IMG/VR virus record: IMGVR_UViG_3300009593_004150
Span: 1 to 64,000 of that record
Length of the DNA stretch: 64,000 nt
Reading direction: 5' to 3' (one strand)
Origin: a virus
Part shown: positions 1 to 64,000 of the stretch, one piece after another
Layout: each line of letters begins with the position of its first letter
How positions within the stretch are numbered: the first letter of the stretch is position 1
Made by a program: the position numbers and the translations under genes
Notes under the pieces: model-generated
What the model was told of the DNA's origin: nothing
The model's input: the letters and a program-made list of their open reading frames with translations, nothing else
Databases searched by the model: none

Positions 1-108
1 AAGTTACCACCTGCAACATATCAGGTATATTGGACAATTGGAACAGACAAATATAACGAACCCGGTGACTGCTGGTATACAGAAGCCGAACTAGAAGGAG
101 CTAATTAA
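1..108 (+). CDS. 3' end of an unidentified CDS (partial)
   Basis: An open frame runs from the first base to a TAA at 106-108 and gives 35 residues ending in ELEGAN. The start lies outside the window, so the family cannot be judged. The visible end is rich in Tyr, Trp and acidic residues. Its stop shares one base with the ATG of the next gene (TAATG), and the AAGGAG that serves that gene lies within this coding end. This supports translational coupling and argues the frame is real. Confidence 0.6.
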   Translation, partial: KLPPATYQVYWTIGTDKYNEPGDCWYTEAELEGAN

Positions 109-305
109 TGGACGTCATGGTACCCTATACTATTATTCTACAGAACACCACAACCGGAAGCGTGTCTAGCAAGGTCATACAGGCACCACAAGATGCTAAG
201 CGCGCCCAACGGTATGTTACCACCAATCACGCAGATGCTGCCCATGTCGTGGCACTAGTGAAGGGTAACCATCCAGTTATTCATGGCACTCCGGGGTCAG
301 CATGA
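108..305 (+). CDS. Small conserved-type phage protein, 65 aa, function unknown
   Basis: The start is well supported: AAGGAG at 95-100, a 7-nt spacer, and a one-base overlap with the preceding stop. The product begins MDVMVPYTIILQNTTTG and looks like a single alpha/beta domain. A first beta-hairpin is followed by a helix containing QDAKRAQRY, then a short strand ending in a His-rich tail. No catalytic motif is visible. The stop overlaps the next ATG as ATGA. It belongs to a run of tiny accessory proteins. I do not recognise a named family. Confidence 0.65.
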   Translation: MDVMVPYTIILQNTTTGSVSSKVIQAPQDAKRAQRYVTTNHADAAHVVALVKGNHPVIHGTPGSA

Positions 306-565
306 TGGACGAGCCGCTACAAACAATAGCAGACATTCTAGATTTCCCTGAACCAGGAACCAAAGAGCACAACCAACTGCGACTACGATCCTATAGGAAT
401 GAAAGGGTATCGGGTTGGGGGGTACCAGAGACAGAAATATTCGATACAGCCTGTAGTCTACACGATAAGGGACTGGTTAATATAGTCTGGGATGGTACAG
501 AGCCCATGTTTCAAGTATCAGAGTTTGGTGCAGAGCTAAGCAAACACGTGCAAACGTCTGACTAG
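302..565 (+). CDS. Small protein with winged-helix-like C-terminal half, 87 aa
   Basis: It starts at the ATGA overlap with the previous gene; a second in-frame ATG follows at 305. The C-terminal half has the pattern of a compact winged helix: a helix with IFDTACSLHDKGLV, a hairpin with an aspartate turn, then a strand and short helix (FQVSEFGAEL). The same helix, KG turn, strand, wing and S/T-x-x-G order is seen in the 12777-13046 protein, so the two may be distant paralogues. A role in DNA binding is inferred from this shape only. A TATAATAG box follows the stop codon. Confidence 0.6.
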   Translation: MMDEPLQTIADILDFPEPGTKEHNQLRLRSYRNERVSGWGVPETEIFDTACSLHDKGLVNIVWDGTEPMFQVSEFGAELSKHVQTSD

Positions 566-570
566 TATGG

Positions 571-578
571 TATAATAG
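571..578 (+). promoter_or_regulatory. TATAATAG box, candidate promoter -10 element
   Basis: TATAATAG is preceded by TGG, which resembles an extended -10. No TTGACA-like hexamer lies 16-18 nt upstream. It sits 25 nt before the ATG at 604. The same octamer or a close variant occurs before many transcription units in this window. Confidence 0.4.
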
Positions 579-603
579 ATCTATAAGGAATGGAGAGGAC
601 ATC

Positions 604-753
604 ATGATTCGCGTAGGAGACCAGGTACAGCACATCGAAACCGGCCGCACAGGTCGCTGCGTTGCGCTACGCCGGGGAGCCGGCGTCTTTCTGATCCTGT
701 GGGCAGACGGCCCTTGTACAAATCACATTGGGGGTGTGCTGCGGAAAGTGTAA
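604..753 (+). CDS. SH3-like mini-protein, 49 aa
   Basis: An ATG with GGAGAGG just upstream (about 590-597) opens a 49-codon frame ending at TAA 751-753. The product has the beta pattern MIRVGDQVQ, a TGRTG turn, CVALRR, then VFLILWADG and a final strand VLRKV. This GD-x-V, G-x-V, V-x-W-x-x-G order is typical of small SH3/KOW-like barrels common in phage accessory zones. Similar patterns occur in the proteins at 1416, 2013, 2418 and 11412. GC content is higher than in the structural genes. Function is unknown; nucleic-acid or partner-protein binding is a guess. Confidence 0.65.
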   Translation: MIRVGDQVQHIETGRTGRCVALRRGAGVFLILWADGPCTNHIGGVLRKV

Positions 754-1043
754 CAATACCAAGGGGTTAGAGCACCGTAACAAGGGGCTGTTACGGAGGG
801 GCCTGTATACAGCCCGGGAAGGGCCCCCAAAACAGGCCCCCTCATGTGCCGCTTTAGGCCCCCTCTAGAGGCCCCCTTGCATACTCTGTGGAGCCTTCTC
901 CCCGGCCACCGTCGCTAAGTCCGCGCTCTCGTTTCTCGAGAATATTTCGAATCGAACAGCAGCTCCATCTCGGAGCTTTTATTTTATCCAAAACAAAAAA
1001 ACGTAGTACAATTAAAGTGTTACACCCCAACGAAAGGTTGATG
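754..1043 (+). other. 290-nt non-coding leader with hairpins and AGGCCCCCT repeats
   Basis: No supported gene lies here. It holds a perfect 8-bp hairpin at 775-796 (CCGTAACA / TGTTACGG, 6-nt loop). It is followed by a GC-rich stretch in which AGGCCCCCT occurs three times (834-842, 856-864, 869-877). A GAGGGGCCTGT near 795-805 can pair with ACAGGCCCCCTC at 833-844. No U-run follows, so this does not look like a simple terminator. An ATG at 888 extends the 1044 frame upstream, but it lacks a ribosome site and its sequence is low-complexity. Confidence 0.45.
934..962 (+). repeat. Leader repeat copy 1 (TCTCGAG...AATCGA...GCAG)
   Basis: About 28-29 nt closely matching 1385-1412. Both begin TCTCGAG, contain an A/T-rich core with TTTC, then AATCGA and end GCAG. 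Each lies upstream of a small gene (1044 and 1416), which suggests a shared control or recombination element. Confidence 0.45.
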
Positions 1044-1334
1044 ATGGTTAAGTTGGTAGTAAATGAAGACAATTGGAAAGATGCACTCCCTATCGTAGTA
1101 ATGCACTATAGAGATATGGAGATGATGGAACCGGGCACACCACTACTTAAAAAGATTCGAAAGCAATATGCAGATATGGCTCAAGGCGGAGATGGTGGTC
1201 CGGTAAGTGGTACCCCGAATATCAAGAGAGAGCGCTTCATCCGACACTATCCCTCAGTCAGGTCCAGTAGCTATCCCGATGCACCCAATGAGTTCTTTCA
1301 GGAACTATGTGATCTACTAGGATGGGCAAGATAA
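1044..1334 (+). CDS. Hypothetical protein, 96 aa
   Basis: I place the start at the ATG at 1044 because AAAGG ends 6-7 nt upstream. The frame extends back to 888, but that part is Pro/Arg/Ser-rich and lacks a ribosome site. The product begins MVKLVVNEDNW, has a helix with DALPIVVMHYRDMEMM, a Gly-rich linker (QGGDGG) and a C-terminal helix rich in Phe/Leu/Trp (EFFQELCDLLGWAR). No family or catalytic motif is recognised. The mixed start evidence keeps confidence moderate. Confidence 0.5.
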   Translation: MVKLVVNEDNWKDALPIVVMHYRDMEMMEPGTPLLKKIRKQYADMAQGGDGGPVSGTPNIKRERFIRHYPSVRSSSYPDAPNEFFQELCDLLGWAR

Positions 1335-1384
1335 GATTTCAGAACGAGCAGTAAAAACCAAAAACCGTAAAATGACTCGAGAGA

Positions 1385-1412
1385 TCTCGAGCATTTTTCT
1401 AATCGAGAGCAG
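1385..1412 (+). repeat. Leader repeat copy 2
   Basis: Second copy of the TCTCGAG...AATCGA...GCAG element, ending 3 nt before the ATG at 1416. Its CGAGAG may also act as a weak ribosome site for that gene. Just upstream, CTCGAGAGATCTCGAG is a nearly perfect palindrome (about 1376-1391). Confidence 0.45.
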
Positions 1413-1415
1413 ACT

Positions 1416-1985
1416 ATGAAAGGGTGGAAAGACAACCAAAAAAAATATACCATTAAGCTAGACACTAGTGATGACGTATGGGGGGCCGAACCAGACTTAC
1501 TCAATGATCTCTATGATTGGGGTGACTTAAACCTGGCCAAGTATGAAAACAACAAGCAGGTGTGGGACGCCTATTATAAAGGAACATACGCGCGAGGCGC
1601 TTATATTGGTGACCTACCCATGAAAGGAAGCGTCCTCTCAGCCATGGACCCCTACCAGGAGAGATATGAGTTGCAAAAAGCAGACTATGAGCATATCCTC
1701 AAGAAGTGGAGCGGAACCGTAGTCCGGTTCCACCCCTACACATCGCATAGTATGAATATGCTTTACTCACCTATAGTAACACCAACGACACCAGCATACA
1801 ACCAGTCAACAAGCCGGCAGGACTGGTCCGAGCCACACTACAACAAGTGTGGCACAGTCGTTCAAGTCGACAGCAAGCCCAACTATAAAGGGCAATGGCA
1901 CGTCACAATCCTCTGGCCCGATGGGCTCATGAGCTATGAAAACATATCCGACCTAACAATCGTATTTCCGGAATCAGAATCGTAA
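1416..1985 (+). CDS. Hypothetical protein with C-terminal SH3-like domain, 189 aa
   Basis: The start ATG follows a purine-rich GAGAGCAG. The N-terminal two thirds are Tyr/Trp/Asp-rich with several YE/YD repeats and no known motif. From about residue 140 the pattern CGTVVQVDS...WHVTILWPDG resembles the SH3-like mini-proteins nearby, so this may be a fusion of an unknown region to that barrel. It lies on the same strand as the neighbouring small genes with its own repeat-bearing leader. Function is unknown. Confidence 0.6.
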   Translation: MKGWKDNQKKYTIKLDTSDDVWGAEPDLLNDLYDWGDLNLAKYENNKQVWDAYYKGTYARGAYIGDLPMKGSVLSAMDPYQERYELQKADYEHILKKWSGTVVRFHPYTSHSMNMLYSPIVTPTTPAYNQSTSRQDWSEPHYNKCGTVVQVDSKPNYKGQWHVTILWPDGLMSYENISDLTIVFPESES

Positions 1986-2012
1986 CTGCCCGGAGCTCCA
2001 TATATTATTATA

Positions 2013-2318
2013 ATGGCTATAAGGATTGGCAAACCTTGCCTGACTGGAGCACACTTGAGACATACAAAGAAGTTCGCGGCGGGAGATTTAGTACGCATCG
2101 CTGCCCTACCACGTGGGAATAGTAGTAGTCCCGTTTGGAAACCTGATCCTTCAGGGCCATACATTGGTTTGGTTATAGACGAGAAAGACATGCAAAAGAT
2201 GAGTGCTATCGTGGGCCAATGCTTGCTTATTGAACTAGAAACAGGGGAGTTAGTAACCCTAAGCTCAAACCTGCTAGAGCATGCCCTTCACGACACAACT
2301 CATTTACACGCAAATTAA
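2013..2318 (+). CDS. SH3-like small protein, 101 aa
   Basis: The frame opens at ATG 2013 directly after ATTATTATA. GGAGCT lies 16 nt upstream, too far for a normal ribosome site, so the start is uncertain. After a basic N-terminus the pattern AAGDLVRIAAL, a proline-rich loop, YIGLVIDEKD, CLLIELETGELVTL and a short helix matches a beta-barrel with the GD-x-V entry seen in the 604 and 2418 products. Possible paralogue group; function unknown. Confidence 0.55.
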   Translation: MAIRIGKPCLTGAHLRHTKKFAAGDLVRIAALPRGNSSSPVWKPDPSGPYIGLVIDEKDMQKMSAIVGQCLLIELETGELVTLSSNLLEHALHDTTHLHAN

Positions 2319-2404
2319 TTTCGTTAAAGTATCTATAAGCTGATACGCCGGCGGCTCACCTGGTTATATTTGGGTTATTGCTAATGGGGATTAAGCTAAA
2401 GGTA

Positions 2405-2412
2405 TATAATAG
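2405..2412 (+). promoter_or_regulatory. TATAATAG box before the 2418 gene
   Basis: A TATAATAG octamer ends 5 nt before the ATG at 2418. No -35 hexamer is at normal spacing. If it is a true -10, transcription would begin at or just after that ATG, implying a leaderless message or the downstream in-frame ATG at 2436. Confidence 0.35.
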
Positions 2413-2417
2413 ACAAT

Positions 2418-2639
2418 ATGCAAAGACGTGAATTTATGCGTGGGGATCTGGTTGATATACGAGAACCTGCTAATCATGCGTATGAAGAGGTTGACACAAA
2501 ACGAGGCGCACTAGTCCTAGACTATCTAGCGAGTAACGTTTATGAACCGGCATATTGCGAGGTCCTGTTTCGGGGAAATATCTTTTACGTGAAGACTCGG
2601 TATCTCTACTTTAGTGACCCTGCTGGAGTGAAAGGGTAG
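2418..2639 (+). CDS. SH3-like small protein, 73 aa
   Basis: The product shows MRGDLVDIREP, an acidic loop, RGALVLDYL, then YCEVLFRGNIFYVKTRYL. This GD-x-V, G-x-V, V-x-F-x-G, Y-V order fits the SH3-like mini-protein group. The start may be 2418 or the in-frame ATG at 2436; AAAGG lies 15 nt before the first, and a TATAATAG box is almost on top of it. No catalytic residues are evident. Confidence 0.55.
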   Translation: MQRREFMRGDLVDIREPANHAYEEVDTKRGALVLDYLASNVYEPAYCEVLFRGNIFYVKTRYLYFSDPAGVKG

Positions 2640-2924
2640 GGGGTTGAACATCAACCTCATCCCGGGTTCACTCATACGGGTTAGTCTTAAGGGCATTCCG
2701 GTCCCACGTATATATTCCATTAGGTTCTACTAACTAGTGACTCTAAGGGCCTTGTGGAGGCTCCCACATATGCACATGTGGTCACTTTCCCCTTATGCTC
2801 CATAATTAAACATTAGTAAGTTCAAGTTACCGTTAATGTTGGCCGAACGTGGTCGTTTCCGTTTGCACCTAAGTTGCGTTATCTGAGTTCTGTAATTTCT
2901 TAATATGAACAAGGAGAAAACACA
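2640..2924 (+). other. 285-nt leader with nested hairpins, no gene
   Basis: No coding frame is supported. An outer pair AGTGAC (2736-2741) / GTCACT (2781-2786) encloses CCACAT (2764-2769) / ATGTGG (2776-2781) and a GTGGAG...CTCCCAC pair. The element GTTTGCACCTAAG at 2861-2873 recurs at 3349-3361. AAGGAG serves the ATG at 2925. This looks like a regulated leader; I see no known riboswitch class. Confidence 0.4.
2861..2873 (+). repeat. GTTTGCACCTAAG leader element, copy 1
   Basis: An exact 13-nt match to 3349-3361. Each copy lies 35-52 nt before the start of one of two adjacent genes (2925 and 3397). It could be an operator or a promoter upstream element. Confidence 0.4.
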
Positions 2925-3278
2925 ATGAAAGAACTATTAAAAGATGCCTGGGCTGTTGTTGAATCAACCGTTTCGGGTCTATGGGAAGTCGCTGGAGACG
3001 TAATTCAATTAGCAATAATTGAAGATCCATTTTGGCGTGGAGTTGAAATGACTCTCATCGCCGGTCTATTAATCTCTAAGAGACATGCAATACTTGATAT
3101 TGCTGAGAAAACCCCTATAGTTGGAGGCATACTGGTCTATGTACCACGTAAGATTGACGAAGGCGTTGATTTTTTGATGTGCAAAGTCAAAGAAGGAATG
3201 TCTTGGTTACGTAGTAAGACCCTTGATCCGGTTAAATCCTGGATCTCGAAAGCTGACGCTAAACTAAGAAATAAATAA
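2925..3278 (+). CDS. Small membrane-associated protein, 117 aa
   Basis: The start has a good ribosome site (AAGGAG about 9 nt upstream). The N-terminal 40 residues form an amphipathic helix rich in Trp and Val. Residues about 41-75 contain a hydrophobic stretch (MTLIAGLLIS, then IVGGILVYV) that could cross or lie in a membrane. The C-terminal 35 residues are basic and helical. No signal peptide or enzyme motif is visible. A role at the envelope is inferred only from hydrophobicity. Confidence 0.6.
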   Translation: MKELLKDAWAVVESTVSGLWEVAGDVIQLAIIEDPFWRGVEMTLIAGLLISKRHAILDIAEKTPIVGGILVYVPRKIDEGVDFLMCKVKEGMSWLRSKTLDPVKSWISKADAKLRNK

Positions 3279-3348
3279 TAACCTTTGTTGTGAGACATTG
3301 ATAGACATTTAAGGATTGGTTTTTACATTAACGATTTAATAATTTAAA

Positions 3349-3361
3349 GTTTGCACCTAAG
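3349..3361 (+). repeat. GTTTGCACCTAAG leader element, copy 2
   Basis: Second exact copy, 35 nt before the ATG at 3397. The flanking GTTTG...CAAAC (3350-3366) can form a small inverted pair. Confidence 0.4.
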
Positions 3362-3396
3362 CAAACAACATTTCATGTTTTGTTGGAGTTATTAGA

Positions 3397-3867
3397 ATGA
3401 AAATTTCTATAGATGATTTGAAGATGATCATTCGGGAAGAAGCGGGGCATCTCGTTGAGGGATGTCCCGTGGATCTTCCTTGTCCCTATTCGGCCGCCGA
3501 AGAGCTTAAAGCTAGTGGCGCTAGCCCTGAGGAACTTTTAAACTGGGTAGCTACCTTAACCCAAGAACTAGTGGGGACCGGAGCTCCCGATGCTAGTGCG
3601 GAGGGAGTACAAAGTACTCCGGACGTCGCTAGCACGATGGCTGCCGAACCACTACCTATGGGAATTGCTCTCGAGAGCCGGAGCAAACGCTCTGTACAAA
3701 AACTCTCGAGCCGCCAAGTACGGGCTATCATTGAATCGGTGGCCGGCCCGGAAACCCTGGTTCGGATCCCTCGGACCCCGGTCCTTCCCAAGAAATCGAC
3801 TAAAAAGAATAAGGCCAAATCGGCCCGTCGGGTAAAACGCTCGAGCACTCTCCGCAAGCGGAGATAG
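3397..3867 (+). CDS. Protein with L-x-x-I-I-x-E-E N-terminal motif and basic tail, 156 aa
   Basis: The N-terminus MKISIDDLKMIIREEAG carries a short amphipathic motif (I-x-x-x-x-L-x-x-I-I-x-E-E) recurrent at N-termini of unrelated phage proteins. A second similar helix, SSRQVRAIIESVAG, occurs near residues 107-120. The middle is Ala/Ser/Pro-rich and probably disordered. The last 28 residues are strongly basic (KKSTKKNKAKSARRVKRS), suggesting nucleic-acid binding. The gene is GC-rich and dense in six-base palindromes compared with its neighbours, including GGAGTAC-AAA-GTACTCC at 3604-3620. Foreign origin or a virion-internal role are both possible. Confidence 0.6.
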   Translation: MKISIDDLKMIIREEAGHLVEGCPVDLPCPYSAAEELKASGASPEELLNWVATLTQELVGTGAPDASAEGVQSTPDVASTMAAEPLPMGIALESRSKRSVQKLSSRQVRAIIESVAGPETLVRIPRTPVLPKKSTKKNKAKSARRVKRSSTLRKRR

Positions 3868-3982
3868 TATTAGTTATGTTTATGTTGCGTTAATGTTTGT
3901 GTTGTGGATACCCCCATGCCGACTAGTTTCAGCATCCCGGTCCACTATATAGCGGTAGACAATTGGTGATTTTAAATTACAT

Positions 3983-4012
3983 AGACCCGGGCGTAGCCCC
4001 GGGTCTTGTTTT
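3983..4012 (+). terminator. Rho-independent terminator
   Basis: A 9-bp GC-rich stem AGACCCGGG / CCCGGGTCT (3983-3991 / 3998-4006) with a 6-nt loop CGTAGC, followed by TGTTTTAT. It closes the small accessory-gene zone and separates it from the adhesin gene. Confidence 0.75.
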
Positions 4013-4149
4013 ATCTACATGCGGCCGCCTTGATGATATTTAAACCCTAGATGGCTTAAGCAAAAAGATCTTTGGTTGGGCTTAGGTACATCATATTTAT
4101 AAAATGATAAAGACGTGAAATAACATTTTAAGTGTTCTTCAGCGTTCTA

Positions 4150-4157
4150 TATAATAA
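4150..4157 (+). promoter_or_regulatory. TATAATAA box before the adhesin gene
   Basis: TATAATAA lies 29 nt before the ATG at 4187 and just downstream of a terminator, where a new transcription unit is needed. No -35 hexamer is recognisable. It fits the TATAATA box seen across the window. Confidence 0.4.
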
Positions 4158-4186
4158 TTAGTTATGAAACAAGAGGGGTACCTTAT

Positions 4187-7100
4187 ATGCCATGGACTAG
4201 ACCACTAACAGATAATTTTTCCGCATGGTATAAATGCGGAGGGCTAGCAGAAGAATTGCACGGTAGTGTTAATACTGCTGTTGAAAAACCAGGTGCAGAT
4301 GCAATTGTAATTGGTGATACGTCTAACGGATCAACTGAGACTCGATTTGCTACATTCTGGGATTGGGGTAATCCAATGGCTGCAAACCGGCCTGGTGCAC
4401 TTAAGATAACGCTAGGTGCCGCCGGCAATGAGAAGATTACTTCGGGTGGTGATGGTTTTACATTCTGTGCATTCGTCCGAGGCTGGAATGACGCTGCAAT
4501 TAATGATCCTCGAGATGCATTTCTATTATCAGGTGCCGGTGCAGAACACCCTATCTGGTTTAAGGAGACCGCCGGCGCTGGTCTCTGGTCAGCTGCACAG
4601 GATTGTTTCGGGCCGGGTATTCATACGCTAAGCGGAAATGCAGTGTCTCCCCCGTATGGATCAAATATAGGGGGTACCCCGGGTACCTCATATGGTCTTC
4701 ATAATATAACACCTCATGGTACTACTTTCGTACAAAATGAAGAAGCAGCCGGTCGATATGATACACCGTGGAATCATATTGCAATTACTATGAAAAGCGT
4801 CTCTGTATGGGTCGATGCATCAGATCCCCTGTTATTAGATGCAGGCTGGTCTGGTGTTGGCGACGGCTCACCGGGGGCAGTACAGTCTTCAGCCGTTAGG
4901 TATGATATATACCGCGATGGTGCTTTGGTGTCGACAAACTATTTACTTACCTCATGCAACCCCTGGCAGATTAACGAAACTGAATGGTTTATTAATGGTG
5001 GTAATCACAGTGCTGCCCTCGATGGTGCATTCCGCCATATGGCAGATGTAGGATTCTGGAAAAGGCAACTTACCCCATATGAAATTCTTTCTATCGCCGG
5101 CGATGGTATTGAGGATTCAATTGCCAATTCTGCTGGAGCCGGCGGAGGTTCAATAGTATCCCCCGGACCTGCTCCTTCTGCTGGTGCAGCAGAGTGGGTG
5201 AATGAAGAGGACATCAGCGATGGTAGTATCCTAGATGCTGCTAACCTAATGTGCACTACCCCAGAGCCCCATAGAGTTAACTCTACTTCAGTATTAACTA
5301 TTAATGATATACTATCACAATGGACAGCGGCTCTATCAGACGACAGCATATTTGAGAAGTCCGGACATGAGGGTGATCCACAATTCATTAACTCTGCTAA
5401 GGACAGCTTTAAAAGATCAATTAATAATATTGCTCACCACCATGCTGTGTTTACCCATGTTGTTGCAGGATATGATAAGACTTGGCAGTCCATTGCAAGA
5501 ACTGCAGTTGAAAAGCACAGTATAACTAAAGACTCCGAAGGAAAGATTACGGAGACAACCGAAGGCTATAAAGAGCTAGCTGCACCTCTATCTAATTTGG
5601 ACATGAGCAGTGCAATTTGTGGTAATGCTCCAGGGTTCACCGGTGGGGTTAATACGATAATTGAGATTGTACCGGCGGACGGGCATCCAGGTGATCCAGC
5701 AGAAATATCATGGATCACCGACCCAACAATTGCCATGTGGAATGCCCCGCTAGCAACTGATGTTGAAGATGGCCAAATCCCATATGGTGCTGGATTAACA
5801 GCTGTTGTTACACCCGGTACCGGGGCTGCTGTTGGCCAACCGGCTGAGCCAAAGAACTCGCAACTTGGTGTTTGGGATATTACTTGGACAGCAACTGATA
5901 GCGAAGGCAATACTAGCACCATGGTTCAAACCATAACAGTACAAGACACAACTGCCCCCGTAATCACCCTTCCTGGTACCCCAACAAACATCAGTGGGTT
6001 TGATGTCTATGATTCGATATTATATAATGATGCGTGGGTCGACCCGGGATACTCATGGACTGATAACTCTGAAGCTGATATTGCTTATAGTCCATCTGGG
6101 CCGGCTCCGGTATTCGAATATTGGGCTCATGATGTGGTAAACAACGACGGTACCGGAACATGGGTTGCCAACGCTACGCTGGATACTTCTTTAGTACCTG
6201 CCGGCTCAACTTCATGGACGGCTGCTAACAACTACGTTTTGGCTCTTGCACCACAGATCGGGGAAGGAGGGGTCTTATGGAGAGTAACATATGAAGTATC
6301 TGATCATAGCGGTAACACTGCGACAGCTAAACGCTACGTAGCAATAAGAGTGGATAATGTTGCACCGGTATTTAACGCACTCCAGGCTAATTATTCAAAT
6401 AGTGGACCATACGAATTAACTGCTGCACATGATAATGCCATATGGGCCGCTGCAAATGCATTACTTGATGACTATGGTACGACGATCACTGCAACAGATG
6501 ATGTTGATGGTGCTGTGGGTATCACAACAACAATATTCCATACTGAACCAGCTTACTTAGGTGGTGCAACAACATCTGTTGCTAGTGTAGATACTAGCCG
6601 CATAGGTGTATATAACATTACGCTGTCAGCATCCGATACTGCTGGTAATACCTCGACACTAAGCAAGGAAGTCACTGTAAATGATACTGTTGCTCCAGCC
6701 CTAACATTGACCGAACCTAATATTGCATATATTGAAGCCGGCGGGGCTGTTCCATATTCTGTCAGCACAGCATTTGCATCAGCCGACATTAGCGATAACC
6801 AGGTACTTAATGGGAATGTCAATCAGGTTACAATTAATGTGATCAACCAAACTGGCGTGGTCTCAAATACATTTGGACCGGTTGACAACAGTGACGCTGC
6901 TGCAGTCTTAACAGCTGGGTCAGATATAACCACTGAAGTGAATAGTCTTATAAATAGTGCCGCATTAGGAAAGATTCAGCTTGAGTATACCACAGAAGAT
7001 GCTAGCGGAAACTCTGCAACTACTACCAAAGATATTATGGTTGGTTGTTGTCCGGTGCTTGATGACTGGACGTTACCTAACGGTACCCAGGCAAACCTCT

Positions 7101-8158
7101 ATGTGTCAGATCACCTATACTACGCCGGTAATTATGCATGGATCGCAACTGATAATAATGGTCCGAACCAAACTGGGGAATGGGCCAGATCAGAGGTGAG
7201 CGCGGCTGGTGGTGGAACCGGACCGGGTGTTCTCCAGACTTATGGCCCAATTGGAGGCGATCCTACGGTGATAGGGAATAATCAGGTAATCCCGCTATGT
7301 TTCGTTTTTGATCCGGTGAGGAATTGTGAGATTGTAGGTATGGGATTAAACAACGGTACGGTTACATCTGATGTACCTCCGCTAGTTGCATACTGGCCAT
7401 TTGATGCCGCATGGGACGGCGAGCGAATACATGTTGATAATGGCAACGGAACGCCGGCGACAGCACTTACGGTGAAAAACATAACCCAAGCAGAATTGGA
7501 TGTAATCGTTAATAATTCTAATACCCTGCATGGGAATGGTACCAATAATGGTTCTATCTGCTGCGGCCCATGGTGGGCGGCACAATTGGGTGGTGGTAGC
7601 TTGGTAGGTGGTGGAGGTAACCTTGTCGCTAACCCATGTGATCCACTCTGTGTATACCCAGAAGTATGCTCAGAAGTTGCAACAACGATGATCAATGGAC
7701 TCCCGGTGACAACGCTATCGCCAGGTTCAGGCGTGTGGGAATGTTTCGACACTACGCCGGCGTTTGTAGCACCACCAGCAGGTCCGGATGGTGCGACCTC
7801 TGATAAGGATCTTAAAACTAATATTGCGTTTATCCCAACCCCAACCCTCACAGAGTATCACTTAATTGGACTACATACATTTGAGTATGACTGGGCCCCA
7901 ATTGCAAATGACCTATTTGGGTTGACCGGACACGTAGAAGAAGGTTTCTTAGCGGAGCAGCTCGAGGAATTATTCCCTGCTCCTGATCCTAGTAATCCTC
8001 CTACATCTAAAGAAGATGGCCACCTGTGGTGGCATGAATATATGTCAGAAGAACAAAAAGCATTATCATCTGGTGTGCATGCATATTACACATTCTTTAA
8101 CACAGAGTTATTAGAGGAAAAAATTGCAGAGGCAAAATCATCTAAAGAAGATGGTTGA
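4187..8158 (+). CDS. Tail fibre/adhesin: LamG-like, Ig-like repeats, S74 chaperone
   Basis: A 1,323-residue virion adhesin. Residues about 1-310 look like a LamG/concanavalin-type lectin domain (WYKCGG, FTFCAFVRGW, HIAITMK, MADVGFWKRQLTPYE). Residues about 490-970 hold tandem Ig-like repeats of the DUF5011/HYR type, each with a TWTATDSEGNTST-like strand and a DTTAPVITL-like linker. The last about 119 residues form a peptidase S74 intramolecular chaperone: SDKDLK gives the Ser1205-Lys1210 dyad expected to cut just before the Ser after trimer folding. The start has GAGGGG 8 nt upstream. The family trimerises fibres or tailspikes; the receptor is unknown. Confidence 0.8.
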   Translation: MPWTRPLTDNFSAWYKCGGLAEELHGSVNTAVEKPGADAIVIGDTSNGSTETRFATFWDWGNPMAANRPGALKITLGAAGNEKITSGGDGFTFCAFVRGWNDAAINDPRDAFLLSGAGAEHPIWFKETAGAGLWSAAQDCFGPGIHTLSGNAVSPPYGSNIGGTPGTSYGLHNITPHGTTFVQNEEAAGRYDTPWNHIAITMKSVSVWVDASDPLLLDAGWSGVGDGSPGAVQSSAVRYDIYRDGALVSTNYLLTSCNPWQINETEWFINGGNHSAALDGAFRHMADVGFWKRQLTPYEILSIAGDGIEDSIANSAGAGGGSIVSPGPAPSAGAAEWVNEEDISDGSILDAANLMCTTPEPHRVNSTSVLTINDILSQWTAALSDDSIFEKSGHEGDPQFINSAKDSFKRSINNIAHHHAVFTHVVAGYDKTWQSIARTAVEKHSITKDSEGKITETTEGYKELAAPLSNLDMSSAICGNAPGFTGGVNTIIEIVPADGHPGDPAEISWITDPTIAMWNAPLATDVEDGQIPYGAGLTAVVTPGTGAAVGQPAEPKNSQLGVWDITWTATDSEGNTSTMVQTITVQDTTAPVITLPGTPTNISGFDVYDSILYNDAWVDPGYSWTDNSEADIAYSPSGPAPVFEYWAHDVVNNDGTGTWVANATLDTSLVPAGSTSWTAANNYVLALAPQIGEGGVLWRVTYEVSDHSGNTATAKRYVAIRVDNVAPVFNALQANYSNSGPYELTAAHDNAIWAAANALLDDYGTTITATDDVDGAVGITTTIFHTEPAYLGGATTSVASVDTSRIGVYNITLSASDTAGNTSTLSKEVTVNDTVAPALTLTEPNIAYIEAGGAVPYSVSTAFASADISDNQVLNGNVNQVTINVINQTGVVSNTFGPVDNSDAAAVLTAGSDITTEVNSLINSAALGKIQLEYTTEDASGNSATTTKDIMVGCCPVLDDWTLPNGTQANLYVSDHLYYAGNYAWIATDNNGPNQTGEWARSEVSAAGGGTGPGVLQTYGPIGGDPTVIGNNQVIPLCFVFDPVRNCEIVGMGLNNGTVTSDVPPLVAYWPFDAAWDGERIHVDNGNGTPATALTVKNITQAELDVIVNNSNTLHGNGTNNGSICCGPWWAAQLGGGSLVGGGGNLVANPCDPLCVYPEVCSEVATTMINGLPVTTLSPGSGVWECFDTTPAFVAPPAGPDGATSDKDLKTNIAFIPTPTLTEYHLIGLHTFEYDWAPIANDLFGLTGHVEEGFLAEQLEELFPAPDPSNPPTSKEDGHLWWHEYMSEEQKALSSGVHAYYTFFNTELLEEKIAEAKSSKEDG
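8004..8154 (+). repeat. CATCTAAAGAAGATGG repeated within S74 coding end
   Basis: The 16-mer occurs at 8004-8019 and again at 8139-8154, the last codons of the gene. A third copy is at 35025-35040 in the second S74 fibre gene. The terminal copy encodes an SSKEDG tail that the other fibre lacks. Confidence 0.55.
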
Positions 8159-8176
8159 TTCATTCACTTGGCAATA

Positions 8177-8184
8177 TATAATAT
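8177..8184 (+). promoter_or_regulatory. TATAATAT box in the 8159-8299 gap
   Basis: TATAATAT lies 19 nt after the adhesin stop and 116 nt before the next ATG. No convincing -35. The rest of the gap holds a weak TTGGC / GCCAA inverted pair and no gene. Confidence 0.3.
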
Positions 8185-8299
8185 AGAATGATTTTGGCAT
8201 GATGTGGCCAATGGTTTGTAAGTTGTTTTAGAGTTAATAGTTGTTTCCAGTGGTGTTTAAGTCTCAGTCCTATTTTAAAAGACCAGGTAAGGAGACGTT

Positions 8300-8719
8300 A
8301 TGTCAGACGATATTAACAGAACAGTCCTCGAGGCTATTAAGGATGGTTTTGCCCAAAGCCGTACTAGCTTCGATAAAATAAACGATGAAATTTCAAAAAT
8401 CTCAGAAGCTGTTAACCAGCTAAATCTAGAAATACAAGTCCTCAAAGGTAATGTTGCGGCGGTTGAGAATTCAACAACTGAAGCACGAGACGATCTAAAA
8501 CAGCTCGAATCAAAAGTGGCTGAATTAGAAAGGAAAGCTAGCGAGCTTTCCATCGCAGTAGAGATCGCAAAAAGCGCTACACCAAGACATCTTCCTGAAC
8601 GAGTTGCCATTATGGAAAGCTCAATGGCTAGTATCAAAAAGTTTGGATGGATTGCAATGACCGGAATGAGTGGTCTTGTAATTAAGGCTATTTGGGATAT
8701 GATAAAGGTCGGCTCATGA
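8300..8719 (+). CDS. Coiled-coil protein with C-terminal membrane segment, 139 aa
   Basis: AAGGAG about 8 nt upstream supports the start. Residues about 5-100 are a long coiled coil with heptads of Ile/Leu/Val (INDEISKISEAVNQLNLEI, LKQLESKVAELERKA). Residues about 118-135 are hydrophobic (FGWIAMTGMSGLVIKAIW) and could be one membrane span. The layout resembles XhlA-like or spanin-like lysis accessory proteins, but no specific signature is seen. The stop overlaps the next start as ATGA, linking it to a membrane metalloprotease-like protein, so a joint envelope role is plausible. Confidence 0.65.
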   Translation: MSDDINRTVLEAIKDGFAQSRTSFDKINDEISKISEAVNQLNLEIQVLKGNVAAVENSTTEARDDLKQLESKVAELERKASELSIAVEIAKSATPRHLPERVAIMESSMASIKKFGWIAMTGMSGLVIKAIWDMIKVGS

Positions 8720-9060
8720 CACTCCCCCTCTTCTTCGAAAACTCTAGGGTACCGGTTGTCCTCTCAAAGATCTCCCCTATAGAGATTGGTGCGATAACAC
8801 TAGGGCCCTTTATATTTTCTAGAAATGAAATGTCTGACACTACTAAGAACCATGAGTGTATTCATTGGGCACAATACAAGGAATGCTTGATCATTGGCTT
8901 CCTCCTGTTGTACGGCACTTCATGGCTTATTAATATATGCAAAGGAATGTCTGGAGCGGATGCTTATCGATTCATCTGGTTCGAGAAAGAAGCATATGAT
9001 AATGATCATGACTTTGATTACCTTCAAAAAAGAAAATGGTTTGCTTGGGCAAGAAAATAA
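8716..9060 (+). CDS. HExxH membrane protein, putative metalloprotease-like, 114 aa
   Basis: I choose ATG 8716 because it overlaps the upstream stop (ATGA) and AAGG lies about 8 nt upstream; the frame also opens at 8692. The sequence has NHECIHWAQ, a HExxH zinc motif, at about residues 43-51. A hydrophobic helix (LIIGFLLLYGTSWLINI) follows, then WFEKEAYDNDHDFDYLQKR, which could supply a third Glu ligand, and a WFAW end. This HExxH, membrane helix, FE-x-EAY order matches a small membrane family seen in bacteria whose substrate is unknown. Zinc binding and proteolysis are inferred, not shown. Confidence 0.65.
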   Translation: MTLPLFFENSRVPVVLSKISPIEIGAITLGPFIFSRNEMSDTTKNHECIHWAQYKECLIIGFLLLYGTSWLINICKGMSGADAYRFIWFEKEAYDNDHDFDYLQKRKWFAWARK

Positions 9061-9079
9061 AATAGAATAGGGACAAGGG

Positions 9080-9108
9080 TTGTACAATCGATCCATATAG
9101 GATATACT
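9080..9108 (+). promoter_or_regulatory. Sigma-70-type promoter for the Hsp20 gene
   Basis: TTGTAC (9080-9085), a 17-nt spacer and TATACT (9103-9108) precede the Hsp20 start at 9160. This is the best host-type promoter I see, having both hexamers at ideal spacing. CTAATAG follows at 9109-9115. Confidence 0.5.
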
Positions 9109-9159
9109 CTAATAGAAACTAGGTGAACACCTGTAGGTTTAAAAGGAGATAACCACTAT

Positions 9160-9621
9160 ATGAATTCGCTATCGCTATTCCCAATTTCTAGATTTAGTTT
9201 GTCAAACCCTCTTAGGGGAGACATTGAAACTCTATTTGATTCATTTTTTAATACCCCACTCAGAGCAGTCCAGCGGACTGATGATTCTTACTATTCTATC
9301 CCTCGTGCTAATGTAGCCAAGGGTGAAGAAGGATTTGCAATCCAACTAGCAGCCCCTGGGTATTCCCGGGAAGACTTCGAGATTAGCATCGAAGGCAATG
9401 CGCTGACCATCTCATGTACCGGAGAAAGCCACTCTGACGTCCCGGTTGACATGTCATATACTACGCAAGAATATTCTTATACTAGCTTTAGCCGTTCATG
9501 GGGCATGCCTCCGGAAGCTAATGCAAATGGGATTACTGCAAGATATGACGCAGGAGTTTTGACAGTCAACATTCCAGTAGCTAATACTTCTTCTGCTACA
9601 CATACCGTAGAAGTACAGTAA
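9160..9621 (+). CDS. Small heat-shock protein (Hsp20/alpha-crystallin)
   Basis: A 153-residue protein with the family's usual length. A Phe/Leu-rich N-terminal arm (LFDSFFNTP) is followed by the alpha-crystallin domain (IPRANVAKGEEGFAIQLAAPGY, split around residues 47-70, then FEISIEGNALTIS) and a closing AGVLTVNIPV strand. It is an ATP-independent holdase that keeps unfolding proteins soluble; T4-like phages of aquatic hosts often carry one. AAGGAG lies 11 nt upstream. A sigma-70-type promoter precedes it and a strong terminator follows, so it is probably a single-gene unit. Confidence 0.9.
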   Translation: MNSLSLFPISRFSLSNPLRGDIETLFDSFFNTPLRAVQRTDDSYYSIPRANVAKGEEGFAIQLAAPGYSREDFEISIEGNALTISCTGESHSDVPVDMSYTTQEYSYTSFSRSWGMPPEANANGITARYDAGVLTVNIPVANTSSATHTVEVQ

Positions 9622-9653
9622 ACTTACGTCACTCAAGTTAGTTTGGATGTTGC

Positions 9654-9685
9654 AAGCCCCGGGAATATTCCCGGGGCTTTTTTTT
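9654..9685 (+). terminator. Strong Rho-independent terminator
   Basis: A 26-nt perfect palindrome, AAGCCCCGGGAAT then its complement (9654-9679), ends in eight T (9678-9685). It closes the Hsp20 unit. It also shows that the next gene cannot start at the upstream in-frame codon at 9647. Confidence 0.9.
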
Positions 9686-9703
9686 GTGTATACAATATTT
9701 AAT

Positions 9704-10468
9704 ATGATGAAAAAGAACTTAACGAAAATTTATATCCTTTTGACCAGAATAGTACTGGCATTAGTATTTTCATTTCGAATATATTTTTTATGGTCGAGGC
9801 TATATTCATTACTCTTTATTTCGAAGAGAAACCGAACATTGCTCCCAACGCTCCATTCAGAAGCCGGTGGGGATTCTATCCAGATTCCCCTTGATAGAGT
9901 TACGAAGGTACCCTATGTGCCAGATGGGTTTAAAGAATTGTGGGATGTTTGTCAGCCCCCTGGTTTGATCGAGAGCCGAATCGTTGCAATCGAAAATGGT
10001 GAAAAATATGACACCACCGGTGCAATGGATTGTGATGACTATGCCAGATATATGGCTAACTCTATAGAATCTCAGCATTCCCCCTTGTTGCTCTCTGTAT
10101 TATGCATTGATAAACGAGATATGAAGTGGGAAGTAATACCAAAGTTTCCTGGCCATATGGTTTGTGTCTTTACAGATAACCCATCTAATGGAAAGGTATA
10201 TCACGTCGGTAACTGGAACCAGTTAAGATCTATTAATGGGGATATTGTGGGATCACGTGGTATCCGACATTATGGTTATGACTCACTATCGGAGATGGCC
10301 CTAGACCTAACTAGATCTATGGCTGGTGACACCGGAGAAGTTTTGGCATGGGTTATCATGGATTGCAACCTACATATATGTGGATGGGGCATGGGAGGCT
10401 TAAGCGATATGCTAAAGTCAACCGGAATAGACCTTAAAGATATTAAATCAAAAACATTAATAGGTTAG
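9704..10468 (+). CDS. Membrane-anchored transglutaminase-like cysteine protease
   Basis: I start it at ATG 9704 (or 9707), since the frame upstream runs through the terminator. The N-terminal about 35 residues form a membrane anchor (IYILLTRIVLALVFSFRIYFL, in two parts). The domain behind it carries MDCDDYARY (Cys), GHMVCVF (His) and VGNWNQ (Asn/Asp), the papain/transglutaminase-like triad order. Family members cleave peptides or crosslinks, often in the cell wall or envelope. No Shine-Dalgarno is visible; TATACAATATTTAAT abuts the start. It neighbours other envelope-directed genes. Confidence 0.7.
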   Translation: MMKKNLTKIYILLTRIVLALVFSFRIYFLWSRLYSLLFISKRNRTLLPTLHSEAGGDSIQIPLDRVTKVPYVPDGFKELWDVCQPPGLIESRIVAIENGEKYDTTGAMDCDDYARYMANSIESQHSPLLLSVLCIDKRDMKWEVIPKFPGHMVCVFTDNPSNGKVYHVGNWNQLRSINGDIVGSRGIRHYGYDSLSEMALDLTRSMAGDTGEVLAWVIMDCNLHICGWGMGGLSDMLKSTGIDLKDIKSKTLIG

Positions 10469-10513
10469 TGTGTTAACTAGATAATTAGTAACATACTTGA
10501 TAGGGGTTTTAAA

Positions 10514-10840
10514 ATGAAATCTAGTTTAGCGTTATTATGTACTGTTACCTTAGTTGTGGCCGGTGTGTTTTCTGTATCAACACCTTCTACAGCATCCGAA
10601 GGTACCAGAATAGTTAATCCTGGTGTCTTATATCAACAGTTCATAAATAATAAAAACAATGGAATTCCAGCACCTCCAGTTGAAATTGAGAATGATAGAA
10701 ACTCAATTAATGTGAGTGCAATTCCGGCAAGGTTTATCTATGTTCAATTCCCGGGTGAAGAAAGTAAGATTATCACTCTTAGGGATCTAGATACCGCAAT
10801 TAATGAAAGAGCAGTCCAGAGTACAACTACGGCAAGATGA
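10514..10840 (+). CDS. Small secreted protein with signal peptide, 108 aa
   Basis: AGGGG lies about 9 nt before the ATG. Residues 1-27 form a classical signal peptide: MKSSLALL, a hydrophobic core with TLVVAGVFSV, and an STASEG cleavage region. The mature part of about 80 residues has no cysteines and is rich in Asn/Ile, with a short strand ARFIYVQFPG. It should reach the periplasm. Its position between a membrane-anchored cysteine protease and other small genes suggests a periplasmic role such as lysis or superinfection control, but no family is recognised. Confidence 0.65.
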   Translation: MKSSLALLCTVTLVVAGVFSVSTPSTASEGTRIVNPGVLYQQFINNKNNGIPAPPVEIENDRNSINVSAIPARFIYVQFPGEESKIITLRDLDTAINERAVQSTTTAR

Positions 10841-10867
10841 TAATATAAAGTATGTAAGGCAGTTAAA

Positions 10868-11080
10868 ATGCGTAAGCTTTCCGAAGAAGAGAAAAGTGTT
10901 ATCTTAGCTAAGCTGCAACTGCATATGAAGAACCTAGAATCATCAATCGCCGGAATTGTGAATGATCTGTCTTCATTTGGCGAGATGGATATTAATGAGA
11001 AGCGTAGGATACTTAAGCTTAAACAGTTATTACTATCTTTAAGAGTAGAGTATAATAAGATTAAGTTAAGGTATGAATAA
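10868..11080 (+). CDS. Small helical protein, 70 aa
   Basis: The product is almost entirely helical with heptad-like Leu/Ile spacing (KSVILAKLQLHMKNLESSI, RILKLKQLLLSLRVEYNKI), so a two-helix coiled hairpin is likely. Its end carries the AAGG that serves the next gene. No enzyme or DNA-binding motif is seen. The start is plausible but has only a weak purine tract (AAGGCAG) upstream. Confidence 0.55.
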   Translation: MRKLSEEEKSVILAKLQLHMKNLESSIAGIVNDLSSFGEMDINEKRRILKLKQLLLSLRVEYNKIKLRYE

Positions 11081-11081
11081 T

Positions 11082-11381
11082 ATGATTATCAAAAAATCAA
11101 ATTTAAGAAAGCTCATATATGAGGTTATTAATAACTGGAGAAAGAATTTCTACACCCCGTATGATGATCCATTCGGAATGGAAGATGAATTTGGGATGGA
11201 CTTAGACGTACAGAAGTATGCAAATGCAGATGGCAGCTGGTCAGTTAAGATCAATTGTGGATGGGATGATACATTCTCTGAGCCCCTAAGAGTCTTTAAA
11301 ACTGAGTCTGATGCTGAGGCTTATTCAAATAAGAAATTAGAAATTGCATATAGAGGGTATTTGAACAAAAAAGACTTATAA
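11082..11381 (+). CDS. Protein with L-x-x-L-I-x-E N-terminal motif, 99 aa
   Basis: I place the start at ATG 11082 because AAGG (11068-11071) is then 10 nt away; an in-frame ATG at 11073 would be too close. The product begins MIIKKSNLRKLIYEVINNW, a short amphipathic N-terminal helix like that of the 3397 protein. An acidic linker (DDPFGMEDEFGMDLD) and an alpha/beta domain (SWSVKINCGWDDTF, then DAEAYSNKKLEIAY) follow. Function is unknown. Confidence 0.55.
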   Translation: MIIKKSNLRKLIYEVINNWRKNFYTPYDDPFGMEDEFGMDLDVQKYANADGSWSVKINCGWDDTFSEPLRVFKTESDAEAYSNKKLEIAYRGYLNKKDL

Positions 11382-11411
11382 ATCGACCCTTCCCCTAAGT
11401 ATATTTTCTTT

Positions 11412-11723
11412 ATGCCTAGAAAAAAGAAAACTATAGAAAAGAAAGAACCAACCGGACCCCAGGAATATAAGCAGTATAAGGTTGGTGATTATGTATACAG
11501 CCACCGACATCCGGACAATAAGCTAAGCTTTGGGAGGATAACAAACATCCACCTTAAGGATAAATCAGGTATTCCATGCTTTACGTTTGCATGTGAAATG
11601 TGTGGCCAATATCGATTATCAATGTTTGATCAGATCATCGATGATCCCACAACTAAGATGAGAAATGCAAAGACACGGGCAAAGAAGAGAGATCTTTCGC
11701 CTAAACCTAAAAAGAAAAAGTAG
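11412..11723 (+). CDS. Basic protein with SH3-like core, 103 aa
   Basis: Both ends are very basic (MPRKKKTIEKKE and PKPKKKK). The core YKVGDYVYSHRH, FGRITNIHLKD, CFTFACEMCGQYRL has the GD-x-V / G-x-I / beta pattern of the small SH3-like proteins in the first 2.7 kb, plus a C-x-x-C pair. DNA or RNA binding is a reasonable inference. There is no Shine-Dalgarno; an A/T-rich TATATTTTCTTT abuts the ATG. It ends 8 bp before the end of the convergent minus-strand protease, with no terminator between. Confidence 0.6.
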   Translation: MPRKKKTIEKKEPTGPQEYKQYKVGDYVYSHRHPDNKLSFGRITNIHLKDKSGIPCFTFACEMCGQYRLSMFDQIIDDPTTKMRNAKTRAKKRDLSPKPKKKK

Positions 11724-11731
11724 TTAGTATC

Positions 11732-12694
11732 TTATCTAATTATTCTTGGGTCTGTTAGTTCACGTAATGCGCGGAGTGACGGGCCGGCTGAGGCATTTGG
11801 CCACATATCATGTGGCGGTATTGGGCCTTGTGATCTAGTTATAAACCCATAACTTATAACAGAAATAATTTCACCCTCTGAATTTAAAACAATCGAACCT
11901 GAAGAACCTGGTGCTGTTGGGATTGCAAACAAGTAATGAGGTGTCTGTATTACTCTGTTTTTCGGGATTGAGCCGGCATAATAGCCTTCATACGATAATA
12001 CTGCACCTGGCCGGCTTAAACCATGAGGGGAAGCTATATTGTATATCCTCTCGCCGGGGGTGGGAGGCCTCGAAGCAATGCGGACAGGGGAAACATCACT
12101 CATCATAGTATCTGTCCCTAGGACACATGCATCATTGCTAGGATCCGTTCGGACCTCAAACGCTTGAAACCTTGTACCAAAATAGTCTGTTAATGTCACT
12201 AAAGGTGTATACCGGTATACTAGTATATGAGGGGTAGGCGAAGATAGTTGAAATGTTATATGCCGCGTATCGAAGTCATTACATACATGGTAGGCAGAGA
12301 TTACATTTGATGAGTCCCTATCTACGTCATGTGATATTACTGCAGCACTGCCAGTAATGCTATATGCAAATTGTATATTAAAAAATGAAGTAACATCTTC
12401 TTGAAATGCTTCATTCGAAAACATCGTACATACCCCATTTGGGTTTCCAGTGAGGTCGATACATGTAACAAACTCTAAAGAATTAGTTCGCTTAACAAAT
12501 ACCATCGACTCGATTGGACGATGATTGTCAGTATATGAAGGTTGTTGTATTAAATCTAGGCTGGACTTTAGGGAGGTAGATAACATAATCGCAGCAACAA
12601 GGACTGTCAAAAAAACCAATATTGTCCTTACATAGCTGCCAAATAATAATGTCTTCGTTTTTTCAAAAATATGAGATAGCACTCGTTTAATCAT
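11732..12694 (-). CDS. Membrane-anchored trypsin-like serine protease
   Basis: A 320-residue protein on the minus strand. I choose the ATG at 12694 because GAGGGTG lies 6 nt upstream; a GTG at 12700 is the alternative. Residues about 20-43 are a membrane anchor (TILVFLTVLVAAIM). The rest has the S1 protease triad in order: SAYHVC (His), NDACVLGTD (Asp) and PGSSGSIV (nucleophile Ser, equivalent to GDSGG). The protease domain should sit in the periplasm. It is one of only two minus-strand genes and is divergent from the 12777 gene, which suggests separate control. Confidence 0.75.
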   Translation of the reverse strand: MIKRVLSHIFEKTKTLLFGSYVRTILVFLTVLVAAIMLSTSLKSSLDLIQQPSYTDNHRPIESMVFVKRTNSLEFVTCIDLTGNPNGVCTMFSNEAFQEDVTSFFNIQFAYSITGSAAVISHDVDRDSSNVISAYHVCNDFDTRHITFQLSSPTPHILVYRYTPLVTLTDYFGTRFQAFEVRTDPSNDACVLGTDTMMSDVSPVRIASRPPTPGERIYNIASPHGLSRPGAVLSYEGYYAGSIPKNRVIQTPHYLFAIPTAPGSSGSIVLNSEGEIISVISYGFITRSQGPIPPHDMWPNASAGPSLRALRELTDPRIIR

Positions 12695-12764
12695 AGTCAC
12701 CCTCTAATTATATTATGTTATTAACTATTTGTTCGAATCCAAATATGCGATTTAAATTAGGTTT

Positions 12765-12783
12765 TGATCATGTACAATGATCA
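12765..12783. promoter_or_regulatory. Palindrome TGATCAT-GTACA-ATGATCA over a start codon
   Basis: A perfect inverted repeat with 7-bp arms and a 5-bp spacer. The right arm contains the ATG at 12777. It sits in the 82-bp gap between the divergent protease and winged-helix-like genes. It could be an operator for both directions or an RNA hairpin hiding the start. Confidence 0.45.
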
Positions 12784-13046
12784 TCACATCAATACAATTG
12801 TATATTAATAGGTATGCGTATATGGACTTACACATGGAAAAAAGACTACTAAGATCGATTGCAGGTTCTTGGGCCAGAAGAAGGAACTTTTCAAACTTTA
12901 GAGTCGAAGAGATTGCATTGTTTATTAAGCTACAATCGAAAGGCTATGTGACGATTGAAGTAGATGAAAAGGATTGGGAATGGGCTGTACTAACTAGTGC
13001 AGGTAATGAAAGGTTAATGACATTAAACAAAAATTTGCCATCGTAG
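12777..13046 (+). CDS. Small winged-helix-like protein overlapping a tRNA, 89 aa
   Basis: The core has a helix SIAGSWARRRNF, a second helix with VEEIALFIKLQSKGYV, a beta wing (VTIEVDEKDWEWAVL) and T-x-x-G. This resembles the fold pattern of the 302-565 protein and suggests DNA binding. The start could be ATG 12777, inside a palindrome, or ATG 12822, which has AGG 9 nt upstream. The TAG stop (13044-13046) falls at bases 8-10 of the tRNA-Thr, so message and tRNA share 10 nt. Processing of the tRNA 5' end would cut the end off this mRNA. Confidence 0.6.
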   Translation: MIITSIQLYINRYAYMDLHMEKRLLRSIAGSWARRRNFSNFRVEEIALFIKLQSKGYVTIEVDEKDWEWAVLTSAGNERLMTLNKNLPS

Positions 13047-13112
13047 CTCAGTTGGTAGAGCAGCTGATTTGTAATCAGCAGGCCGTAGGTTCGAATCCTA
13101 TCGATGGCTCCA
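13037..13112 (+). tRNA. tRNA-Thr (anticodon UGU)
   Basis: A 76-nt cloverleaf: acceptor GCCATCG / CGATGGC, D-arm with GCTCAGTTGGTAGAGC, anticodon stem GCTGA / TCAGC with loop TTTGTAA (TGT, reads ACA), T-loop TTCGAAT and an encoded CCA. It overlaps the end of the preceding coding sequence by 10 nt. Confidence 0.95.
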
Positions 13113-13115
13113 CAT

Positions 13116-13190
13116 GCGGATGTAGCTCAGTGGTAGAGCTCCACGTTGCCAACGTGGTTGTCGCTGGTTCGAATCCAGTCATCCGCTCCA
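13116..13190 (+). tRNA. tRNA-Gly (anticodon GCC)
   Basis: A 75-nt cloverleaf: acceptor GCGGATG / CATCCGC, anticodon stem CCACG / CGTGG with loop TTGCCAA (GCC, reads GGC/GGU), T-loop TTCGAAT and an encoded CCA. It is 3 nt downstream of tRNA-Thr, so both probably come from one precursor. Confidence 0.95.
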
Positions 13191-13210
13191 TTATTTAAAA
13201 GGTATAGTTT

Positions 13211-13720
13211 ATGACTATTATAGTAGGAAAGAATGTCTCAATTGGAGACAATGTTGAAATTAAAGATAATGATAAAAAAGATAGGTGGAATATGAAAGTA
13301 GGTTTTACATGTGGCGCGTTTGATATCCTCCACACCGGGCATGCGTTAATGCTAGAAGAAGCAAAGTCTGTATGTGATCATTTAATTGTGGCTGTGCAAT
13401 CAGACCCTAGCATAGATCGAGAAGAAAAAAATAGACCAGTACAAAGTTACGAAGAACGTATTATGATGGTTAAATCAATTAAATTTGTCGATGAAGTCGT
13501 CCTCTATGATACTGAAGATGACCTGGTTGAGCTTCTTAAAAAGATCAAGCCTGACATCCGGATTATTGGTGCTGACTGGCAAGGTAAAAAATATACCGGT
13601 TGGGATTTGCCAATTGAACCCTACTTTAATAGTAGAACACATAGCTATTCGTCAACTTCCTTAAGACATAGAGTATACCTAGCAGAGCTACATAAAATTA
13701 ATCACGGAATAGTTTCCTAA
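13211..13720 (+). CDS. Cytidylyltransferase-like nucleotidyltransferase
   Basis: A 169-residue protein with the HxGH nucleotidyltransferase signature in GAFDILHTGHALML (about residues 36-49) and the second motif YSSTSLRHR (about 147-155). These are hallmarks of glycerol-3-phosphate cytidylyltransferase (TagD) and the HldE/RfaE adenylyltransferase group, which activate sugars or polyols with CTP or ATP. A short N-terminal extension (VGKNVSIGDNVEI) has a hexapeptide look. AAAAGG lies about 9 nt before the ATG. It may supply an activated precursor for the glycosyltransferases at 35-43 kb, though the substrate cannot be read from sequence. Confidence 0.8.
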   Translation: MTIIVGKNVSIGDNVEIKDNDKKDRWNMKVGFTCGAFDILHTGHALMLEEAKSVCDHLIVAVQSDPSIDREEKNRPVQSYEERIMMVKSIKFVDEVVLYDTEDDLVELLKKIKPDIRIIGADWQGKKYTGWDLPIEPYFNSRTHSYSSTSLRHRVYLAELHKINHGIVS

Positions 13721-13747
13721 ACCCCTAATCAAAGAGTATACTTTAAT

Positions 13748-15373
13748 ATGAGTAATAATGTACATTATGAAGGACTTTTCCCATATGAAAAACCTAGAGA
13801 CTGTCAGGTCGAAGCTATTGACTATGCTCTAGAGCAATTTGGTGCCGGGAAGAAAATAGTTATCATCGAAGCCGGTACTGGAGTTGGTAAGTCTGCAATT
13901 GGTTTAACCATTGCTAGAAAGCTAAATAAGACACTACCAGACTCAGAACAATTTTTGAAGGGGTCATATTTCCTAACAACACAAAAGATTCTTCAAGAGC
14001 AATATGTACAAGACTTTGGTTGCTCTGGTGGGAAAATGACCTCCATTAAGTCTGCTTCAAATTACCAATGTTCATTTAATAGAAAAAGTAATTGTGCAGA
14101 AAGCCTAAGGGCGCTAAGGGTAGCAGAGAAGGGTACTCCTTTCTGGAAGAAATGTACGTTTAATTGCAACTATAGAAATGCAAAAACTAGCTTTCTAGAG
14201 TCACCAGAGGGTGTTACTAACTTTCCATACTTTTTGGCAGAGACACAATACTCTGGAAAGATCAGGCCAAGAAACGTGCTGGTAGTAGATGAAGCACATA
14301 ATGCTGCCGTAGAGTTAAGCAAGTTTGTAGAAATTACAATGACAGAAAGATTTGCAAAGACAATGCTTAAGCTAGAGATGCCGGCATTAAATACACAACT
14401 GCAGGCTGCAACCTGGGTTCAGGATGTATATTCACCTAAACTAAACTCTTATGTCAAGCACATGGAAGCTATGCTCGAAAAGTATACCGGCCTTAAAGAT
14501 AAAATTAAAGAGTTTGCAACCGTTGCTAAACAATATGACCTATTAGATAAGCACATGTGTAAGGTTAACCGGTTCCTTGAAGTTTATGATAAAGACAATT
14601 GGGTATTTAATGTTACGCCGCCAGATGGCCGTAAGGGTAGGAAACTCGAATTCAAACCTATTGATGTATCCCCATATGCAGAAGAGATGCTGTTCAACAT
14701 GGGAAGAAAGATTGTCATGATGAGTGCCACAATTCTAGATGTTAATGCGACATGCGAATTATTGGGTATTGATCAAAGTCAGGTTGGGTTTATTTCAATA
14801 CCTTCACCCTTCCCAGTAGAAAACAGGCCGGTCATTTCTGCTAGCATTGGAAAAATGTCAGCCAAAGAAATTGAGAACACATTGCCGAAATTGGCAGAAG
14901 CTGTAAAGGCTATCCTCCAACAACACAAGGGGGAAAAGGGAATCATCCACTGCCATACATTTAAAATAGCAAATTATTTGAAGAGAAACATTAGAGATAA
15001 AAGGTTGTTAACCCACAACTCTGATGATCGTGAGGAAGTACTTAAGAAGCACATGAAATCTAAAACTGACACTGTCATTTTATCACCTTCTATGACTGAA
15101 GGTGTTGATTTACATGGTGATAATAGTAGGTTCCAAGTTATTTGTAAGGTGCCGTACCCTTATCTTGGTGATAAACTCATTCGGAAAAGAATGAATAAAT
15201 GGGAGTGGTGGTACCCACTACAGACTGCAAAAACCATCGTCCAGGCAGTTGGGCGTAGTGTCAGATCAGACGATGATCATGCAGTAACATATATCCTAGA
15301 CAGCGACTGGTCATATTTCTTTAAGAGAAATAAGCAGTTTTTCCCGGGAGGTTTTCGGGATGCTATCAAGTGA
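13748..15373 (+). CDS. XPD/DinG-family FeS helicase
   Basis: A 541-residue superfamily 2 helicase. Walker A is AGTGVGKS (42-49), the DEAH box VVDEAHN is at about 179-185, and the C-terminal motif VI is QAVGRSVR near 499-506. Cys108, Cys116, Cys136 and Cys140 have the spacing expected of the 4Fe-4S cluster that splits DNA in XPD/DinG enzymes. The family unwinds 5'-3' DNA and removes R-loops or displaced strands. There is no Shine-Dalgarno; TATACTTTAAT abuts the ATG. It is likely to act in phage replication or recombination. Confidence 0.85.
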   Translation: MSNNVHYEGLFPYEKPRDCQVEAIDYALEQFGAGKKIVIIEAGTGVGKSAIGLTIARKLNKTLPDSEQFLKGSYFLTTQKILQEQYVQDFGCSGGKMTSIKSASNYQCSFNRKSNCAESLRALRVAEKGTPFWKKCTFNCNYRNAKTSFLESPEGVTNFPYFLAETQYSGKIRPRNVLVVDEAHNAAVELSKFVEITMTERFAKTMLKLEMPALNTQLQAATWVQDVYSPKLNSYVKHMEAMLEKYTGLKDKIKEFATVAKQYDLLDKHMCKVNRFLEVYDKDNWVFNVTPPDGRKGRKLEFKPIDVSPYAEEMLFNMGRKIVMMSATILDVNATCELLGIDQSQVGFISIPSPFPVENRPVISASIGKMSAKEIENTLPKLAEAVKAILQQHKGEKGIIHCHTFKIANYLKRNIRDKRLLTHNSDDREEVLKKHMKSKTDTVILSPSMTEGVDLHGDNSRFQVICKVPYPYLGDKLIRKRMNKWEWWYPLQTAKTIVQAVGRSVRSDDDHAVTYILDSDWSYFFKRNKQFFPGGFRDAIK

Positions 15374-15454
15374 TATTCGGTCATATAGGCTTTCTTATTA
15401 AAATAGGAGATGAATTCATAAGGATACAAAGCCTGTACGATCATAATTAATATT

Positions 15455-16021
15455 ATGAAGAAAACACTTTCTATATTTGATTTTGATGATACTCTAGTTT
15501 TTTCCGGGGCAGCAGTGCATATTACACATGAAGATGGTAGCACAGAGTCCCTAGAGAGTCATGAGTTTGCAACATATAAAGAGTTGCCGGGTGATGAGTT
15601 TGACTATAGCGAGTTTGACATATACCCTCCTGGTGGCCAAATAATCAAAAAAACATTCAATAGAATGCTAGAGACCATTTCAACTAATGGTCCGGAAAAT
15701 GTCATAGTATTGAGTGCCAGAAGTAATCCTCAACCCATGAAACAGTTTCTATCAGATCATGGGCTAACAGCTAACATAGAAATAGTAGGCGTAGGAAGTT
15801 CGAACCCGGCGGATAAAGCAGCGTTTGTAAAGGGTAAATTAAAGGGTGGTATGTGGACCCATGTTGAAGTGTTTGAAGACTCATTAGCAAACATTAATGC
15901 AATTGGTGGAATGTTATCTAGCTCATACCCGGGAATATCTTACACAAAACATCATATCCAAACAGAGGGAATTTTGCGTAAAGCAATTCATTTTTTGATT
16001 AAAGAGCTGTTAGATATATAA
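15455..16021 (+). CDS. HAD-superfamily phosphatase-like protein
   Basis: A 188-residue protein opening with LSIFDFDDTLVF, the DxDxT nucleophile motif of HAD phosphatases (Asp9/Asp11 region). VIVLSARSN is motif II (Ser/Thr) and VEVFEDSLANI near residue 140 is the acidic motif IV. Such phage HAD proteins often dephosphorylate nucleotides or RNA/DNA 3' ends. The substrate cannot be assigned. It lies between the helicase and a Nudix hydrolase, which suggests a nucleotide-handling group. Its start lacks a clear ribosome site. Confidence 0.75.
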   Translation: MKKTLSIFDFDDTLVFSGAAVHITHEDGSTESLESHEFATYKELPGDEFDYSEFDIYPPGGQIIKKTFNRMLETISTNGPENVIVLSARSNPQPMKQFLSDHGLTANIEIVGVGSSNPADKAAFVKGKLKGGMWTHVEVFEDSLANINAIGGMLSSSYPGISYTKHHIQTEGILRKAIHFLIKELLDI

Positions 16022-16052
16022 TCAAAACTCTAGTACAGGTGATAATTATATT

Positions 16053-16499
16053 ATGATAAAGTTGCTTAGGGAATATGTGAGGTTAACTTTCATGAATACT
16101 AATATCCAACCTGGCGCCGGAATTATTGTTGTACGAAAATTCTCAAATGAATTTAAAGTGCTAGCGCTTTCTCGGCATGATGGCATTTTAGATATCCCAA
16201 AGGGTGGTATCGATCCCCATGAACTACCACTTGAAGCCGCGCTTCGTGAGACAATGGAAGAATGTGGGATTGTCAAACTTGACTTTACATGGGGGTTTGA
16301 GAACTTTATTAATGGAGCATTAACCTGCTATGTTGCAGAGACTAATGAAGATCCTACTATAACAAGAAACCCCCACACAGGAATGATGGAACACGTTTCC
16401 GCATCATGGGTTAGTTGGGATCACATTATGTCTAATACATTGGACTATGTTTTGCCGTGTATTGAATGGGCAAAAAGAACAGTAGATCCAGGAGATTAA
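16053..16499 (+). CDS. Nudix hydrolase
   Basis: A complete Nudix box spans about residues 50-72: G at the start, E six residues later, then RETMEECGI, matching G-x5-E-x7-REUxEExGU. The fold around it (AGIIVVRKF, LALSRHDGILDIPKG) is that of a diphosphatase acting on NDP-X compounds such as (di)nucleoside polyphosphates, NADH or capped RNA. AGGTGA lies 10 nt before ATG 16053; an alternative start at 16092 has GAGG 9 nt upstream and would remove 13 residues. It is adjacent to the HAD phosphatase. Confidence 0.85.
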   Translation: MIKLLREYVRLTFMNTNIQPGAGIIVVRKFSNEFKVLALSRHDGILDIPKGGIDPHELPLEAALRETMEECGIVKLDFTWGFENFINGALTCYVAETNEDPTITRNPHTGMMEHVSASWVSWDHIMSNTLDYVLPCIEWAKRTVDPGD

Positions 16500-16531
16500 C
16501 GGTTTAGCCTATCGGCATAACCAAAAAATAG

Positions 16532-16539
16532 TATAATAG
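16532..16539 (+). promoter_or_regulatory. TATAATAG box before yeaH-spoVR-prkA
   Basis: TATAATAG lies 49 nt before the ATG of the YeaH-like gene in an 89-nt gap. No -35 is visible. It is the likely promoter for the stress-kinase set. Confidence 0.45.
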
Positions 16540-16588
16540 TTTTGCAGGCTATACATTCACCGAGTTATGGAGAATATTTAATAAAGTT

Positions 16589-17785
16589 ATGTCTATATTT
16601 AAAGAACACAAAGATACTGTTGATCGATCGTCCACAGACCGACGTCGGCATAAACAAAAAATAGAAAAAGCCATCCGAGAAGGTGTACATAACATCATCG
16701 CGGATGAGAGTATCATTGGCCAGGACGGAAAAAAGAAGATTCGGATACCTGTTAAAGGCATCAAAGAATACAGGTTCGTTTACGGTGAAAACAACAACAA
16801 TAAGCGTGTTGGATCAGCCCAAGGCAAAAACATTGCCAGGGGCCAGCAGATCGGCAAAGAACAAAAGCAAAAGCAACAAGGCCAAGGTGACAAGGCTGGA
16901 AATGAAAAGGGTGTTGAATATTATGATGTTGAAATTACCCTTGAGGAACTTGCCGCATATCTCTTTGACTCATTAGAGCTTCCTGACCTCGAAAGAAAGC
17001 AGATTCAAAAGATATTTGAAAAGAAGATGCAGAGGCACGGGTACCGAAGCGAAGGTATTAGGCCTCGTCTAGACAAAAAGCAAACGATAAAAAAGAAACT
17101 AAAGAGAAAGGCCGCGGCGAAAAGAGTTGGTACCTTTAAAGAAGGTGAGGACTCCGGTGAGGAAGAACGGTTCCCGTTTCACAATAATGATCTAAGGTAT
17201 AGGCATATAAAGCCAGTAATGAAATCCACCTCAGCAGCTGCTATATTTTTTGTAATGGATATCTCCGGCTCAATGGGGAAAGAAAAAAAATATCTAGCTA
17301 GAAGCTTTTTCTTTTTATTGTACCAATTTATTAGGCATCGCTATGAAAATGTAGAGATTGTCTTTGTTGCTCATGACACTCAAGCATATGAAGTTAATGA
17401 AGAACAATTCTTTACTAGAGGCCAAGGCGGAGGAACTATAGTTTCAGTCGCACTTGAAACAGTTTTAGAGATTGTACAGAAAAGATTCCATCCAGACAGT
17501 TGGAACATATATACATTCCATTGCTCGGATGGTGACAACTGGCCAAGTGACAATGAGAAATCAGTTAGGTTGAGTGAACAGTTAAAAGAAGTTTCACAAT
17601 TATATAGCTATTGCCAAATCGTACCAGAGGATGATAGGATTCGGTGGGCTAGAGATGATGAAAATACACTGGCTGGTGTATACTCACACTTAGAAGACTC
17701 TGCATTTAAAATTGTAAAGATCCACTCTAATGAAGATATTTGGCCGGCGTTTAAACGATTATTCGGAGGTAAGCTAGGTGTCTGA
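16589..17785 (+). CDS. YeaH/YhbH-family protein (DUF444) with vWA domain
   Basis: A 398-residue member of the YeaH/YhbH family. The N-terminus is basic and charged (STDRRRHKQKIEKAIREG), the middle has the conserved R-x-KPVMKS approach, and the vWA domain starts at FFVMDISGSMG with the MIDAS DISGS at 224-228. HCSDGDNW and GGGT motifs follow. In E. coli yeaH is co-transcribed with the PrkA-type kinase gene yeaG and acts in nitrogen-starvation and stationary-phase responses; the biochemical role is unclear. Here it overlaps spoVR by 8 nt, and prkA follows. The ribosome site is poor (GGAG 17 nt upstream). Confidence 0.9.
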   Translation: MSIFKEHKDTVDRSSTDRRRHKQKIEKAIREGVHNIIADESIIGQDGKKKIRIPVKGIKEYRFVYGENNNNKRVGSAQGKNIARGQQIGKEQKQKQQGQGDKAGNEKGVEYYDVEITLEELAAYLFDSLELPDLERKQIQKIFEKKMQRHGYRSEGIRPRLDKKQTIKKKLKRKAAAKRVGTFKEGEDSGEEERFPFHNNDLRYRHIKPVMKSTSAAAIFFVMDISGSMGKEKKYLARSFFFLLYQFIRHRYENVEIVFVAHDTQAYEVNEEQFFTRGQGGGTIVSVALETVLEIVQKRFHPDSWNIYTFHCSDGDNWPSDNEKSVRLSEQLKEVSQLYSYCQIVPEDDRIRWARDDENTLAGVYSHLEDSAFKIVKIHSNEDIWPAFKRLFGGKLGV

Positions 17786-19085
17786 TTGGAATATTAAATT
17801 ACTACAAGAGTGGGATGAACGAATCCTTAAGTTAGCTCAGGACAATGGGCTGGACTGGCATCCTATCGTATATGAGACATGTGACTATTATGAAATGATA
17901 GGGCACATGTCCTACCATGGGCTTCCTTCCCACTATTGCCATTGGTCATATGGTAAATCGTTTGAAAGGACACACCAGCTATATGATGCAGGCCAGACAG
18001 GCCTTCCATATGAACTTATCATTAACTCAAATCCGTCTATAGCATATCTTATGCGGGAAAATCCAGCATACCTACAGATCTTGATCATGTGTCACTGTGT
18101 AGGCCACTCTGATTTCTTTAAGCATAACAGGATGTTTTCTAGAACGAACCCAGATACGGTAACTAGAAGATTCCGGAATGCTAGAAACAGGATTCAGGGT
18201 TATATTGAAGATCCCAGTATCGGCATGGAAAAAGTTGAAAATATCTTGGATGCTGCGCATGCGGTTAAGTACCAGATCAACCGGCACTATGTTAAGAGAT
18301 TTAGTCATAGCGAACTTAAAGAAGAATATACTAAGAAAATTAAAAATGATAAGACCGGTGAGTACGCTGACTTTGATATAGAGAAAATACCTCTAGAGCC
18401 AGAGTATGATATGCTTAACTTTATTATTGATCACTCAAAAAATCTTAAAGATTGGGAGAGAGATCTTGTCGAGATAGTTAAGGCTGAATCATATTATTTT
18501 ATGCCTCAAATCCAGACAAAGATCATGAATGAAGGTTGGGCTAGTTACTGGCACTACCGATTAATGCATGAGTTAGAGCTTCCTCAAAAGTACCATGTAC
18601 CCTTTCTTAAGAGCCACAACCAAGTTATTAGGCCACATATCGGTGCGGTTAACCCGTACCATTTAGGGTTTCACTTATTCCAAAAGATTGAGGAAAGATA
18701 TGGCATGGAACAAATGTTCCTTGCTAGGGAAATTAACCATGACATGTCATTCCTTAGAGAATATTTGACTGAAGATGATCTATATGAACTTAACATGTTT
18801 TCATTTTCTAAGAAGCGGTCTGGATACTCAATTGATGAAATTTCAGACGTCGACGGATGGAAATATGTCAAACAAGACCTTATCAATAACGTAGGAGATG
18901 GTACAATACCAAAAATATATGTTGAAAATGTTGATCATGGTAATATTCTAGTTGTTAAACACGAACATGATGGAAGAGATTTAGAGTTAAATTATGCAGA
19001 TGAGGTTGTTAAACATGTACAGACGTTATGGGGAGACCCAGTTAAATTATTGACCGTGGTTGAAGAAGAACCTTGGGAAATTTAG
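17778..19085 (+). CDS. spoVR: SpoVR/YcgB-family protein
   Basis: A 435-residue SpoVR family member, slightly shorter than the usual about 470-510. It starts at a GTG with a strong GGAGGT 7 nt upstream, inside the end of the YeaH gene. Conserved features include the early WHPIVYETCDYYEMI region, HCVGHSDFFKHN near residue 105, and NEGWASYWHYRLM near residue 250. SpoVR was named from Bacillus spore cortex work and is widespread in proteobacteria next to PrkA and YeaH; its activity is not settled. The phage copy completes the three-gene set. Confidence 0.92.
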   Translation: MSDWNIKLLQEWDERILKLAQDNGLDWHPIVYETCDYYEMIGHMSYHGLPSHYCHWSYGKSFERTHQLYDAGQTGLPYELIINSNPSIAYLMRENPAYLQILIMCHCVGHSDFFKHNRMFSRTNPDTVTRRFRNARNRIQGYIEDPSIGMEKVENILDAAHAVKYQINRHYVKRFSHSELKEEYTKKIKNDKTGEYADFDIEKIPLEPEYDMLNFIIDHSKNLKDWERDLVEIVKAESYYFMPQIQTKIMNEGWASYWHYRLMHELELPQKYHVPFLKSHNQVIRPHIGAVNPYHLGFHLFQKIEERYGMEQMFLAREINHDMSFLREYLTEDDLYELNMFSFSKKRSGYSIDEISDVDGWKYVKQDLINNVGDGTIPKIYVENVDHGNILVVKHEHDGRDLELNYADEVVKHVQTLWGDPVKLLTVVEEEPWEI

Positions 19086-19142
19086 TTTTTAGTTTGACTA
19101 ATCAAAACATACTTAATAGTAGAAAATACAGGACACAAAAAA

Positions 19143-21077
19143 ATGGCTAAAAAGAAAAACACGAATTTTTTAGAACTAATCGAAACTCAAAGGAATAGTT
19201 CAAAGCGAGAAAAGTTTAAGGGTACGTTTATTGAATACCTAGAACTAGTCCAGCAGAACCCAGACCTAGCAAAGCTTTCCCACAAAAGGTTATGCGATGC
19301 AATTGAGTCCCATGGTGTATCAAAAATGGAAGACGATGACCCAAGAAAGCATAAGCTATTCGGGGGAGACAATGTCAAACTATTTGATTACTTTCAAGAT
19401 GAATTTTTTGGGATGGAAAAGGTTATTTCAAAATTAATGACATTCCTCAAGTCAGCCTCACTTAAAGGTGAAGAGAGTCGCCAGGTACTATTATTAATGG
19501 GCCCTGTTGGTGCAGGTAAATCAGCATTGACAGAACATATTAAAAGAGCCCTCGAGGGACTTCCTTACTTCCACCTGGTCGGTGACCCGCAGCGTGGTGA
19601 ACCATTACAATTGGTACCAAGAAGTTTAAGGGATCAATTCCAGGGTGCTTTAGGTGTAAAGATTGAAGGTGACATTAGTCCTGTAGCAAGACACCTTCTT
19701 CTAGAAGAGCATGGCGGAAAGTATGAAGACTTCCCGGTCGTTGAAACCACATTTTCTCAGAGAGCAAGGCGTGGGGTTGCAGCGGTACCTCCAATGGATG
19801 CAAATAGCCAAGACACCAGCGTCCTGATTGGTTCTGAAGATATTTCTAAATTAGACATGTATCCCGAGGATGATCCACGCGTACTTTCACTAAACGGTGC
19901 ATTTAACGTTGGTAACCGTGGTATTGTAGAATTTATTGAGTTATTCAAAAATGAGATTGAGTTCCTCCATACTATTATTACTGCAACACAGGAAAAGCGT
20001 GTTCCATCCCCTGGTCGCAGCGATATGCTTCACTTTGATGGTGTCATCTTAGCACACTGTAACGAAGCTGAGTGGAACCGGTTTAGATCACAGCATACCA
20101 ACGAGGCCATCCTGGATCGTGTTGTAAAGATTAACGTACCATATGTTCTAGAGCTTGATCAAGAAATTAAGATCTACGAAAAGCAATTGAGCAGGTCAGA
20201 CTTTAGCGCACACATTGCACCTCATACAATCAAGGTTGCCTCGATGTTCTCAGTAATGTCTAGACTTAAGCAATCACAAAAGTGTGACATCATCACAAAG
20301 ATGAAGATCTATAATGGTGAAGATGTAATTGAGAAGGGAAGAGTTAAAAAGATTGACATTAAGGATCTAAGAGAAGAAGCCCGAGATGAGGGCATGAACG
20401 GAATCTCTACTAGATTTATTATGAAGTCAATTGATAATGCTCTTACTAGTGCAGACAAGCCCTTAATTACTCCGGTATCAATCATTAACTCTCTAACGAT
20501 GAAAGTCAAAGAGCAACTTATCGATGAAGAGTTTCGCACATATTGCCTTGAGCTACTTAAGGTCGTAAGAGAAGAATACCTACGCATCTTAGAAACAGAG
20601 ATTGCCAAGGCTTTCATTACCGCATATGAAGAGCAGGCACAAAGCTTGTTTGACAACTACCTAGATAATGCAGAGGCCTACACAACACGCCAGAAGATTA
20701 AAGATCGGATCACAAAGGAATCTCGAGAGCCAGATGAAGACTTCATGAGAACGATTGAAGAACAAATTGGTATTGTTGGATCTTCTAGAGACGGATTCCG
20801 GTCCGACGTAACGGCATATATGTTCGCAAAACTAAGAAGAGGCGAGACAGTTAACTATCAAAGTTATGAGCCTCTTAAGGAAGCCGTTGAAGGTTACCTC
20901 ATTGGTTCTGTTAAGGACATGGCTAGGATTGTTACCAAGTCGAAGACTAGGGACGATGAGCAACAAAAGAAGCACAGCGAGATGGTACAGGTCATGATCG
21001 ATGAGTATGGCTACAACGCAGACTCAGCAGAAGAGATACTTACCTACGCTAGCAACAATCTTTGGCGCGACAGCTAA
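19143..21077 (+). CDS. prkA: PrkA-family serine protein kinase (YeaG-like)
   Basis: A 644-residue protein, the normal length for PrkA (about 640). The AAA+ part carries Walker A GPVGAGKS (120-127) after a conserved FFGMEK segment, with GDPQRGEPLQLVP and ILAHCNEAEWNRF downstream. The C-terminal part is the kinase/coiled region with EEQIGI and FRSDV motifs. In hosts PrkA/YeaG is an ATP-dependent serine kinase (and reported protease) active in starvation and stress. With YeaH and SpoVR directly upstream, the phage could drive or dampen that response. TTGACT at 19094-19099 may be part of an internal promoter. Confidence 0.92.
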   Translation: MAKKKNTNFLELIETQRNSSKREKFKGTFIEYLELVQQNPDLAKLSHKRLCDAIESHGVSKMEDDDPRKHKLFGGDNVKLFDYFQDEFFGMEKVISKLMTFLKSASLKGEESRQVLLLMGPVGAGKSALTEHIKRALEGLPYFHLVGDPQRGEPLQLVPRSLRDQFQGALGVKIEGDISPVARHLLLEEHGGKYEDFPVVETTFSQRARRGVAAVPPMDANSQDTSVLIGSEDISKLDMYPEDDPRVLSLNGAFNVGNRGIVEFIELFKNEIEFLHTIITATQEKRVPSPGRSDMLHFDGVILAHCNEAEWNRFRSQHTNEAILDRVVKINVPYVLELDQEIKIYEKQLSRSDFSAHIAPHTIKVASMFSVMSRLKQSQKCDIITKMKIYNGEDVIEKGRVKKIDIKDLREEARDEGMNGISTRFIMKSIDNALTSADKPLITPVSIINSLTMKVKEQLIDEEFRTYCLELLKVVREEYLRILETEIAKAFITAYEEQAQSLFDNYLDNAEAYTTRQKIKDRITKESREPDEDFMRTIEEQIGIVGSSRDGFRSDVTAYMFAKLRRGETVNYQSYEPLKEAVEGYLIGSVKDMARIVTKSKTRDDEQQKKHSEMVQVMIDEYGYNADSAEEILTYASNNLWRDS

Positions 21078-21084
21078 ACACTTC

Positions 21085-21130
21085 CACTCAATATAGTACT
21101 ATATTAATAGTTTATTAACTATATTGAGTG
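21085..21130 (+). promoter_or_regulatory. 13-bp inverted repeat with nested palindrome before 21141
   Basis: CACTCAATATAGT (21085-21097) and ACTATATTGAGTG (21118-21130) are perfect complements with a 20-nt loop. The left arm also makes an adjacent palindrome, AATATAGTACTATATT (21090-21105). Two exclusive hairpins are thus possible. The distal stem ends right at the AGGTG ribosome site (21131-21135). Confidence 0.55.
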
Positions 21131-21140
21131 AGGTGCATCA

Positions 21141-21476
21141 ATGAAAAGTATATTCCCTGGCTTATCCATTATTTGTGGTACGGCCTTGATTATTGCAGGA
21201 AACACAACCGCAGGTATTGTTTTTGCCGTTCTAGGATTTTGCGGTGCCTTAGCCGGCGCTGCTATCCGACACCAGCAAGAGGTTGAAGCCTTAGCTGTTG
21301 CGAAAGAGTTTATTGAAGCTCTTTCAAAGAAATCCACTTCAGAAGACCAGATTGCAGAAATGCAAGCAGCAATGGGACAATTAGGGGGAGCTTTAGGAGA
21401 AATTTGGAAAGCTCTAACTACTCCCGGAACAGATGACTGGAACTCGAATGGTGGTAGCGGTGGAATCACACACTAA
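21141..21476 (+). CDS. Small membrane protein with Gly/Ala helices, 111 aa
   Basis: AGGTG 5 nt upstream supports the start. Residues 1-45 are hydrophobic with two short Gly/Ala-rich spans (LSIICGTALIIAG and IVFAVLGFCGALAGAAI), then a charged helical tail (VEALAVAKEFIEALSKK) and a Gly/Ser/Asn end. This could be a two-span membrane protein. The 3' end overlaps the GroEL-like gene by 44 nt. The upstream inverted repeat suggests translational or transcriptional control of both. No family is recognised. Confidence 0.6.
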   Translation: MKSIFPGLSIICGTALIIAGNTTAGIVFAVLGFCGALAGAAIRHQQEVEALAVAKEFIEALSKKSTSEDQIAEMQAAMGQLGGALGEIWKALTTPGTDDWNSNGGSGGITH

Positions 21477-22875
21477 AAAAGAAGAAGTACTTAACTATAC
21501 TTCCCCAACATTTGGGCGTGATGTTCTAAGCCAGGCAGTACCGTATATTGAACGACTAGATAACCTCCTTTCAGAGCTTATTTCAAGCCGGCTTACCCTA
21601 GATAACAACGGCCAAATTCATAAACTGACTGCAGCAGACATCCGCCAGTTTCTGTTCGCGAGCACGCGCGCGCGCGGGGGAGTAGAGATATGCATACGAA
21701 ATATGCTTCTAGAAAATGCAATGACATTAGAAAACCGATCAGGATTTTCATCACTAATAGCAACTACATATGCTATCAAGACTTTGAAATCCCATATTGG
21801 AAAACTACGCACAACGACTAACCATACAATTGATATTAGCAACGATATTGAAGAACTCTCTATGATGTCCAGGAGAGCCTCTAAGGACATTGCATTTAAA
21901 TCCATTAAGGAATATTGTAGGGACCCCCTATCGTCATCTATCATCCTTCAAGCATGCAGCATGACTGGACATAGCGGGCAGGTTTACATTGATAGCACTC
22001 CGGCTAATGAAAATAGCATTGAGCTAACAAACGGGTATACTTTTAAGTTTGGATTAGAGCCAAACTTTTGTGCTAGCAGCAAGACAACGGAATGGAAAGA
22101 ATATTCTCCTAAAGTACTACTGATCGATGGAATTATAGAAACTGTTGGCGAAATTAATAGAGTACTTGAATACTGCCATGAAGAAAAAAGTGCATGTGTT
22201 ATTTTTGCTCGAGGATTTTCGCAAGAAGTGCTAGGGACGCTAGCGGTCAACAAAGCTAGGGATACACTAAACGTTGTCCCTGTAATGGTACCGTTCGACT
22301 TAGAAGGAATTAACTCACTAGTCGATCTTGCTAAAATTTGTAATTGTGATATCGTGTCATCACTAAAGGGAGACGCTATATCTTCTATAGAGCCTAGTGA
22401 ACTAAAGAGTATCGAATATTTTAATGGGAATGACACACAGATAGTGTTGCTAAATGACTTGACAAAGAATGCAGTTAAACGGCATATGTCAAACATATCT
22501 AGCAAGAAAGATACAGAAAGCATTCCGGATAAGATCAACCTATTGAATAAGCGACTTAGATCCTTGAGCTCTGTTTGTACGAACATCCGAATATCGGATA
22601 CAGGTCTCGATGAAAAAAATATCAAGCTTAGAATTCAACATGGAATTAACATGCTTAAGCACATATGTGTTCATGGGTATGTTAACCTTCCCGCATGCTT
22701 AGAGAGCCTTACGACAAAGAGCGTAAAAGATCTTATAAGCATGTACGTACAGGAAGGATATACGAACACATCAGCCTACGAATTAATATTGGGCCTAACA
22801 TGCGGAGAGTCTTTAACCAATAACATTTTATCATCCCGGGTTTATCTATTATTAGACGATAATAAAGATGGGTGA
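21433..22875 (+). CDS. Very divergent GroEL/chaperonin-like protein
   Basis: A 480-residue protein whose middle (about 180-315) follows the GroEL apical domain step by step. SGQVYIDS aligns with GVITVEDG, IELTNGYTFKFGLEPNF with the VEGMQFDRGYLSPYF stretch, VLLIDGIIETVGEINRVLE with the LLADKKISNIREMLPVLE stretch, and VIFARGFSQEVLGTLAVNKARDTL with the LIIAEDVEGEALATLVVN stretch. Flanking helices match the intermediate and equatorial parts in order. The ATPase signature GDGTTT is replaced by RSGFSSL (102-108), so hydrolysis may be lost. It is shorter than GroEL (about 548). The start is uncertain (21433 or 21448). The alignment is by eye, so homology needs a profile search. Confidence 0.6.
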   Translation: MTGTRMVVAVESHTKKEEVLNYTSPTFGRDVLSQAVPYIERLDNLLSELISSRLTLDNNGQIHKLTAADIRQFLFASTRARGGVEICIRNMLLENAMTLENRSGFSSLIATTYAIKTLKSHIGKLRTTTNHTIDISNDIEELSMMSRRASKDIAFKSIKEYCRDPLSSSIILQACSMTGHSGQVYIDSTPANENSIELTNGYTFKFGLEPNFCASSKTTEWKEYSPKVLLIDGIIETVGEINRVLEYCHEEKSACVIFARGFSQEVLGTLAVNKARDTLNVVPVMVPFDLEGINSLVDLAKICNCDIVSSLKGDAISSIEPSELKSIEYFNGNDTQIVLLNDLTKNAVKRHMSNISSKKDTESIPDKINLLNKRLRSLSSVCTNIRISDTGLDEKNIKLRIQHGINMLKHICVHGYVNLPACLESLTTKSVKDLISMYVQEGYTNTSAYELILGLTCGESLTNNILSSRVYLLLDDNKDG

Positions 22876-22881
22876 GAAAAA

Positions 22882-23349
22882 ATGAAGTGGAGATCTGCAA
22901 ACTGGTTTGATGGTTCTGGTAACGTTGTTAGCTTCGAAGACATAGTAAAGAGTGTTAACGCAAACTCAAAAGTATATGAAGTCCATGTAGGATCAGACTC
23001 TCAACCGGTAAAGGATGGTGTGGTGTTTGCAGTCGCATTATGCTTATATACACAAGGACGAGGTGCATTTTATTTTGTCACTAGAAAAACTAGTTCTGAA
23101 AAGCAGTTTAAAAACTTAGGAATTAGATTACAGCATGAATCTGAATTAGGTACATCATTAGCCGACAAAATACGTGAGATCACCGGAGTCTTAGACATCA
23201 CAGTCCATGCGGACGTAAATTCTAATCCAGTCTTTAAAAGTGCAAAGTACTCAAAGAGGATTCAAAACTTCATAAAAGCTATGGGTTTTAAGTGCATAAT
23301 TAAGCCTGACTCATGGGCCGCATGGGTTGCGGATAAGCATGCAAAATAA
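22882..23349 (+). CDS. YkuK-like RNase H-fold protein (DUF458)
   Basis: A 155-residue protein with the DUF458 pattern: YEVHVGSDSQPV (first Asp of an RNase H-like centre), FAVALCLYTQGRGAFYFVTRK, an HESELGTSLADKI helix with Glu, ITVHADVNSNP (Asp), and a final helix with DSWAAWVADKHAK. The fold is predicted RNase H-like; activity in the family is not established. It begins 6 nt after the chaperonin-like stop with a GTGAG ribosome site, so the two are probably co-translated. A nucleic-acid processing role is possible. Confidence 0.75.
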   Translation: MKWRSANWFDGSGNVVSFEDIVKSVNANSKVYEVHVGSDSQPVKDGVVFAVALCLYTQGRGAFYFVTRKTSSEKQFKNLGIRLQHESELGTSLADKIREITGVLDITVHADVNSNPVFKSAKYSKRIQNFIKAMGFKCIIKPDSWAAWVADKHAK

Positions 23350-23410
23350 TTAGTTTTATTTTACTATGCTCATTGTGGATGTATTGTATTATTACGACAA
23401 GGAGTTAGAT

Positions 23411-23677
23411 ATGTCAAATAAAATTGAATCAGAGCTTTATCATACACTCAAGAATGTAAATGATTTAACTAAGGCAAATGTCGCCGAAGCTATCTCAAAT
23501 GCAGTTAGCGCAGGTACGTTAGCACTTGATGAATATACGGCTAAAAATATCGTGTCTTTAGTTAGTGCAACCGTTGATCAATCAACGGACGTTGCTCATG
23601 TGCAAGTCATGAGGGCAGTTAACGCAGTAACAGAAAAGACTAGGAAGAAGCCTTCCGGTAGAAAGACCACAAAATAA
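23411..23677 (+). CDS. Small helical protein with basic tail, 88 aa
   Basis: I choose ATG 23411 because AAGGAG is 7 nt upstream; the frame opens earlier at 23366 without a ribosome site. The product is helical (ESELYHTLKNVNDLTKANV, LDEYTAKNIVSLVSATV) and ends in KTRKKPSGRKTTK, a basic nucleic-acid-binding-like tail. No family is known to me. It sits among small proteins leading to the histone-like gene and tmRNA. Confidence 0.6.
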   Translation: MSNKIESELYHTLKNVNDLTKANVAEAISNAVSAGTLALDEYTAKNIVSLVSATVDQSTDVAHVQVMRAVNAVTEKTRKKPSGRKTTK

Positions 23678-23699
23678 CTTTATTTGAGTTACCCTAGAC

Positions 23700-24167
23700 A
23701 TGCGTGGAACTAAACACCTATTACAATGCCATTGTATCCTACCTCAATATAGAGATCGTAAAGATCCTGTATTCCATCAATTTGTAGTTTTCTCTATAAT
23801 TGATGACAGTGATACATGTGTACCAAAATACGTTCAATGTAATAATTGTGGGATTGTACATAAGGTGGTTGATTTATGTAGATCTGAGTTGGTTGTAGGT
23901 AAGGAAGAGTTAGCGACAGTTGCTAGCATTGATGATATATCATTAACCATACCAGAAGACGTAAAGAATGTCTTAAGTACATACGATGCAGATTTAGCAA
24001 CATGGGAACATGCACAATTCATTTTACAAAATGATTTATGGGGAACAAATTTAGTACTTACCAAGGATGTCTTAGATAACGATACCCAAGGTAAGGTGTT
24101 AGTCTTTGATGGGCCTGGTAAACTTAAAATTGAAACGTTTATCAGATCTGACTTTGTGGAGTTATAA
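23700..24167 (+). CDS. Zinc-ribbon-like protein, 155 aa
   Basis: The N-terminal half has KHLLQCHCILPQYR and, 37 residues later, VQCNNCGIVHKV. These Cys pairs (C-x-C and C-x-x-C) could hold one zinc. The C-terminal half is alpha/beta with acidic character (SIDDISLTIPEDV, WEHAQFILQNDLWG). I believe similar proteins occur in other T4-like phages, but no function is known. There is no good Shine-Dalgarno. Its TAA overlaps the next ATG by one base (TAATG). Confidence 0.65.
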   Translation: MRGTKHLLQCHCILPQYRDRKDPVFHQFVVFSIIDDSDTCVPKYVQCNNCGIVHKVVDLCRSELVVGKEELATVASIDDISLTIPEDVKNVLSTYDADLATWEHAQFILQNDLWGTNLVLTKDVLDNDTQGKVLVFDGPGKLKIETFIRSDFVEL

Positions 24168-24409
24168 TGGATATTAAAAGATATGGAACAACTGGATTGG
24201 AGCAATCTTCGAAAGACTCGAAGCAAGCCCGAGAAATAGTTTCAGAGATCCTTAACTTTGGGGTAACACAACAACAAATCCTTCGTATAGCCTATTTACT
24301 ATCACTTGAGTTAGAAAATAGGGAGGCGATGGTAGAAATATCAGCATGCATTAAAGAGTATGTTGATCAATTAGGGGACAGCCCTAAAAAAAGCGTAATT
24401 GAAACTTAG
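24167..24409 (+). CDS. Small helical protein, 80 aa
   Basis: It starts at the TAATG overlap with the zinc-ribbon gene, with GTGGAG about 7 nt upstream. It opens MDIKRYGTTGLEQSSKDSKQ and continues as helices (AREIVSEILNFGVTQQQIL, LLSLELENREAMVEI). The VTQQQILRIAYLL part looks like a helix-turn-helix but is too short to call. It is coupled to the upstream gene and 10 nt from the histone-like gene. Function unknown. Confidence 0.6.
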   Translation: MDIKRYGTTGLEQSSKDSKQAREIVSEILNFGVTQQQILRIAYLLSLELENREAMVEISACIKEYVDQLGDSPKKSVIET

Positions 24410-24419
24410 AGAGGATAAT

Positions 24420-24611
24420 ATGAGCGCAATCGTTGATAAATGGAATGAAATTAAAGTCTTAGTAGAAAGCTTGGAGCTTGATGTTCACAAGAATGCTAGC
24501 GGAAATGCGAGTGCCGGAGTCCGAGCCCGCAGAGGCCTACGTGCTCTCAAGTCCGCAGCAGCAGAATTAGTGAAGGCCACGATTCAAGAAGAAAAGTCTA
24601 GAAAAGATTAA
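24420..24611 (+). CDS. Histone H1-like (Hc1-type) DNA-binding protein, 63 aa
   Basis: ATG 24420 has AGAGG 4-9 nt upstream and is preferred over an in-frame ATG at 24399. The sequence VDKWNEIKVLVESLELDVHK, then ASGNASAGVRARRGLRALK and AAAELVKATIQEE, matches the short bacterial histone-H1-like family: helix, GN-x-SAG-x-R-x-R turn, helix. Members are small and bind DNA. It ends 7 nt before the tmRNA, so both are probably on one transcript. A role in packing or shielding phage DNA is inferred. Confidence 0.7.
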   Translation: MSAIVDKWNEIKVLVESLELDVHKNASGNASAGVRARRGLRALKSAAAELVKATIQEEKSRKD

Positions 24612-24618
24612 CAACTTA

Positions 24619-24959
24619 GGGGACGATATGGTTTCGACGAGGTAACGTAGATTAAGAGTGCAAGCAACCAACGGTAACAACTGGTTTGACAATGTTACAA
24701 AAACTTAATTGCCAACAATAACGACAATTACGAATACGCTCTAGCAGCTTAATCGGGTGGCTTCCTAAGGCCATCTAACCAATTTAGGATAAGTGGTTGA
24801 TCCCACCGAAACAAACAAGATCAAAACTCTTTCGGCCGCGGACTATAGAGGATAAAATACAGCGGATGATTTGTTATTTTAAAGAAAATAAACAAGCTTG
24901 TGAATGACTTGATTTTGAAACTATTTCGGACGCGGGTTCGAACCCCGCCGTCTCCACCA
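24619..24959 (+). ncRNA. ssrA: Phage-encoded one-piece tmRNA, tag ANNNDNYEYALAA
   Basis: The 341-nt RNA has the tRNA-like ends of SsrA: 5' GGGGACG pairs with 3' CGTCTCC followed by ACCA, the D-loop-like GGTTTCGACG, and the T-arm GCGGGTTCGAACCCCGC. The tag frame runs from GCC 24711 to TAA 24750-24752 and reads ANNNDNYEYALAA, ending in the YALAA degron that ClpXP/ClpAP recognise. It is slightly shorter than the E. coli RNA (363 nt). It would rescue stalled ribosomes and tag incomplete proteins. No smpB was seen in the window, so host SmpB is probably used. Confidence 0.95.
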
Positions 24960-24972
24960 GGGGTTAATTAAT

Positions 24973-26115
24973 ATGACTTCTACTTTGAAGAACATAAGGC
25001 ACATTAAAACCAAAAAAAAGGGAAAAAATATGAGTACAAAAGACGACAAAAACGTAGATGATACGTACATCAACCCCGAAGAAGACGATTGGGGATTTGT
25101 CGGCGGTATGGACGAAACCGTCGTTGTTGATGAAAGACAACTTCCGGACAACACTGCAGTCAGTGCACTTAATTGTGGCTTTGTTGGTGTCGGAGGCGGT
25201 GGTGGAAAGCTAGCAAAAGCATTTTTAGATCTAGGTTTTAATAAAACTATCTTAGTCAATACAACAGAAAAAGATCAGCCGGCCGGGATTGATCCTCAAC
25301 ATTTTATGCAGATTCCAGGAACAGATGGAGTCGGAAAAGATGTTAACCTCGGTAAGAAAGTGCTTTCTGATAATAGCGCAATGGTCGAAGATGCCCTTAG
25401 ATCTAGGCTAGGAAAAGTTGATTGGGTATTTGTATTGGCTGGTGGTGGCGGAGGAACAGGATCCGCATGCCATGCCCTTCATGGGGCATGTGAAAGATAC
25501 CTTAAGTCAATTGAATCAGGTGGTGGAGTTGTATACATCGTTACAAAACCGTCTGCACAAGAGCTTTTAAACCCAGCAATTGAAGAAAACTACAGCAGCT
25601 TGCTCAGTGATGTGAAGGAACACCCATACATTATAATTGATAATGAAAGGCAACTTCAGTTACTAAGAGGCAAGGTTGGGATGCTTGATATGTACCCGGC
25701 AGCAAACGGAATGTTTGCCAAGTCATTACACCAAGTGTTAAAACTAGCTGCTAGCTCCTCAGAAATATCAGCATTTGATTCAAATGATCTAGAGAGATGT
25801 CTATCAGTACCTGGCCGTATATTCTTAGGAACAACAGTTGTGAAGGACCCAGGTGGGCGAGATTTAGGCGCTAGCGTTTTCCAAGGTTGCCTCAAAGGTT
25901 CTGCATGCCCGTCCCCCACAGGCAAACCTGCAACCGGTGTACTACTGTTATTGGTAACATCTGCCATGGCATCCGATCCGGATATCAGCAACCGGCTAGA
26001 AGCTGCTAGCGCATATGTAGGTGGCCGAGCAGACACATTGTTTACCGGAATCTATGTTAATGACAAAATCCCAGGCCTTATATCACTAACGATATTCGGT
26101 GGGATTAAAGAATAA
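24973..26115 (+). CDS. FtsZ/tubulin-like GTPase
   Basis: A 380-residue FtsZ/tubulin-superfamily protein. After an acidic N-terminal extension, CGFVGVGGGGGKLAKAF (about 68-84) matches the first nucleotide loop. LAGGGGGTGSACHALHG (155-171) is the tubulin signature G-G-G-T-G-S. HPYIIIDNERQL and FDSNDLERCL match the later FtsZ T6/H7 elements. AGGGG is 9 nt before ATG 24973; ATG 25030 is an alternative start. Relatives form GTP-driven filaments for division, plasmid partition (TubZ) or phage nucleus positioning (PhuZ). It could build a phage filament or poison host FtsZ. The subfamily cannot be told by eye. Confidence 0.8.
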   Translation: MTSTLKNIRHIKTKKKGKNMSTKDDKNVDDTYINPEEDDWGFVGGMDETVVVDERQLPDNTAVSALNCGFVGVGGGGGKLAKAFLDLGFNKTILVNTTEKDQPAGIDPQHFMQIPGTDGVGKDVNLGKKVLSDNSAMVEDALRSRLGKVDWVFVLAGGGGGTGSACHALHGACERYLKSIESGGGVVYIVTKPSAQELLNPAIEENYSSLLSDVKEHPYIIIDNERQLQLLRGKVGMLDMYPAANGMFAKSLHQVLKLAASSSEISAFDSNDLERCLSVPGRIFLGTTVVKDPGGRDLGASVFQGCLKGSACPSPTGKPATGVLLLLVTSAMASDPDISNRLEAASAYVGGRADTLFTGIYVNDKIPGLISLTIFGGIKE

Positions 26116-26133
26116 ATAGAGTAAATCTAGTTG

Positions 26134-26403
26134 TTAAGTTACATCTTTAAGGGCTTGTTTTGTTACTAGCTTCTTAAAGATTAACTTTTCAATTTGACAT
26201 ATTCTCATTCTGGTCACACCAAAAATATCACCAATTTCTTGAAGGGTTTTCTCTCCCTGGCGAGATGATACCATGATACAATTTTGAGATTCCTTAGAGG
26301 ATTGCCAGTAACGGCAATCCTTTTTTTGACACGGGACCTTATATTTTTCATGTTCATTGTGGCATGTTGTGCCTATAACAACTAAATCTTTCTTTTTTGT
26401 CAC
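26134..26403 (-). CDS. Cys-rich protein with sigma-70 region-4-like HTH, 89 aa
   Basis: A minus-strand gene with a GTG start and GAGG 5 nt upstream. The C-terminal half, KTLQEIGDIFGVTRMRICQIE, is a region-4.2-like helix-turn-helix (compare the L-x-EIG-x-x-x-GVSRERVRQIE pattern of sigma-70 factors). The N-terminal half has C14, C25, C30 and C42 plus two His, a possible zinc site. It lacks sigma region 2, so it cannot be a full sigma factor. It may redirect host polymerase or repress -35-dependent promoters. A plus-strand terminator lies inside this gene. Confidence 0.7.
   Translation of the reverse strand: MTKKKDLVVIGTTCHNEHEKYKVPCQKKDCRYWQSSKESQNCIMVSSRQGEKTLQEIGDIFGVTRMRICQIEKLIFKKLVTKQALKDVT
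26299..26327 (+). terminator. Rho-independent terminator inside an opposing gene
   Basis: GGATTGCC (26299-26306), loop AGTAAC, GGCAATCC (26313-26320), then seven T (26321-26327). It is correctly oriented to end plus-strand transcripts from the FtsZ-like gene after they have run antisense through most of the sigma-like gene. Confidence 0.8.
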
Positions 26404-26515
26404 TACAACCTCGATAATCTTTTTTGTATATTTTTGTCCGCATCATAATTACTAATATAAACAGAAGGTATGAATTGGATAGATTCGCGAACAATAATAT
26501 TACGACGGAGAATAC
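26404..26515. promoter_or_regulatory. Divergent promoter region, sigma-like gene / PIN-PhoH
   Basis: This 112-nt A/T-rich gap lies between divergent genes. It contains ATTACTAATATAAAC (about 26447-26461) and ACAATAATATT nearer the PhoH start, either of which could be a -10. No clear -35 is seen in either direction. GACGGAGA serves the ATG at 26516. Confidence 0.3.
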
Positions 26516-27829
26516 ATGAGTAATAGAAAGATCCTAGTTTTAGATACATCAGTACTGCTTTATGACAAAGAGGCAATACACTCCCTACCAGGAAATGATG
26601 TTGTTATACCACTAACTGTCTTAGATGAATTAGACAGGTTTAAAGAAAAGAAGGGACTATTAGGAGAAAATGCAAGGTACGTCAATCGGTATTTAGATAC
26701 GCTAAGAGAAAGTGGACATCTAGATAAAGAAGTAATGATTGAAGACAATGATCAAACGATCAGAGTAGAAATTGAGGCCAATGAAGATATTAGAGTACCT
26801 GATGGTTTAAATGCTAGTTTTGCTGATAACAGAATCTTAGCAACTGCATTATACCTACAGAGGCTTAATCCCAAAAAGACTACTAAGCTTATTACAAAAG
26901 ACATTAACCTTAGGGTAAAATGTGATGCGCTTGGAATTCCTGCAGAAGATTATTATAAGGACCACATTGAGACTGATAATGTATACTCTGGTGAGGTTGA
27001 GGTTAATCTCTTTAAGGAGCAAATTGATACGTTTTTTGAGGATGGCCGGCTAGACTCCGATGATGTTGACTTAGAGGAGCTGTCACCGGGAATTCTCGAG
27101 AATCAATTTATTTTAGGCACAGAGCCTGGCGGCGGATCTCTTTTAGGGATTAACAAGGGTGGCTCGATTGAGCAACTTCATAATGCTGCAACCAATAAGA
27201 GCTCCGGAATTGAGCCAAGAAATAAAGAACAAAAGTTTGCACTTGAGCTTTTAAATGACCCGAACATTCAGCTAGTTACGTTAACTGGAATTGCAGGATC
27301 GGGAAAAACCTTCCTAACATTACTCAGTGCCATGGGCCACCTTACCGGCGATACGTACAAAAGAATAGTTTTTACAAGGTCAATTGAGCCTGTAGGAAGG
27401 GACTTAGGTTATTTACCTGGTGATATAGATGAAAAGATGTCACCATGGTTAGCACCTATTGTCGACAACTTTAGGCATGCCTTTGGTGACACAACCTATT
27501 TTGAATGTATGTTACAAAAGGGCCAAATTGATATTGCACCCCTATCATACATTCGGGGCCGGACATTTAATGATTCATTTGTAATTGTTGATGAAGCACA
27601 AAATGCTACCATTCACGAATTAAAAACAGTTATAACAAGAATCGGCAATGGCTCAAAGATTGTCTTACTAGGTGATACTGATCAGGTTGATACACCTTAT
27701 ATTGATAGCAAATCAAATGGTTTGTCAATCATTATAGAGAAATTCAAGGACTCAAACCTAACCGGACATATTCGATTAAGCAGAGGCCAGAGATCAGATA
27801 TTGCAACATTAGCTTCAAAGATTCTTTAG
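26516..27829 (+). CDS. phoH: PIN-PhoH fusion ATPase
   Basis: A 437-residue two-domain protein. The N-terminal PIN domain (about 1-150) has VLDTSVLLYD, VLDELDRFK and SFADNRILATALYL acidic clusters typical of RNase active sites, with TKDINLRVK following. The C-terminal PhoH domain carries Walker A TGIAGSGKTFLTL (about 258-270) and Walker B FVIVDEAQNA (about 353-362). Related PIN-PhoH proteins show RNA unwinding and cleavage. PhoH-family ATPases are very common in phages of aquatic bacteria. It could degrade or remodel host or phage RNA. GGAGAA gives a fair ribosome site. Confidence 0.9.
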   Translation: MSNRKILVLDTSVLLYDKEAIHSLPGNDVVIPLTVLDELDRFKEKKGLLGENARYVNRYLDTLRESGHLDKEVMIEDNDQTIRVEIEANEDIRVPDGLNASFADNRILATALYLQRLNPKKTTKLITKDINLRVKCDALGIPAEDYYKDHIETDNVYSGEVEVNLFKEQIDTFFEDGRLDSDDVDLEELSPGILENQFILGTEPGGGSLLGINKGGSIEQLHNAATNKSSGIEPRNKEQKFALELLNDPNIQLVTLTGIAGSGKTFLTLLSAMGHLTGDTYKRIVFTRSIEPVGRDLGYLPGDIDEKMSPWLAPIVDNFRHAFGDTTYFECMLQKGQIDIAPLSYIRGRTFNDSFVIVDEAQNATIHELKTVITRIGNGSKIVLLGDTDQVDTPYIDSKSNGLSIIIEKFKDSNLTGHIRLSRGQRSDIATLASKIL

Positions 27830-27886
27830 ATAACTTAGACTTTATTCAGATCACTCAATATTTACTAAAGTACTGGGAGATTTGTA

Positions 27887-28231
27887 GTGGGATATACTAA
27901 GTTTACGAGAAGAGACCGAAACCGTTATAAAAAGATCTATCCGTTTGTCAAACGCACTCCGCGGTGGGCTTACTGGAGCAATGTTAATTTCCAAATGGAG
28001 ATTGGGGAAGTTGAGTTGGCAGGAGAAACATACGTTTCTTTTGAGTTTGAAACTCCTTTCCCCGAACCTCCGGAGAATCCTCCGGTGGTGACTGCGACAT
28101 CGCTAGATCCACAACAGTCAGTTAATGTTACAGTTTTTAACGTATCACACTTAGGTGCAGATATCAGCGTGACAAACCCATACCACGGTAAGGTTGCTTG
28201 GCATGCTATTTGGATCGAGTGTCCGGAGTAG
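27887..28231 (+). CDS. H-type lectin-like virion protein A, 114 aa
   Basis: A GTG start with GGGAG 8 nt upstream. The region from about residue 35 has strands EVELAGETYVSFEFETPFP, split by a Pro-rich turn, PPVVTATSLDP, VNVTVFNVSHLGADISV and a final VAWHAIWIE. This P-x-V-x-A-T-x-L, V-x-x-V, D-I-S-V, HAI order is that of the H-type lectin fold. The next gene shows the same order, so they are probably tandem paralogues. They precede the long fibre genes and may cap a fibre or bind glycans. Confidence 0.65.
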   Translation: MGYTKFTRRDRNRYKKIYPFVKRTPRWAYWSNVNFQMEIGEVELAGETYVSFEFETPFPEPPENPPVVTATSLDPQQSVNVTVFNVSHLGADISVTNPYHGKVAWHAIWIECPE

Positions 28232-28236
28232 TTTAA

Positions 28237-28503
28237 ATGGCGGTGAAAACCATGACCGATGTTCCACAGTGGATAATAGAAGTGAAGAGTATTAATATGA
28301 CCGGTAAGTACAGAACGAAATATTCATTTGAATCTGAGTTTAATAGTGCACCTATTGTAACTGCAACAGCTTTAAGCCCGGGCGGCATGCCGATGGGAAA
28401 TGCAGACGTTCATATTGTATCCGTCACCAAAAAAGAAGTTGATATATCAATTAATGCTTATGTCCAAGGAATGCGGGTCCAGCTACACGCAATCGGAAAA
28501 TAA
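28237..28503 (+). CDS. H-type lectin-like virion protein B, 88 aa
   Basis: It starts 6 nt after the previous stop. The protein lacks the basic N-terminus of its neighbour but keeps the core: KYRTKYSFESEFNSAPIVTA, then ADVHIVSVTKKEVDISI and VQLHAIGK. The shared S/P-P-V/I-V-TAT, D-I-S-I and HAI positions argue for duplication. Lectin activity is inferred from fold pattern only. Its end is 14 nt before the first long fibre gene. Confidence 0.65.
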   Translation: MAVKTMTDVPQWIIEVKSINMTGKYRTKYSFESEFNSAPIVTATALSPGGMPMGNADVHIVSVTKKEVDISINAYVQGMRVQLHAIGK

Positions 28504-28517
28504 CAGGAGCCACAATT

Positions 28518-31500
28518 ATGTCATTTGAGAATAGGCCAAAAGACTTTTTTGCAAAACAAATTAGATCATCACATTTAATAGCATCAGGTGGGATTACCAA
28601 TCCTAACTCTAGCGATTGGGATGAATCATTTGAAAACCTTAGGTTAATGATTTATCCTAAAGATGCCTTAGAGACATCAACACCAGGAGGTGTATCTTAT
28701 ATAGAGGGTGCATTTGAGGGTATCGTCCCACCACAGCTCCTAGAAGATACCGGTGGTACTGGCCTTAAGGTTGGTGATGATGTCTGGTTGTTCATCTCTG
28801 GTGCACAAAACACCCATAGCACAGATCATGATGAAGACGGTGTTATAGAGCTAGACGAAAAAGAAAAAAGAGCAGACAGCGGTGTGGTGTTGTTCGGCGG
28901 CGATGTTGTAATATCTGGTACCTTATTTGCTGAGAGGCAGGTGGTAGAAGTTGATCTTAGCCAAGAGGGTGAATTATTTGTGTCTGGAAATCTTAAGGTT
29001 CAAGATTACACCCCTGATACTAAGTTCATCCAGTTTATGATGCCAATGGAAAATTATCCAGAGCAGTGGAGACGTCGAGCACTTTCCTTTACAGACTTAG
29101 ATAGCTCAGATGGTACTGATGCACCAATCGACCTTACTTCTCTTGTCGATGGTGACAATGCAGGTGTATATGATCTAACATTATATTCAAGCTTTGACAC
29201 AACCGCACCCTTTCCGGTTTCTAGCCTTAATACAACAATCACAAACTACAGGCGAGAAATTATAATTAAAGCTGTTGAGGATTCGGCCGGTGCCGACTGC
29301 TATGAGTCTCTTGCATTATTCACCGATGCTGTAGCACTCATAATCGATATGGATAATGCTACTGACTTTGATGGCACAGAGCCTACGCCAATATCCACGG
29401 GCCTGAGTAGTTTTACCTACATGCTAACTATGATCCAAACCCTTCTAGATAGTATTAACCCCGTTCCTCCAAACTACTCTACTGGTGATGTTGAGACGAT
29501 ATATGATGCAATAATTGCGATATTTGATGGTTTAAAAGATAACATTACCGACACCATTAACTGGATAACTACTATAATGATTGATCACGATGGTGATCCT
29601 TTAACGCCACCGGAGACGCCTGGAGGGATTACGGTGGCCCAGCGGCAGGCTTTGGAGGTTGCAAACAATGCTGCTAGCATGCATTATTCTAACAACCATG
29701 TATATGCTGCAGCATTCTCAGCAGCGCCGGTAACTCCTACTGAGTTTGAATCTAAAGATGATGCAATCTCAAAAGGGGTTGCATATAGCGGCTTTGTACC
29801 AGGTGAAACTGGGGATCCCGACGAAGAATTAACAATATTTAACGTTGACTCTTTAAACGGAAGGGTAGGTATTTTAAACGTCGATCCGGTTGCATCGTTA
29901 GATCTTAGATCTGGCTATGGGGAAGGAAATACCCCTACTGCTCATATCAACCACCAGGTAGAAGACGACTCCGGGGTACTCCAGAACGTACAGTTATATA
30001 TTGAGGGTGGGGTTGCGCCGGCTGCTGGAAAATCTATATTCTGGCACCTGCGTAATAAAGAAGAACCTTTAGAGTGGTCACATGCTTCTGCAGCTAATGC
30101 ACCAGAGGTTTTTCGTATCGTAGGCCTTAAAGAAGATATTACCAATTATGACACTAATGACATCGAGCCTAAGGTACTAACGATCACCGATGATGGGTAT
30201 GTAAGGTTTAAAGAAGGCGGTCTAGGTGGAGCAAAACTAAAAGACGATCGGGACGGCCGAGAAGATATTAATGATCTAAACACGAATGAAGAAGCAGAAG
30301 ATGCAAGTGGCGCCGCGCTGGTCGGCGATGATCATGATGGTGGTGGCGCACAAATTAACGGCAACCCTTATGACAATGGTTATTATGTTGATCGCTGGCA
30401 TGGTGATACGCAGGTCGGGCATGCGTTAGATGATGTTAATAAAGCACTAAAAGCTGTTGACGAGAATAAAGCATGGCAGTGGCCGGATACAGATGGCATA
30501 GAGGGAGGCGACAAGGTCACTCTAAGGGACGATCTTAACAATGTAGGTATAGGTACCCAAGATCCAGTACAAAAGCTTCATGTGTACTCTGGTGATGGCC
30601 TCAACACTGCAGTAAGATTACAGTCTGATCATATCGATTCTGGTGATGGCTCTGTTTCAAACCCAGCGGCAAATGTAAAAATTGAATTAGCAATAGATGA
30701 GAATGTACATAGTACGATTAGCCAAAATGTTCGGGTAGGAGAAGACCTAACTGCTTTAGGTACCGATATGATGTTACAAAATCATACGGTATCCGGAGGA
30801 ATCTACGTCTCTACGTTGAATGAAGATGATGCAGGAAACCAAGTTGCATTAGCTCCGCTAGTTATAGACAGCAACGGAAGCGCATTAGGAACAGAGCTGC
30901 AGGTGTTAATATTGTCCGGTACTACCGGAGAAGATCCTGTTCTTGACCCTAGGACCTTTGCAGATACTAATTTCTTCGTATCAGGTTCTATCGGTTCTTG
31001 TGTCAACCCCAGTGAGGGTGTGGCTGGAAACGCTGAAAGAGGTACTGCAGTATTTGGTGGTGACCTATTCGTTTCCGGGGCAATATATTCTGGTGGCGGT
31101 GTCGTTGGCGGCGGTGGAGGTTGGCGGACAGCAATGAATGGTGTCTGTATGGATGTCTTTACAGAGTCAGCATATGGGGATGATGGAACTACACCGGCAT
31201 CGGATGGCCAAATATTGGCATCTAAGGTAGTTACATTTGACAACAGTGGTAACCCATTAGTGCCTGATGTCGATAGTGACGATTTTTCAAGTGTATACCT
31301 CGGCTTCTACTCGACGGAGCCTGGTACTGTTGGAGATGATGTAGCTGTTACATTAACATTGTCTTCATCAACATCTAGCTTAGATCCAACAGTAACCTGG
31401 ACTGATAGTGATCCTAACAATCGAAGCCTTGACATAACGATACCACAAGCATGGGATGTAATTGGTGATGATGATGCATTCGGTAATAATACCGGAAACA

Positions 31501-32675
31501 ATATAAGAATATCTTTCCAAAGAATACTCGATCTAGTTAATGGTGGTGGCATCTACAACTATCCTGCGGCAACCTGGCCTGTGAGGGCTAGACTATATAA
31601 TACATGGCAATCTGAAAATATAACTCCGGGATACTTAACAACACCGATAGCTAGCCATAATGGACAGACAATCACCTGGACTCTAAATGGGGGTGGGGAT
31701 AGCGTTCGGTACGTAAGCTGGGGTGCTGATGCCACCTCCGGAAACAGCCCGTCAGAAGGTATGGCGGAAGGGACCGGTGATACATTCACTAGACAAGATT
31801 GGGCTCAAGGCCTATTGATACCATTCAATTGTACGATTGTAGGCTATTCTGTTCGATATATGTCAAAGGATCCCTTTGTGATCACCGCACCTGGAGTTAC
31901 ACCTACCGGTGCGGAAAGAGTTGAATGGCAGATTGGTGAATTAAATGAAGGTACTGATCCTGATCCTGGAGCACTCGGTTATGCAGGTATACCTACTACA
32001 ACAAAGGTATTTTCGCCGTATGTTGATGGTGGCCCAATTAATTGGATTGCATGGCATGCAGCAGATAATGGTACATACCCAATGAAATGGGTCGGGGAAG
32101 GTAGTGATGGTGATGCCGGCCATGTTAATACCTTAAATATCCCTGTCACTGCCGGCAAGACTATCGCCGTAAGGGCCCTGGAGAAGGACTGCGATATTTA
32201 TTCTGATTACCGTGCAGAGGCTAGCGTAACTATATGGCTCCAAGGCGGAAACGTTTCTGGCGGCGCAGGCGCAGGCGCAGGGTCAGGATTTGATGAGTCA
32301 AGTATCCGAAGTGTTACAACATTAGGCCCATCAGATGGTGGGGCACCGGTAGCAAACCCATTAGGTGAGAGTGAAGTAAAGGTCAATCTACCAACATCAG
32401 CACTTATGAACTATATCTCAGCTACATATTCAATTGGTGACCACCTTTTATTCGAACTACCACTAGCTGCTTCGAATGAAGGCTGTACCTACGTCATAAA
32501 AGATAGTGTGGGTCAAGTGAGTGATGATAATACAAACATTCGAATTGCACCGGTCGGCGCGGATACGTTAGATCAATACACATCATGGGCCGGTGGCAAT
32601 GGGCCATTAAAGTTAGAGCAAAATTTTGCCAGTATTACTATCTGGTCAGATGGCGTTCGGTGGTTAATATCTTAA
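28518..32675 (+). CDS. Long tail fibre protein, 1,385 aa
   Basis: AGGAG is about 10 nt upstream. The chain alternates Asp/Gly/Ser/Thr-rich beta segments typical of fibre shafts. Recurrent short modules include VFGGDVVISGTLF (near 126) and VFGGDLFVSGAIY (near 845), and LNVDPVASLDLRSG and VGIGTQDPVQKLHVYSG, the G-I-G-T-x-x-P-x-x-K-L-H-V pattern seen before S74 domains. Gly-rich tracts (GGGVVGGGGGW; SGGAGAGAGSG) may be flexible joints. No S74 end is present; the next gene has it. Together they could form a two-part fibre, proximal here and distal next. Confidence 0.75.
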   Translation: MSFENRPKDFFAKQIRSSHLIASGGITNPNSSDWDESFENLRLMIYPKDALETSTPGGVSYIEGAFEGIVPPQLLEDTGGTGLKVGDDVWLFISGAQNTHSTDHDEDGVIELDEKEKRADSGVVLFGGDVVISGTLFAERQVVEVDLSQEGELFVSGNLKVQDYTPDTKFIQFMMPMENYPEQWRRRALSFTDLDSSDGTDAPIDLTSLVDGDNAGVYDLTLYSSFDTTAPFPVSSLNTTITNYRREIIIKAVEDSAGADCYESLALFTDAVALIIDMDNATDFDGTEPTPISTGLSSFTYMLTMIQTLLDSINPVPPNYSTGDVETIYDAIIAIFDGLKDNITDTINWITTIMIDHDGDPLTPPETPGGITVAQRQALEVANNAASMHYSNNHVYAAAFSAAPVTPTEFESKDDAISKGVAYSGFVPGETGDPDEELTIFNVDSLNGRVGILNVDPVASLDLRSGYGEGNTPTAHINHQVEDDSGVLQNVQLYIEGGVAPAAGKSIFWHLRNKEEPLEWSHASAANAPEVFRIVGLKEDITNYDTNDIEPKVLTITDDGYVRFKEGGLGGAKLKDDRDGREDINDLNTNEEAEDASGAALVGDDHDGGGAQINGNPYDNGYYVDRWHGDTQVGHALDDVNKALKAVDENKAWQWPDTDGIEGGDKVTLRDDLNNVGIGTQDPVQKLHVYSGDGLNTAVRLQSDHIDSGDGSVSNPAANVKIELAIDENVHSTISQNVRVGEDLTALGTDMMLQNHTVSGGIYVSTLNEDDAGNQVALAPLVIDSNGSALGTELQVLILSGTTGEDPVLDPRTFADTNFFVSGSIGSCVNPSEGVAGNAERGTAVFGGDLFVSGAIYSGGGVVGGGGGWRTAMNGVCMDVFTESAYGDDGTTPASDGQILASKVVTFDNSGNPLVPDVDSDDFSSVYLGFYSTEPGTVGDDVAVTLTLSSSTSSLDPTVTWTDSDPNNRSLDITIPQAWDVIGDDDAFGNNTGNNIRISFQRILDLVNGGGIYNYPAATWPVRARLYNTWQSENITPGYLTTPIASHNGQTITWTLNGGGDSVRYVSWGADATSGNSPSEGMAEGTGDTFTRQDWAQGLLIPFNCTIVGYSVRYMSKDPFVITAPGVTPTGAERVEWQIGELNEGTDPDPGALGYAGIPTTTKVFSPYVDGGPINWIAWHAADNGTYPMKWVGEGSDGDAGHVNTLNIPVTAGKTIAVRALEKDCDIYSDYRAEASVTIWLQGGNVSGGAGAGAGSGFDESSIRSVTTLGPSDGGAPVANPLGESEVKVNLPTSALMNYISATYSIGDHLLFELPLAASNEGCTYVIKDSVGQVSDDNTNIRIAPVGADTLDQYTSWAGGNGPLKLEQNFASITIWSDGVRWLIS

Positions 32676-32695
32676 TATTATTAGGGGTTTAAAAA

Positions 32696-35170
32696 ATGTC
32701 TTATAAAGTTTTTGGCGGCATACATGATATATTGGCTAGCATTAGCTCATTAAAAAGTATACCAGCTAACCAAAGAGAAAAAGGTCAAATGGTTGCCGTA
32801 CGTGATGGTGACTATAAAATCTATATATGGGATCCTACAGCAACAGCAAAGGGATTGCTATGTAGCTTAGCAGGAGAAGATCCGGCTCAAACTTTATGGC
32901 CGTCAAAAGCTAGTATGTGGTATCCGGGAGCACAAGGACAAAATCAAAATCTTCCTGCTACCTTTATTGAACGTGATCATATGGTAGAAGAAAATAATGT
33001 ACGGTTTGAACAAGGGATTGCGGTACGAGACGATTTTGGGTACCTATTTGCCGTACCTAATGATATATCAAATGATGCACAAGGCAATCCTGTTGATTAT
33101 ACTGGCCTACCCGGGAGATGGGTAGTTATCAACTATGCTACCCTGGTAGATAATATTCCATGGAGTACTCGGGCCGGGCATTTAATACCAAGATACAATG
33201 CGAAGTTTGATATAGGTAATGCAGACCTTAAGGTTCGGCACCATTTCTTATCTGATAATAGTATTTGGTTGGGTGAGCAACACCGCGTTACAGTTAATGT
33301 TGCAGGTACCCTAAAGTTCCAAAAAAGAAAAACTGGTAAAATTCCAGAACACTTAAACACTCATGCAGCATCAGCATTTGGTAGCGCGGATGAAGCAAAA
33401 AGAGCTATCCTTGAACAGATTAAAAGTGATCCAGACATTCCGGCTACTGAATTAGACTCAATTGGTAGTATCACGACTAGCACAGATATTCCGGAAACTA
33501 TGAACCTGTCGCTAGCTCATTGGGAAAAAATAGCTAAAGTCCAGGGGTTTCTAAAGCCGGAACCTGGAACGTTATTCGGTAACAGCGATTTTGAAGATGC
33601 TGTCAATTTAGAGAGCAGCAGTGCACCCTCAAACGACGACATTGATACTAGGCTAGCAGACGTTGAAAGTAAATTTGATGTACTAGGAAAAATTGACAAA
33701 GATTACGTAGACCCTGGTGTATTCGATCTGCCTGAGTATATTAATAAATGGAATGAGCGCCTCGCGCTTGAAACAGATATTATCCGCGGCAACTTTGATA
33801 ATTTATTTGATACTAGGCTTGGGACAAAAGATGTAATAGGGACACCGGAGTTTGGGACGTTGTATGATGGGCGATTTAATAATGACTTTGATACTAGGTT
33901 CGGAACAAAAGACGTAGTAATAGGGACAACTGACTGGGCTGATATGCAGGATCGCTTTGATGTGTCCGGACGTCTTAAAACTACGAATGCTCACCCTGAT
34001 TTAGTTAACGCAAACGTCCCAGCAACAGATCTTTCAGGATATGCAACGTTAGGCCAGTTAGGCAGTGCATTAGCAAATAAAGCAGATGTATCATCTATAC
34101 CTGATGTAACTGGTTATCTGCAATTGAGTGATATGGATCAGGTTTTAGGAAAGACTGTACCTAGTGGCGCAACAGACACAATACCTAACATGTTGGCCGG
34201 CAAAACCACGGTTAGTGATGTTGAAGCATATATTACTAGTAACCTAGCGATAAGTGCGGAAACCAACGGGCAAATTAAATTAGCTATTAAGGGTGAACCT
34301 AGCCACTTTAATGCAACCAACTCCACGTGGCTAGGCGGGAATAGTATACTGTCTGGAATGGCATCCGATATAGCAGGAAAACAGGAGGCGGGTACGTATC
34401 TAACTGATGCGTCTAACATTGCTGCTTCGAAGATCACCGGGACAGTGGCAGCTAGTAAAATATCTTCTGCCATAGCGCGCACAGTTGATCTAACAGCCGT
34501 CGCCGGTGATGTGGCAGCGTTGGATAGTACCGTTGGGGGCTTGAATACTGATGTTAATAACATTAATAGCTGGAAAACCAGCACATTTAGTGAGGGATCT
34601 GGCAACCTAGCAATTGATAAACTACCTTATGCATTGTTTGCGGACAGTGGAACATATAAAGGTACCTTACACTCATCCGTTAGTTTAAGTGACGGTACAT
34701 CACTTAATACCAAGATAAGCAGCTTTAACACCAGCATTAACAGCTTACAAACTTCCGTAACATCGCTTGATAGTTCACTTACGTTCACACCGTTAGTGGC
34801 TATGTCTTTCCCAACATCAGACAAAGATTTAAAATCAATAATTCGTGTTGTTCCACAAAACGAAATAACTACGAACTACCATCTGCTGGGACTAGTAACA
34901 TTTGAGTATGAATGGAACCAGGTTGCAACAGATTTATTTAGCCTAAGCGGACATGTGGAAGAAGGATTTTTAGCCGAGCAGCTAGAAGAGTTATATCCTC
35001 CGGCAGATCCTCAAAATCCCCCTACATCTAAAGAAGATGGTCATATATGGTGGCATGAATACATGACAGAAGATCAGAAAGCTTCATCAAGTGGTGTACA
35101 TAATTACTATACATTCTTTAATTCAGAAATGCTTCAAGCAGAAATCGATGCTGCTATAGCTGCCCTATAG
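32696..35170 (+). CDS. Tail fibre protein with C-terminal S74 chaperone, 824 aa
   Basis: AGGGG lies 8 nt before the ATG. The N-terminal about 250 residues are a mixed domain, then about 450 residues of shaft including a duplicated segment (FDTRLGTKDVIGT and FDTRFGTKDVVIGT, 27 residues apart). The last 117 residues are a peptidase S74 chaperone: SDKDLK places the dyad at Ser708-Lys713. This domain is nearly identical to that ending the 4187 adhesin (GHVEEGFLAEQLEEL and SSGVH-x-YYTFFN). It should fold the trimer and then self-release. The stop codon lies in a hairpin leading to an operator-like region. Confidence 0.8.
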   Translation: MSYKVFGGIHDILASISSLKSIPANQREKGQMVAVRDGDYKIYIWDPTATAKGLLCSLAGEDPAQTLWPSKASMWYPGAQGQNQNLPATFIERDHMVEENNVRFEQGIAVRDDFGYLFAVPNDISNDAQGNPVDYTGLPGRWVVINYATLVDNIPWSTRAGHLIPRYNAKFDIGNADLKVRHHFLSDNSIWLGEQHRVTVNVAGTLKFQKRKTGKIPEHLNTHAASAFGSADEAKRAILEQIKSDPDIPATELDSIGSITTSTDIPETMNLSLAHWEKIAKVQGFLKPEPGTLFGNSDFEDAVNLESSSAPSNDDIDTRLADVESKFDVLGKIDKDYVDPGVFDLPEYINKWNERLALETDIIRGNFDNLFDTRLGTKDVIGTPEFGTLYDGRFNNDFDTRFGTKDVVIGTTDWADMQDRFDVSGRLKTTNAHPDLVNANVPATDLSGYATLGQLGSALANKADVSSIPDVTGYLQLSDMDQVLGKTVPSGATDTIPNMLAGKTTVSDVEAYITSNLAISAETNGQIKLAIKGEPSHFNATNSTWLGGNSILSGMASDIAGKQEAGTYLTDASNIAASKITGTVAASKISSAIARTVDLTAVAGDVAALDSTVGGLNTDVNNINSWKTSTFSEGSGNLAIDKLPYALFADSGTYKGTLHSSVSLSDGTSLNTKISSFNTSINSLQTSVTSLDSSLTFTPLVAMSFPTSDKDLKSIIRVVPQNEITTNYHLLGLVTFEYEWNQVATDLFSLSGHVEEGFLAEQLEELYPPADPQNPPTSKEDGHIWWHEYMTEDQKASSSGVHNYYTFFNSEMLQAEIDAAIAAL
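33806..33928 (+). repeat. Duplicated shaft segment in the S74 fibre gene
   Basis: Two about 40-nt near-copies (33806-33844 and 33887-33928) begin TTTGATACTAGG and end AATAGGGACA. They are 81 nt apart and in frame, encoding FDTRLGTKDVIGT and FDTRFGTKDVVIGT. This is a 27-residue shaft repeat. Confidence 0.6.
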
Positions 35171-35404
35171 ATCAGATTTAGACTGATCTGATATACTGAC
35201 TAGACTGATCTATTATAGTAACTGATCTTAATTAAATAAGATATAATAGATTACAGATAATCAGATATACAGATTCAGTATTGAACCAGATCCAGTTGAT
35301 CTATAATAGGGTTGTAAACTAACTTGTATAAGTAATTGTACAAAAAAAATTCATGCTGTACCTTCTACATAACTGATCTTAGGCTAGTGTAGGAGTAATG
35401 CTAA
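35169..35404 (+). promoter_or_regulatory. Operator-like region with four ACTGATCT sites and two TATAATAG boxes
   Basis: A 7-bp hairpin AGATCAG / CTGATCT (35169-35175 / 35183-35189) includes the upstream stop. ACTGATCT occurs at 35182, 35204, 35221 and 35372. TATAATAG occurs at 35242-35249 and 35302-35309; the second has TTGAAC 15 nt upstream (35281-35286). AGGAG at 35391-35395 serves the ATG at 35405. No gene lies in the gap. This is the most operator-rich gap in the window. Confidence 0.55.
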
Positions 35405-37306
35405 ATGTTTGAAAGTCCGTTTGATAATGGTATACCTGATGATACTGAGGTAATCTTTGTAAGCGATTTTTTCGTTGAACATGTATTAGGCGGAGCAGAA
35501 TTAAGCAGTGAAGCACTAATCGAATCATCACCTTTTAAAGTACATAAATTAATTAGTTCAGATGTTACTGTTGAGGTACTGAATCAGCATTCTGATAAGT
35601 ATTGGATATTTGGTAATTACGTAAAGATGGATCTGAATCTGATTCCATCAATTATTGCAAATATCAATTACAGCATTATTGAATATGACTATAAATTTTG
35701 CAGATATCGATCACCTGAAAAGCATGCTTTAGAGTCTGGTTCATGTAACTGTGAAAATGATATTCATGGAAAGATGATATCTGCATTTATGCATGGTAGT
35801 AAAAGTCTTTGGTGGATGTCTGAAAAGCAGAAAGATCTATATGTAACGAAATTCCCCTTTCTATCAGATAATGATAATACTGTACTTAGTTCAATATTCT
35901 CAGAATCATTCTTTATGATGGTAGATTATTTGAAACATAAAAATTCAGGTACTGATCGATCTAAGTGGCTGGTACTAGGAAGTACATCATGGGTTAAAGG
36001 TACTGATAATGCTGTACAGTATGCAATTGACAATGATTTAGATTACGAATTAATTCAAAACCTTCAGTATGACGACATGTTAGAAAAGTTGTCAACTGCA
36101 AAAGGCCTAGTATTTCTTCCTGCCGGAGGAGATACATGTCCACGGATTGTTATTGAAGCTAAAATCTTGGGCTGTGAATTAGTACTAAATGAAAATGTTC
36201 AACACAAGGATGAGTTATGGTTTAACTCAGGCATATCGGATTTAGTTAGTTATTTGCATGCTGCTCGAGAAAGATTCTGGGGCGGAATATCATCTAACAT
36301 GAACTATAAAGCAACCATCAGTGGCTACACAACAACCCTTGATTGTATTAAAGGTGGGTATCCATGGAGACAATCAATCGAATCAATGTTAGGCTTCTGT
36401 GATGAAGTGGTTGTTGTTGATGGTGGTAGTACAGATGGAACATATGAGGCTTTAGCTGACTGGTCAACCTCTGATGATCGCCTTAGGGTCATTCGTATTG
36501 CACGAGATTGGGATCATCCAAGGTTTGCAGTATTTGATGGGGCTCAAAAAGCAGCCGCTAGATCTAACTGCACGATGGAGTATTGTTGGCAACAAGATGC
36601 TGATGAGGTTGTACATGAAGATGATTATGAAAAGATTCTTAAGTTAATTAAATCATTCCCTCGCGAAGCTGATTTAGTTTCTCTTCCTGTAATTGAATTT
36701 TGGGGAAACAAAGGCAAGGCCCGGATGGACGTTACTCCATGGAAATGGCGTGTCTCTAAAAATAACCCCAGCATTACCCATGGAATCCCTGCCTCACTTC
36801 GAACCTATGACGAAGATGGTTATCTTCATGCATTACCAGGTACGGACGGGTGTGATTATATTAATAAGGACACATTCGAATTAATTCCTCATGCATCTTT
36901 TTACGTAGCCGAAGCTCATAATATGAGAGTTGCGGCATTAGCCGGCAACTCTGATGCTGTTGCAGCATATACTGGATGGTATCAAAACATTATCAATATG
37001 ATTCCTTCGGTATATCATTATTCATGGTTTGATATAGGAAGAAAAATCCAGACGTATAAAAATTACTGGTCCCAGCACTGGCAGAGCTTGTATGACATAC
37101 CTCAAGAAGATACACCTGACAATAATATGTTTTTTGAAAAACCATGGGCGGATGTAAGCGATGATGATATTACAGCATTAGCTCATGAGCTCGAAGAGAA
37201 CATGGCCGGCTGGGTTTTTCATGAAAAGGTTAATTTTGACAATCCAACACCGGCCCTAGACATTAAGTACTCGCACCCCGCTGTTATGGAGTTAACGAAT
37301 GAGTAA
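35405..37306 (+). CDS. Two-domain glycosyltransferase (GT-B-like plus GT2)
   Basis: AGGAG 9 nt upstream fixes the start. The N-terminal about 290 residues resemble a GT4/GT-B half: VIFVSDFFVEHVLGGAEL at the start, WLVLGSTSWVKGTDNAV, and FLPAGGDTCPRIVIEAKILG. From about 300 a GT2/GT-A domain follows: ATISGYTTTLDCI, VVVVDGGSTDGTYEAL and WQQDADEVVHEDD with the metal-binding D-A-D. The N half may be only a partial GT-B, since no full donor domain is obvious. It likely adds sugars to a surface glycan, virion protein or lipid. It is the first gene of the glycan island after the operator-like region. Confidence 0.8.
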   Translation: MFESPFDNGIPDDTEVIFVSDFFVEHVLGGAELSSEALIESSPFKVHKLISSDVTVEVLNQHSDKYWIFGNYVKMDLNLIPSIIANINYSIIEYDYKFCRYRSPEKHALESGSCNCENDIHGKMISAFMHGSKSLWWMSEKQKDLYVTKFPFLSDNDNTVLSSIFSESFFMMVDYLKHKNSGTDRSKWLVLGSTSWVKGTDNAVQYAIDNDLDYELIQNLQYDDMLEKLSTAKGLVFLPAGGDTCPRIVIEAKILGCELVLNENVQHKDELWFNSGISDLVSYLHAARERFWGGISSNMNYKATISGYTTTLDCIKGGYPWRQSIESMLGFCDEVVVVDGGSTDGTYEALADWSTSDDRLRVIRIARDWDHPRFAVFDGAQKAAARSNCTMEYCWQQDADEVVHEDDYEKILKLIKSFPREADLVSLPVIEFWGNKGKARMDVTPWKWRVSKNNPSITHGIPASLRTYDEDGYLHALPGTDGCDYINKDTFELIPHASFYVAEAHNMRVAALAGNSDAVAAYTGWYQNIINMIPSVYHYSWFDIGRKIQTYKNYWSQHWQSLYDIPQEDTPDNNMFFEKPWADVSDDDITALAHELEENMAGWVFHEKVNFDNPTPALDIKYSHPAVMELTNE

Positions 37307-38036
37307 TCACTTTAAGGTCATAGTCCCTGTTTATAATGCAGAGGAGTTTGTAGCTAGGTGCTTATATTCAATTTGGGCACAGACACACACTAACTGGTCT
37401 ATGGTTATTATTGATGACAACTCTAACGATGGTACCGTTTCAGAGATTAATCGATTTCTGGATAAGTTTACTAGAGCTAAAGACAAAGTAACAGTCATTC
37501 AAAATGATAAGCAGTACCATGCCTTAGCAAACATTTTGACCGGTGTTAGCATGGCTAGCGATGATGATATTATATGTCATGTTGATGGTGATGATTGGCT
37601 ATCTGACATGGATGCGTTAACACTTATCAATGAACAATATGAACATCCAACACATGATGTAGGTGCAGTGTGGACAAACCAGCGTTGGGGCTTTACGATT
37701 TCCGGAAACTCCGGCCCTTTACCTGAGAATGCAGACTGCTATGCTCATGAGTGGGTTTCGAGCCACCTTAAGACTTTCCGCCGCTATTTGATTAATGATA
37801 TTAACATGGAAAATTTTTATGATGATAGTGGAAAGTACTTTAAGAGAATAGCTGATCAAGCAATATACTTGCCGGTACTCGAAGTATGCCGGAGGAATAA
37901 TATGTTAAGAACATACCTTCCTATCTGTGCTTATCACTATAATGTTGATCATAGTTCTATAGACTTCCAATCTGATGATTCACATCATCAACATGCCGAA
38001 GCAGCATTTTTGAGAAAACGCGGTTTTCTAGAATGA
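37299..38036 (+). CDS. GT2-family glycosyltransferase
   Basis: A 245-residue GT-A enzyme overlapping the previous gene by 8 nt, with GGAG about 9 nt upstream. It has the classic N-terminus FKVIVPVYNAEEFVARCLYSI (split: FKVIVPVYNAEE / FVARCLYSI), VIIDDNSNDGTV and the D-x-D in CHVDGDDWL (about 95-103). It uses a nucleotide-sugar donor and inverts the linkage. The acceptor is unknown. Tight coupling implies joint work with the upstream bifunctional enzyme. Confidence 0.88.
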   Translation: MSNHFKVIVPVYNAEEFVARCLYSIWAQTHTNWSMVIIDDNSNDGTVSEINRFLDKFTRAKDKVTVIQNDKQYHALANILTGVSMASDDDIICHVDGDDWLSDMDALTLINEQYEHPTHDVGAVWTNQRWGFTISGNSGPLPENADCYAHEWVSSHLKTFRRYLINDINMENFYDDSGKYFKRIADQAIYLPVLEVCRRNNMLRTYLPICAYHYNVDHSSIDFQSDDSHHQHAEAAFLRKRGFLE

Positions 38037-38055
38037 ACTTTTGTTAACCTTGATG

Positions 38056-38063
38056 TATAATAT
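38056..38063 (+). promoter_or_regulatory. TATAATAT box before the epimerase gene
   Basis: TATAATAT lies 26 nt before the ATG at 38090 in a 53-nt gap. No -35 at normal spacing. It may allow the second half of the glycan island to be expressed separately. Confidence 0.4.
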
Positions 38064-38089
38064 ACTAGAATCAATTAGGAGAAATTTTG

Positions 38090-39085
38090 ATGAATAAAAC
38101 AGTTTTGATCACCGGCTCTGCCGGACTTTTAGGTGCGAATTTTTCTCGATATCTAACCGGTAAAGGATATACCGTTGTAGGTATTGACAATCTTTTTGGT
38201 GGATACGAGTCTAGCGTTGATCCAAATTCCGTTTTTTATAACGTCGATCTTAATGACGCTCCGGCTGTCAACAAGATTTTTGAGGATCACAAACCGGACT
38301 ACGTATATCATTTTGCTGCATACGCTGCAGAAGGATTGAGTCCCTACATTCGTAGCTTCAATTATACTAATAACGTTGTATGTTCATCAAATGTTATTAA
38401 TGCCTGTATTAATAATAGCGTTGATAAAGTAATTTTCACCTCATCTATGGCTGTCTATGGAGAAGGTAACCCACCATTCACAGAATCTCAACCACAAACT
38501 CCGGAAGACCCATATGGTATTGCAAAGTATGCTGTCGAGATGGATCTTAAACTAGCTCATGATCATTTTGGCCTAGACTATTCTATCGTACGTCCTCATA
38601 ATGTAGTCGGTGTATATCAGAATATTTGGGACCGGTATCGAAATGTTATTGGTATTTGGATTAGGCAGTCAATGAATAATGAATCATTGACCATCTTCGG
38701 AGACGGTACTCAGGTTCGTGCATTCTCTGACATTAGTTTTTATATGAAGCCGTTTGAGCAGTTAATGACAGAGCATAGCGGGGAAACATTCAACATCGGT
38801 GCTGATAAGTACTGGACTATTAATGATGCAGCGTTAACCGTACAGAAGGTTGCTGCTGAGTTTGGCAACAACGTTGACATCGTACACCTAGAAAAACGAA
38901 ACGAAGTTCACACAGCATACTCAGACCACTCTAAAGCACAAGAGTCATTAGGGTTCCACGACAATACTGATTTAGAGGCTACGATTAGGGAGATGTATAC
39001 ATGGGCAGAGTCTCAACCTAACCGAACTGTCGAATACTTTGAGTATGAAGTTGAAAAAAATCTTTACAGTTTTTGGAAGAAATAA
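38090..39085 (+). CDS. NAD-dependent sugar epimerase/dehydratase
   Basis: ATG 38090 has AGGAG 8 nt upstream; a TTG at 38087 is in frame but less likely. The 331-residue SDR protein has the Rossmann motif TGSAGLLGANF (G-x-x-G-x-x-G) with the acidic strand end VVGIDNLFGG, a SSMAVYG strand, and the catalytic Y-x-x-x-K in DPYGIAKYAVE. Closest pattern is UDP-glucose 4-epimerase or UDP-glucuronate epimerase; the exact substrate is not readable. It would feed the neighbouring glycosyltransferases. Confidence 0.87.
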   Translation: MNKTVLITGSAGLLGANFSRYLTGKGYTVVGIDNLFGGYESSVDPNSVFYNVDLNDAPAVNKIFEDHKPDYVYHFAAYAAEGLSPYIRSFNYTNNVVCSSNVINACINNSVDKVIFTSSMAVYGEGNPPFTESQPQTPEDPYGIAKYAVEMDLKLAHDHFGLDYSIVRPHNVVGVYQNIWDRYRNVIGIWIRQSMNNESLTIFGDGTQVRAFSDISFYMKPFEQLMTEHSGETFNIGADKYWTINDAALTVQKVAAEFGNNVDIVHLEKRNEVHTAYSDHSKAQESLGFHDNTDLEATIREMYTWAESQPNRTVEYFEYEVEKNLYSFWKK

Positions 39086-39113
39086 CTGAACATTTGTTTA
39101 GTGTTCGTTATAC

Positions 39114-39121
39114 TATAATAT
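39114..39121 (+). promoter_or_regulatory. TATAATAT box abutting the nuclease start
   Basis: TATACTATAATATG runs straight into the ATG at 39120. If it is a -10, the message would start inside the gene and be leaderless or use a later start. No Shine-Dalgarno precedes this ATG. Confidence 0.35.
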
Positions 39122-39983
39122 GACGAATTTTCCAACTAATAAAGGGCACGTTTCCTATTCTGAAGTTCGGAACTGGAAAGAGTGCCCTTTTCGGCACAAG
39201 CTGCTATATATTGATAAGCTACAGACGTTTGATGAGTCGCCTTATTTAGATTACGGCACGATCGTTCATGAAGCTTGTGAGCATTTTCTCAAGACAAGGG
39301 AACTCATCCTCGATGAGACCGAAGTTGCCTTAAGGGCAGCATGGGAAGAAAAGGGTTTCGACTCAAAGCAATTTATCGATGGCATGGTTGCTAGATCTTC
39401 CTCTCAAGGGTGGAGATATCGGCATAATAAGATTGATGATTGGGTCGACTGGGCCAAGAATTGTATTACAGATCTTCCAACCTTTATGGAGAAAGAGTTC
39501 CCTGGGTGGGAAACAGTAGCAGCTGAGTACCCATTAATGGAATCAGTCTATCGCGATGATAGCATGACCTACAAGGGGTATATAGATGCTATTATTAAAG
39601 CTAAGGATTCTCGAGGGAACCTTAAGTGCTATATAATCGATTGGAAAACTGCAAACGCCCGAGGCTGGAATTCTGACAAGAAGCGAAGCTTCTTAACTCA
39701 AGCACAGATTGCACTATACAAGAATTATTGGAGCCGGAAGCTAAACGTTGACCCTAAAGATGTTTATTGTGGGTTTGTTTTGCTTAAGCGTGGCGCTAAG
39801 CCCGGGAAAACCTGTGAATTTATTAAAGTCTCAGTTGGCCCTAAGACCCAAGAGAAAGCTGATAAATTAGTTTCTAGCATGATATCAACAGTCCGCAGGG
39901 GTTTCTTCCCTAAAAATCGTGGTGATGCATGTAAATTTTGTGATTTTAAAAATACTGAACATTGTCCTGGTGACAGTTTATAG
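39120..39983 (+). CDS. RecB/Cas4-like PD-(D/E)XK nuclease with FeS-type cysteines
   Basis: A 287-residue PD-(D/E)XK protein. It begins SYSEVRNWKECPFRHK (first Cys), then GTIVHEACEHF (His of the RecB-type motif), the Asp in MTYKGYIDAI, and the D-x-K in YIIDWKTANARG. The C-terminal C-KFCDFKNTEHC supplies three more Cys, the AddB/Cas4 4Fe-4S arrangement. Family members are 5'-3' or 3'-5' DNA exonucleases in repair and recombination. It is the only DNA enzyme within the sugar genes, so its placement is unexpected. The start lacks a ribosome site. Confidence 0.82.
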   Translation: MTNFPTNKGHVSYSEVRNWKECPFRHKLLYIDKLQTFDESPYLDYGTIVHEACEHFLKTRELILDETEVALRAAWEEKGFDSKQFIDGMVARSSSQGWRYRHNKIDDWVDWAKNCITDLPTFMEKEFPGWETVAAEYPLMESVYRDDSMTYKGYIDAIIKAKDSRGNLKCYIIDWKTANARGWNSDKKRSFLTQAQIALYKNYWSRKLNVDPKDVYCGFVLLKRGAKPGKTCEFIKVSVGPKTQEKADKLVSSMISTVRRGFFPKNRGDACKFCDFKNTEHCPGDSL

Positions 39984-39994
39984 GAGATGCTTAA

Positions 39995-40864
39995 ATGAAA
40001 AGTAAAAAGACAATTGGGATTATTGGGCAGGGCTTTGTTGGCTCTGCTATTCGTGAGGGAATGCAGCATGCATTTACAGTGGAGACATGTGACATCGATC
40101 CTACCAAAAATGCAACTTGTGAAACTATTTATGAACTAGTTGATCGAGCAGATAACGTAGTATTTGTATGTCTTCCCACACCCATGAAAAAGAATGGTCG
40201 GTGTGACACCAGAATTGTTGAGGATGCAATTTCTGAAATTAATGATGCCAACCGCCGGTTATCAAAAAATATTATTCCAGTCATTAAGTCGACTATCGAA
40301 CCAGGTACTACTGACCGGCTTAACGATAAGTATGATAATGTCACCATCGTTTTTAACCCTGAGTTTTTGACCGAAGCTAATAGTTTTGAGGATTTTAAGA
40401 ATCAAAATCGGATTATTATTGGTGGACCTCGCCCTGCATCTACGACGGTTAAGACAATGTACAGAAAAGCATTCCCTTCGGTTCCCATTGTTAAGACCGG
40501 TGCAAATGTTGCTGAAACAGTCAAGTATTTTATTAATTGTTTTCTAGCAACTAAGGTATCTTTTGCAAATGAGATGAAGCAGGTTTGTGATAAGATGGAC
40601 ATTGATTTTGATAAGGTGGTTGAGTATGCGTTATATGATGAAAGAATTGGCAATTCACATCTCTCAGTACCCGGTCCTGATGGAAGCCTCGGTTTTGGTG
40701 GCCATTGTTTTCCTAAAGATCTAAATGCTGTTCGGTTTGTTGCCCAAGATCTAGGGCTTAACCCAACTGTTCTAACTTCAGTTTGGGAAAAGAACCTTGA
40801 GGTTCGACCTCAAGCTGAAAGGGATTGGGAGAATATGGTTGGGCGAGCTGTAAGCGAGGACTAG
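39995..40864 (+). CDS. UDP-sugar 6-dehydrogenase-like protein, short form
   Basis: A 289-residue enzyme of the UDP-glucose/GDP-mannose dehydrogenase family. It has IGIIGQGFVGSAI (NAD site), VFVCLPTP, STIEPGTTDRL, NPEFLTEANSF and the catalytic Cys238 in GFGGHCFPKD. Usual members are about 390-450 residues with a C-terminal UDP-binding domain; that domain is missing here. It could bind its sugar through another chain, or be a specialised short form. It would make uronic acids for the glycan. AGGAG lies upstream. Confidence 0.82.
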   Translation: MKSKKTIGIIGQGFVGSAIREGMQHAFTVETCDIDPTKNATCETIYELVDRADNVVFVCLPTPMKKNGRCDTRIVEDAISEINDANRRLSKNIIPVIKSTIEPGTTDRLNDKYDNVTIVFNPEFLTEANSFEDFKNQNRIIIGGPRPASTTVKTMYRKAFPSVPIVKTGANVAETVKYFINCFLATKVSFANEMKQVCDKMDIDFDKVVEYALYDERIGNSHLSVPGPDGSLGFGGHCFPKDLNAVRFVAQDLGLNPTVLTSVWEKNLEVRPQAERDWENMVGRAVSED

Positions 40865-40871
40865 GTGTACT

Positions 40872-42116
40872 ATGAAAAAAAAGAAGGTACTAGTTTTATC
40901 TGACCATGCTTTAAGCACTAGTGGAGTAGGTGTTCAGACACGTCATCTGATCCAGGGGCTTTTAAAGAAAGGTGGCTGGTCATTCCGCCAGTTTGGTGCA
41001 GCGGTTAAGCATGACAACTATGATACAGTAACCGTCAATGACGACTTTATCATATGCCCTATTGATGGGTTTGGTAATCCAGAGCTGTTAAGGGTTGCTC
41101 TTGCTACTGAAAAACCTGATCTGTTGCTGTTGTTTACTGATCCTCGGTTTTTTATATGGGCATGGGAGATGGAAGATGAAATCCATCAAGTTTGCCCGAT
41201 AGCCTACTGGCATGTCTGGGATAACCGACCCACCCCGGAGTTTAACAAGGTATTATACGAGTCGACTGATTTGATTAATTGTCACTCACATCTTACATAT
41301 GAGATGTGTTCTGAGCTTGAACCTAATAAGACTAACTTTATTCCACATGCATTGCCAGGTGATGTATATAGGACTTTACCACCTCAAGAGATTTCGAAAT
41401 ACAAGGAACAAGTTTTAGGTAAAGACCGCAAAGATCACTTTGTATTGTTCTGGAATAATCGAAACGCACGCCGAAAGCGCGCAGGTGATTTGTTATGGGC
41501 ATGGAAAACGTTTCTAGACAATGCAAAAAGAAATGGGGATAACCCTAAGGCTACCCTGCTACTGCATACGAACCCGACTGATCGAGAGGGTCAAAACTTG
41601 TATGAAGTTGTGAACATGTTAGGAATCAAAGAATCAGTAGTTTTTTCTAAGGACCGTCTAGACTTTGAACAGATCAATATTCTATACAACATATCTGATG
41701 CGTGTATTAACATAAGCTATGCAGAAGGTTTTGGGTTGTCAACACTCGAAGCTATGCAGGTAGGTAAACCAATTATTGCTACCAAGACAGGCGGTCTTAC
41801 CAGACAGGTTGTTGATCACCGCGATGGTAGTGAGAATGGAATTGCATTAGATATTGAGGTAAAGACCCTTGTTGGATCTCAACAAGTACCATACATTTAT
41901 GAAGATCTAGTTTCATACACTACGGTTGCAGGTGCAATAGAGAAGTTATATAACATGCCTCTAAAAGAACGTAACCTCATAGGTAAGAAAGCCCATGACT
42001 ATGTACAATCAGAATTTAACTATCAAAACACAATCGACATGTGGCATGACACAATGCTCGAGACCATAGAGAACTGGCAGGACCGATATACCTCTTGGGA
42101 ATGTAAGACATTTTAG
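40872..42116 (+). CDS. GT4-family glycosyltransferase
   Basis: A 414-residue GT-B enzyme. The N-terminus has KVLVLSDHALSTSGVGVQTRH, the loop that contacts the acceptor; the C-terminal half has FVLFWNNRNARRKRAGDLL and the E-x7-E donor motif in YAEGFGLSTLEAMQVGKP. GT4 enzymes retain the anomeric configuration. AGGTG is 6 nt upstream. It is followed at 9 nt by a second GT4-like gene, so the two probably act in sequence on one glycan. Confidence 0.87.
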   Translation: MKKKKVLVLSDHALSTSGVGVQTRHLIQGLLKKGGWSFRQFGAAVKHDNYDTVTVNDDFIICPIDGFGNPELLRVALATEKPDLLLLFTDPRFFIWAWEMEDEIHQVCPIAYWHVWDNRPTPEFNKVLYESTDLINCHSHLTYEMCSELEPNKTNFIPHALPGDVYRTLPPQEISKYKEQVLGKDRKDHFVLFWNNRNARRKRAGDLLWAWKTFLDNAKRNGDNPKATLLLHTNPTDREGQNLYEVVNMLGIKESVVFSKDRLDFEQINILYNISDACINISYAEGFGLSTLEAMQVGKPIIATKTGGLTRQVVDHRDGSENGIALDIEVKTLVGSQQVPYIYEDLVSYTTVAGAIEKLYNMPLKERNLIGKKAHDYVQSEFNYQNTIDMWHDTMLETIENWQDRYTSWECKTF

Positions 42117-42125
42117 GAAGATGAT

Positions 42126-43277
42126 ATGAAAAATGTTATATTAAGAGCCCCTCTTTTAAGCTGTTCAGGGTATGGTACACACTCCCGGCAAATTTATCGC
42201 TGGCTAAAGACTAAGGATGTTAATGTAGTTACTCAAGTTGTACCATGGGGCATAACTAGCTGGATGATTAATCCTGAACTTGAAGATGGCATAATTGGCC
42301 AAATCATGAGTGACTCAAGGGATATAAAAGAGACAGCAGATGTTTCAATCCAAGTGCAACTACCAAATGAATGGTCAGCTGGGCTAGCCAAAAAGAATAT
42401 TGGCGTCTCCGCATTTGTGGAGACTGATCAATGTAATCCTAAGTGGGTTAATAATGTCAACCTAATGGATATGGTTATAGTCCCATCCGAGCATGCTAAG
42501 CAATGTGTCCTAAACACTAGCAGCCCGAAGACAGAAATTCATGTCATACCAGAGTCATTCTATGATTCTATTTGCAAAGACAATGAAGATATAGATTTAG
42601 GGATTGATACAGAGTTTAACTTTCTAGTGCTTGGGCAGCTTACGGGTAATAATCCTCATAATGATAGAAAGAATACGTTTAATACAATTAAATGGATATG
42701 TGAAGAATTCAAAGATAATCCTGACGTCGGCCTAGTATTAAAAACGAACTCCGGAAAAAATACTAAGATTGATCGCAGCGTAACTGAGAAGCTTATTAAG
42801 AGTTTAATCAAGGAAGTCCGGCAAGGGCCTTATCCTAAAATTCATCTTTTACATGGTAACCTATCTTCAAACGAGGTTGCATCGCTATATAAGAACGAGA
42901 AGATCTCTGCATTAGTTTCATTTACCAGAGGGGAAGGGTTTGGGCTTCCTTTATTGGAGGCCGCGGCTAGTGATCTTCCTGTTATTGCTACAAACTGGTC
43001 CGGACATTTAGACTTTTTAAATAAAGGTAAGTTTGTTAAAGTAGGGTACTCACTTCAACAAATCCACAAGTCTCGTGTTGATGGTAGAATATTTTTGCCG
43101 AATATGAAGTGGGCTGAACCTATAGAGAAAGATGCAAAGGCACGCCTTCGAAAGTTCTATAATTCGAGTGTACTGCCCACTCAATGGGCTAAAGAGTTGG
43201 GGATTACGATAAGAGAGCAATACTCACATGACGCCATATGTTCACAATATAATGAAGTATTTTCAGGGATAATTTAA
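42126..43277 (+). CDS. GT4-family glycosyltransferase, second copy
   Basis: A 383-residue GT-B enzyme with AGGAAG upstream. SCSGYGTHSRQIYRWLK forms the N-terminal acceptor loop, NFLVLGQLTGNNPHNDRKN begins the donor half, and FTRGEGFGLPLLEAAASDLP is the E-x7-E motif. It resembles the previous gene only at these family positions, so it is probably not a recent duplicate. It closes the glycan island. Confidence 0.87.
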   Translation: MKNVILRAPLLSCSGYGTHSRQIYRWLKTKDVNVVTQVVPWGITSWMINPELEDGIIGQIMSDSRDIKETADVSIQVQLPNEWSAGLAKKNIGVSAFVETDQCNPKWVNNVNLMDMVIVPSEHAKQCVLNTSSPKTEIHVIPESFYDSICKDNEDIDLGIDTEFNFLVLGQLTGNNPHNDRKNTFNTIKWICEEFKDNPDVGLVLKTNSGKNTKIDRSVTEKLIKSLIKEVRQGPYPKIHLLHGNLSSNEVASLYKNEKISALVSFTRGEGFGLPLLEAAASDLPVIATNWSGHLDFLNKGKFVKVGYSLQQIHKSRVDGRIFLPNMKWAEPIEKDAKARLRKFYNSSVLPTQWAKELGITIREQYSHDAICSQYNEVFSGII

Positions 43278-43279
43278 TT

Positions 43280-43600
43280 ATGTTAGTTGCAGGTCTAATA
43301 GTCTCTTTGTCAATAGTCGCAATGCTTCTTTGTGCATCGATATATTACAATATTAAATTTGGCATTAAAATACTAAATATGCAAGATTTTATCAGTGAGG
43401 CGCTAGACGTGTTAGACAGCAGAGAAGAATCAATAGCCCAAGTTTTACAAATACCTTTATTTCACGATAGTAGAGAGATTAGACGGGTACATACTGATCT
43501 TAAGGCATCCCGTAATGCAATTTTAAGAATTGCTGACGGCTTAGTTGATGCTACATCTGATGACCTAACCCCTGACGCTGAGGATGAGAATGTACAGTAA
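43280..43600 (+). CDS. Small N-terminally anchored membrane protein, 106 aa
   Basis: AGGGAT is 10 nt upstream. Residues 1-30 form a membrane anchor (MLVAGLIVSLSIVAMLLCAS) followed by a helical tail with DFISEALDVLDSREESIAQV and an acidic end. There is no cleavage site, so it should stay in the inner membrane with the tail in the cytoplasm. It lies between the glycan island and the sigma factor. No family is recognised. Confidence 0.6.
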   Translation: MLVAGLIVSLSIVAMLLCASIYYNIKFGIKILNMQDFISEALDVLDSREESIAQVLQIPLFHDSREIRRVHTDLKASRNAILRIADGLVDATSDDLTPDAEDENVQ

Positions 43601-43620
43601 TCAGTATAAGGGAAAAAAAG

Positions 43621-44364
43621 TTGTCAAATCCAAAGCCAAAAAAGAAACGAATCATCCGAAGGAAGAAGTCAGGTAGCAAAAATTATTTTAATCTTGAAAC
43701 ACAAGACGCCATAATACAGTACCAGAATTCTTCATGTGATAAAGAGAAAAATACATTATATGTAGAGAAGATCCTTCCTGCATTTGATAAACTTTCGCAG
43801 AACCTAATATTCATATATGGGTTTATATCTCCTGGTGAGCCATATGAACACCTCAAGAATGACTGTGTGTCTTTTCTATATGAGACCATTCATAAGTGGA
43901 ACCCAGACAAGGGAACCAAAGCGTTCTCATACTTTAATGTCGTTGCAAAGAATTGGTTGATTATTAATTCACGCCGGCGTATTAAAGGTGAACGCCGACA
44001 TGTTAGTGTAGATCACCAAGAGGGAATGTCACGCAGAGACAAGCAAGCATACGCAGCCCATGACGTAATTCCGGGCCCTGATGAGGTAATGATAAGGGCA
44101 AATTTTCGGAATGAGATTATGGAGGTATTAAAGGAGATTCAAAAACGAGTTTCCGGAGAAAATGAAAAGAAATGCATTGATGCCGTTGTGACCGTATTTG
44201 AGACCATAGATCAACTTGACTTCTTAAATAAGCGGGCAATATTTGTATACGTTAGAGATATATCAGGTCTTAGCCCGAAACAATTATCAGTTGCAATGTC
44301 AATTATAAGAAAACACTATAGGGCATTAGTTAAAGGTCCGGATAGAAAGTTTGATTTATTTTAG
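43621..44364 (+). CDS. 55: Late-transcription sigma factor, T4 gp55-like
   Basis: A 247-residue protein with a TTG start (AAGGG about 10 nt upstream). After a very basic N-terminus, LKNDCVSFLYETIHKWNPDKG then KAFSYFNVVAKNWLI matches the region-2-like core of T4 gp55 and related late sigma factors, including the aromatic YF that contacts the -10. A linker (RRRIKGERRHVSVDHQ) and a C-terminal helix pair follow. gp55 lets host polymerase read late promoters that have only a -10-like TATAAATA box and no -35. It probably governs the virion genes around it. Confidence 0.8.
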   Translation: MSNPKPKKKRIIRRKKSGSKNYFNLETQDAIIQYQNSSCDKEKNTLYVEKILPAFDKLSQNLIFIYGFISPGEPYEHLKNDCVSFLYETIHKWNPDKGTKAFSYFNVVAKNWLIINSRRRIKGERRHVSVDHQEGMSRRDKQAYAAHDVIPGPDEVMIRANFRNEIMEVLKEIQKRVSGENEKKCIDAVVTVFETIDQLDFLNKRAIFVYVRDISGLSPKQLSVAMSIIRKHYRALVKGPDRKFDLF

Positions 44365-44373
44365 GGGAAACAA

Positions 44374-44739
44374 ATGAGTGATGTAGTTGATATGGTGGAG
44401 AAAGTCAGTAAAACTGATGAGAAGATCCAGAAGTTTACTGAGCTTCTAAACTCTATTGAAAAGTCTGATGACAAAAAGAAAATATTATGGCAAGAGATTT
44501 ATGAAAATGCACTTTCTGATCGTGCACAAGCTCAGGACTTATTAACAGAAGCTAGGTCTGAAATGATGGGTGGTGCATATGAGCACTCAACAATGGGCCC
44601 CACATTGTCAAAGTACCTTGAAAGAATGCATAAATCGAATGAACAAATTCTAAAGTTAGCAGAGCTTATAACAAAATCAGAAGAGCAATCTTCGAAGATA
44701 GATCCGGATGATTTATTTTCCCAAATTAATGAAGGTTAA
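44374..44739 (+). CDS. Helical protein, 121 aa, possible virion or terminase-associated
   Basis: AGGGG is 7 nt upstream. The product is almost all helix with acidic/basic heptads (KVSKTDEKIQKFTELLNSI, LSKYLERMHKSNEQIL-KLAELI). A central MGGAYEHSTMGPTLSKYL may be a turn. Such small coiled proteins occur next to terminase or baseplate genes in T4-like phages, but I cannot assign it. It is 9 nt after the sigma gene and 2 nt before the next gene, so the three form one unit. Confidence 0.6.
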   Translation: MSDVVDMVEKVSKTDEKIQKFTELLNSIEKSDDKKKILWQEIYENALSDRAQAQDLLTEARSEMMGGAYEHSTMGPTLSKYLERMHKSNEQILKLAELITKSEEQSSKIDPDDLFSQINEG

Positions 44740-44741
44740 GT

Positions 44742-46358
44742 ATGTCCGATGTAATAGGCCAACTATCAGGTGAATCAGGTGCTAGTGGGGGAGGGTCAAA
44801 CCTACCATCAACCCTATACCGTGGTGTCATAATTGACATTATTCATGATCCGTCCCTACTGGATGAGGAGCAAATAGAAGATTTTTCTGCCATGGTAAAA
44901 GAAGCGGCCCTGTTCCGTACAGCACCAAGAAACACATGTATTGTACAGATTGTTACCGGTGGCCTTGGCCTTACTGAGGAAGATGAATACATGGTATGTT
45001 TTCCTTTTTTCCCCCCGTACTTGGGAATGCCGGCCAAGCCTGGAGAACATGTATGGGTCTTTACAGAAGATCCTAACTTAGGCCCTAATTCCCCTATGGG
45101 GTATTGGATCTGTAGGATATCTGAGCCACTGCACATTGATGATTTAAACTACACTCACTCTGATCGTGCATACGGATCGTTAACTGTTTCTCCAGATGAA
45201 GCAGAGAGTGATCCTGTAGAAGAAGATGATAGGGGATTAGGATTTCCAAATGGGCTAAACACCCCTGATGGTGCTAGGCTTAAATCAATAAACAAGTTTG
45301 AAGAAATATACTCAGGATCTTTAGGTATGCAATCCGTCACCTTAGAACCTGTCCCTAGGTTTACTAAACGCCCCGCCGATCTGGTTCTACAGGGCTCAAA
45401 TAATACTAGTATAACTCTAGGTGAAGATCGAGGGTGGACAAAGGATAACATAGAAGAATCTACTGCTGCAGAATGGTCTAATGCCACCACCACCGGACCG
45501 ACAATAGCCCAAGCAGAATATGAAACTCCTCCGGAGGAAGGTGCAGCTGATCCAAACGAGAGGGTTTTTGCAGGGACAATTGATATAGTCGCCGGCCGAG
45601 GCCGGTACTTTCCCGATCCGGATTCACCTTCAGAACTAACAGCTGCTAGGGTAGTAACAAATGCTAGAGGTTATGATGAGACCGATAAAAACCCAGTAGG
45701 CGTTGGCCATGCAGAAAAGCCAGAGAATAGGCTTGAGACACCGGCTGAGGGAGATCCAGATTTTTTTAATGATGCATCAAGAATGTATGTATCTATGAAT
45801 ACATTACCAGATTTAAATTTTAGCATTACATATCCTGATATTCCTCCTGTTGGTGATCCTAACGATGGCGAGGCTATAGAAATTTTAGAAGAGTATGCTG
45901 AAGGTATTGGTCAAGCTGCAATAGTTCTAAAGTCTGATGAGGTAAGAATAATCGCTCGCCAAGATGTAGATCAAGATCCGCCAATTCATGGGTCGATTAC
46001 TTTAATCAAGGAAGGTGAGCCTGATGATGAGGCTGGTGAAGGAAGAGGGATTATCACCATCCGTCCTGACGGTGTCATTATGATTGATGGTCCTAAGGTT
46101 GTAATAGGTTCTGGAATTGAAAAAGATTTTGGCGCCGGCGCCCAAGTTTCCCTAGGCTTAGCCGCTACGGAACCTATGTTGTTGGGAGACTTATTCATCG
46201 CTGCAATTGACAAGTTTGCAAATGCACTCTTAACAGACGTAAATACGTCGATATCAAATCTAGGCGCACCAATATTAATGCCTAACCTAGCAACAAATGT
46301 TTCAACCCTTAAGACAGACATGGATAATGCAAGAAGCAAAATTGCCAAGCTATTATGA
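44742..46358 (+). CDS. Baseplate hub-like protein with N-terminal OB-like domain, 538 aa
   Basis: Residues about 20-140 have an OB-like beta pattern (LYRGVIIDIIHDP, CIVQIVTGGLG, YMVCFPFFPPYLGMPAKPGEHVWVF with VWVF, GYWICRI) like the N-terminal domain of T4 gp5 hub proteins. The C-terminal third has GSITLIKEGEP, GIITIRPDGVIMIDGPKVVIGSG, the beta-helix-type strands of a spike, then a helical end. No lysozyme motif is visible. Position just before gp25/gp6-like genes supports a hub or spike role. Confidence 0.65.
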   Translation: MSDVIGQLSGESGASGGGSNLPSTLYRGVIIDIIHDPSLLDEEQIEDFSAMVKEAALFRTAPRNTCIVQIVTGGLGLTEEDEYMVCFPFFPPYLGMPAKPGEHVWVFTEDPNLGPNSPMGYWICRISEPLHIDDLNYTHSDRAYGSLTVSPDEAESDPVEEDDRGLGFPNGLNTPDGARLKSINKFEEIYSGSLGMQSVTLEPVPRFTKRPADLVLQGSNNTSITLGEDRGWTKDNIEESTAAEWSNATTTGPTIAQAEYETPPEEGAADPNERVFAGTIDIVAGRGRYFPDPDSPSELTAARVVTNARGYDETDKNPVGVGHAEKPENRLETPAEGDPDFFNDASRMYVSMNTLPDLNFSITYPDIPPVGDPNDGEAIEILEEYAEGIGQAAIVLKSDEVRIIARQDVDQDPPIHGSITLIKEGEPDDEAGEGRGIITIRPDGVIMIDGPKVVIGSGIEKDFGAGAQVSLGLAATEPMLLGDLFIAAIDKFANALLTDVNTSISNLGAPILMPNLATNVSTLKTDMDNARSKIAKLL

Positions 46359-46369
46359 GAGATTAAGAT

Positions 46370-47245
46370 ATGTCAATCCCAGCCCCTATTGACGCACCAT
46401 TTACTGCAGCCATTGGCGCAGCAGCTGCATGCATGCCTTTAGAATGTCCTGAACCACCTGAAGATCCTGAAGAAGGTTATGAACCTTTTGGCATATGTAA
46501 CCTAATGTTAAAACTGGCCTTAGGGTCTATAGCACCTTTCTTACCAATGCTGAATATCGTATTAGCAGTTGACCTCCCCGGAATTATTGAACTACCAGGT
46601 TTGGCAGCGGAGCTACCGGCCTTGCCATTTGAAATGATAGCCGGCCCAGACCTCCCGCCAATCCCAATTCCGGACATAGGGGTTATTGGTGGTATGGATA
46701 TGCCTGAACTTCCCGCGTTAGGAGCGTTAGTTTTTGGGTTATTGACTTTGCCAATTGATCTCGCAACCGGCTTGTTGTCATTTGATATTCCTGATCTTTC
46801 TTTCGACGGGATGTTAGACTTAATACTTCCTGCTATCGGCGCTGCCCTAAAAATACCGGCGTTAATGATACCGACAATAGGGCTTTTAGATTTAGCGATA
46901 TGCTTTGTTGCATTACTATTATTTCCTATCTTGGCCATACTTGGCTTAATGGCCCCTGTTCTTGACGCAATTGGCCCTGCTAGCGACGCCGGTTTGCCAG
47001 TTCCGGAGCTACCAGAGCTTCCGACACCGGAGGACATTGATAAGATGAAAAAAGATATGGAAGAGATGACAGATGAAGAAAAGAAAGCTAAGGGCGAAGC
47101 AGCGCTAGCACGCCTCGTTCAAAAAGAACAAGATGAAGAACGAGCAAAAAGACAGGCGGCAATGAATGCTAGCGGAGACTCAGGCCTGAAAGAAAGAAAG
47201 AATAAATCTTGGAAGCCAGGGATCGGAGATGATTTCTATGGGTAA
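46370..47245 (+). CDS. Unusual Pro/Leu/Ile-rich hydrophobic virion-region protein, 291 aa
   Basis: GAGAG is 8 nt upstream. Residues about 40-225 are an alternation of short hydrophobic stretches and Pro-rich turns (LPGLAAELPALPFEM, LPPIPIPDIGVIGG, VPELPELPTPEDI) with several possible membrane-length segments (IVLAVDLPGIIEL; LAICFVALLLFPILAILGLMAP). The last 65 residues are charged and helical. The Pro spacing argues against normal transmembrane helices. It sits between the hub-like and gp25-like genes, where a membrane-puncturing, hub-plug or tail-tube-lumen protein would fit. No known family is recognised. Confidence 0.65.
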   Translation: MSIPAPIDAPFTAAIGAAAACMPLECPEPPEDPEEGYEPFGICNLMLKLALGSIAPFLPMLNIVLAVDLPGIIELPGLAAELPALPFEMIAGPDLPPIPIPDIGVIGGMDMPELPALGALVFGLLTLPIDLATGLLSFDIPDLSFDGMLDLILPAIGAALKIPALMIPTIGLLDLAICFVALLLFPILAILGLMAPVLDAIGPASDAGLPVPELPELPTPEDIDKMKKDMEEMTDEEKKAKGEAALARLVQKEQDEERAKRQAAMNASGDSGLKERKNKSWKPGIGDDFYG

Positions 47246-47302
47246 GATTAGCCTAAGAATCTCGTAAGGTTGATAATTAGTTACTAGGGATAAGGAATAG
47301 AA

Positions 47303-47821
47303 ATGTCAGAATTTGATGAGTACTGGTACAAAAGAAATAAATCTGCTGCAGTATATGACTTTAAATCTGTTGGTACAAAAGACACAGAGATTAAAGAACA
47401 GATCACACCGTGGTTTGAAAGTGCCGATCCAATCGGCATTAGAACACCCTTGGCAATAGGTGATGGAACGGACGGCTTGTTGTCTATGCATAAAAGTCTT
47501 CAAGAACAAATTCATGATAATTTTCGAAACCTGATACTAACTAATCATGGCGAAAGGTTAGGCCTCTATGATTTCGGTGCCAACCTAACTGAGTTATCTC
47601 ATGAGTTAGGTTCTGAAGGTATAGACAATGAGGCAATAAAAAGAATATCAGTTGCCACAAAGAAATATGCTCCTTTTATTACGTTGAAAACGTTTGAGAG
47701 TTTCGTCGATAATCGTGATAATGAGCATATTGCAAAAGTAGGCATTAGGATCAGATATGATATCCCACAGCTTGGTGTTAATGATAAAGCACTTGAAGTC
47801 ATAATATACACAACTGGATAA
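47303..47821 (+). CDS. 25: Baseplate wedge protein, T4 gp25-like
   Basis: A 172-residue member of the gp25/lysozyme-like baseplate wedge family. Key parts are SMHKSLQEQIHDNFRNLILTN, split, then HGERLGLYDFGANL (the conserved R-x-G-x-x-x-F-G), ELGSEGIDNEAIKRIS and IRIRYDIPQ. In T4 gp25 joins gp6 and gp53 in the wedge core and helps start sheath contraction. AAGGA lies upstream. It is 4 nt from the gp6-like gene, the usual partner order. Confidence 0.88.
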   Translation: MSEFDEYWYKRNKSAAVYDFKSVGTKDTEIKEQITPWFESADPIGIRTPLAIGDGTDGLLSMHKSLQEQIHDNFRNLILTNHGERLGLYDFGANLTELSHELGSEGIDNEAIKRISVATKKYAPFITLKTFESFVDNRDNEHIAKVGIRIRYDIPQLGVNDKALEVIIYTTG

Positions 47822-47825
47822 CAAG

Positions 47826-49691
47826 ATGGATAGAACAAAAACAAAAGTTAATAAACAAATAAAGAAGCAAAGAAAAAGAAGTTATCTAGCTCGTGACTTT
47901 GACTCGTTCAGGGCTGAGATATATGACTATGCTAAAACATATTTTGGAAAAAATATATCAGACTTTAGTGAAGCTTCTGTCGGTGGCCTATTCCTAGACA
48001 TGGCTGCAATGATAGGTGATAACCTATCATTTTATTTAGATCATCAATTTAGGGAACTCAGCTGGGATACCGCTGTTGAACAAAAGAACATTATCCACCA
48101 CCTCCGGATGGCCGGTGTTAAACAAACCGGTGTAAGCCCAGCGGTTGTAGAAGCAACATTTTCGATGGTTGTTCCGGCAGAAATAAACTCCGGAGAGTAT
48201 TCACCTAAGATTTCTTTACTTCCCACTATTGGGGAAGGAACTATCCTCGGTGCCGGTGCAACAACATTTGCGACAACTGAACCACTCTATGTTTGGGAGA
48301 CAGACCAAGCCGGCTCTTTGAAGGCTAAGGTTACATTAAATGAGTCAGATGACGATGGTAATCCTAAATCATTTTTAATTGAGAAAAATGTTATATGCAT
48401 TTCTGGGAAGGTTGATTCACAATCATTTACGATCGGCTCAGCACATAAACCATTCCGAAAGATTGTGTTAGGCAATAGGGATGTTACTGAAATTATATCA
48501 ATTGTTGATGCTGATGGCAACGAATATTTCGAGGTTGAGTCGTTAACACAAGATACGGTATATAAAGGTATTTTAAATTTAGATGAAGATCAAAATCTGG
48601 TAAATAAAAATCTAGAGATTGTGCCGGCTACCCACCGCTTTATAACTAGCGTTGATCCTTCAACTAGGCTAAGAACGATACAGTTTGGTTCTGGTGACGC
48701 AGACTCATTAGATGATGATATTATTCCGGATCCTAGCGACTTGTCAATACCTCTTTATGGAAAAAAGACTTTCCCTAGGTTTTCAATTGATCCTCAATCA
48801 ATGCTTAAGACACAAACATTAGGCATATCTCCAAGGAATACAATTATAACAGTCAAGTATCGTCATGGCGGAGGTACTTCGCATAATATATCAAGCCAAG
48901 TCCTCCGGCGGATTAAGACAATTCATATATCTTGGCCCTTGTTACCTTCTCCTACCCCAGAAGAAACGGTTGATGTAAGGGACGTAAGGAACTCCATGGT
49001 TGTAACAAACGATTTTCCTGCTGCTGGTGGAGCAAAGGCTCCTGATATTGAAGATCTACGTGCACAAATACCTGCCGCAAGAACACTACAGTCAAGGGTC
49101 GTAACTAAAGATGATCTTCTAGCTAGGATTTACACACTACCATCAGACTTCGGGCGTGTCTTTCGAGCCGGCATTAGGCAAAATCCAAATAATCCTTTAG
49201 CTGCTGAACTTTATATTATCTGCAGAGATAATAGGAACCAATTAACTGTTGCTCCTGATGCACTTAAGAAAAACTTGCGTAAGTACATTAATGAATACCG
49301 CCTAATATCTGACGCTATAGAAATTCTGGATGCAAGAGTAATTAATTTAAGGGTAGAGTTTAGTGTAGTTGTAGATCCAAGCTTCCAGAAACCGGCAGTG
49401 ATACAAAAAGTTATATCCAAACTTAGGCCCATACTGCAAACTAAGATGTTTCAAATTGATCAACCAATTATAAGAACAGATTTAATGAACGCTATAATCA
49501 ATACACCTGGCGTTCTTTCATTAACGGACCTTTCAATTAATTGTTTAAGGGGTATAGTTGATGAAAGAGTATACAGTAACACTAGTTTTAATGTTATTCA
49601 AAATACGGCCAAGGGATTGATTGTTGGCCCACCGGGTTCTATTTTTGAGATAAGATATCCGAAGCATGACATTATAGGCAACGCTACATAA
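47826..49691 (+). CDS. 6: Baseplate wedge protein, T4 gp6-like (baseplate J family)
   Basis: A 621-residue protein with the gp6/baseplate-J signature: ARDFDSFRAEIYDYAKTYFG and FSEASVGGLFLDMAAMIGDNL near the N-terminus, then PAARTLQSRVVTKDDLLARI and INEYRLISDAIEILDARVINLRV-type strands in the C-terminal half, ending TDLMNAIINTPGVLSLTDLSI. In T4 gp6 dimers make the baseplate ring that rearranges on infection. The length is close to T4 gp6 (660). It is coupled to the gp25-like gene. Confidence 0.9.
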   Translation: MDRTKTKVNKQIKKQRKRSYLARDFDSFRAEIYDYAKTYFGKNISDFSEASVGGLFLDMAAMIGDNLSFYLDHQFRELSWDTAVEQKNIIHHLRMAGVKQTGVSPAVVEATFSMVVPAEINSGEYSPKISLLPTIGEGTILGAGATTFATTEPLYVWETDQAGSLKAKVTLNESDDDGNPKSFLIEKNVICISGKVDSQSFTIGSAHKPFRKIVLGNRDVTEIISIVDADGNEYFEVESLTQDTVYKGILNLDEDQNLVNKNLEIVPATHRFITSVDPSTRLRTIQFGSGDADSLDDDIIPDPSDLSIPLYGKKTFPRFSIDPQSMLKTQTLGISPRNTIITVKYRHGGGTSHNISSQVLRRIKTIHISWPLLPSPTPEETVDVRDVRNSMVVTNDFPAAGGAKAPDIEDLRAQIPAARTLQSRVVTKDDLLARIYTLPSDFGRVFRAGIRQNPNNPLAAELYIICRDNRNQLTVAPDALKKNLRKYINEYRLISDAIEILDARVINLRVEFSVVVDPSFQKPAVIQKVISKLRPILQTKMFQIDQPIIRTDLMNAIINTPGVLSLTDLSINCLRGIVDERVYSNTSFNVIQNTAKGLIVGPPGSIFEIRYPKHDIIGNAT

Positions 49692-49701
49692 GGGAACAAT
49701 C

Positions 49702-52065
49702 ATGTATTTGAATATAACAGCTAGCAAAGACACATACATACATAACAAGATTTTAGCAAATCGGTATAGGACATCTGACTCGAATGTAGGTGTCGCCGGT
49801 ACGTTAGACTTATTTAAGTTGTACGGAGAGTCTTCGCTTCCAGGAATTGAGGCTGCAACACAAAGCGAAATAGTTTCTGTGTCATTCCCAGATCACGAAG
49901 ACTCAAATTTAGATGGGAAATACTTTATACTATATGACGAAGATGATACAAAATATTATGTATGGTTTAACGTCACTGGTGCCGATGAGGTCTCAACAGA
50001 TCCTGTCGTAGCTGATTCAACAGCAATCCCGGTATCGATACCTGACGGCTCTTCGAAGATTGCCATCGCCGCGGCAGTAACTTTGGCTTTTGACGCATTC
50101 CCAAAATTTTCGGTGAATGATAATCTAACTGGAGAGATTGAGATTACTGTTGTTGCAAAGGCCCCAGTTCTAAACGCTGCTAACGGAGACATATCTAGCG
50201 AAGCCTTTGAATTAACTGTTACGCAGCAAGGCATGAAACCCGGGACATTTAATTTAGATATTGATGCAGACGGCACCCCGGATACTGCTATAGAGCTATC
50301 CAGGGTTTTGTTGAATTTTGACCTATCTGAATTAGGAGATTTTTCTACTTTAGATGTTACTGATACTGACTTTAAAGCAACCTTGAGGTTGTTTGATATC
50401 CTAGACGGCCAGATGGCTCCAACAAATTTTAATGTTGAGTTATTTCCCATGGCTAAGACATTTACTGAAGGCATAGGAAGGGACACAGGGGCATTTAATG
50501 ATTTAGACATATGTAACTTTGTAACATCATCTTATTCATCCACACCCGTCTTATGGGGCACGCCTGGTGCAAATAAGAAAGGTATTGTTGGCGACGGCGA
50601 GACTGATAACGATGTTTTTGCATCTGGCTCTGAGGGTGAACAATATTATGTCTCAAAGGAGTTCGTAGAGGGGACGGAACCATTTACCTTTGATGTAACT
50701 AACATTGTGAAAGCAATGGCAGTTGGTGATATTACTAACCATGGCTTTAGAATCTCATTTTCTGAACTTGAGGAGCAAGACGGCAAGACATATTTCTTGA
50801 AACGCTTCGCGTCACGTCACGTACTAAATCAATATTTAAAGCCCCGGTTATGCATTTCCTGGAATGACTCTTACCGTGACAACAGTAAAAACGCAATATT
50901 TGATACTAGTACCACACTAACATTTCAGAATACAGTTAGAGGCACCACTGAATTTGCAACTGATTATGAATACACAGTGGATGGCACTAGTGATAGCCTG
51001 GCTTTGACTATATCTACCGGTTCATATTCACAAACCTTTGCTGCCTCACATGCAACTGCCTACGGTACTTTAGAAAAAGAAATTGATGGTATGTATGGCA
51101 CGTCATTTACTATTAACACCCTAGATGATGGTGAAGATCGCACCGTTAGCTCACAAGAAGAAATAATCAGGATAGAGCTAGTAGACCACAATGAGGATTC
51201 TGAAAATCTTATAGGATACTATTTTACGATATCTGATAATGAAGCAGTGCCCTCAACTTACGATTTCTGGTTTGGTTTAGACGGCGATGATGCCCCTGCC
51301 GGCGCAGTTAATAATCCAACCCAAATAACAATTACAGCTTCAGACACTAGTACTTCAATCGCAACAACTACAGCGGGCATAATAAATGCCGTCAACGGAA
51401 TGTCTGCAACTGTATACAGTTTAGGTGTTGTTCATGTTACACTAGACACCCCGGGCCTACCAGCTAGTCTTGCATCTACCGGTACCGTTGATGATGATGA
51501 TTTTGATGTGGTAAGGTACCAAGAAGGAAATAACATTACCCTCCAAGAACACATCATAGCTTCCGGCTCAATTTCATTTGACACAACCTGGTCCGGTAAT
51601 TCTTCACCCGACGGTACCGGTACTGAAGTTACCTTACTAACCGGCTCTTTAGACATTAATACGGCCTCTAGATCGGCATTTAACGCAACGCGTCGAAATC
51701 TGGTGTTTTCTCTGCTTAATGCTAAGCAATCATATAAAACTAGCGAGAAGGCAAAGATGAGGGTATTCTCACGAGACTTAAATCAAGAACTCCCTTCTGC
51801 GAAGGTAGCGCTAGAGATTGAAAGTGCAATATTTGATCAGGCATATTATAGGATTAGAGATGTTGTGTCTGGTGACTTGATTATTCCTTTCGAACAGGAT
51901 AATAATGGCACTCGGCTCTCCACTGATTCTGCTGGTATGTATTTCGAGCTAAATATGTCATCGCTGTTTCCCGGGAGATCATATACTGTCGATTTGTTAG
52001 TTATAACAGACGGCAATGAGTCAGTTTTTGAGTGTAAGAATACTAGGTTTAGGGTTGATATATAA
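49702..52065 (+). CDS. Baseplate/adhesin protein, DNRLRE-like with two YYVWFNV modules, 787 aa
   Basis: The N-terminus TASKDTYIHNKILANRYRTS and later IELSRVLLNFDLSEL resemble DNRLRE-type domains found in extracellular and phage structural proteins. Two copies of a small domain are visible: KYYVWFNVTGADE with PVSIPDGSSKIAIAAAV (about 82-140) and TYDFWFGLDGDDA with ITITASDTSTSIAT (about 518-580). The same module recurs in the giant 57261 protein. The end contains RSAFNATRRNLVFSLLNAK and VFSRDLNQELP. It occupies the T4 gp7/gp8 position. The stop shares a base with the next ATG. Confidence 0.7.
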   Translation: MYLNITASKDTYIHNKILANRYRTSDSNVGVAGTLDLFKLYGESSLPGIEAATQSEIVSVSFPDHEDSNLDGKYFILYDEDDTKYYVWFNVTGADEVSTDPVVADSTAIPVSIPDGSSKIAIAAAVTLAFDAFPKFSVNDNLTGEIEITVVAKAPVLNAANGDISSEAFELTVTQQGMKPGTFNLDIDADGTPDTAIELSRVLLNFDLSELGDFSTLDVTDTDFKATLRLFDILDGQMAPTNFNVELFPMAKTFTEGIGRDTGAFNDLDICNFVTSSYSSTPVLWGTPGANKKGIVGDGETDNDVFASGSEGEQYYVSKEFVEGTEPFTFDVTNIVKAMAVGDITNHGFRISFSELEEQDGKTYFLKRFASRHVLNQYLKPRLCISWNDSYRDNSKNAIFDTSTTLTFQNTVRGTTEFATDYEYTVDGTSDSLALTISTGSYSQTFAASHATAYGTLEKEIDGMYGTSFTINTLDDGEDRTVSSQEEIIRIELVDHNEDSENLIGYYFTISDNEAVPSTYDFWFGLDGDDAPAGAVNNPTQITITASDTSTSIATTTAGIINAVNGMSATVYSLGVVHVTLDTPGLPASLASTGTVDDDDFDVVRYQEGNNITLQEHIIASGSISFDTTWSGNSSPDGTGTEVTLLTGSLDINTASRSAFNATRRNLVFSLLNAKQSYKTSEKAKMRVFSRDLNQELPSAKVALEIESAIFDQAYYRIRDVVSGDLIIPFEQDNNGTRLSTDSAGMYFELNMSSLFPGRSYTVDLLVITDGNESVFECKNTRFRVDI

Positions 52066-55000
52066 TGGCTATTACATCAAAATCGCGTCTGTTCACACCA
52101 TCAGTCGTTAGAAGGATAATATCATCTAACACTCCGGTGACAAAACAGACGGCAAAGGATAAGATTGGATCTGATGACCACGATGACGATCGTGATTTTC
52201 GCCTAGATGGTCCTGGAGAGGGAATCAAGTCGACGCAACAATTAAATGTTGATTGGTCGAAGTTTGAAAACCACACATTCTTTAATTCCGCAGAAGCTAA
52301 GGTCAACGTTGCATTTGACACAATCATCAACAATTACCCATTTGATGGTTCTAGGAAAGAAGTAGAAGACTTCTTTAACAAACTTACAGGCTATGAGAGA
52401 TATGTTTTTGATAATTTCCCAAAATCTACTGGCGCCTTAAATTTTGGAAATGACCTAATTCTGAATGTATCAGACAAGTCAGGAGCATTATTTCCTTCGT
52501 TGTCTAAAAAGAAAGGTGAGGTTGTCCTAGATCCAGGTGAGGAATCTATCTCATTTGAGACGCATGTTTTTATACCATCTGGTGTGCCAAGAAATATTGC
52601 GGCCGGCCACACTGAGGAGTATAACGGCAACCAGGTGATCTGTCAAAAGATTGATGCACTAGGCACCACCGGTTTTACACTAGGGCTTTTAGATTCACGA
52701 TTAAAAAATGTACTCGAACAATTATCAGATAATGATGGTCGTTTGCTTTGGTATATACCTTCGGGATCACCAGACGACCCTTTAACTACTGACGTAGATG
52801 AGTCTTATGATACTCTTTCTGCTGAAGAGGCAGGGTATACAGGGCTAAGTGCTGATGGTATGTACTGGTCAGAACAAGAGTGGGCAGAATCAAATGGCTA
52901 TGATCCTGTTTTGTACGAGCGCAAAGATGGGTTATCTTCATGTGATTTAATATTCCTAGCTTCTTCTGGCTCAAACCATCTCTCTGCATCAATGGAGCTA
53001 CCGAAGGGGACATGGTCACATATATGTGCAACGTATGACAGGGGCATTGGGCAAAACAATCTTAAGCTTTACCTAAACGGTGAGCTTAAAACAACGACTT
53101 TAAAAAGCTACAACATGGATACTTTTTCACGTGCTTTAGATGAGTCTGAACTTCATCCGAATGTTGAGCCATTTTCATTTAAAGTTTCTAGTCTCACCTT
53201 GGGAGGGGGTTCAACTCATTTCCATGGTACCTGGCCTGAAATTAATGAAGTTGATTGGTCAAGCGTAGACGCTTCACATGACGGTATTCCTGATGATCGG
53301 TATACTGCTTCGCTAGCACCTTCGGTTAATTTTACCCAGCGCAATGATAATACTCCCCTATCGCCTCTGAGAGACTGCTTTACCCCGACAGAGTTCTTTT
53401 CTGGCTCCCTAGACAATTTTAGGGTCTGGCATTCAACTAGGTCTGAGAATATCCTTAAAGATCTTTCAAGGGGAGATGTATACTCTGATACACCAGGCTC
53501 TTTGAAGTTATCGTTTAAATTTAACGAGCCCTCTGGTGACTTTGACTCTAAGGATTTAGTACTTGATTCATCTGGAAACGCGCTACACACTAAGATTATT
53601 AATTACTTTGATGATTGCAGGAATCCCTTGTTGAACCTCAATCCCATAGATGCTTCTGTTGGTGATCCGGATGATCCATCCCTTCCCAATATCACCCATG
53701 AAAAGCCATCATTGAACCCGATCCTATTTCCATCTTATCCCGATGTTGTTTCTTTAAACAGGCGTTTTATTGATACTGCTTCATGGTATGACACGAATAA
53801 TCCAAACCTAATAACAAACTTGGTACCAAAACATTATTTTGCCGAAGCACAATCAGAGTTTGGGTTGTCTGAGCTATTTACCGACGCTGAGACAATAGGG
53901 TTTAATCCAGCACAAGATGTGCCTGGTGGTTCACAAATAACATCTCCTCAAATAATGCAATCATTATTGTTTACTTGGGCTAGATACTTCGACGAAATGA
54001 AGATGTTCTTAGATCACTTTGGTAACCTAATGAATGTTGATTATGAGTCGACTGAAACAATACCTGAGAACTTTCTTCCATTCTTGTCTAACTATTATGG
54101 GATTACATTACCAAAGACATTTACTGATGCATCACTATCACAATTTCTAGAAGGTGAAAATATAACACCTGACCAAGGGATATCAGAGCTAAGTCTTCAA
54201 TTTGTACAAAACCAGATCTGGCGTAGGATACTGGTGAATATGAACGAAATACTACAATCAAAAGGTACTATTCATGGCATTCGGTCACTGTTATTATCTA
54301 TGGGTATATCTCCAGATAAGCTGTTTAGATTTAGAGAGTATGGGGGCTCTAAGGATACTACATTAAATGATGTAAGGAAATTTAGGGTTGAAGTATCTTC
54401 AATGCTTGATTTTTCAGGCTCCCTAGCCGGTGTTAACGAACACCGTCCTGCTCCAGGTGTGGGTAATCCGTTTAGCTATGTGCACAAACCGTTAGTTAGC
54501 CCATGGGATGCAACCGTTGCAGACGACTTAACATCATTGCCGGTTCCTTTGCCGGATGACTACAAGAAAGCACCTTTTATTACTCCGTTTATAATGTCAC
54601 CATTCCTGTCAGGTTCAAGGGTTGAGATAGGCCCTTGCCTTCCTGATACAGATATACCTGTTGCTGAAGCAACACTGACACTTGATTATAGCTTACCACC
54701 TGACTCTGCTTACTCTGATGTTACTCCACGTTATAGGGAGTCGGCAGGGTACCTTTCTGATTCCTTGTTGCTTGATAAAAAAGCATTCCGAATTAAAGAT
54801 ACTGACTCCAACTTATATACACTACAGTTTAGATGTTTTGATGACACAGAGATTTTGCCTGAAAATATTGAGATTGATATTCGTAGCATAGAGGACAGAA
54901 TAGATATTGCTCAAAAAGTTGTTGAGGTTATAAACAACGAGACACCATTTATTTCATATAATATTTCGGAACAGAATGACGGAATTATAAAGATCATTCA

Positions 55001-57257
55001 AACTTCCGGCGGAAGGGTAGGTAATTATCCGGTCGAGTTGTTGCAAGTGCAAGAAGATTCAATGCTCCCATGGAATGGGTTAATACAATCAGTTGATGAC
55101 CTTGGCAACAAACTATGGAAGCGCCCCGACGATGTATCTGGAATAGTGCAGGCAACTGACATTGATGGTGTTTTAATTTATACGCCTGATTTAGGGGACA
55201 CGTTTAGTAGTGATCCTGCAGATGATCCTGTTTATCAAGTGCCGCTTACTGCAGTGGGATATGAATCAGAGCCTCAAATGCTAACATGGAATAAAGAGCA
55301 GACGGCAGAGATAGGGGTCTGGAGACATACTACAACTGGCGAACTAGTTACATATGAAGATCACCCCGACTATGGCGATCCCACAGCACCGTCTGGTGGC
55401 GTTTTCAATGATAACGATATGACACCACCATACGAAAAGGTTTTAGTTGAGCAGACTGAGGAATCATATGCATCATTAATCGGGTTTGTTCCTGTATATA
55501 ACAGAAAATCGTATCTTTACTCTGATGGTTTTTCTAGCGGGCTATATGGTATGATTACCAAGGATCATCCTGATCTTACTCCCGAAGAATCTCTTTTTAT
55601 TAAAGAGAATGGCAACTACCATGGATTTAACGAGACTCGTACTGACGGGCTCTTTACATCCGGTTCATGGACTGTTGAAGCAATATACAAATTCGACAAG
55701 CCTAAGCTTACCTTCTACCCTGTGACCCAAAGCCTAATGCGTATGCATTCGACATTGGGGCCTGAAGGAAGTGAACAACATGTTGTTCTTTCAAACTTAC
55801 TTTGTATGAGAGAACCTGAGTTTGATCAAGAGACAGGTACGGAGATAATAAAGCCTGACGGCAAAGTAAAATTGTATGTACGTCCTGAGTTTGCAATTGG
55901 GACCGATCCATCATCAGGTCTACCAGATCCTAAGGAATTAGTACTTGAGATAACAGGCGTTAATATATTTGACGGCCAAAAGTGGAATATATCATATGGC
56001 CGTGACAGGGCTGATCAAATTGAGTCTAATGTCTCATCATCATACTTCCTAAGGGTCTCGAAAAACCACCGCGGTGAAATAAAAACTTTCAAAGAAGATA
56101 GAAGAATGTTTTTGGAGACCATGCATGATGATAACAAAACATTTTGGTCAGATATCACAACTGAAAAAAATGACTGGGGCACATTTATTGCTATCGGTAG
56201 CCAGTCGCTTCCAGACGATACTGCAACCTCCGGATTAGGCCTCAATACGCCCTCACCGGAAGAGAAGACTGTAACCGATTTTTCTGGAGAAATAGCACAG
56301 CTTCGATTCTGGTCTAAGGGGCTAACCACTAAGGAGACCAAAGAACATACCAGAAACCCTATGTCTCTAGGTGTACAAGATCCTTCTACTAATTTTAACT
56401 TTGCTACAACCCCCATAGGATCTTGGGAAAAGTTGCGTATGGATATATCTTTTGATCAACCGGTCACTGCGTCTATTGAGGATGAAGCAGCAGATCAGGC
56501 ATATAGAGACGCCAACATGACGCCGTTAGGCTGGATAGAATTGTTTGACTTTTCACAGGCTTCGGTTACTGGTTCAAGAGGCGCGTTATGGAATGATTCA
56601 TCACACACAGACAAGATGAATTTCCATATGTACGGATATGGGTTTGAAGCAGAGATATCAAATATAAAACCCGAAAGGTTTGACTACCAGACAATAGATG
56701 CAAAGTTTGATGAACAATCTGTTGATAATAAAGTTAGGATCAGGGGGTTTCAACATACCGAGAACATAGAAGAGTTTCAAACTGATGTTGCCCCGGTTCA
56801 TGAAATACTTGCTAGCGAAACCCCCTCTGACGACACTAGGTTTAGTATCGACATATCGTCTGTACAGGCCCTTAATGACGATATTATAAAGATCTTTGCT
56901 ACCCTTGAGTCGCTCGACAATATCATCGGTGCCCCTGAGCTTGTGTTTACTCAATCGTATCCTGACTTAGAATTTCTAAGAAAAGTATACTTCAATCGCC
57001 TTGAAGGGAAGGTTAGGGTTAAGTCATTTTTCGAATTCTTTAAGTGGTTTGACAATGCGGTGGGTGATCTTATTAAGACATTAATCCCCAGAAAGACTCA
57101 TTTCTTAGGCGTCAACTTTGTTGTAGAGTCACATATGTTAGAGAGGGCAAAGATGACATATAACTATAGTGATGTATATTTGGGTGATAAGAATCGCCAT
57201 GGACTTAAAGGCACAATGACACTCCAGCAGTATGTAGGCCAAGTTAAGAGGTTTTAA
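52065..57257 (+). CDS. Giant baseplate wedge protein with P2 gpI-like segment and two LamG-like domains
   Basis: A 1,730-residue protein. NHTFFNSAEAKVNVAFD near residue 68 starts a conserved N-terminal part. A first LamG-like domain (about 140-490) has WSHICATYDR, LYLNGELKT, GSLDNFRVWHSTRS. The middle (about 630-760) resembles P2 gpI: SLLFTWARYFDEMKMF, LPFLSNYYGI, ILQSKGTIHGIRSLLLSMG. A second LamG-like domain (about 1190-1430) has GSWTVEAIY and EIAQLRFWSKGLT. The gpI match and its place after gp6 suggest the T4 gp7-like arm, decorated with carbohydrate-binding modules. Confidence 0.72.
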   Translation: MAITSKSRLFTPSVVRRIISSNTPVTKQTAKDKIGSDDHDDDRDFRLDGPGEGIKSTQQLNVDWSKFENHTFFNSAEAKVNVAFDTIINNYPFDGSRKEVEDFFNKLTGYERYVFDNFPKSTGALNFGNDLILNVSDKSGALFPSLSKKKGEVVLDPGEESISFETHVFIPSGVPRNIAAGHTEEYNGNQVICQKIDALGTTGFTLGLLDSRLKNVLEQLSDNDGRLLWYIPSGSPDDPLTTDVDESYDTLSAEEAGYTGLSADGMYWSEQEWAESNGYDPVLYERKDGLSSCDLIFLASSGSNHLSASMELPKGTWSHICATYDRGIGQNNLKLYLNGELKTTTLKSYNMDTFSRALDESELHPNVEPFSFKVSSLTLGGGSTHFHGTWPEINEVDWSSVDASHDGIPDDRYTASLAPSVNFTQRNDNTPLSPLRDCFTPTEFFSGSLDNFRVWHSTRSENILKDLSRGDVYSDTPGSLKLSFKFNEPSGDFDSKDLVLDSSGNALHTKIINYFDDCRNPLLNLNPIDASVGDPDDPSLPNITHEKPSLNPILFPSYPDVVSLNRRFIDTASWYDTNNPNLITNLVPKHYFAEAQSEFGLSELFTDAETIGFNPAQDVPGGSQITSPQIMQSLLFTWARYFDEMKMFLDHFGNLMNVDYESTETIPENFLPFLSNYYGITLPKTFTDASLSQFLEGENITPDQGISELSLQFVQNQIWRRILVNMNEILQSKGTIHGIRSLLLSMGISPDKLFRFREYGGSKDTTLNDVRKFRVEVSSMLDFSGSLAGVNEHRPAPGVGNPFSYVHKPLVSPWDATVADDLTSLPVPLPDDYKKAPFITPFIMSPFLSGSRVEIGPCLPDTDIPVAEATLTLDYSLPPDSAYSDVTPRYRESAGYLSDSLLLDKKAFRIKDTDSNLYTLQFRCFDDTEILPENIEIDIRSIEDRIDIAQKVVEVINNETPFISYNISEQNDGIIKIIQTSGGRVGNYPVELLQVQEDSMLPWNGLIQSVDDLGNKLWKRPDDVSGIVQATDIDGVLIYTPDLGDTFSSDPADDPVYQVPLTAVGYESEPQMLTWNKEQTAEIGVWRHTTTGELVTYEDHPDYGDPTAPSGGVFNDNDMTPPYEKVLVEQTEESYASLIGFVPVYNRKSYLYSDGFSSGLYGMITKDHPDLTPEESLFIKENGNYHGFNETRTDGLFTSGSWTVEAIYKFDKPKLTFYPVTQSLMRMHSTLGPEGSEQHVVLSNLLCMREPEFDQETGTEIIKPDGKVKLYVRPEFAIGTDPSSGLPDPKELVLEITGVNIFDGQKWNISYGRDRADQIESNVSSSYFLRVSKNHRGEIKTFKEDRRMFLETMHDDNKTFWSDITTEKNDWGTFIAIGSQSLPDDTATSGLGLNTPSPEEKTVTDFSGEIAQLRFWSKGLTTKETKEHTRNPMSLGVQDPSTNFNFATTPIGSWEKLRMDISFDQPVTASIEDEAADQAYRDANMTPLGWIELFDFSQASVTGSRGALWNDSSHTDKMNFHMYGYGFEAEISNIKPERFDYQTIDAKFDEQSVDNKVRIRGFQHTENIEEFQTDVAPVHEILASETPSDDTRFSIDISSVQALNDDIIKIFATLESLDNIIGAPELVFTQSYPDLEFLRKVYFNRLEGKVRVKSFFEFFKWFDNAVGDLIKTLIPRKTHFLGVNFVVESHMLERAKMTYNYSDVYLGDKNRHGLKGTMTLQQYVGQVKRF

Positions 57258-57260
57258 AAA

Positions 57261-60200
57261 ATGACAAAAGCATCAACACCTTCAGGTTCTCTAGACGAGG
57301 CAATTGCATTTAGACAAGGTATTAGTGTAGTAACAATTAAAGATCAACTTACCGGAATGCTTCCTAAGTTTTCTGCTGGGACGAGATCAAGAATTGTAAT
57401 CGACGGCAATGCACCAGAGTCTGACATATATTATGACGACTCGATGATAGGCCTCGGCCCGGGTTCGATAGTCCCGACTCCTCCCACTACCTCGCCTGTT
57501 TTTCTGTATGATCATGATTTCTCTAAGTTTAATGACTTATATGATATTCCGTCTCCCGGGATAAATAATTTACTAGTATCAGGATCATATACCGGTGATT
57601 TAGATGCTACATTTAGAATCCAGATTGCCAATCCGGATGACCCTGATGTATATACAATATCGGTGCCTGTATACCAGTCCGTATCCGGTTCACCTGGTTT
57701 AGATGACATGCATGTAGTTGTAGATAATATTACTGAAACTACATCAGAGGGTGAAGAGAGAATTGTTATAGCATCTGGTAGTTATGAAGCTTCTCAAGGC
57801 ATTAATGTATATAAGGTTGAAATAGCATCAGCAGAAGAAGATGCAGTAGACACAATCAGGTGGTATAAAAACGATACCCTTCTTACCCCAGCCGGCTCTG
57901 AGGAAGTAATAACGGCAGTCGGCGGAAACACGTTAATAGACGGTACTAATAAGATTGTTGTTAAGTTTGACTACGATGGTTTTGAAGATTATAGGTACGG
58001 ATCTCCAGCAAAACATACGGTAGGCGATTCATGGTTAATTGTTGCAGGCGCTCAGCAATTCAGGTGGTCAAAGGGGGAGTTTGACACATCCTCAAGCTCA
58101 ACACTCGAAACTTTACCAGGGGCCCTGCAAGACAATGCCGGACCAATCGGCATACTACAGACAGACTATCAATTAGTATCAGACGGAATATCTTTGCGTT
58201 TTCCTGCTCAAGCAGGATATCCTGATGGATCAGATCCAAATGTGCCGGCCACACTGTGGGAATTTAGTGTAACCTCTCTCAAGCCTGAAGCCGCCATTAC
58301 GGCAATGCAAGAGTCTTCTGGAAAGATTCAAATATACCCAGATCATCGAACTGAACAAAGAGATTTTGGGCAACCTAAGTTTCATAGCGATTTTGACACT
58401 GCTGTAAGAGATCAAGCACAGATATCGACTGTCAATGTTTCAAGGCTTCCGCTTATAGGTGAACAATCAACAATTCCTGGTGCCAGAACAACATTGGGTA
58501 ACACACAATTATATGATAGCCCTATTCATAAAAAGAAAAAGCTTTCTGCTTTGGAGGCTAATTTAGTAGATGAAAGAGCAGGAATTCCGATACTAGACCT
58601 CGACCCGCTAGCAAGGGGGTGGAAAAAGTCATCGGTTTCATCTGACGGATCAGTAGGTCCATACTTTACGATAAAAGATTTAAGGGATAAAGCTACTAGG
58701 CCAAGAAATAATCATTTTTGGTTTAATCACGGGAATACAACAACATCAGATATTACACTGTACGATGACAAAGATCCTGCACCACAAGCATCAGACCCTA
58801 TAGCAATTGATATATCGGGTCGCGACCTTTCTGAGATTGAATTTAAGGGAAGTAAGGAACTGGAATCGGTCGGCATATATTCTATATATAATATACCGGC
58901 ATTAATGCCTTTGTCTACACCTGCTGCCGGTAATGATTACTGGTCTATAGATTCCGGTATAACCATGGTATCTGTAGATGATGTTCATCCCCATGGAGAT
59001 CCAGGTCCTATAGCATGGCCTTCAAGCGTCAATACGTCAGGTGATACACTTTATTCTTTAGTTTCTGATACTGGCGAAAACTATGTTTTAGCCGCAGCTG
59101 CAGGCTGGTCTCCGGATATTGGGGAAGATGATCCGGGGATTCCAGATAAGATGTCGGTAGACAAATTGGGTAACATTATTGTTAACACAGTCGGGGTGCC
59201 TACACCTTTAGAAGAAGCACCTTGGATGGAACACCATGGATATTTCCCAGCCTCTTTTAGCGAGGTCGAATGGCTTCAAAGGAATGGGTATGTTGCATAT
59301 GAAGATGTTTTACATAATAACTGGTTCACTTTATATGACCATGATTACCAAGCATATTGTGTACAGTTTAATGTTGTTGACAACATAGATTCTCTCCCCT
59401 TTGTTGCTGCCGGATTAACTGCAGCAGATCTACAAATAGATACTGACGATGATGGGATACCTGACAAGAACAAGACGAAGGCGGACCCATTATTCGTTAA
59501 GCTGAATATAAATCGATTTGATACTGCAGAAGTTGTTTCTGAAAAATTAGTAACCAGACTACAGCAGACTATACCAGCTGCATTATTAAACCCATTACAC
59601 CCATTTTACGTTGGTGTCGATACCTCAACAACTTTTAAGGCAAAACAAAGCACCGCGGCAGGAAGCACAGCGGTAATAGAATTAATGAGTTTTGGGAAAG
59701 TACAGCAGTCAGATGTTGAAGCTTCAATTTTGCAAAACGGATTTCAAGCATGGCTAACAAATGTTGGCTCACTAGGTTATGCACAAAGTGTTTTAGACAG
59801 CGATCAGGTGACAACTCATCAAGTAGGTAATTGTATATGTTTGTACAATGCAACTAGCTATGCATATATTGCGCCTTTAGTCGCGCCGTTTGGTCATGCA
59901 GATCTACCCTTTGGTGCTACGCTATCTTCATCAAGCATGTTATGGTCTAATGATTCGGGTGAGACATTATATACTTTGGTTGATTTGCTACCTGTACCTG
60001 GTCTCGATGCTGACGGGTCCGGAGCAGTAACACCAGCCGAAGCATGGTCGGCTGGATATGTCCCATATGTAGGTGTAGATGCATCTTCACCTCATATTAT
60101 ATGGTTTAACCTTGAAGGGCTATCCCGGCCTCTAGCAGGTCCTGCCGGCCTGGCAGCTGATGGTACAAGTCTATACAACCTATGGTCATACAGTTTGGAT

Positions 60201-63200
60201 GATGATTATTATTCTGAAATAGATACGGCATTTGCACAAGGCAACATTTTAAGCGTCATGGCACGCCATAGGACACCTGGTCGTACGGCATCTTTTTTCG
60301 TCAACGAAGGGATAACACTAAGTACTCATTTTAGTATACCTTTTATTTCTACAACAACAAATGATAGTTCATCAATTAGGATTCTTCAAAGAGACCCGGG
60401 TCCGGTTGTTACGACGCCTGTATCTATAGATGATGTAAGCTGTCATTCTGTCAATTCAGGCGCCCTCACAAAGCTCCTTCACCCGGGTATGCAATTATCA
60501 CCAGACACTAGGGATCGAGACTATGTATGCGACAGCATATTACTGGCAGTAAATGATCCACTTCATGTTAAAGAAAAGTTTATCGCTGAGAAGCGGGTCG
60601 TCGAGAATTATGCAACATTCAAGATTAATTGTGTAGCAGAGCAGAAAAGTGGGAAATTATTTGACTACACGAACCAGTCGTGGACAGATCCGGATCCGGA
60701 TGTACTTTTTACCTTGGCGAAAAACTTAAAAGGTGGATCAGTCGATTTATCGAATTATGAGCCAAATGTTGCTGAGTTATTTGCGAACATACCTCAAAAA
60801 GAAATTGACAACCAACTAATTTGGAAAAAGACACAAGCCTCTACGGCAGAACTTACAGCTGCATCAGCTGGGTTTGATCCGTCGGACCCGGTTAATAACA
60901 ATTATGATCTAAAGAATAGAACACTCTGGTCCGATAATGTTGTTGCTGCCGATAGGACGGTTATAACAACATCATATGAGCTAGGCTTAGAAGACGATGA
61001 CATGTCCGCAGCCGGATGGTTTAACCTAGATAGCCCTGGGTGGGAAAATATCACAGAGACGCAGTGGATGACCCATGAAGGTTTTCATGTTGTACCAGCA
61101 TTTACTCATAAAATATCTAGGGCAGCTTATTTCTTCCTGCCTCATCCCGATATTAATTTTTATGTTTGGTTTGATGTTGGTCAACTTTCAGCTGATCCTG
61201 GAGATGATGGTGCCCTTGACCCTGATATAGCTGTTGATATAGATGGCATACCCAATATTGAATACAACGGTGGCGCCGTCAGGGTGTCCTTAGATAGCTA
61301 TAGTACTTCTGGCGATGTCGCTCAACAACTAGTTAATAGGATTAACAGCACTCGGCATGACGTTAAAAAGTCATATGTCCAAATAGGCGTGGATGATGAT
61401 GCTAACCCAATATATCAAGCAATAAGGGCTGGAAACATATCAGAATACTTCACTGCCAGTATTAACCCTGATGATAGCTCTGTAGTAGATGTCATATGTA
61501 AGAAGCCTGGATTAATTAACTCGAGTGTTTTTGACAAGAATAGTTCTTTAAACTTACCAGTTACAGAGTCCGGTGATACATTTTTTATTGATCTGGTTGA
61601 CGATGGGGATACTGACTTTTATGTTGACATAACAAATGCTGTTCCTGGATTTCTTCTTCCCCCTGTAACGGATGTATCGACACCTGATGCCGACACGAAT
61701 CTTAAAGTTACAGTAGATGAGGTACCATATTCACCTGCTCAACCCGGCCTAACAAAAATAACTAGTGAATTTCTTCCTTATGAAGATATGAACAGTATGG
61801 ATCGTGGTTATAGAAAGACACTTGAGGATGGTACGGAGGTCGCAGTAGCTGGGCCTGTTGCGTATATCGAGGATGACGTCGGCAGCCTAATATACCCTGT
61901 TATAATGTCAAATGTTAGTATGAAGGATCCGGATCAATATGACGGCGTGATTGAGCCCTTAGAGATTAGATCTAGGGCTAGCCGAAATTCTCCGGATGGG
62001 TACTTCACTGCACATGATGTTAAAGGACAACTGCAGTCTGATGTTGCTAGTGACTCTAGGAGAAGATCAAATCCTATAACACAATTTGTTAACAAAACCA
62101 CGACAAGTTTCGAGCCTTATGAGGATGGAATAGAACATATGGAGTCAAGCCCTGCTGCTGATGCATTTGTTCGTTCCCCTATTTTTAATGGTACCGGTGT
62201 TAATGACATTGAAATTATTGGCAACTACGCCGTGCCTCCGGGCACCGGTGCTGAAAAGTACTACATACAATGTGTCACTGGCTACCCCCCAGTAAGCTCT
62301 TCACCAGGAGATAAATTTCGGTGGAGAAGAGGGACATCTGATTGGTCTGAAAATGTAGAATTGGCACCGGTCGACTTAGAGGCATCAATTGTCTCCTTAT
62401 CTTTTGATGATTTAACTGCAAGTACTACGACTGAATATAAAACAGCCTTAGTTCCAGTCGGCTCATATGGATATAAGATCAATGTGTATGCAAGGGGTGA
62501 TATCAATTTTGCAAATGAGTTTTATACGTTACAGTACTTCGATGGTTCTTCCTGGAGGGAACTATCATTACCTGGGGGTGCACCCTTAGTCGGTGCCGGC
62601 ACAAGTGGCGTGCCTACTGAGATTAATGATATGTTTCATCCTGCATATTCGCCGGCCCCTGTTGCTGGTTCCGGATACACCCCAGGTAGATATGGGTATT
62701 CTATTATTCCTCATTGGTCATATGAGATTGACCTAAGTACTGGTGTTTCAGAGGAGCTACCTTTAATCTCCGCCGGCCAAATTCGCTTTAGGGTCTTTAC
62801 CTCACCGAATGTCAATAATCTTTCTGGTGTTAAAAACAATGTCAAGATCTCTATTGAGTTTGCCAGAACAGCCGGCTCTTTAGGTCTAGACAATGGGCTA
62901 GGCGCAATATTCGGCAGCATTAATAACCACTCACCAGGTGATGAATGGGAATTTGAAGCGGTATCTCGCTCTCATCAAGATTCAGTAGGGTGCCTACCAC
63001 TTCCCGGTTATCTAACATGGCAGGAATCTAGTATTGATCCATTTATAGAGACGACCGATATGGAGGAGTATGCATCAACTGTAGTGGGCTTACCTAAAGA
63101 CTCAACTACCGCATCTTCAACATTGGCATTTGCATTTCCTGGGTTTAAACCCACAACAATGATAGATACCACCGGTAATGGGGTACTCAATTCTACATGG

Positions 63201-64000
63201 GAGCGTGAGTATATTCGTTCATTAAACGGCCAGGCAATAACGATAGAAGATTCGTTGGGGGCCAAGGTAAGGCTGGAATTTGATGATGACGGTATATTGG
63301 AAAATGATGGTGATCACCTGATAAGTCTATTGAGGCCAGAGACATCATACATACGCTTTCCGGATATTGATACTTCATTTCAAAAAAGAAATGCTAAAGG
63401 AAATCTTTTGTGGAAAGATGCCGCCTTAAATGAGTTTACAGCATACTCTTCATCACCCCCCGGTGAAAGGGCTAGTGACTACGGGCTACTGGTATTTGAT
63501 TCTGTCGACTTTGAAGATCTATCAGAGACAGAGTGGGCCTCCGGTTATGACTTACAACCCGTTTTAGTTGCCGCAACCGATATCTCACCAACGTTATCTA
63601 ATATTTCTGCATATGCTGGAAAGTATTTTATTATAACAGATGAGCTTAATTCAAACCTAAAAGAGGTTTCTGTTACACCCAGCGTATTACTTGAGACAGA
63701 TCTGGAGGGAGTAAATAACACCATTGCTGGTGGCCGCTATGCTGTCTGGTTTAATGTTGTTGACAACGAGACTGGTTTAAGCTTGGCTTCTGCACCAGAA
63801 TTTATTGATGGAGTTAACATACAGGGTGCAGTTAATCTTTACTGGGACAGCATTTCTTCCAGTTATCTGCAGGTCGAAGCATTACCTGGCGGGTTTGATC
63901 CTTTGTTACATGATGAAATACAGTGGACATTAGAGAATCCTAGCCCACTCCCTGTTGGGGAGAGCGTATATTATACTACAAAGGTTACTAAACAACCTAC
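57261..64000 (+). CDS. Giant repetitive virion protein, incomplete at the window end (over 2,240 aa)
   Basis: AGAGG is 9 nt before the ATG. I read the frame to the last base with no stop, giving at least 2,246 codons. The N-terminal part has Ig/fibre-like strands. At least three copies of the small YYVWFNV-type domain occur (YCVQFNVVDN near 700, FYVWFDVGQ near 1300, YAVWFNVVDN near 2160). A short motif with W and GY recurs (EVEWLQRNGYVAYE, ETQWMTHEGFHVV, ETEWASGYDL, AEAWSAGYVPYV). DDDGIPD-type Asp-rich loops may bind calcium. It is likely a baseplate-attached adhesin or fibre. No enzyme motif was seen. Confidence 0.75.
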   Translation, partial: MTKASTPSGSLDEAIAFRQGISVVTIKDQLTGMLPKFSAGTRSRIVIDGNAPESDIYYDDSMIGLGPGSIVPTPPTTSPVFLYDHDFSKFNDLYDIPSPGINNLLVSGSYTGDLDATFRIQIANPDDPDVYTISVPVYQSVSGSPGLDDMHVVVDNITETTSEGEERIVIASGSYEASQGINVYKVEIASAEEDAVDTIRWYKNDTLLTPAGSEEVITAVGGNTLIDGTNKIVVKFDYDGFEDYRYGSPAKHTVGDSWLIVAGAQQFRWSKGEFDTSSSSTLETLPGALQDNAGPIGILQTDYQLVSDGISLRFPAQAGYPDGSDPNVPATLWEFSVTSLKPEAAITAMQESSGKIQIYPDHRTEQRDFGQPKFHSDFDTAVRDQAQISTVNVSRLPLIGEQSTIPGARTTLGNTQLYDSPIHKKKKLSALEANLVDERAGIPILDLDPLARGWKKSSVSSDGSVGPYFTIKDLRDKATRPRNNHFWFNHGNTTTSDITLYDDKDPAPQASDPIAIDISGRDLSEIEFKGSKELESVGIYSIYNIPALMPLSTPAAGNDYWSIDSGITMVSVDDVHPHGDPGPIAWPSSVNTSGDTLYSLVSDTGENYVLAAAAGWSPDIGEDDPGIPDKMSVDKLGNIIVNTVGVPTPLEEAPWMEHHGYFPASFSEVEWLQRNGYVAYEDVLHNNWFTLYDHDYQAYCVQFNVVDNIDSLPFVAAGLTAADLQIDTDDDGIPDKNKTKADPLFVKLNINRFDTAEVVSEKLVTRLQQTIPAALLNPLHPFYVGVDTSTTFKAKQSTAAGSTAVIELMSFGKVQQSDVEASILQNGFQAWLTNVGSLGYAQSVLDSDQVTTHQVGNCICLYNATSYAYIAPLVAPFGHADLPFGATLSSSSMLWSNDSGETLYTLVDLLPVPGLDADGSGAVTPAEAWSAGYVPYVGVDASSPHIIWFNLEGLSRPLAGPAGLAADGTSLYNLWSYSLDDDYYSEIDTAFAQGNILSVMARHRTPGRTASFFVNEGITLSTHFSIPFISTTTNDSSSIRILQRDPGPVVTTPVSIDDVSCHSVNSGALTKLLHPGMQLSPDTRDRDYVCDSILLAVNDPLHVKEKFIAEKRVVENYATFKINCVAEQKSGKLFDYTNQSWTDPDPDVLFTLAKNLKGGSVDLSNYEPNVAELFANIPQKEIDNQLIWKKTQASTAELTAASAGFDPSDPVNNNYDLKNRTLWSDNVVAADRTVITTSYELGLEDDDMSAAGWFNLDSPGWENITETQWMTHEGFHVVPAFTHKISRAAYFFLPHPDINFYVWFDVGQLSADPGDDGALDPDIAVDIDGIPNIEYNGGAVRVSLDSYSTSGDVAQQLVNRINSTRHDVKKSYVQIGVDDDANPIYQAIRAGNISEYFTASINPDDSSVVDVICKKPGLINSSVFDKNSSLNLPVTESGDTFFIDLVDDGDTDFYVDITNAVPGFLLPPVTDVSTPDADTNLKVTVDEVPYSPAQPGLTKITSEFLPYEDMNSMDRGYRKTLEDGTEVAVAGPVAYIEDDVGSLIYPVIMSNVSMKDPDQYDGVIEPLEIRSRASRNSPDGYFTAHDVKGQLQSDVASDSRRRSNPITQFVNKTTTSFEPYEDGIEHMESSPAADAFVRSPIFNGTGVNDIEIIGNYAVPPGTGAEKYYIQCVTGYPPVSSSPGDKFRWRRGTSDWSENVELAPVDLEASIVSLSFDDLTASTTTEYKTALVPVGSYGYKINVYARGDINFANEFYTLQYFDGSSWRELSLPGGAPLVGAGTSGVPTEINDMFHPAYSPAPVAGSGYTPGRYGYSIIPHWSYEIDLSTGVSEELPLISAGQIRFRVFTSPNVNNLSGVKNNVKISIEFARTAGSLGLDNGLGAIFGSINNHSPGDEWEFEAVSRSHQDSVGCLPLPGYLTWQESSIDPFIETTDMEEYASTVVGLPKDSTTASSTLAFAFPGFKPTTMIDTTGNGVLNSTWEREYIRSLNGQAITIEDSLGAKVRLEFDDDGILENDGDHLISLLRPETSYIRFPDIDTSFQKRNAKGNLLWKDAALNEFTAYSSSPPGERASDYGLLVFDSVDFEDLSETEWASGYDLQPVLVAATDISPTLSNISAYAGKYFIITDELNSNLKEVSVTPSVLLETDLEGVNNTIAGGRYAVWFNVVDNETGLSLASAPEFIDGVNIQGAVNLYWDSISSSYLQVEALPGGFDPLLHDEIQWTLENPSPLPVGESVYYTTKVTKQP

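Follow-up and report, generated by a model that had tools for sequence, protein, structure and literature searches.

Joint inheritance of a vWA-SpoVR-PrkA gene set within a T4-like jumbo phage clade

The three-gene locus and its maintenance in T4-like jumbo phages

Three adjacent plus-strand genes occupy positions 16,589 to 21,077 of the window, by which we mean the whole 64,000-nucleotide stretch analyzed, itself part of a 70,360-base virus record (IMG/VR record IMGVR_UViG_3300009593_004150). The first gene (16589..17785, 398 amino acids, ATG start) encodes a vWA/MIDAS protein of the DUF444 (YeaH/YhbH) family (Pfam PF04285, E 4e-117); its best NCBIfam model is TIGR02877 spore_yhbH, with a score of 416 bits against a model cut-off of 468. 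The second (17778..19085, 435 amino acids, GTG start) encodes SpoVR of the YcgB family (PF04293, E 8e-116, profile positions 1-403 of 407), with a SpoVR_C domain as well (PF24755, profile positions 1-53 of 55), and overlaps the vWA gene by exactly 8 nt (17778-17785). After a spacing of 57 nt comes the gene for PrkA, an AAA+ ATPase of the YeaG family (19143..21077, 644 amino acids, ATG start). PrkA matches the AAA_PrkA domain (PF08298, E 3e-133, profile positions 2-358 of 358) and the PrkA C-terminal domain (PF06798, E 2e-79, profile positions 1-255 of 255) far over the cut-offs, and matches the solved relative 9xip with an E-value of 6e-93. The Walker A motif of PrkA is intact (GPVGAGKS, residues 120-127), as is the MIDAS of the vWA protein, whose residues (D224xS226xS228, T283, and D314) are invariant across phage and bacterial sequences. 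A chance match is excluded by the Pfam E-values and by the conservation of the genes at over 100 viral loci. The open reading frames and the near-full Pfam profiles thus bear out the first-pass annotation, which had described three full-length homologues on one strand, an 8-nt overlap of the first two, and an intact Walker A motif.

Judged by its position, the intergenic leader that precedes the vWA gene (16500..16588, plus strand) is the likely place of the trio's own promoter or ribosome-binding signals. In a scan of the region around the trio, sigma70-like promoter matches and terminator-like matches were both found at chance level only. T4-type late promoters were rejected, as TATAAATA occurs in the window less often than expected by chance, and a defence or counter-defence role was likewise set aside, as PADLOC gave no match for the trio.

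On related contigs of 132 to 298 kb, PrkA is accompanied by genes for a T4-type portal and prohead protease, in agreement with the earlier statement that the set is carried by a phage. At 70,360 bases, the window's record is probably a genome fragment. Scanning viral sequences with PrkA of the window as the query gave 210 encoding stretches, of which 80 were kept, with 70 to 86% identity. The order vWA-SpoVR-PrkA on one strand was observed in 75 of these 80 loci, and the other 5 are cut by a contig end. A SpoVR query brought in another 78 loci, many on the same contigs as the PrkA-fetched ones, and all 78 have the complete trio in the same order. The genes that flank the trio differ between loci, while the trio itself is constant. 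As a sample independent of the trio, phage contigs were collected with a relative's portal protein as the query; PrkA and SpoVR were either both present or both absent in 12/12 contigs longer than 100 kb, and both were present on all four contigs of at least 240 kb. Portal-fetched contigs of lesser size may not reach the trio locus. Pairwise distances among the three trio genes correlate at 0.79 to 0.82, compared to 0.54 to 0.79 for other gene pairs.

The phages of the window's clade form a single group in each gene tree, with a support of 100 for PrkA, 99 for SpoVR, and 99 for the vWA protein. These congruent clades and the constant linkage show that the three genes moved as a unit, and rule out separate origins. 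For the analysis of selection, a custom Nei-Gojobori script was applied to pairs with dS values of 0.05 to 1.5. The median dN/dS values were 0.18 for the vWA gene, 0.13 for SpoVR, and 0.04 for PrkA, and these rest on the closer pairs within the clade, since pairs that include the window itself are largely saturated in synonymous changes; the highest value for any pair was at most 0.34. The genes are of bacterial type, as would be expected of passengers or decaying bacterial genes that do nothing for the phage, but the dN/dS medians, the intact catalytic motifs, and the constant linkage over a diverse clade rule out this reading, to which we give next to no credence. The complete form of the genes had earlier been taken to argue against decay, and we likewise found neither decaying substitution patterns nor separate origins. 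Thus, these T4-like jumbo phages keep the trio complete and intact, pass it on as a unit, and maintain it by purifying selection.

Bacterial relatives and other phage carriers

The bacterial prkA-yeaH/yhbH-spoVR operons (those of Rhizobium etli, E. coli yeaGH plus ycgB, and the Clostridia type) encode the same three full-length families, and they resemble the phage trio in that the genes are adjacent on one strand and the Walker A, MIDAS, and SpoVR motifs are kept. They differ in gene order, which in the bacterial relatives is mostly PrkA-vWA-SpoVR (57 loci), as in the R. etli operon CH02817-CH02815 (PMC3188799), whereas the window's phages have vWA-SpoVR-PrkA and form a separate viral clade. 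In addition, SpoVR position 107 is Cys in this clade and Val in the Clostridia types. The phage order was found in six loci of the bacterial scan, five of them in thermophilic Bacillota bins. The sixth, contig L088 of a Methylococcaceae MAG (TMED69), was rejected as a bacterial donor because its 305,838 bases hold a T4-type portal and prohead protease; it is a misbinned phage contig.

The bacterial trios nearest to that of the window are of the Clostridia type, along with scattered members from Flammeovirga, Myxococcota, and Sneathiellales, and their identities to the window are 53 to 60% for PrkA, 38 to 47% for the vWA protein, and 36 to 50% for SpoVR. In a joint tree, the phage clade has a support of 100 and is grouped with the Clostridia type at 100; in the SpoVR tree, the phages and all Clostridia-type rows were not recovered as one clade. 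From these trees, which were quick and whose root was not inferred, we infer the direction of transfer: very probably, the window's clade arose from one capture of a Clostridia-type operon with the order PrkA-vWA-SpoVR, followed by rotation to vWA-SpoVR-PrkA.

The trio is not unique to the window's clade, as Thermus phages and megaphages also carry it. The trios of Thermus phages phiYS40/TMA, phiLo, MN1, and Lalka8 match the window in gene order (vWA-SpoVR-PrkA), but share only about 20 to 33% identity with it and belong to a separate clade beside Sulfobacillus-type trios; in the PrkA tree they adjoin Sulfobacillus, on long branches. Phage TMA has one extra gene inside the set. The Thermus phage genes had been annotated earlier as SpoVR and serine kinase. 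Among uncultured megaphages, LR745206, LR756504, and LR756511 have the order PrkA-vWA-SpoVR, and in LR756502 the SpoVR gene is far from the other two. LR745206 and its relatives thus resemble the window in carrying a phage-borne trio but have the bacterial gene order, and LR745206 groups with Proteobacteria rather than with the window. The Ralstonia jumbo phage RsoM2USA, compared here by its published listing, has phage-borne PrkA and SpoVR as well (ORF28/ORF30; PMC8504454).

A second viral scan of IMG/VR, with a proteobacterial-type PrkA as the query, returned 199 encoding stretches, of which 80 were kept. The order PrkA-vWA-SpoVR was present in 68 of these loci, and the other 12 were without one or two of the genes. 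Ten of these 12 end at or near the absent gene; another locus, L261, is without SpoVR in the 3 kb after the vWA gene. Part of this proteobacterial-type set may be prophage flank or contamination. The last of the 12 loci (L267) was discarded as host DNA because it is identical to Enterobacter yeaG-yeaH. Enterobacter phage LAU1 was not accepted as a carrier either, as its yeaG-yeaH lies at the record edge beside prophage genes and looks like host flank.

The placement of the Thermus phages beside Sulfobacillus, of the megaphage with Proteobacteria, and of the window's clade with the Clostridia type indicates that at least three phage lineages captured the set separately. Among openly accessible journal papers, a literature search found no publication on the trio as a conserved phage module.

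Predicted folds of PrkA and SpoVR

The first-pass annotation had named PrkA a serine kinase. The AlphaFold2 model of PrkA (pLDDT 89.1) combines an AAA+ core with a C-terminal part made of helices; residues 406 to 644 are all helical, with no kinase N-lobe, and after residue 360 there are only two strands of 3 residues each. Among the matches listed, Foldseek gave AAA+ proteins only. With VIA-align, the best match was NorQ in complex with the NorD vWA domain (Z 15.3, 3.9 Å over 238 residues), followed by CbbQ (Z 14.5) and sigma54 activators (Z 14.0), with about residues 83 to 477 aligned; the margin of NorQ/CbbQ over the sigma54 activators is only about 1 Z. No kinase or other non-AAA+ fold was among the listed matches of either search, with the full model as the query.

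The Walker A lysine K126 and K428, which correspond to K116 and K426 of E. coli YeaG, are invariant in 96/96 phage-clade PrkA sequences, so that the supposed catalytic residues have not been lost. In the model, N307 is the likely sensor 1 and R424 the likely sensor 2, and K428 lies in the AAA+ lid, four residues past R424 and within the part aligned to NorQ/CbbQ. In E. coli YeaG, the K426A change gives a phenotype (PMC4664914). Since K428 is four residues after the likely sensor-2 arginine, this phenotype could, in our view, be explained without a kinase domain. YeaG R232 has been reported as needed in E. coli. The residue aligned to it is Ser235 in all 96 phage rows and all 20 Clostridia-type rows, and Arg in all 15 proteobacterial rows. 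This arginine is not family-defining, as many bacterial PrkA members are without it.

A kinase that phosphorylates host proteins, and thereby imposes or mimics a starvation state, would fit with several observations: expression of the homologues in bacteria goes up on starvation and in stationary phase (PMC4664914, PMC3188799), the three phage proteins are intact, K428 is invariant, and in vitro kinase activity of YeaG has been reported, according to work cited in PMC4664914. Against it are the all-helical C-terminal region, the AAA+ motors among the structural matches shown, the place of the supposed kinase lysine just past the likely sensor-2 arginine, and the Asp that Thermus phage PrkA has at the K428 position. 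In addition, Bacillus anthracis PrkA had no detectable kinase activity and negligible protease activity (PMC13001217). Overall, the kinase reading of PrkA is weak, and an imposed or mimicked starvation state brought about by such a kinase is improbable.

We instead consider PrkA to be, with fair probability, a NorQ/CbbQ-like (MoxR-type) AAA+ motor for protein remodelling rather than a Hanks-type kinase, with the vWA protein as its predicted MIDAS adaptor. NorQ-NorD, CbbQ-CbbO, and BchI-BchD each combine a MoxR-type AAA+ protein with a vWA MIDAS partner, like PrkA and the vWA protein, and such AAA+/vWA pairs are able to service metalloproteins. PrkA differs from NorQ/CbbQ in its extra N-terminal extension and its helical C-terminal extension of about 170 residues, and here the pairing is seen as linkage of the genes only. 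The trio also differs from these pairs in its third component, SpoVR, and the servicing of a metalloprotein by the trio is putative.

For SpoVR, the AlphaFold2 model (pLDDT 93.9) gave no significant match with Foldseek, and a sequence search of the PDB yielded no convincing solved YeaH or SpoVR. With VIA-align, zinc metallopeptidases made up 21 of the best 22 rows. The first row was 3o0y, a putative lipoprotein (Z 12.0 over 183 residues, 3.8 Å), and the others included ERAP1 (Z 10.4), LTA4H (9.3), M32 carboxypeptidase (9.3), PZ-peptidase (9.0), and lethal factor (near 5), although Z values below about 13 can reflect an arrangement common in helical proteins. In the model, H106 and H110 are on helix 97-116, and E252, within an NEGWA motif, is on helix 248-265. 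We take NEGWA to resemble the NEGFA motif of M1 peptidases. All three residues are invariant in 85/85 aligned SpoVR rows; in proteobacterial rows, the two histidines are one residue further apart. Position 107, the expected place of the catalytic glutamate, is never Glu: every phage row has Cys there, and the other rows have Val, Ala, or Cys. Since the catalytic Glu after the first His is absent in all rows, we rejected SpoVR as a gluzincin metallopeptidase proper. In one relative, an intein-like insert interrupts SpoVR three residues past E252, and sites such as this are of the kind favoured by inteins. From the predicted structure and middling Z values, SpoVR appears to be a metal-site protein with a predicted peptidase-like fold and without classical peptidase chemistry.

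Candidate mechanism and role in infection

We propose that the MoxR-type motor PrkA and its vWA adaptor would act on or with SpoVR, by activating it, loading it, or delivering clients to it. SpoVR as the client fits with the ability of the NorQ-NorD, CbbQ-CbbO, and BchI-BchD pairs to service metalloproteins, and on these models we hold this step as a tentative possibility, somewhat short of even. That, in infection, the trio moves the host towards a stress-adapted low-growth state, or sustains infection in such a state, is possible but slightly more doubtful still. Taken as a whole, a captured unit consisting of an AAA+/vWA motor and SpoVR that bears on a stress state is the best explanation we have, and its chance of being right is only a little below even.

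A rival reading is that the trio, rather than imposing starvation, supports infection of cells that are already starved or slow growing, by bringing a stress-maintenance machine that the host is without or has shut down. In a virome survey of an oxygen-minimum zone, viral spoVR outnumbered every other sporulation-type gene (PMC8940887), and three unrelated phage groups have kept the whole set. In E. coli, yeaGH is tied to prolonged nitrogen starvation, and yeaG matters when that starvation is sustained (PMC4664914); no clear stress phenotype was seen in an R. etli prkA mutant (PMC3188799). The link to ecology is a correlation, and we regard this reading as rather unlikely.

The trio might otherwise leave host physiology aside and serve folding of phage proteins, assembly of particles, or proteolysis. 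The next large gene after the trio encodes a divergent GroEL-like chaperonin outside it (21433..22875, plus strand, 480 amino acids; PHROG chaperonin E 8e-17, NCBIfam GroEL E 2e-17, and E 1e-73 for a profile of 20 relatives against solved GroEL), and a tmRNA then follows; in Thermus phage Lalka8, the trio lies between portal/minor head and terminase genes. In three relatives (L061, L072, and L076), however, the GroEL-like gene is placed elsewhere and the trio is still together, the trio is linked to no structural partner in the window's clade, and bacterial trios occur without phage genes. A role in assembly or proteostasis is improbable.

In its fullest form, the proposed motor mechanism would make PrkA-YeaH a NorQD/CbbQO-like pair with SpoVR as its client, SpoVR being a metal-binding protein with a metallopeptidase fold and no catalytic glutamate, and the set a host-takeover machine captured at least three times by unrelated phages. 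We consider this full combination unlikely, by a shade more so than support of already starved cells; if it is true, "stress kinase" would be a misnomer in bacteria as well.

Many bacteria have the PrkA-YeaH-SpoVR set, which has strong ties to starvation and sporulation and for which a mechanism is still lacking. That phages keep exactly these three genes together suggests a single machine made up of all three proteins. The fold evidence recasts a vague stress kinase as testable claims, namely, an AAA+/vWA motor and a metal-site SpoVR. The phage trios are natural minimal systems for reconstitution. The reading of spoVR in virome papers is also affected, as here it is part of a three-gene module and not a lone sporulation gene.

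Genes downstream of the trio

Directly 3' of the vWA-SpoVR-PrkA trio, the window encodes a divergent GroEL-like chaperonin of just 480 amino acids (21433-22875, + strand), with a profile match to solved GroEL (E value of 1e-73) and no match in Pfam. This protein is fast evolving, with 17 to 38% identity between relatives. We also found a complete phage-encoded tmRNA (24619-24959, + strand; ARAGORN and Rfam RF00023, 114 bits) 3.5 kb downstream of PrkA, for which the tag peptide is ANNNDNYEYALAA. It is followed on the same strand by genes for a 380-amino-acid homologue of the FtsZ/tubulin-family GTPases (24973-26115; match to FtsZ in the PDB, E value of 4e-11) and for a PhoH2-type protein with PIN and PhoH domains (26516-27829; NCBIfam RNA 5'-3' helicase PhoH2, scoring below the model cut-off). 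The GTPase gene is retained by only part of the clade, and the window phage has T4-like kin. A + strand cluster of sugar genes (35405-43277) encodes glycosyltransferases, a nucleotide-sugar epimerase, and a UDP-glucose dehydrogenase-like protein, with an exonuclease gene interspersed among them.

Trio variants and related database records

Among related viral loci, SpoVR of L047 (3255-5816) carries an intein-like insert of ~410 amino acids within the NEGWA motif, beginning with CVTGDT and ending with NHN. In four others (L015, L035, L037, and L054), a gap of 250 to 280 nucleotides, in which a small additional gene could fit, separates vWA from SpoVR in an otherwise intact trio.

Two database records also bear on the trio. 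The 306-kb contig NHDW01000006.1, filed under a Methylococcaceae MAG (TMED69), encodes a T4-type portal, a prohead protease, and the trio; it is a jumbo phage contig and a member of the window clade. The Enterobacter phage LAU1 "complete genome" (MN688132.1) opens with host-like yeaG-yeaH (1-3308); the limits of the prophage were therefore probably set incorrectly in this record.

Trios of other types

A proteobacterial-type trio in the bacterial order, PrkA-vWA-SpoVR, was found in further viral contigs unrelated to the first set (L247 to L326, from a set of 199 stretches), some of which may be prophage flank. Bacterial trios from thermophilic Bacillota bins (L117 and L119 to L122) have the phage-like order, vWA-SpoVR-PrkA, and that of Sulfobacillus (L122) adjoins the Thermus phage branch.
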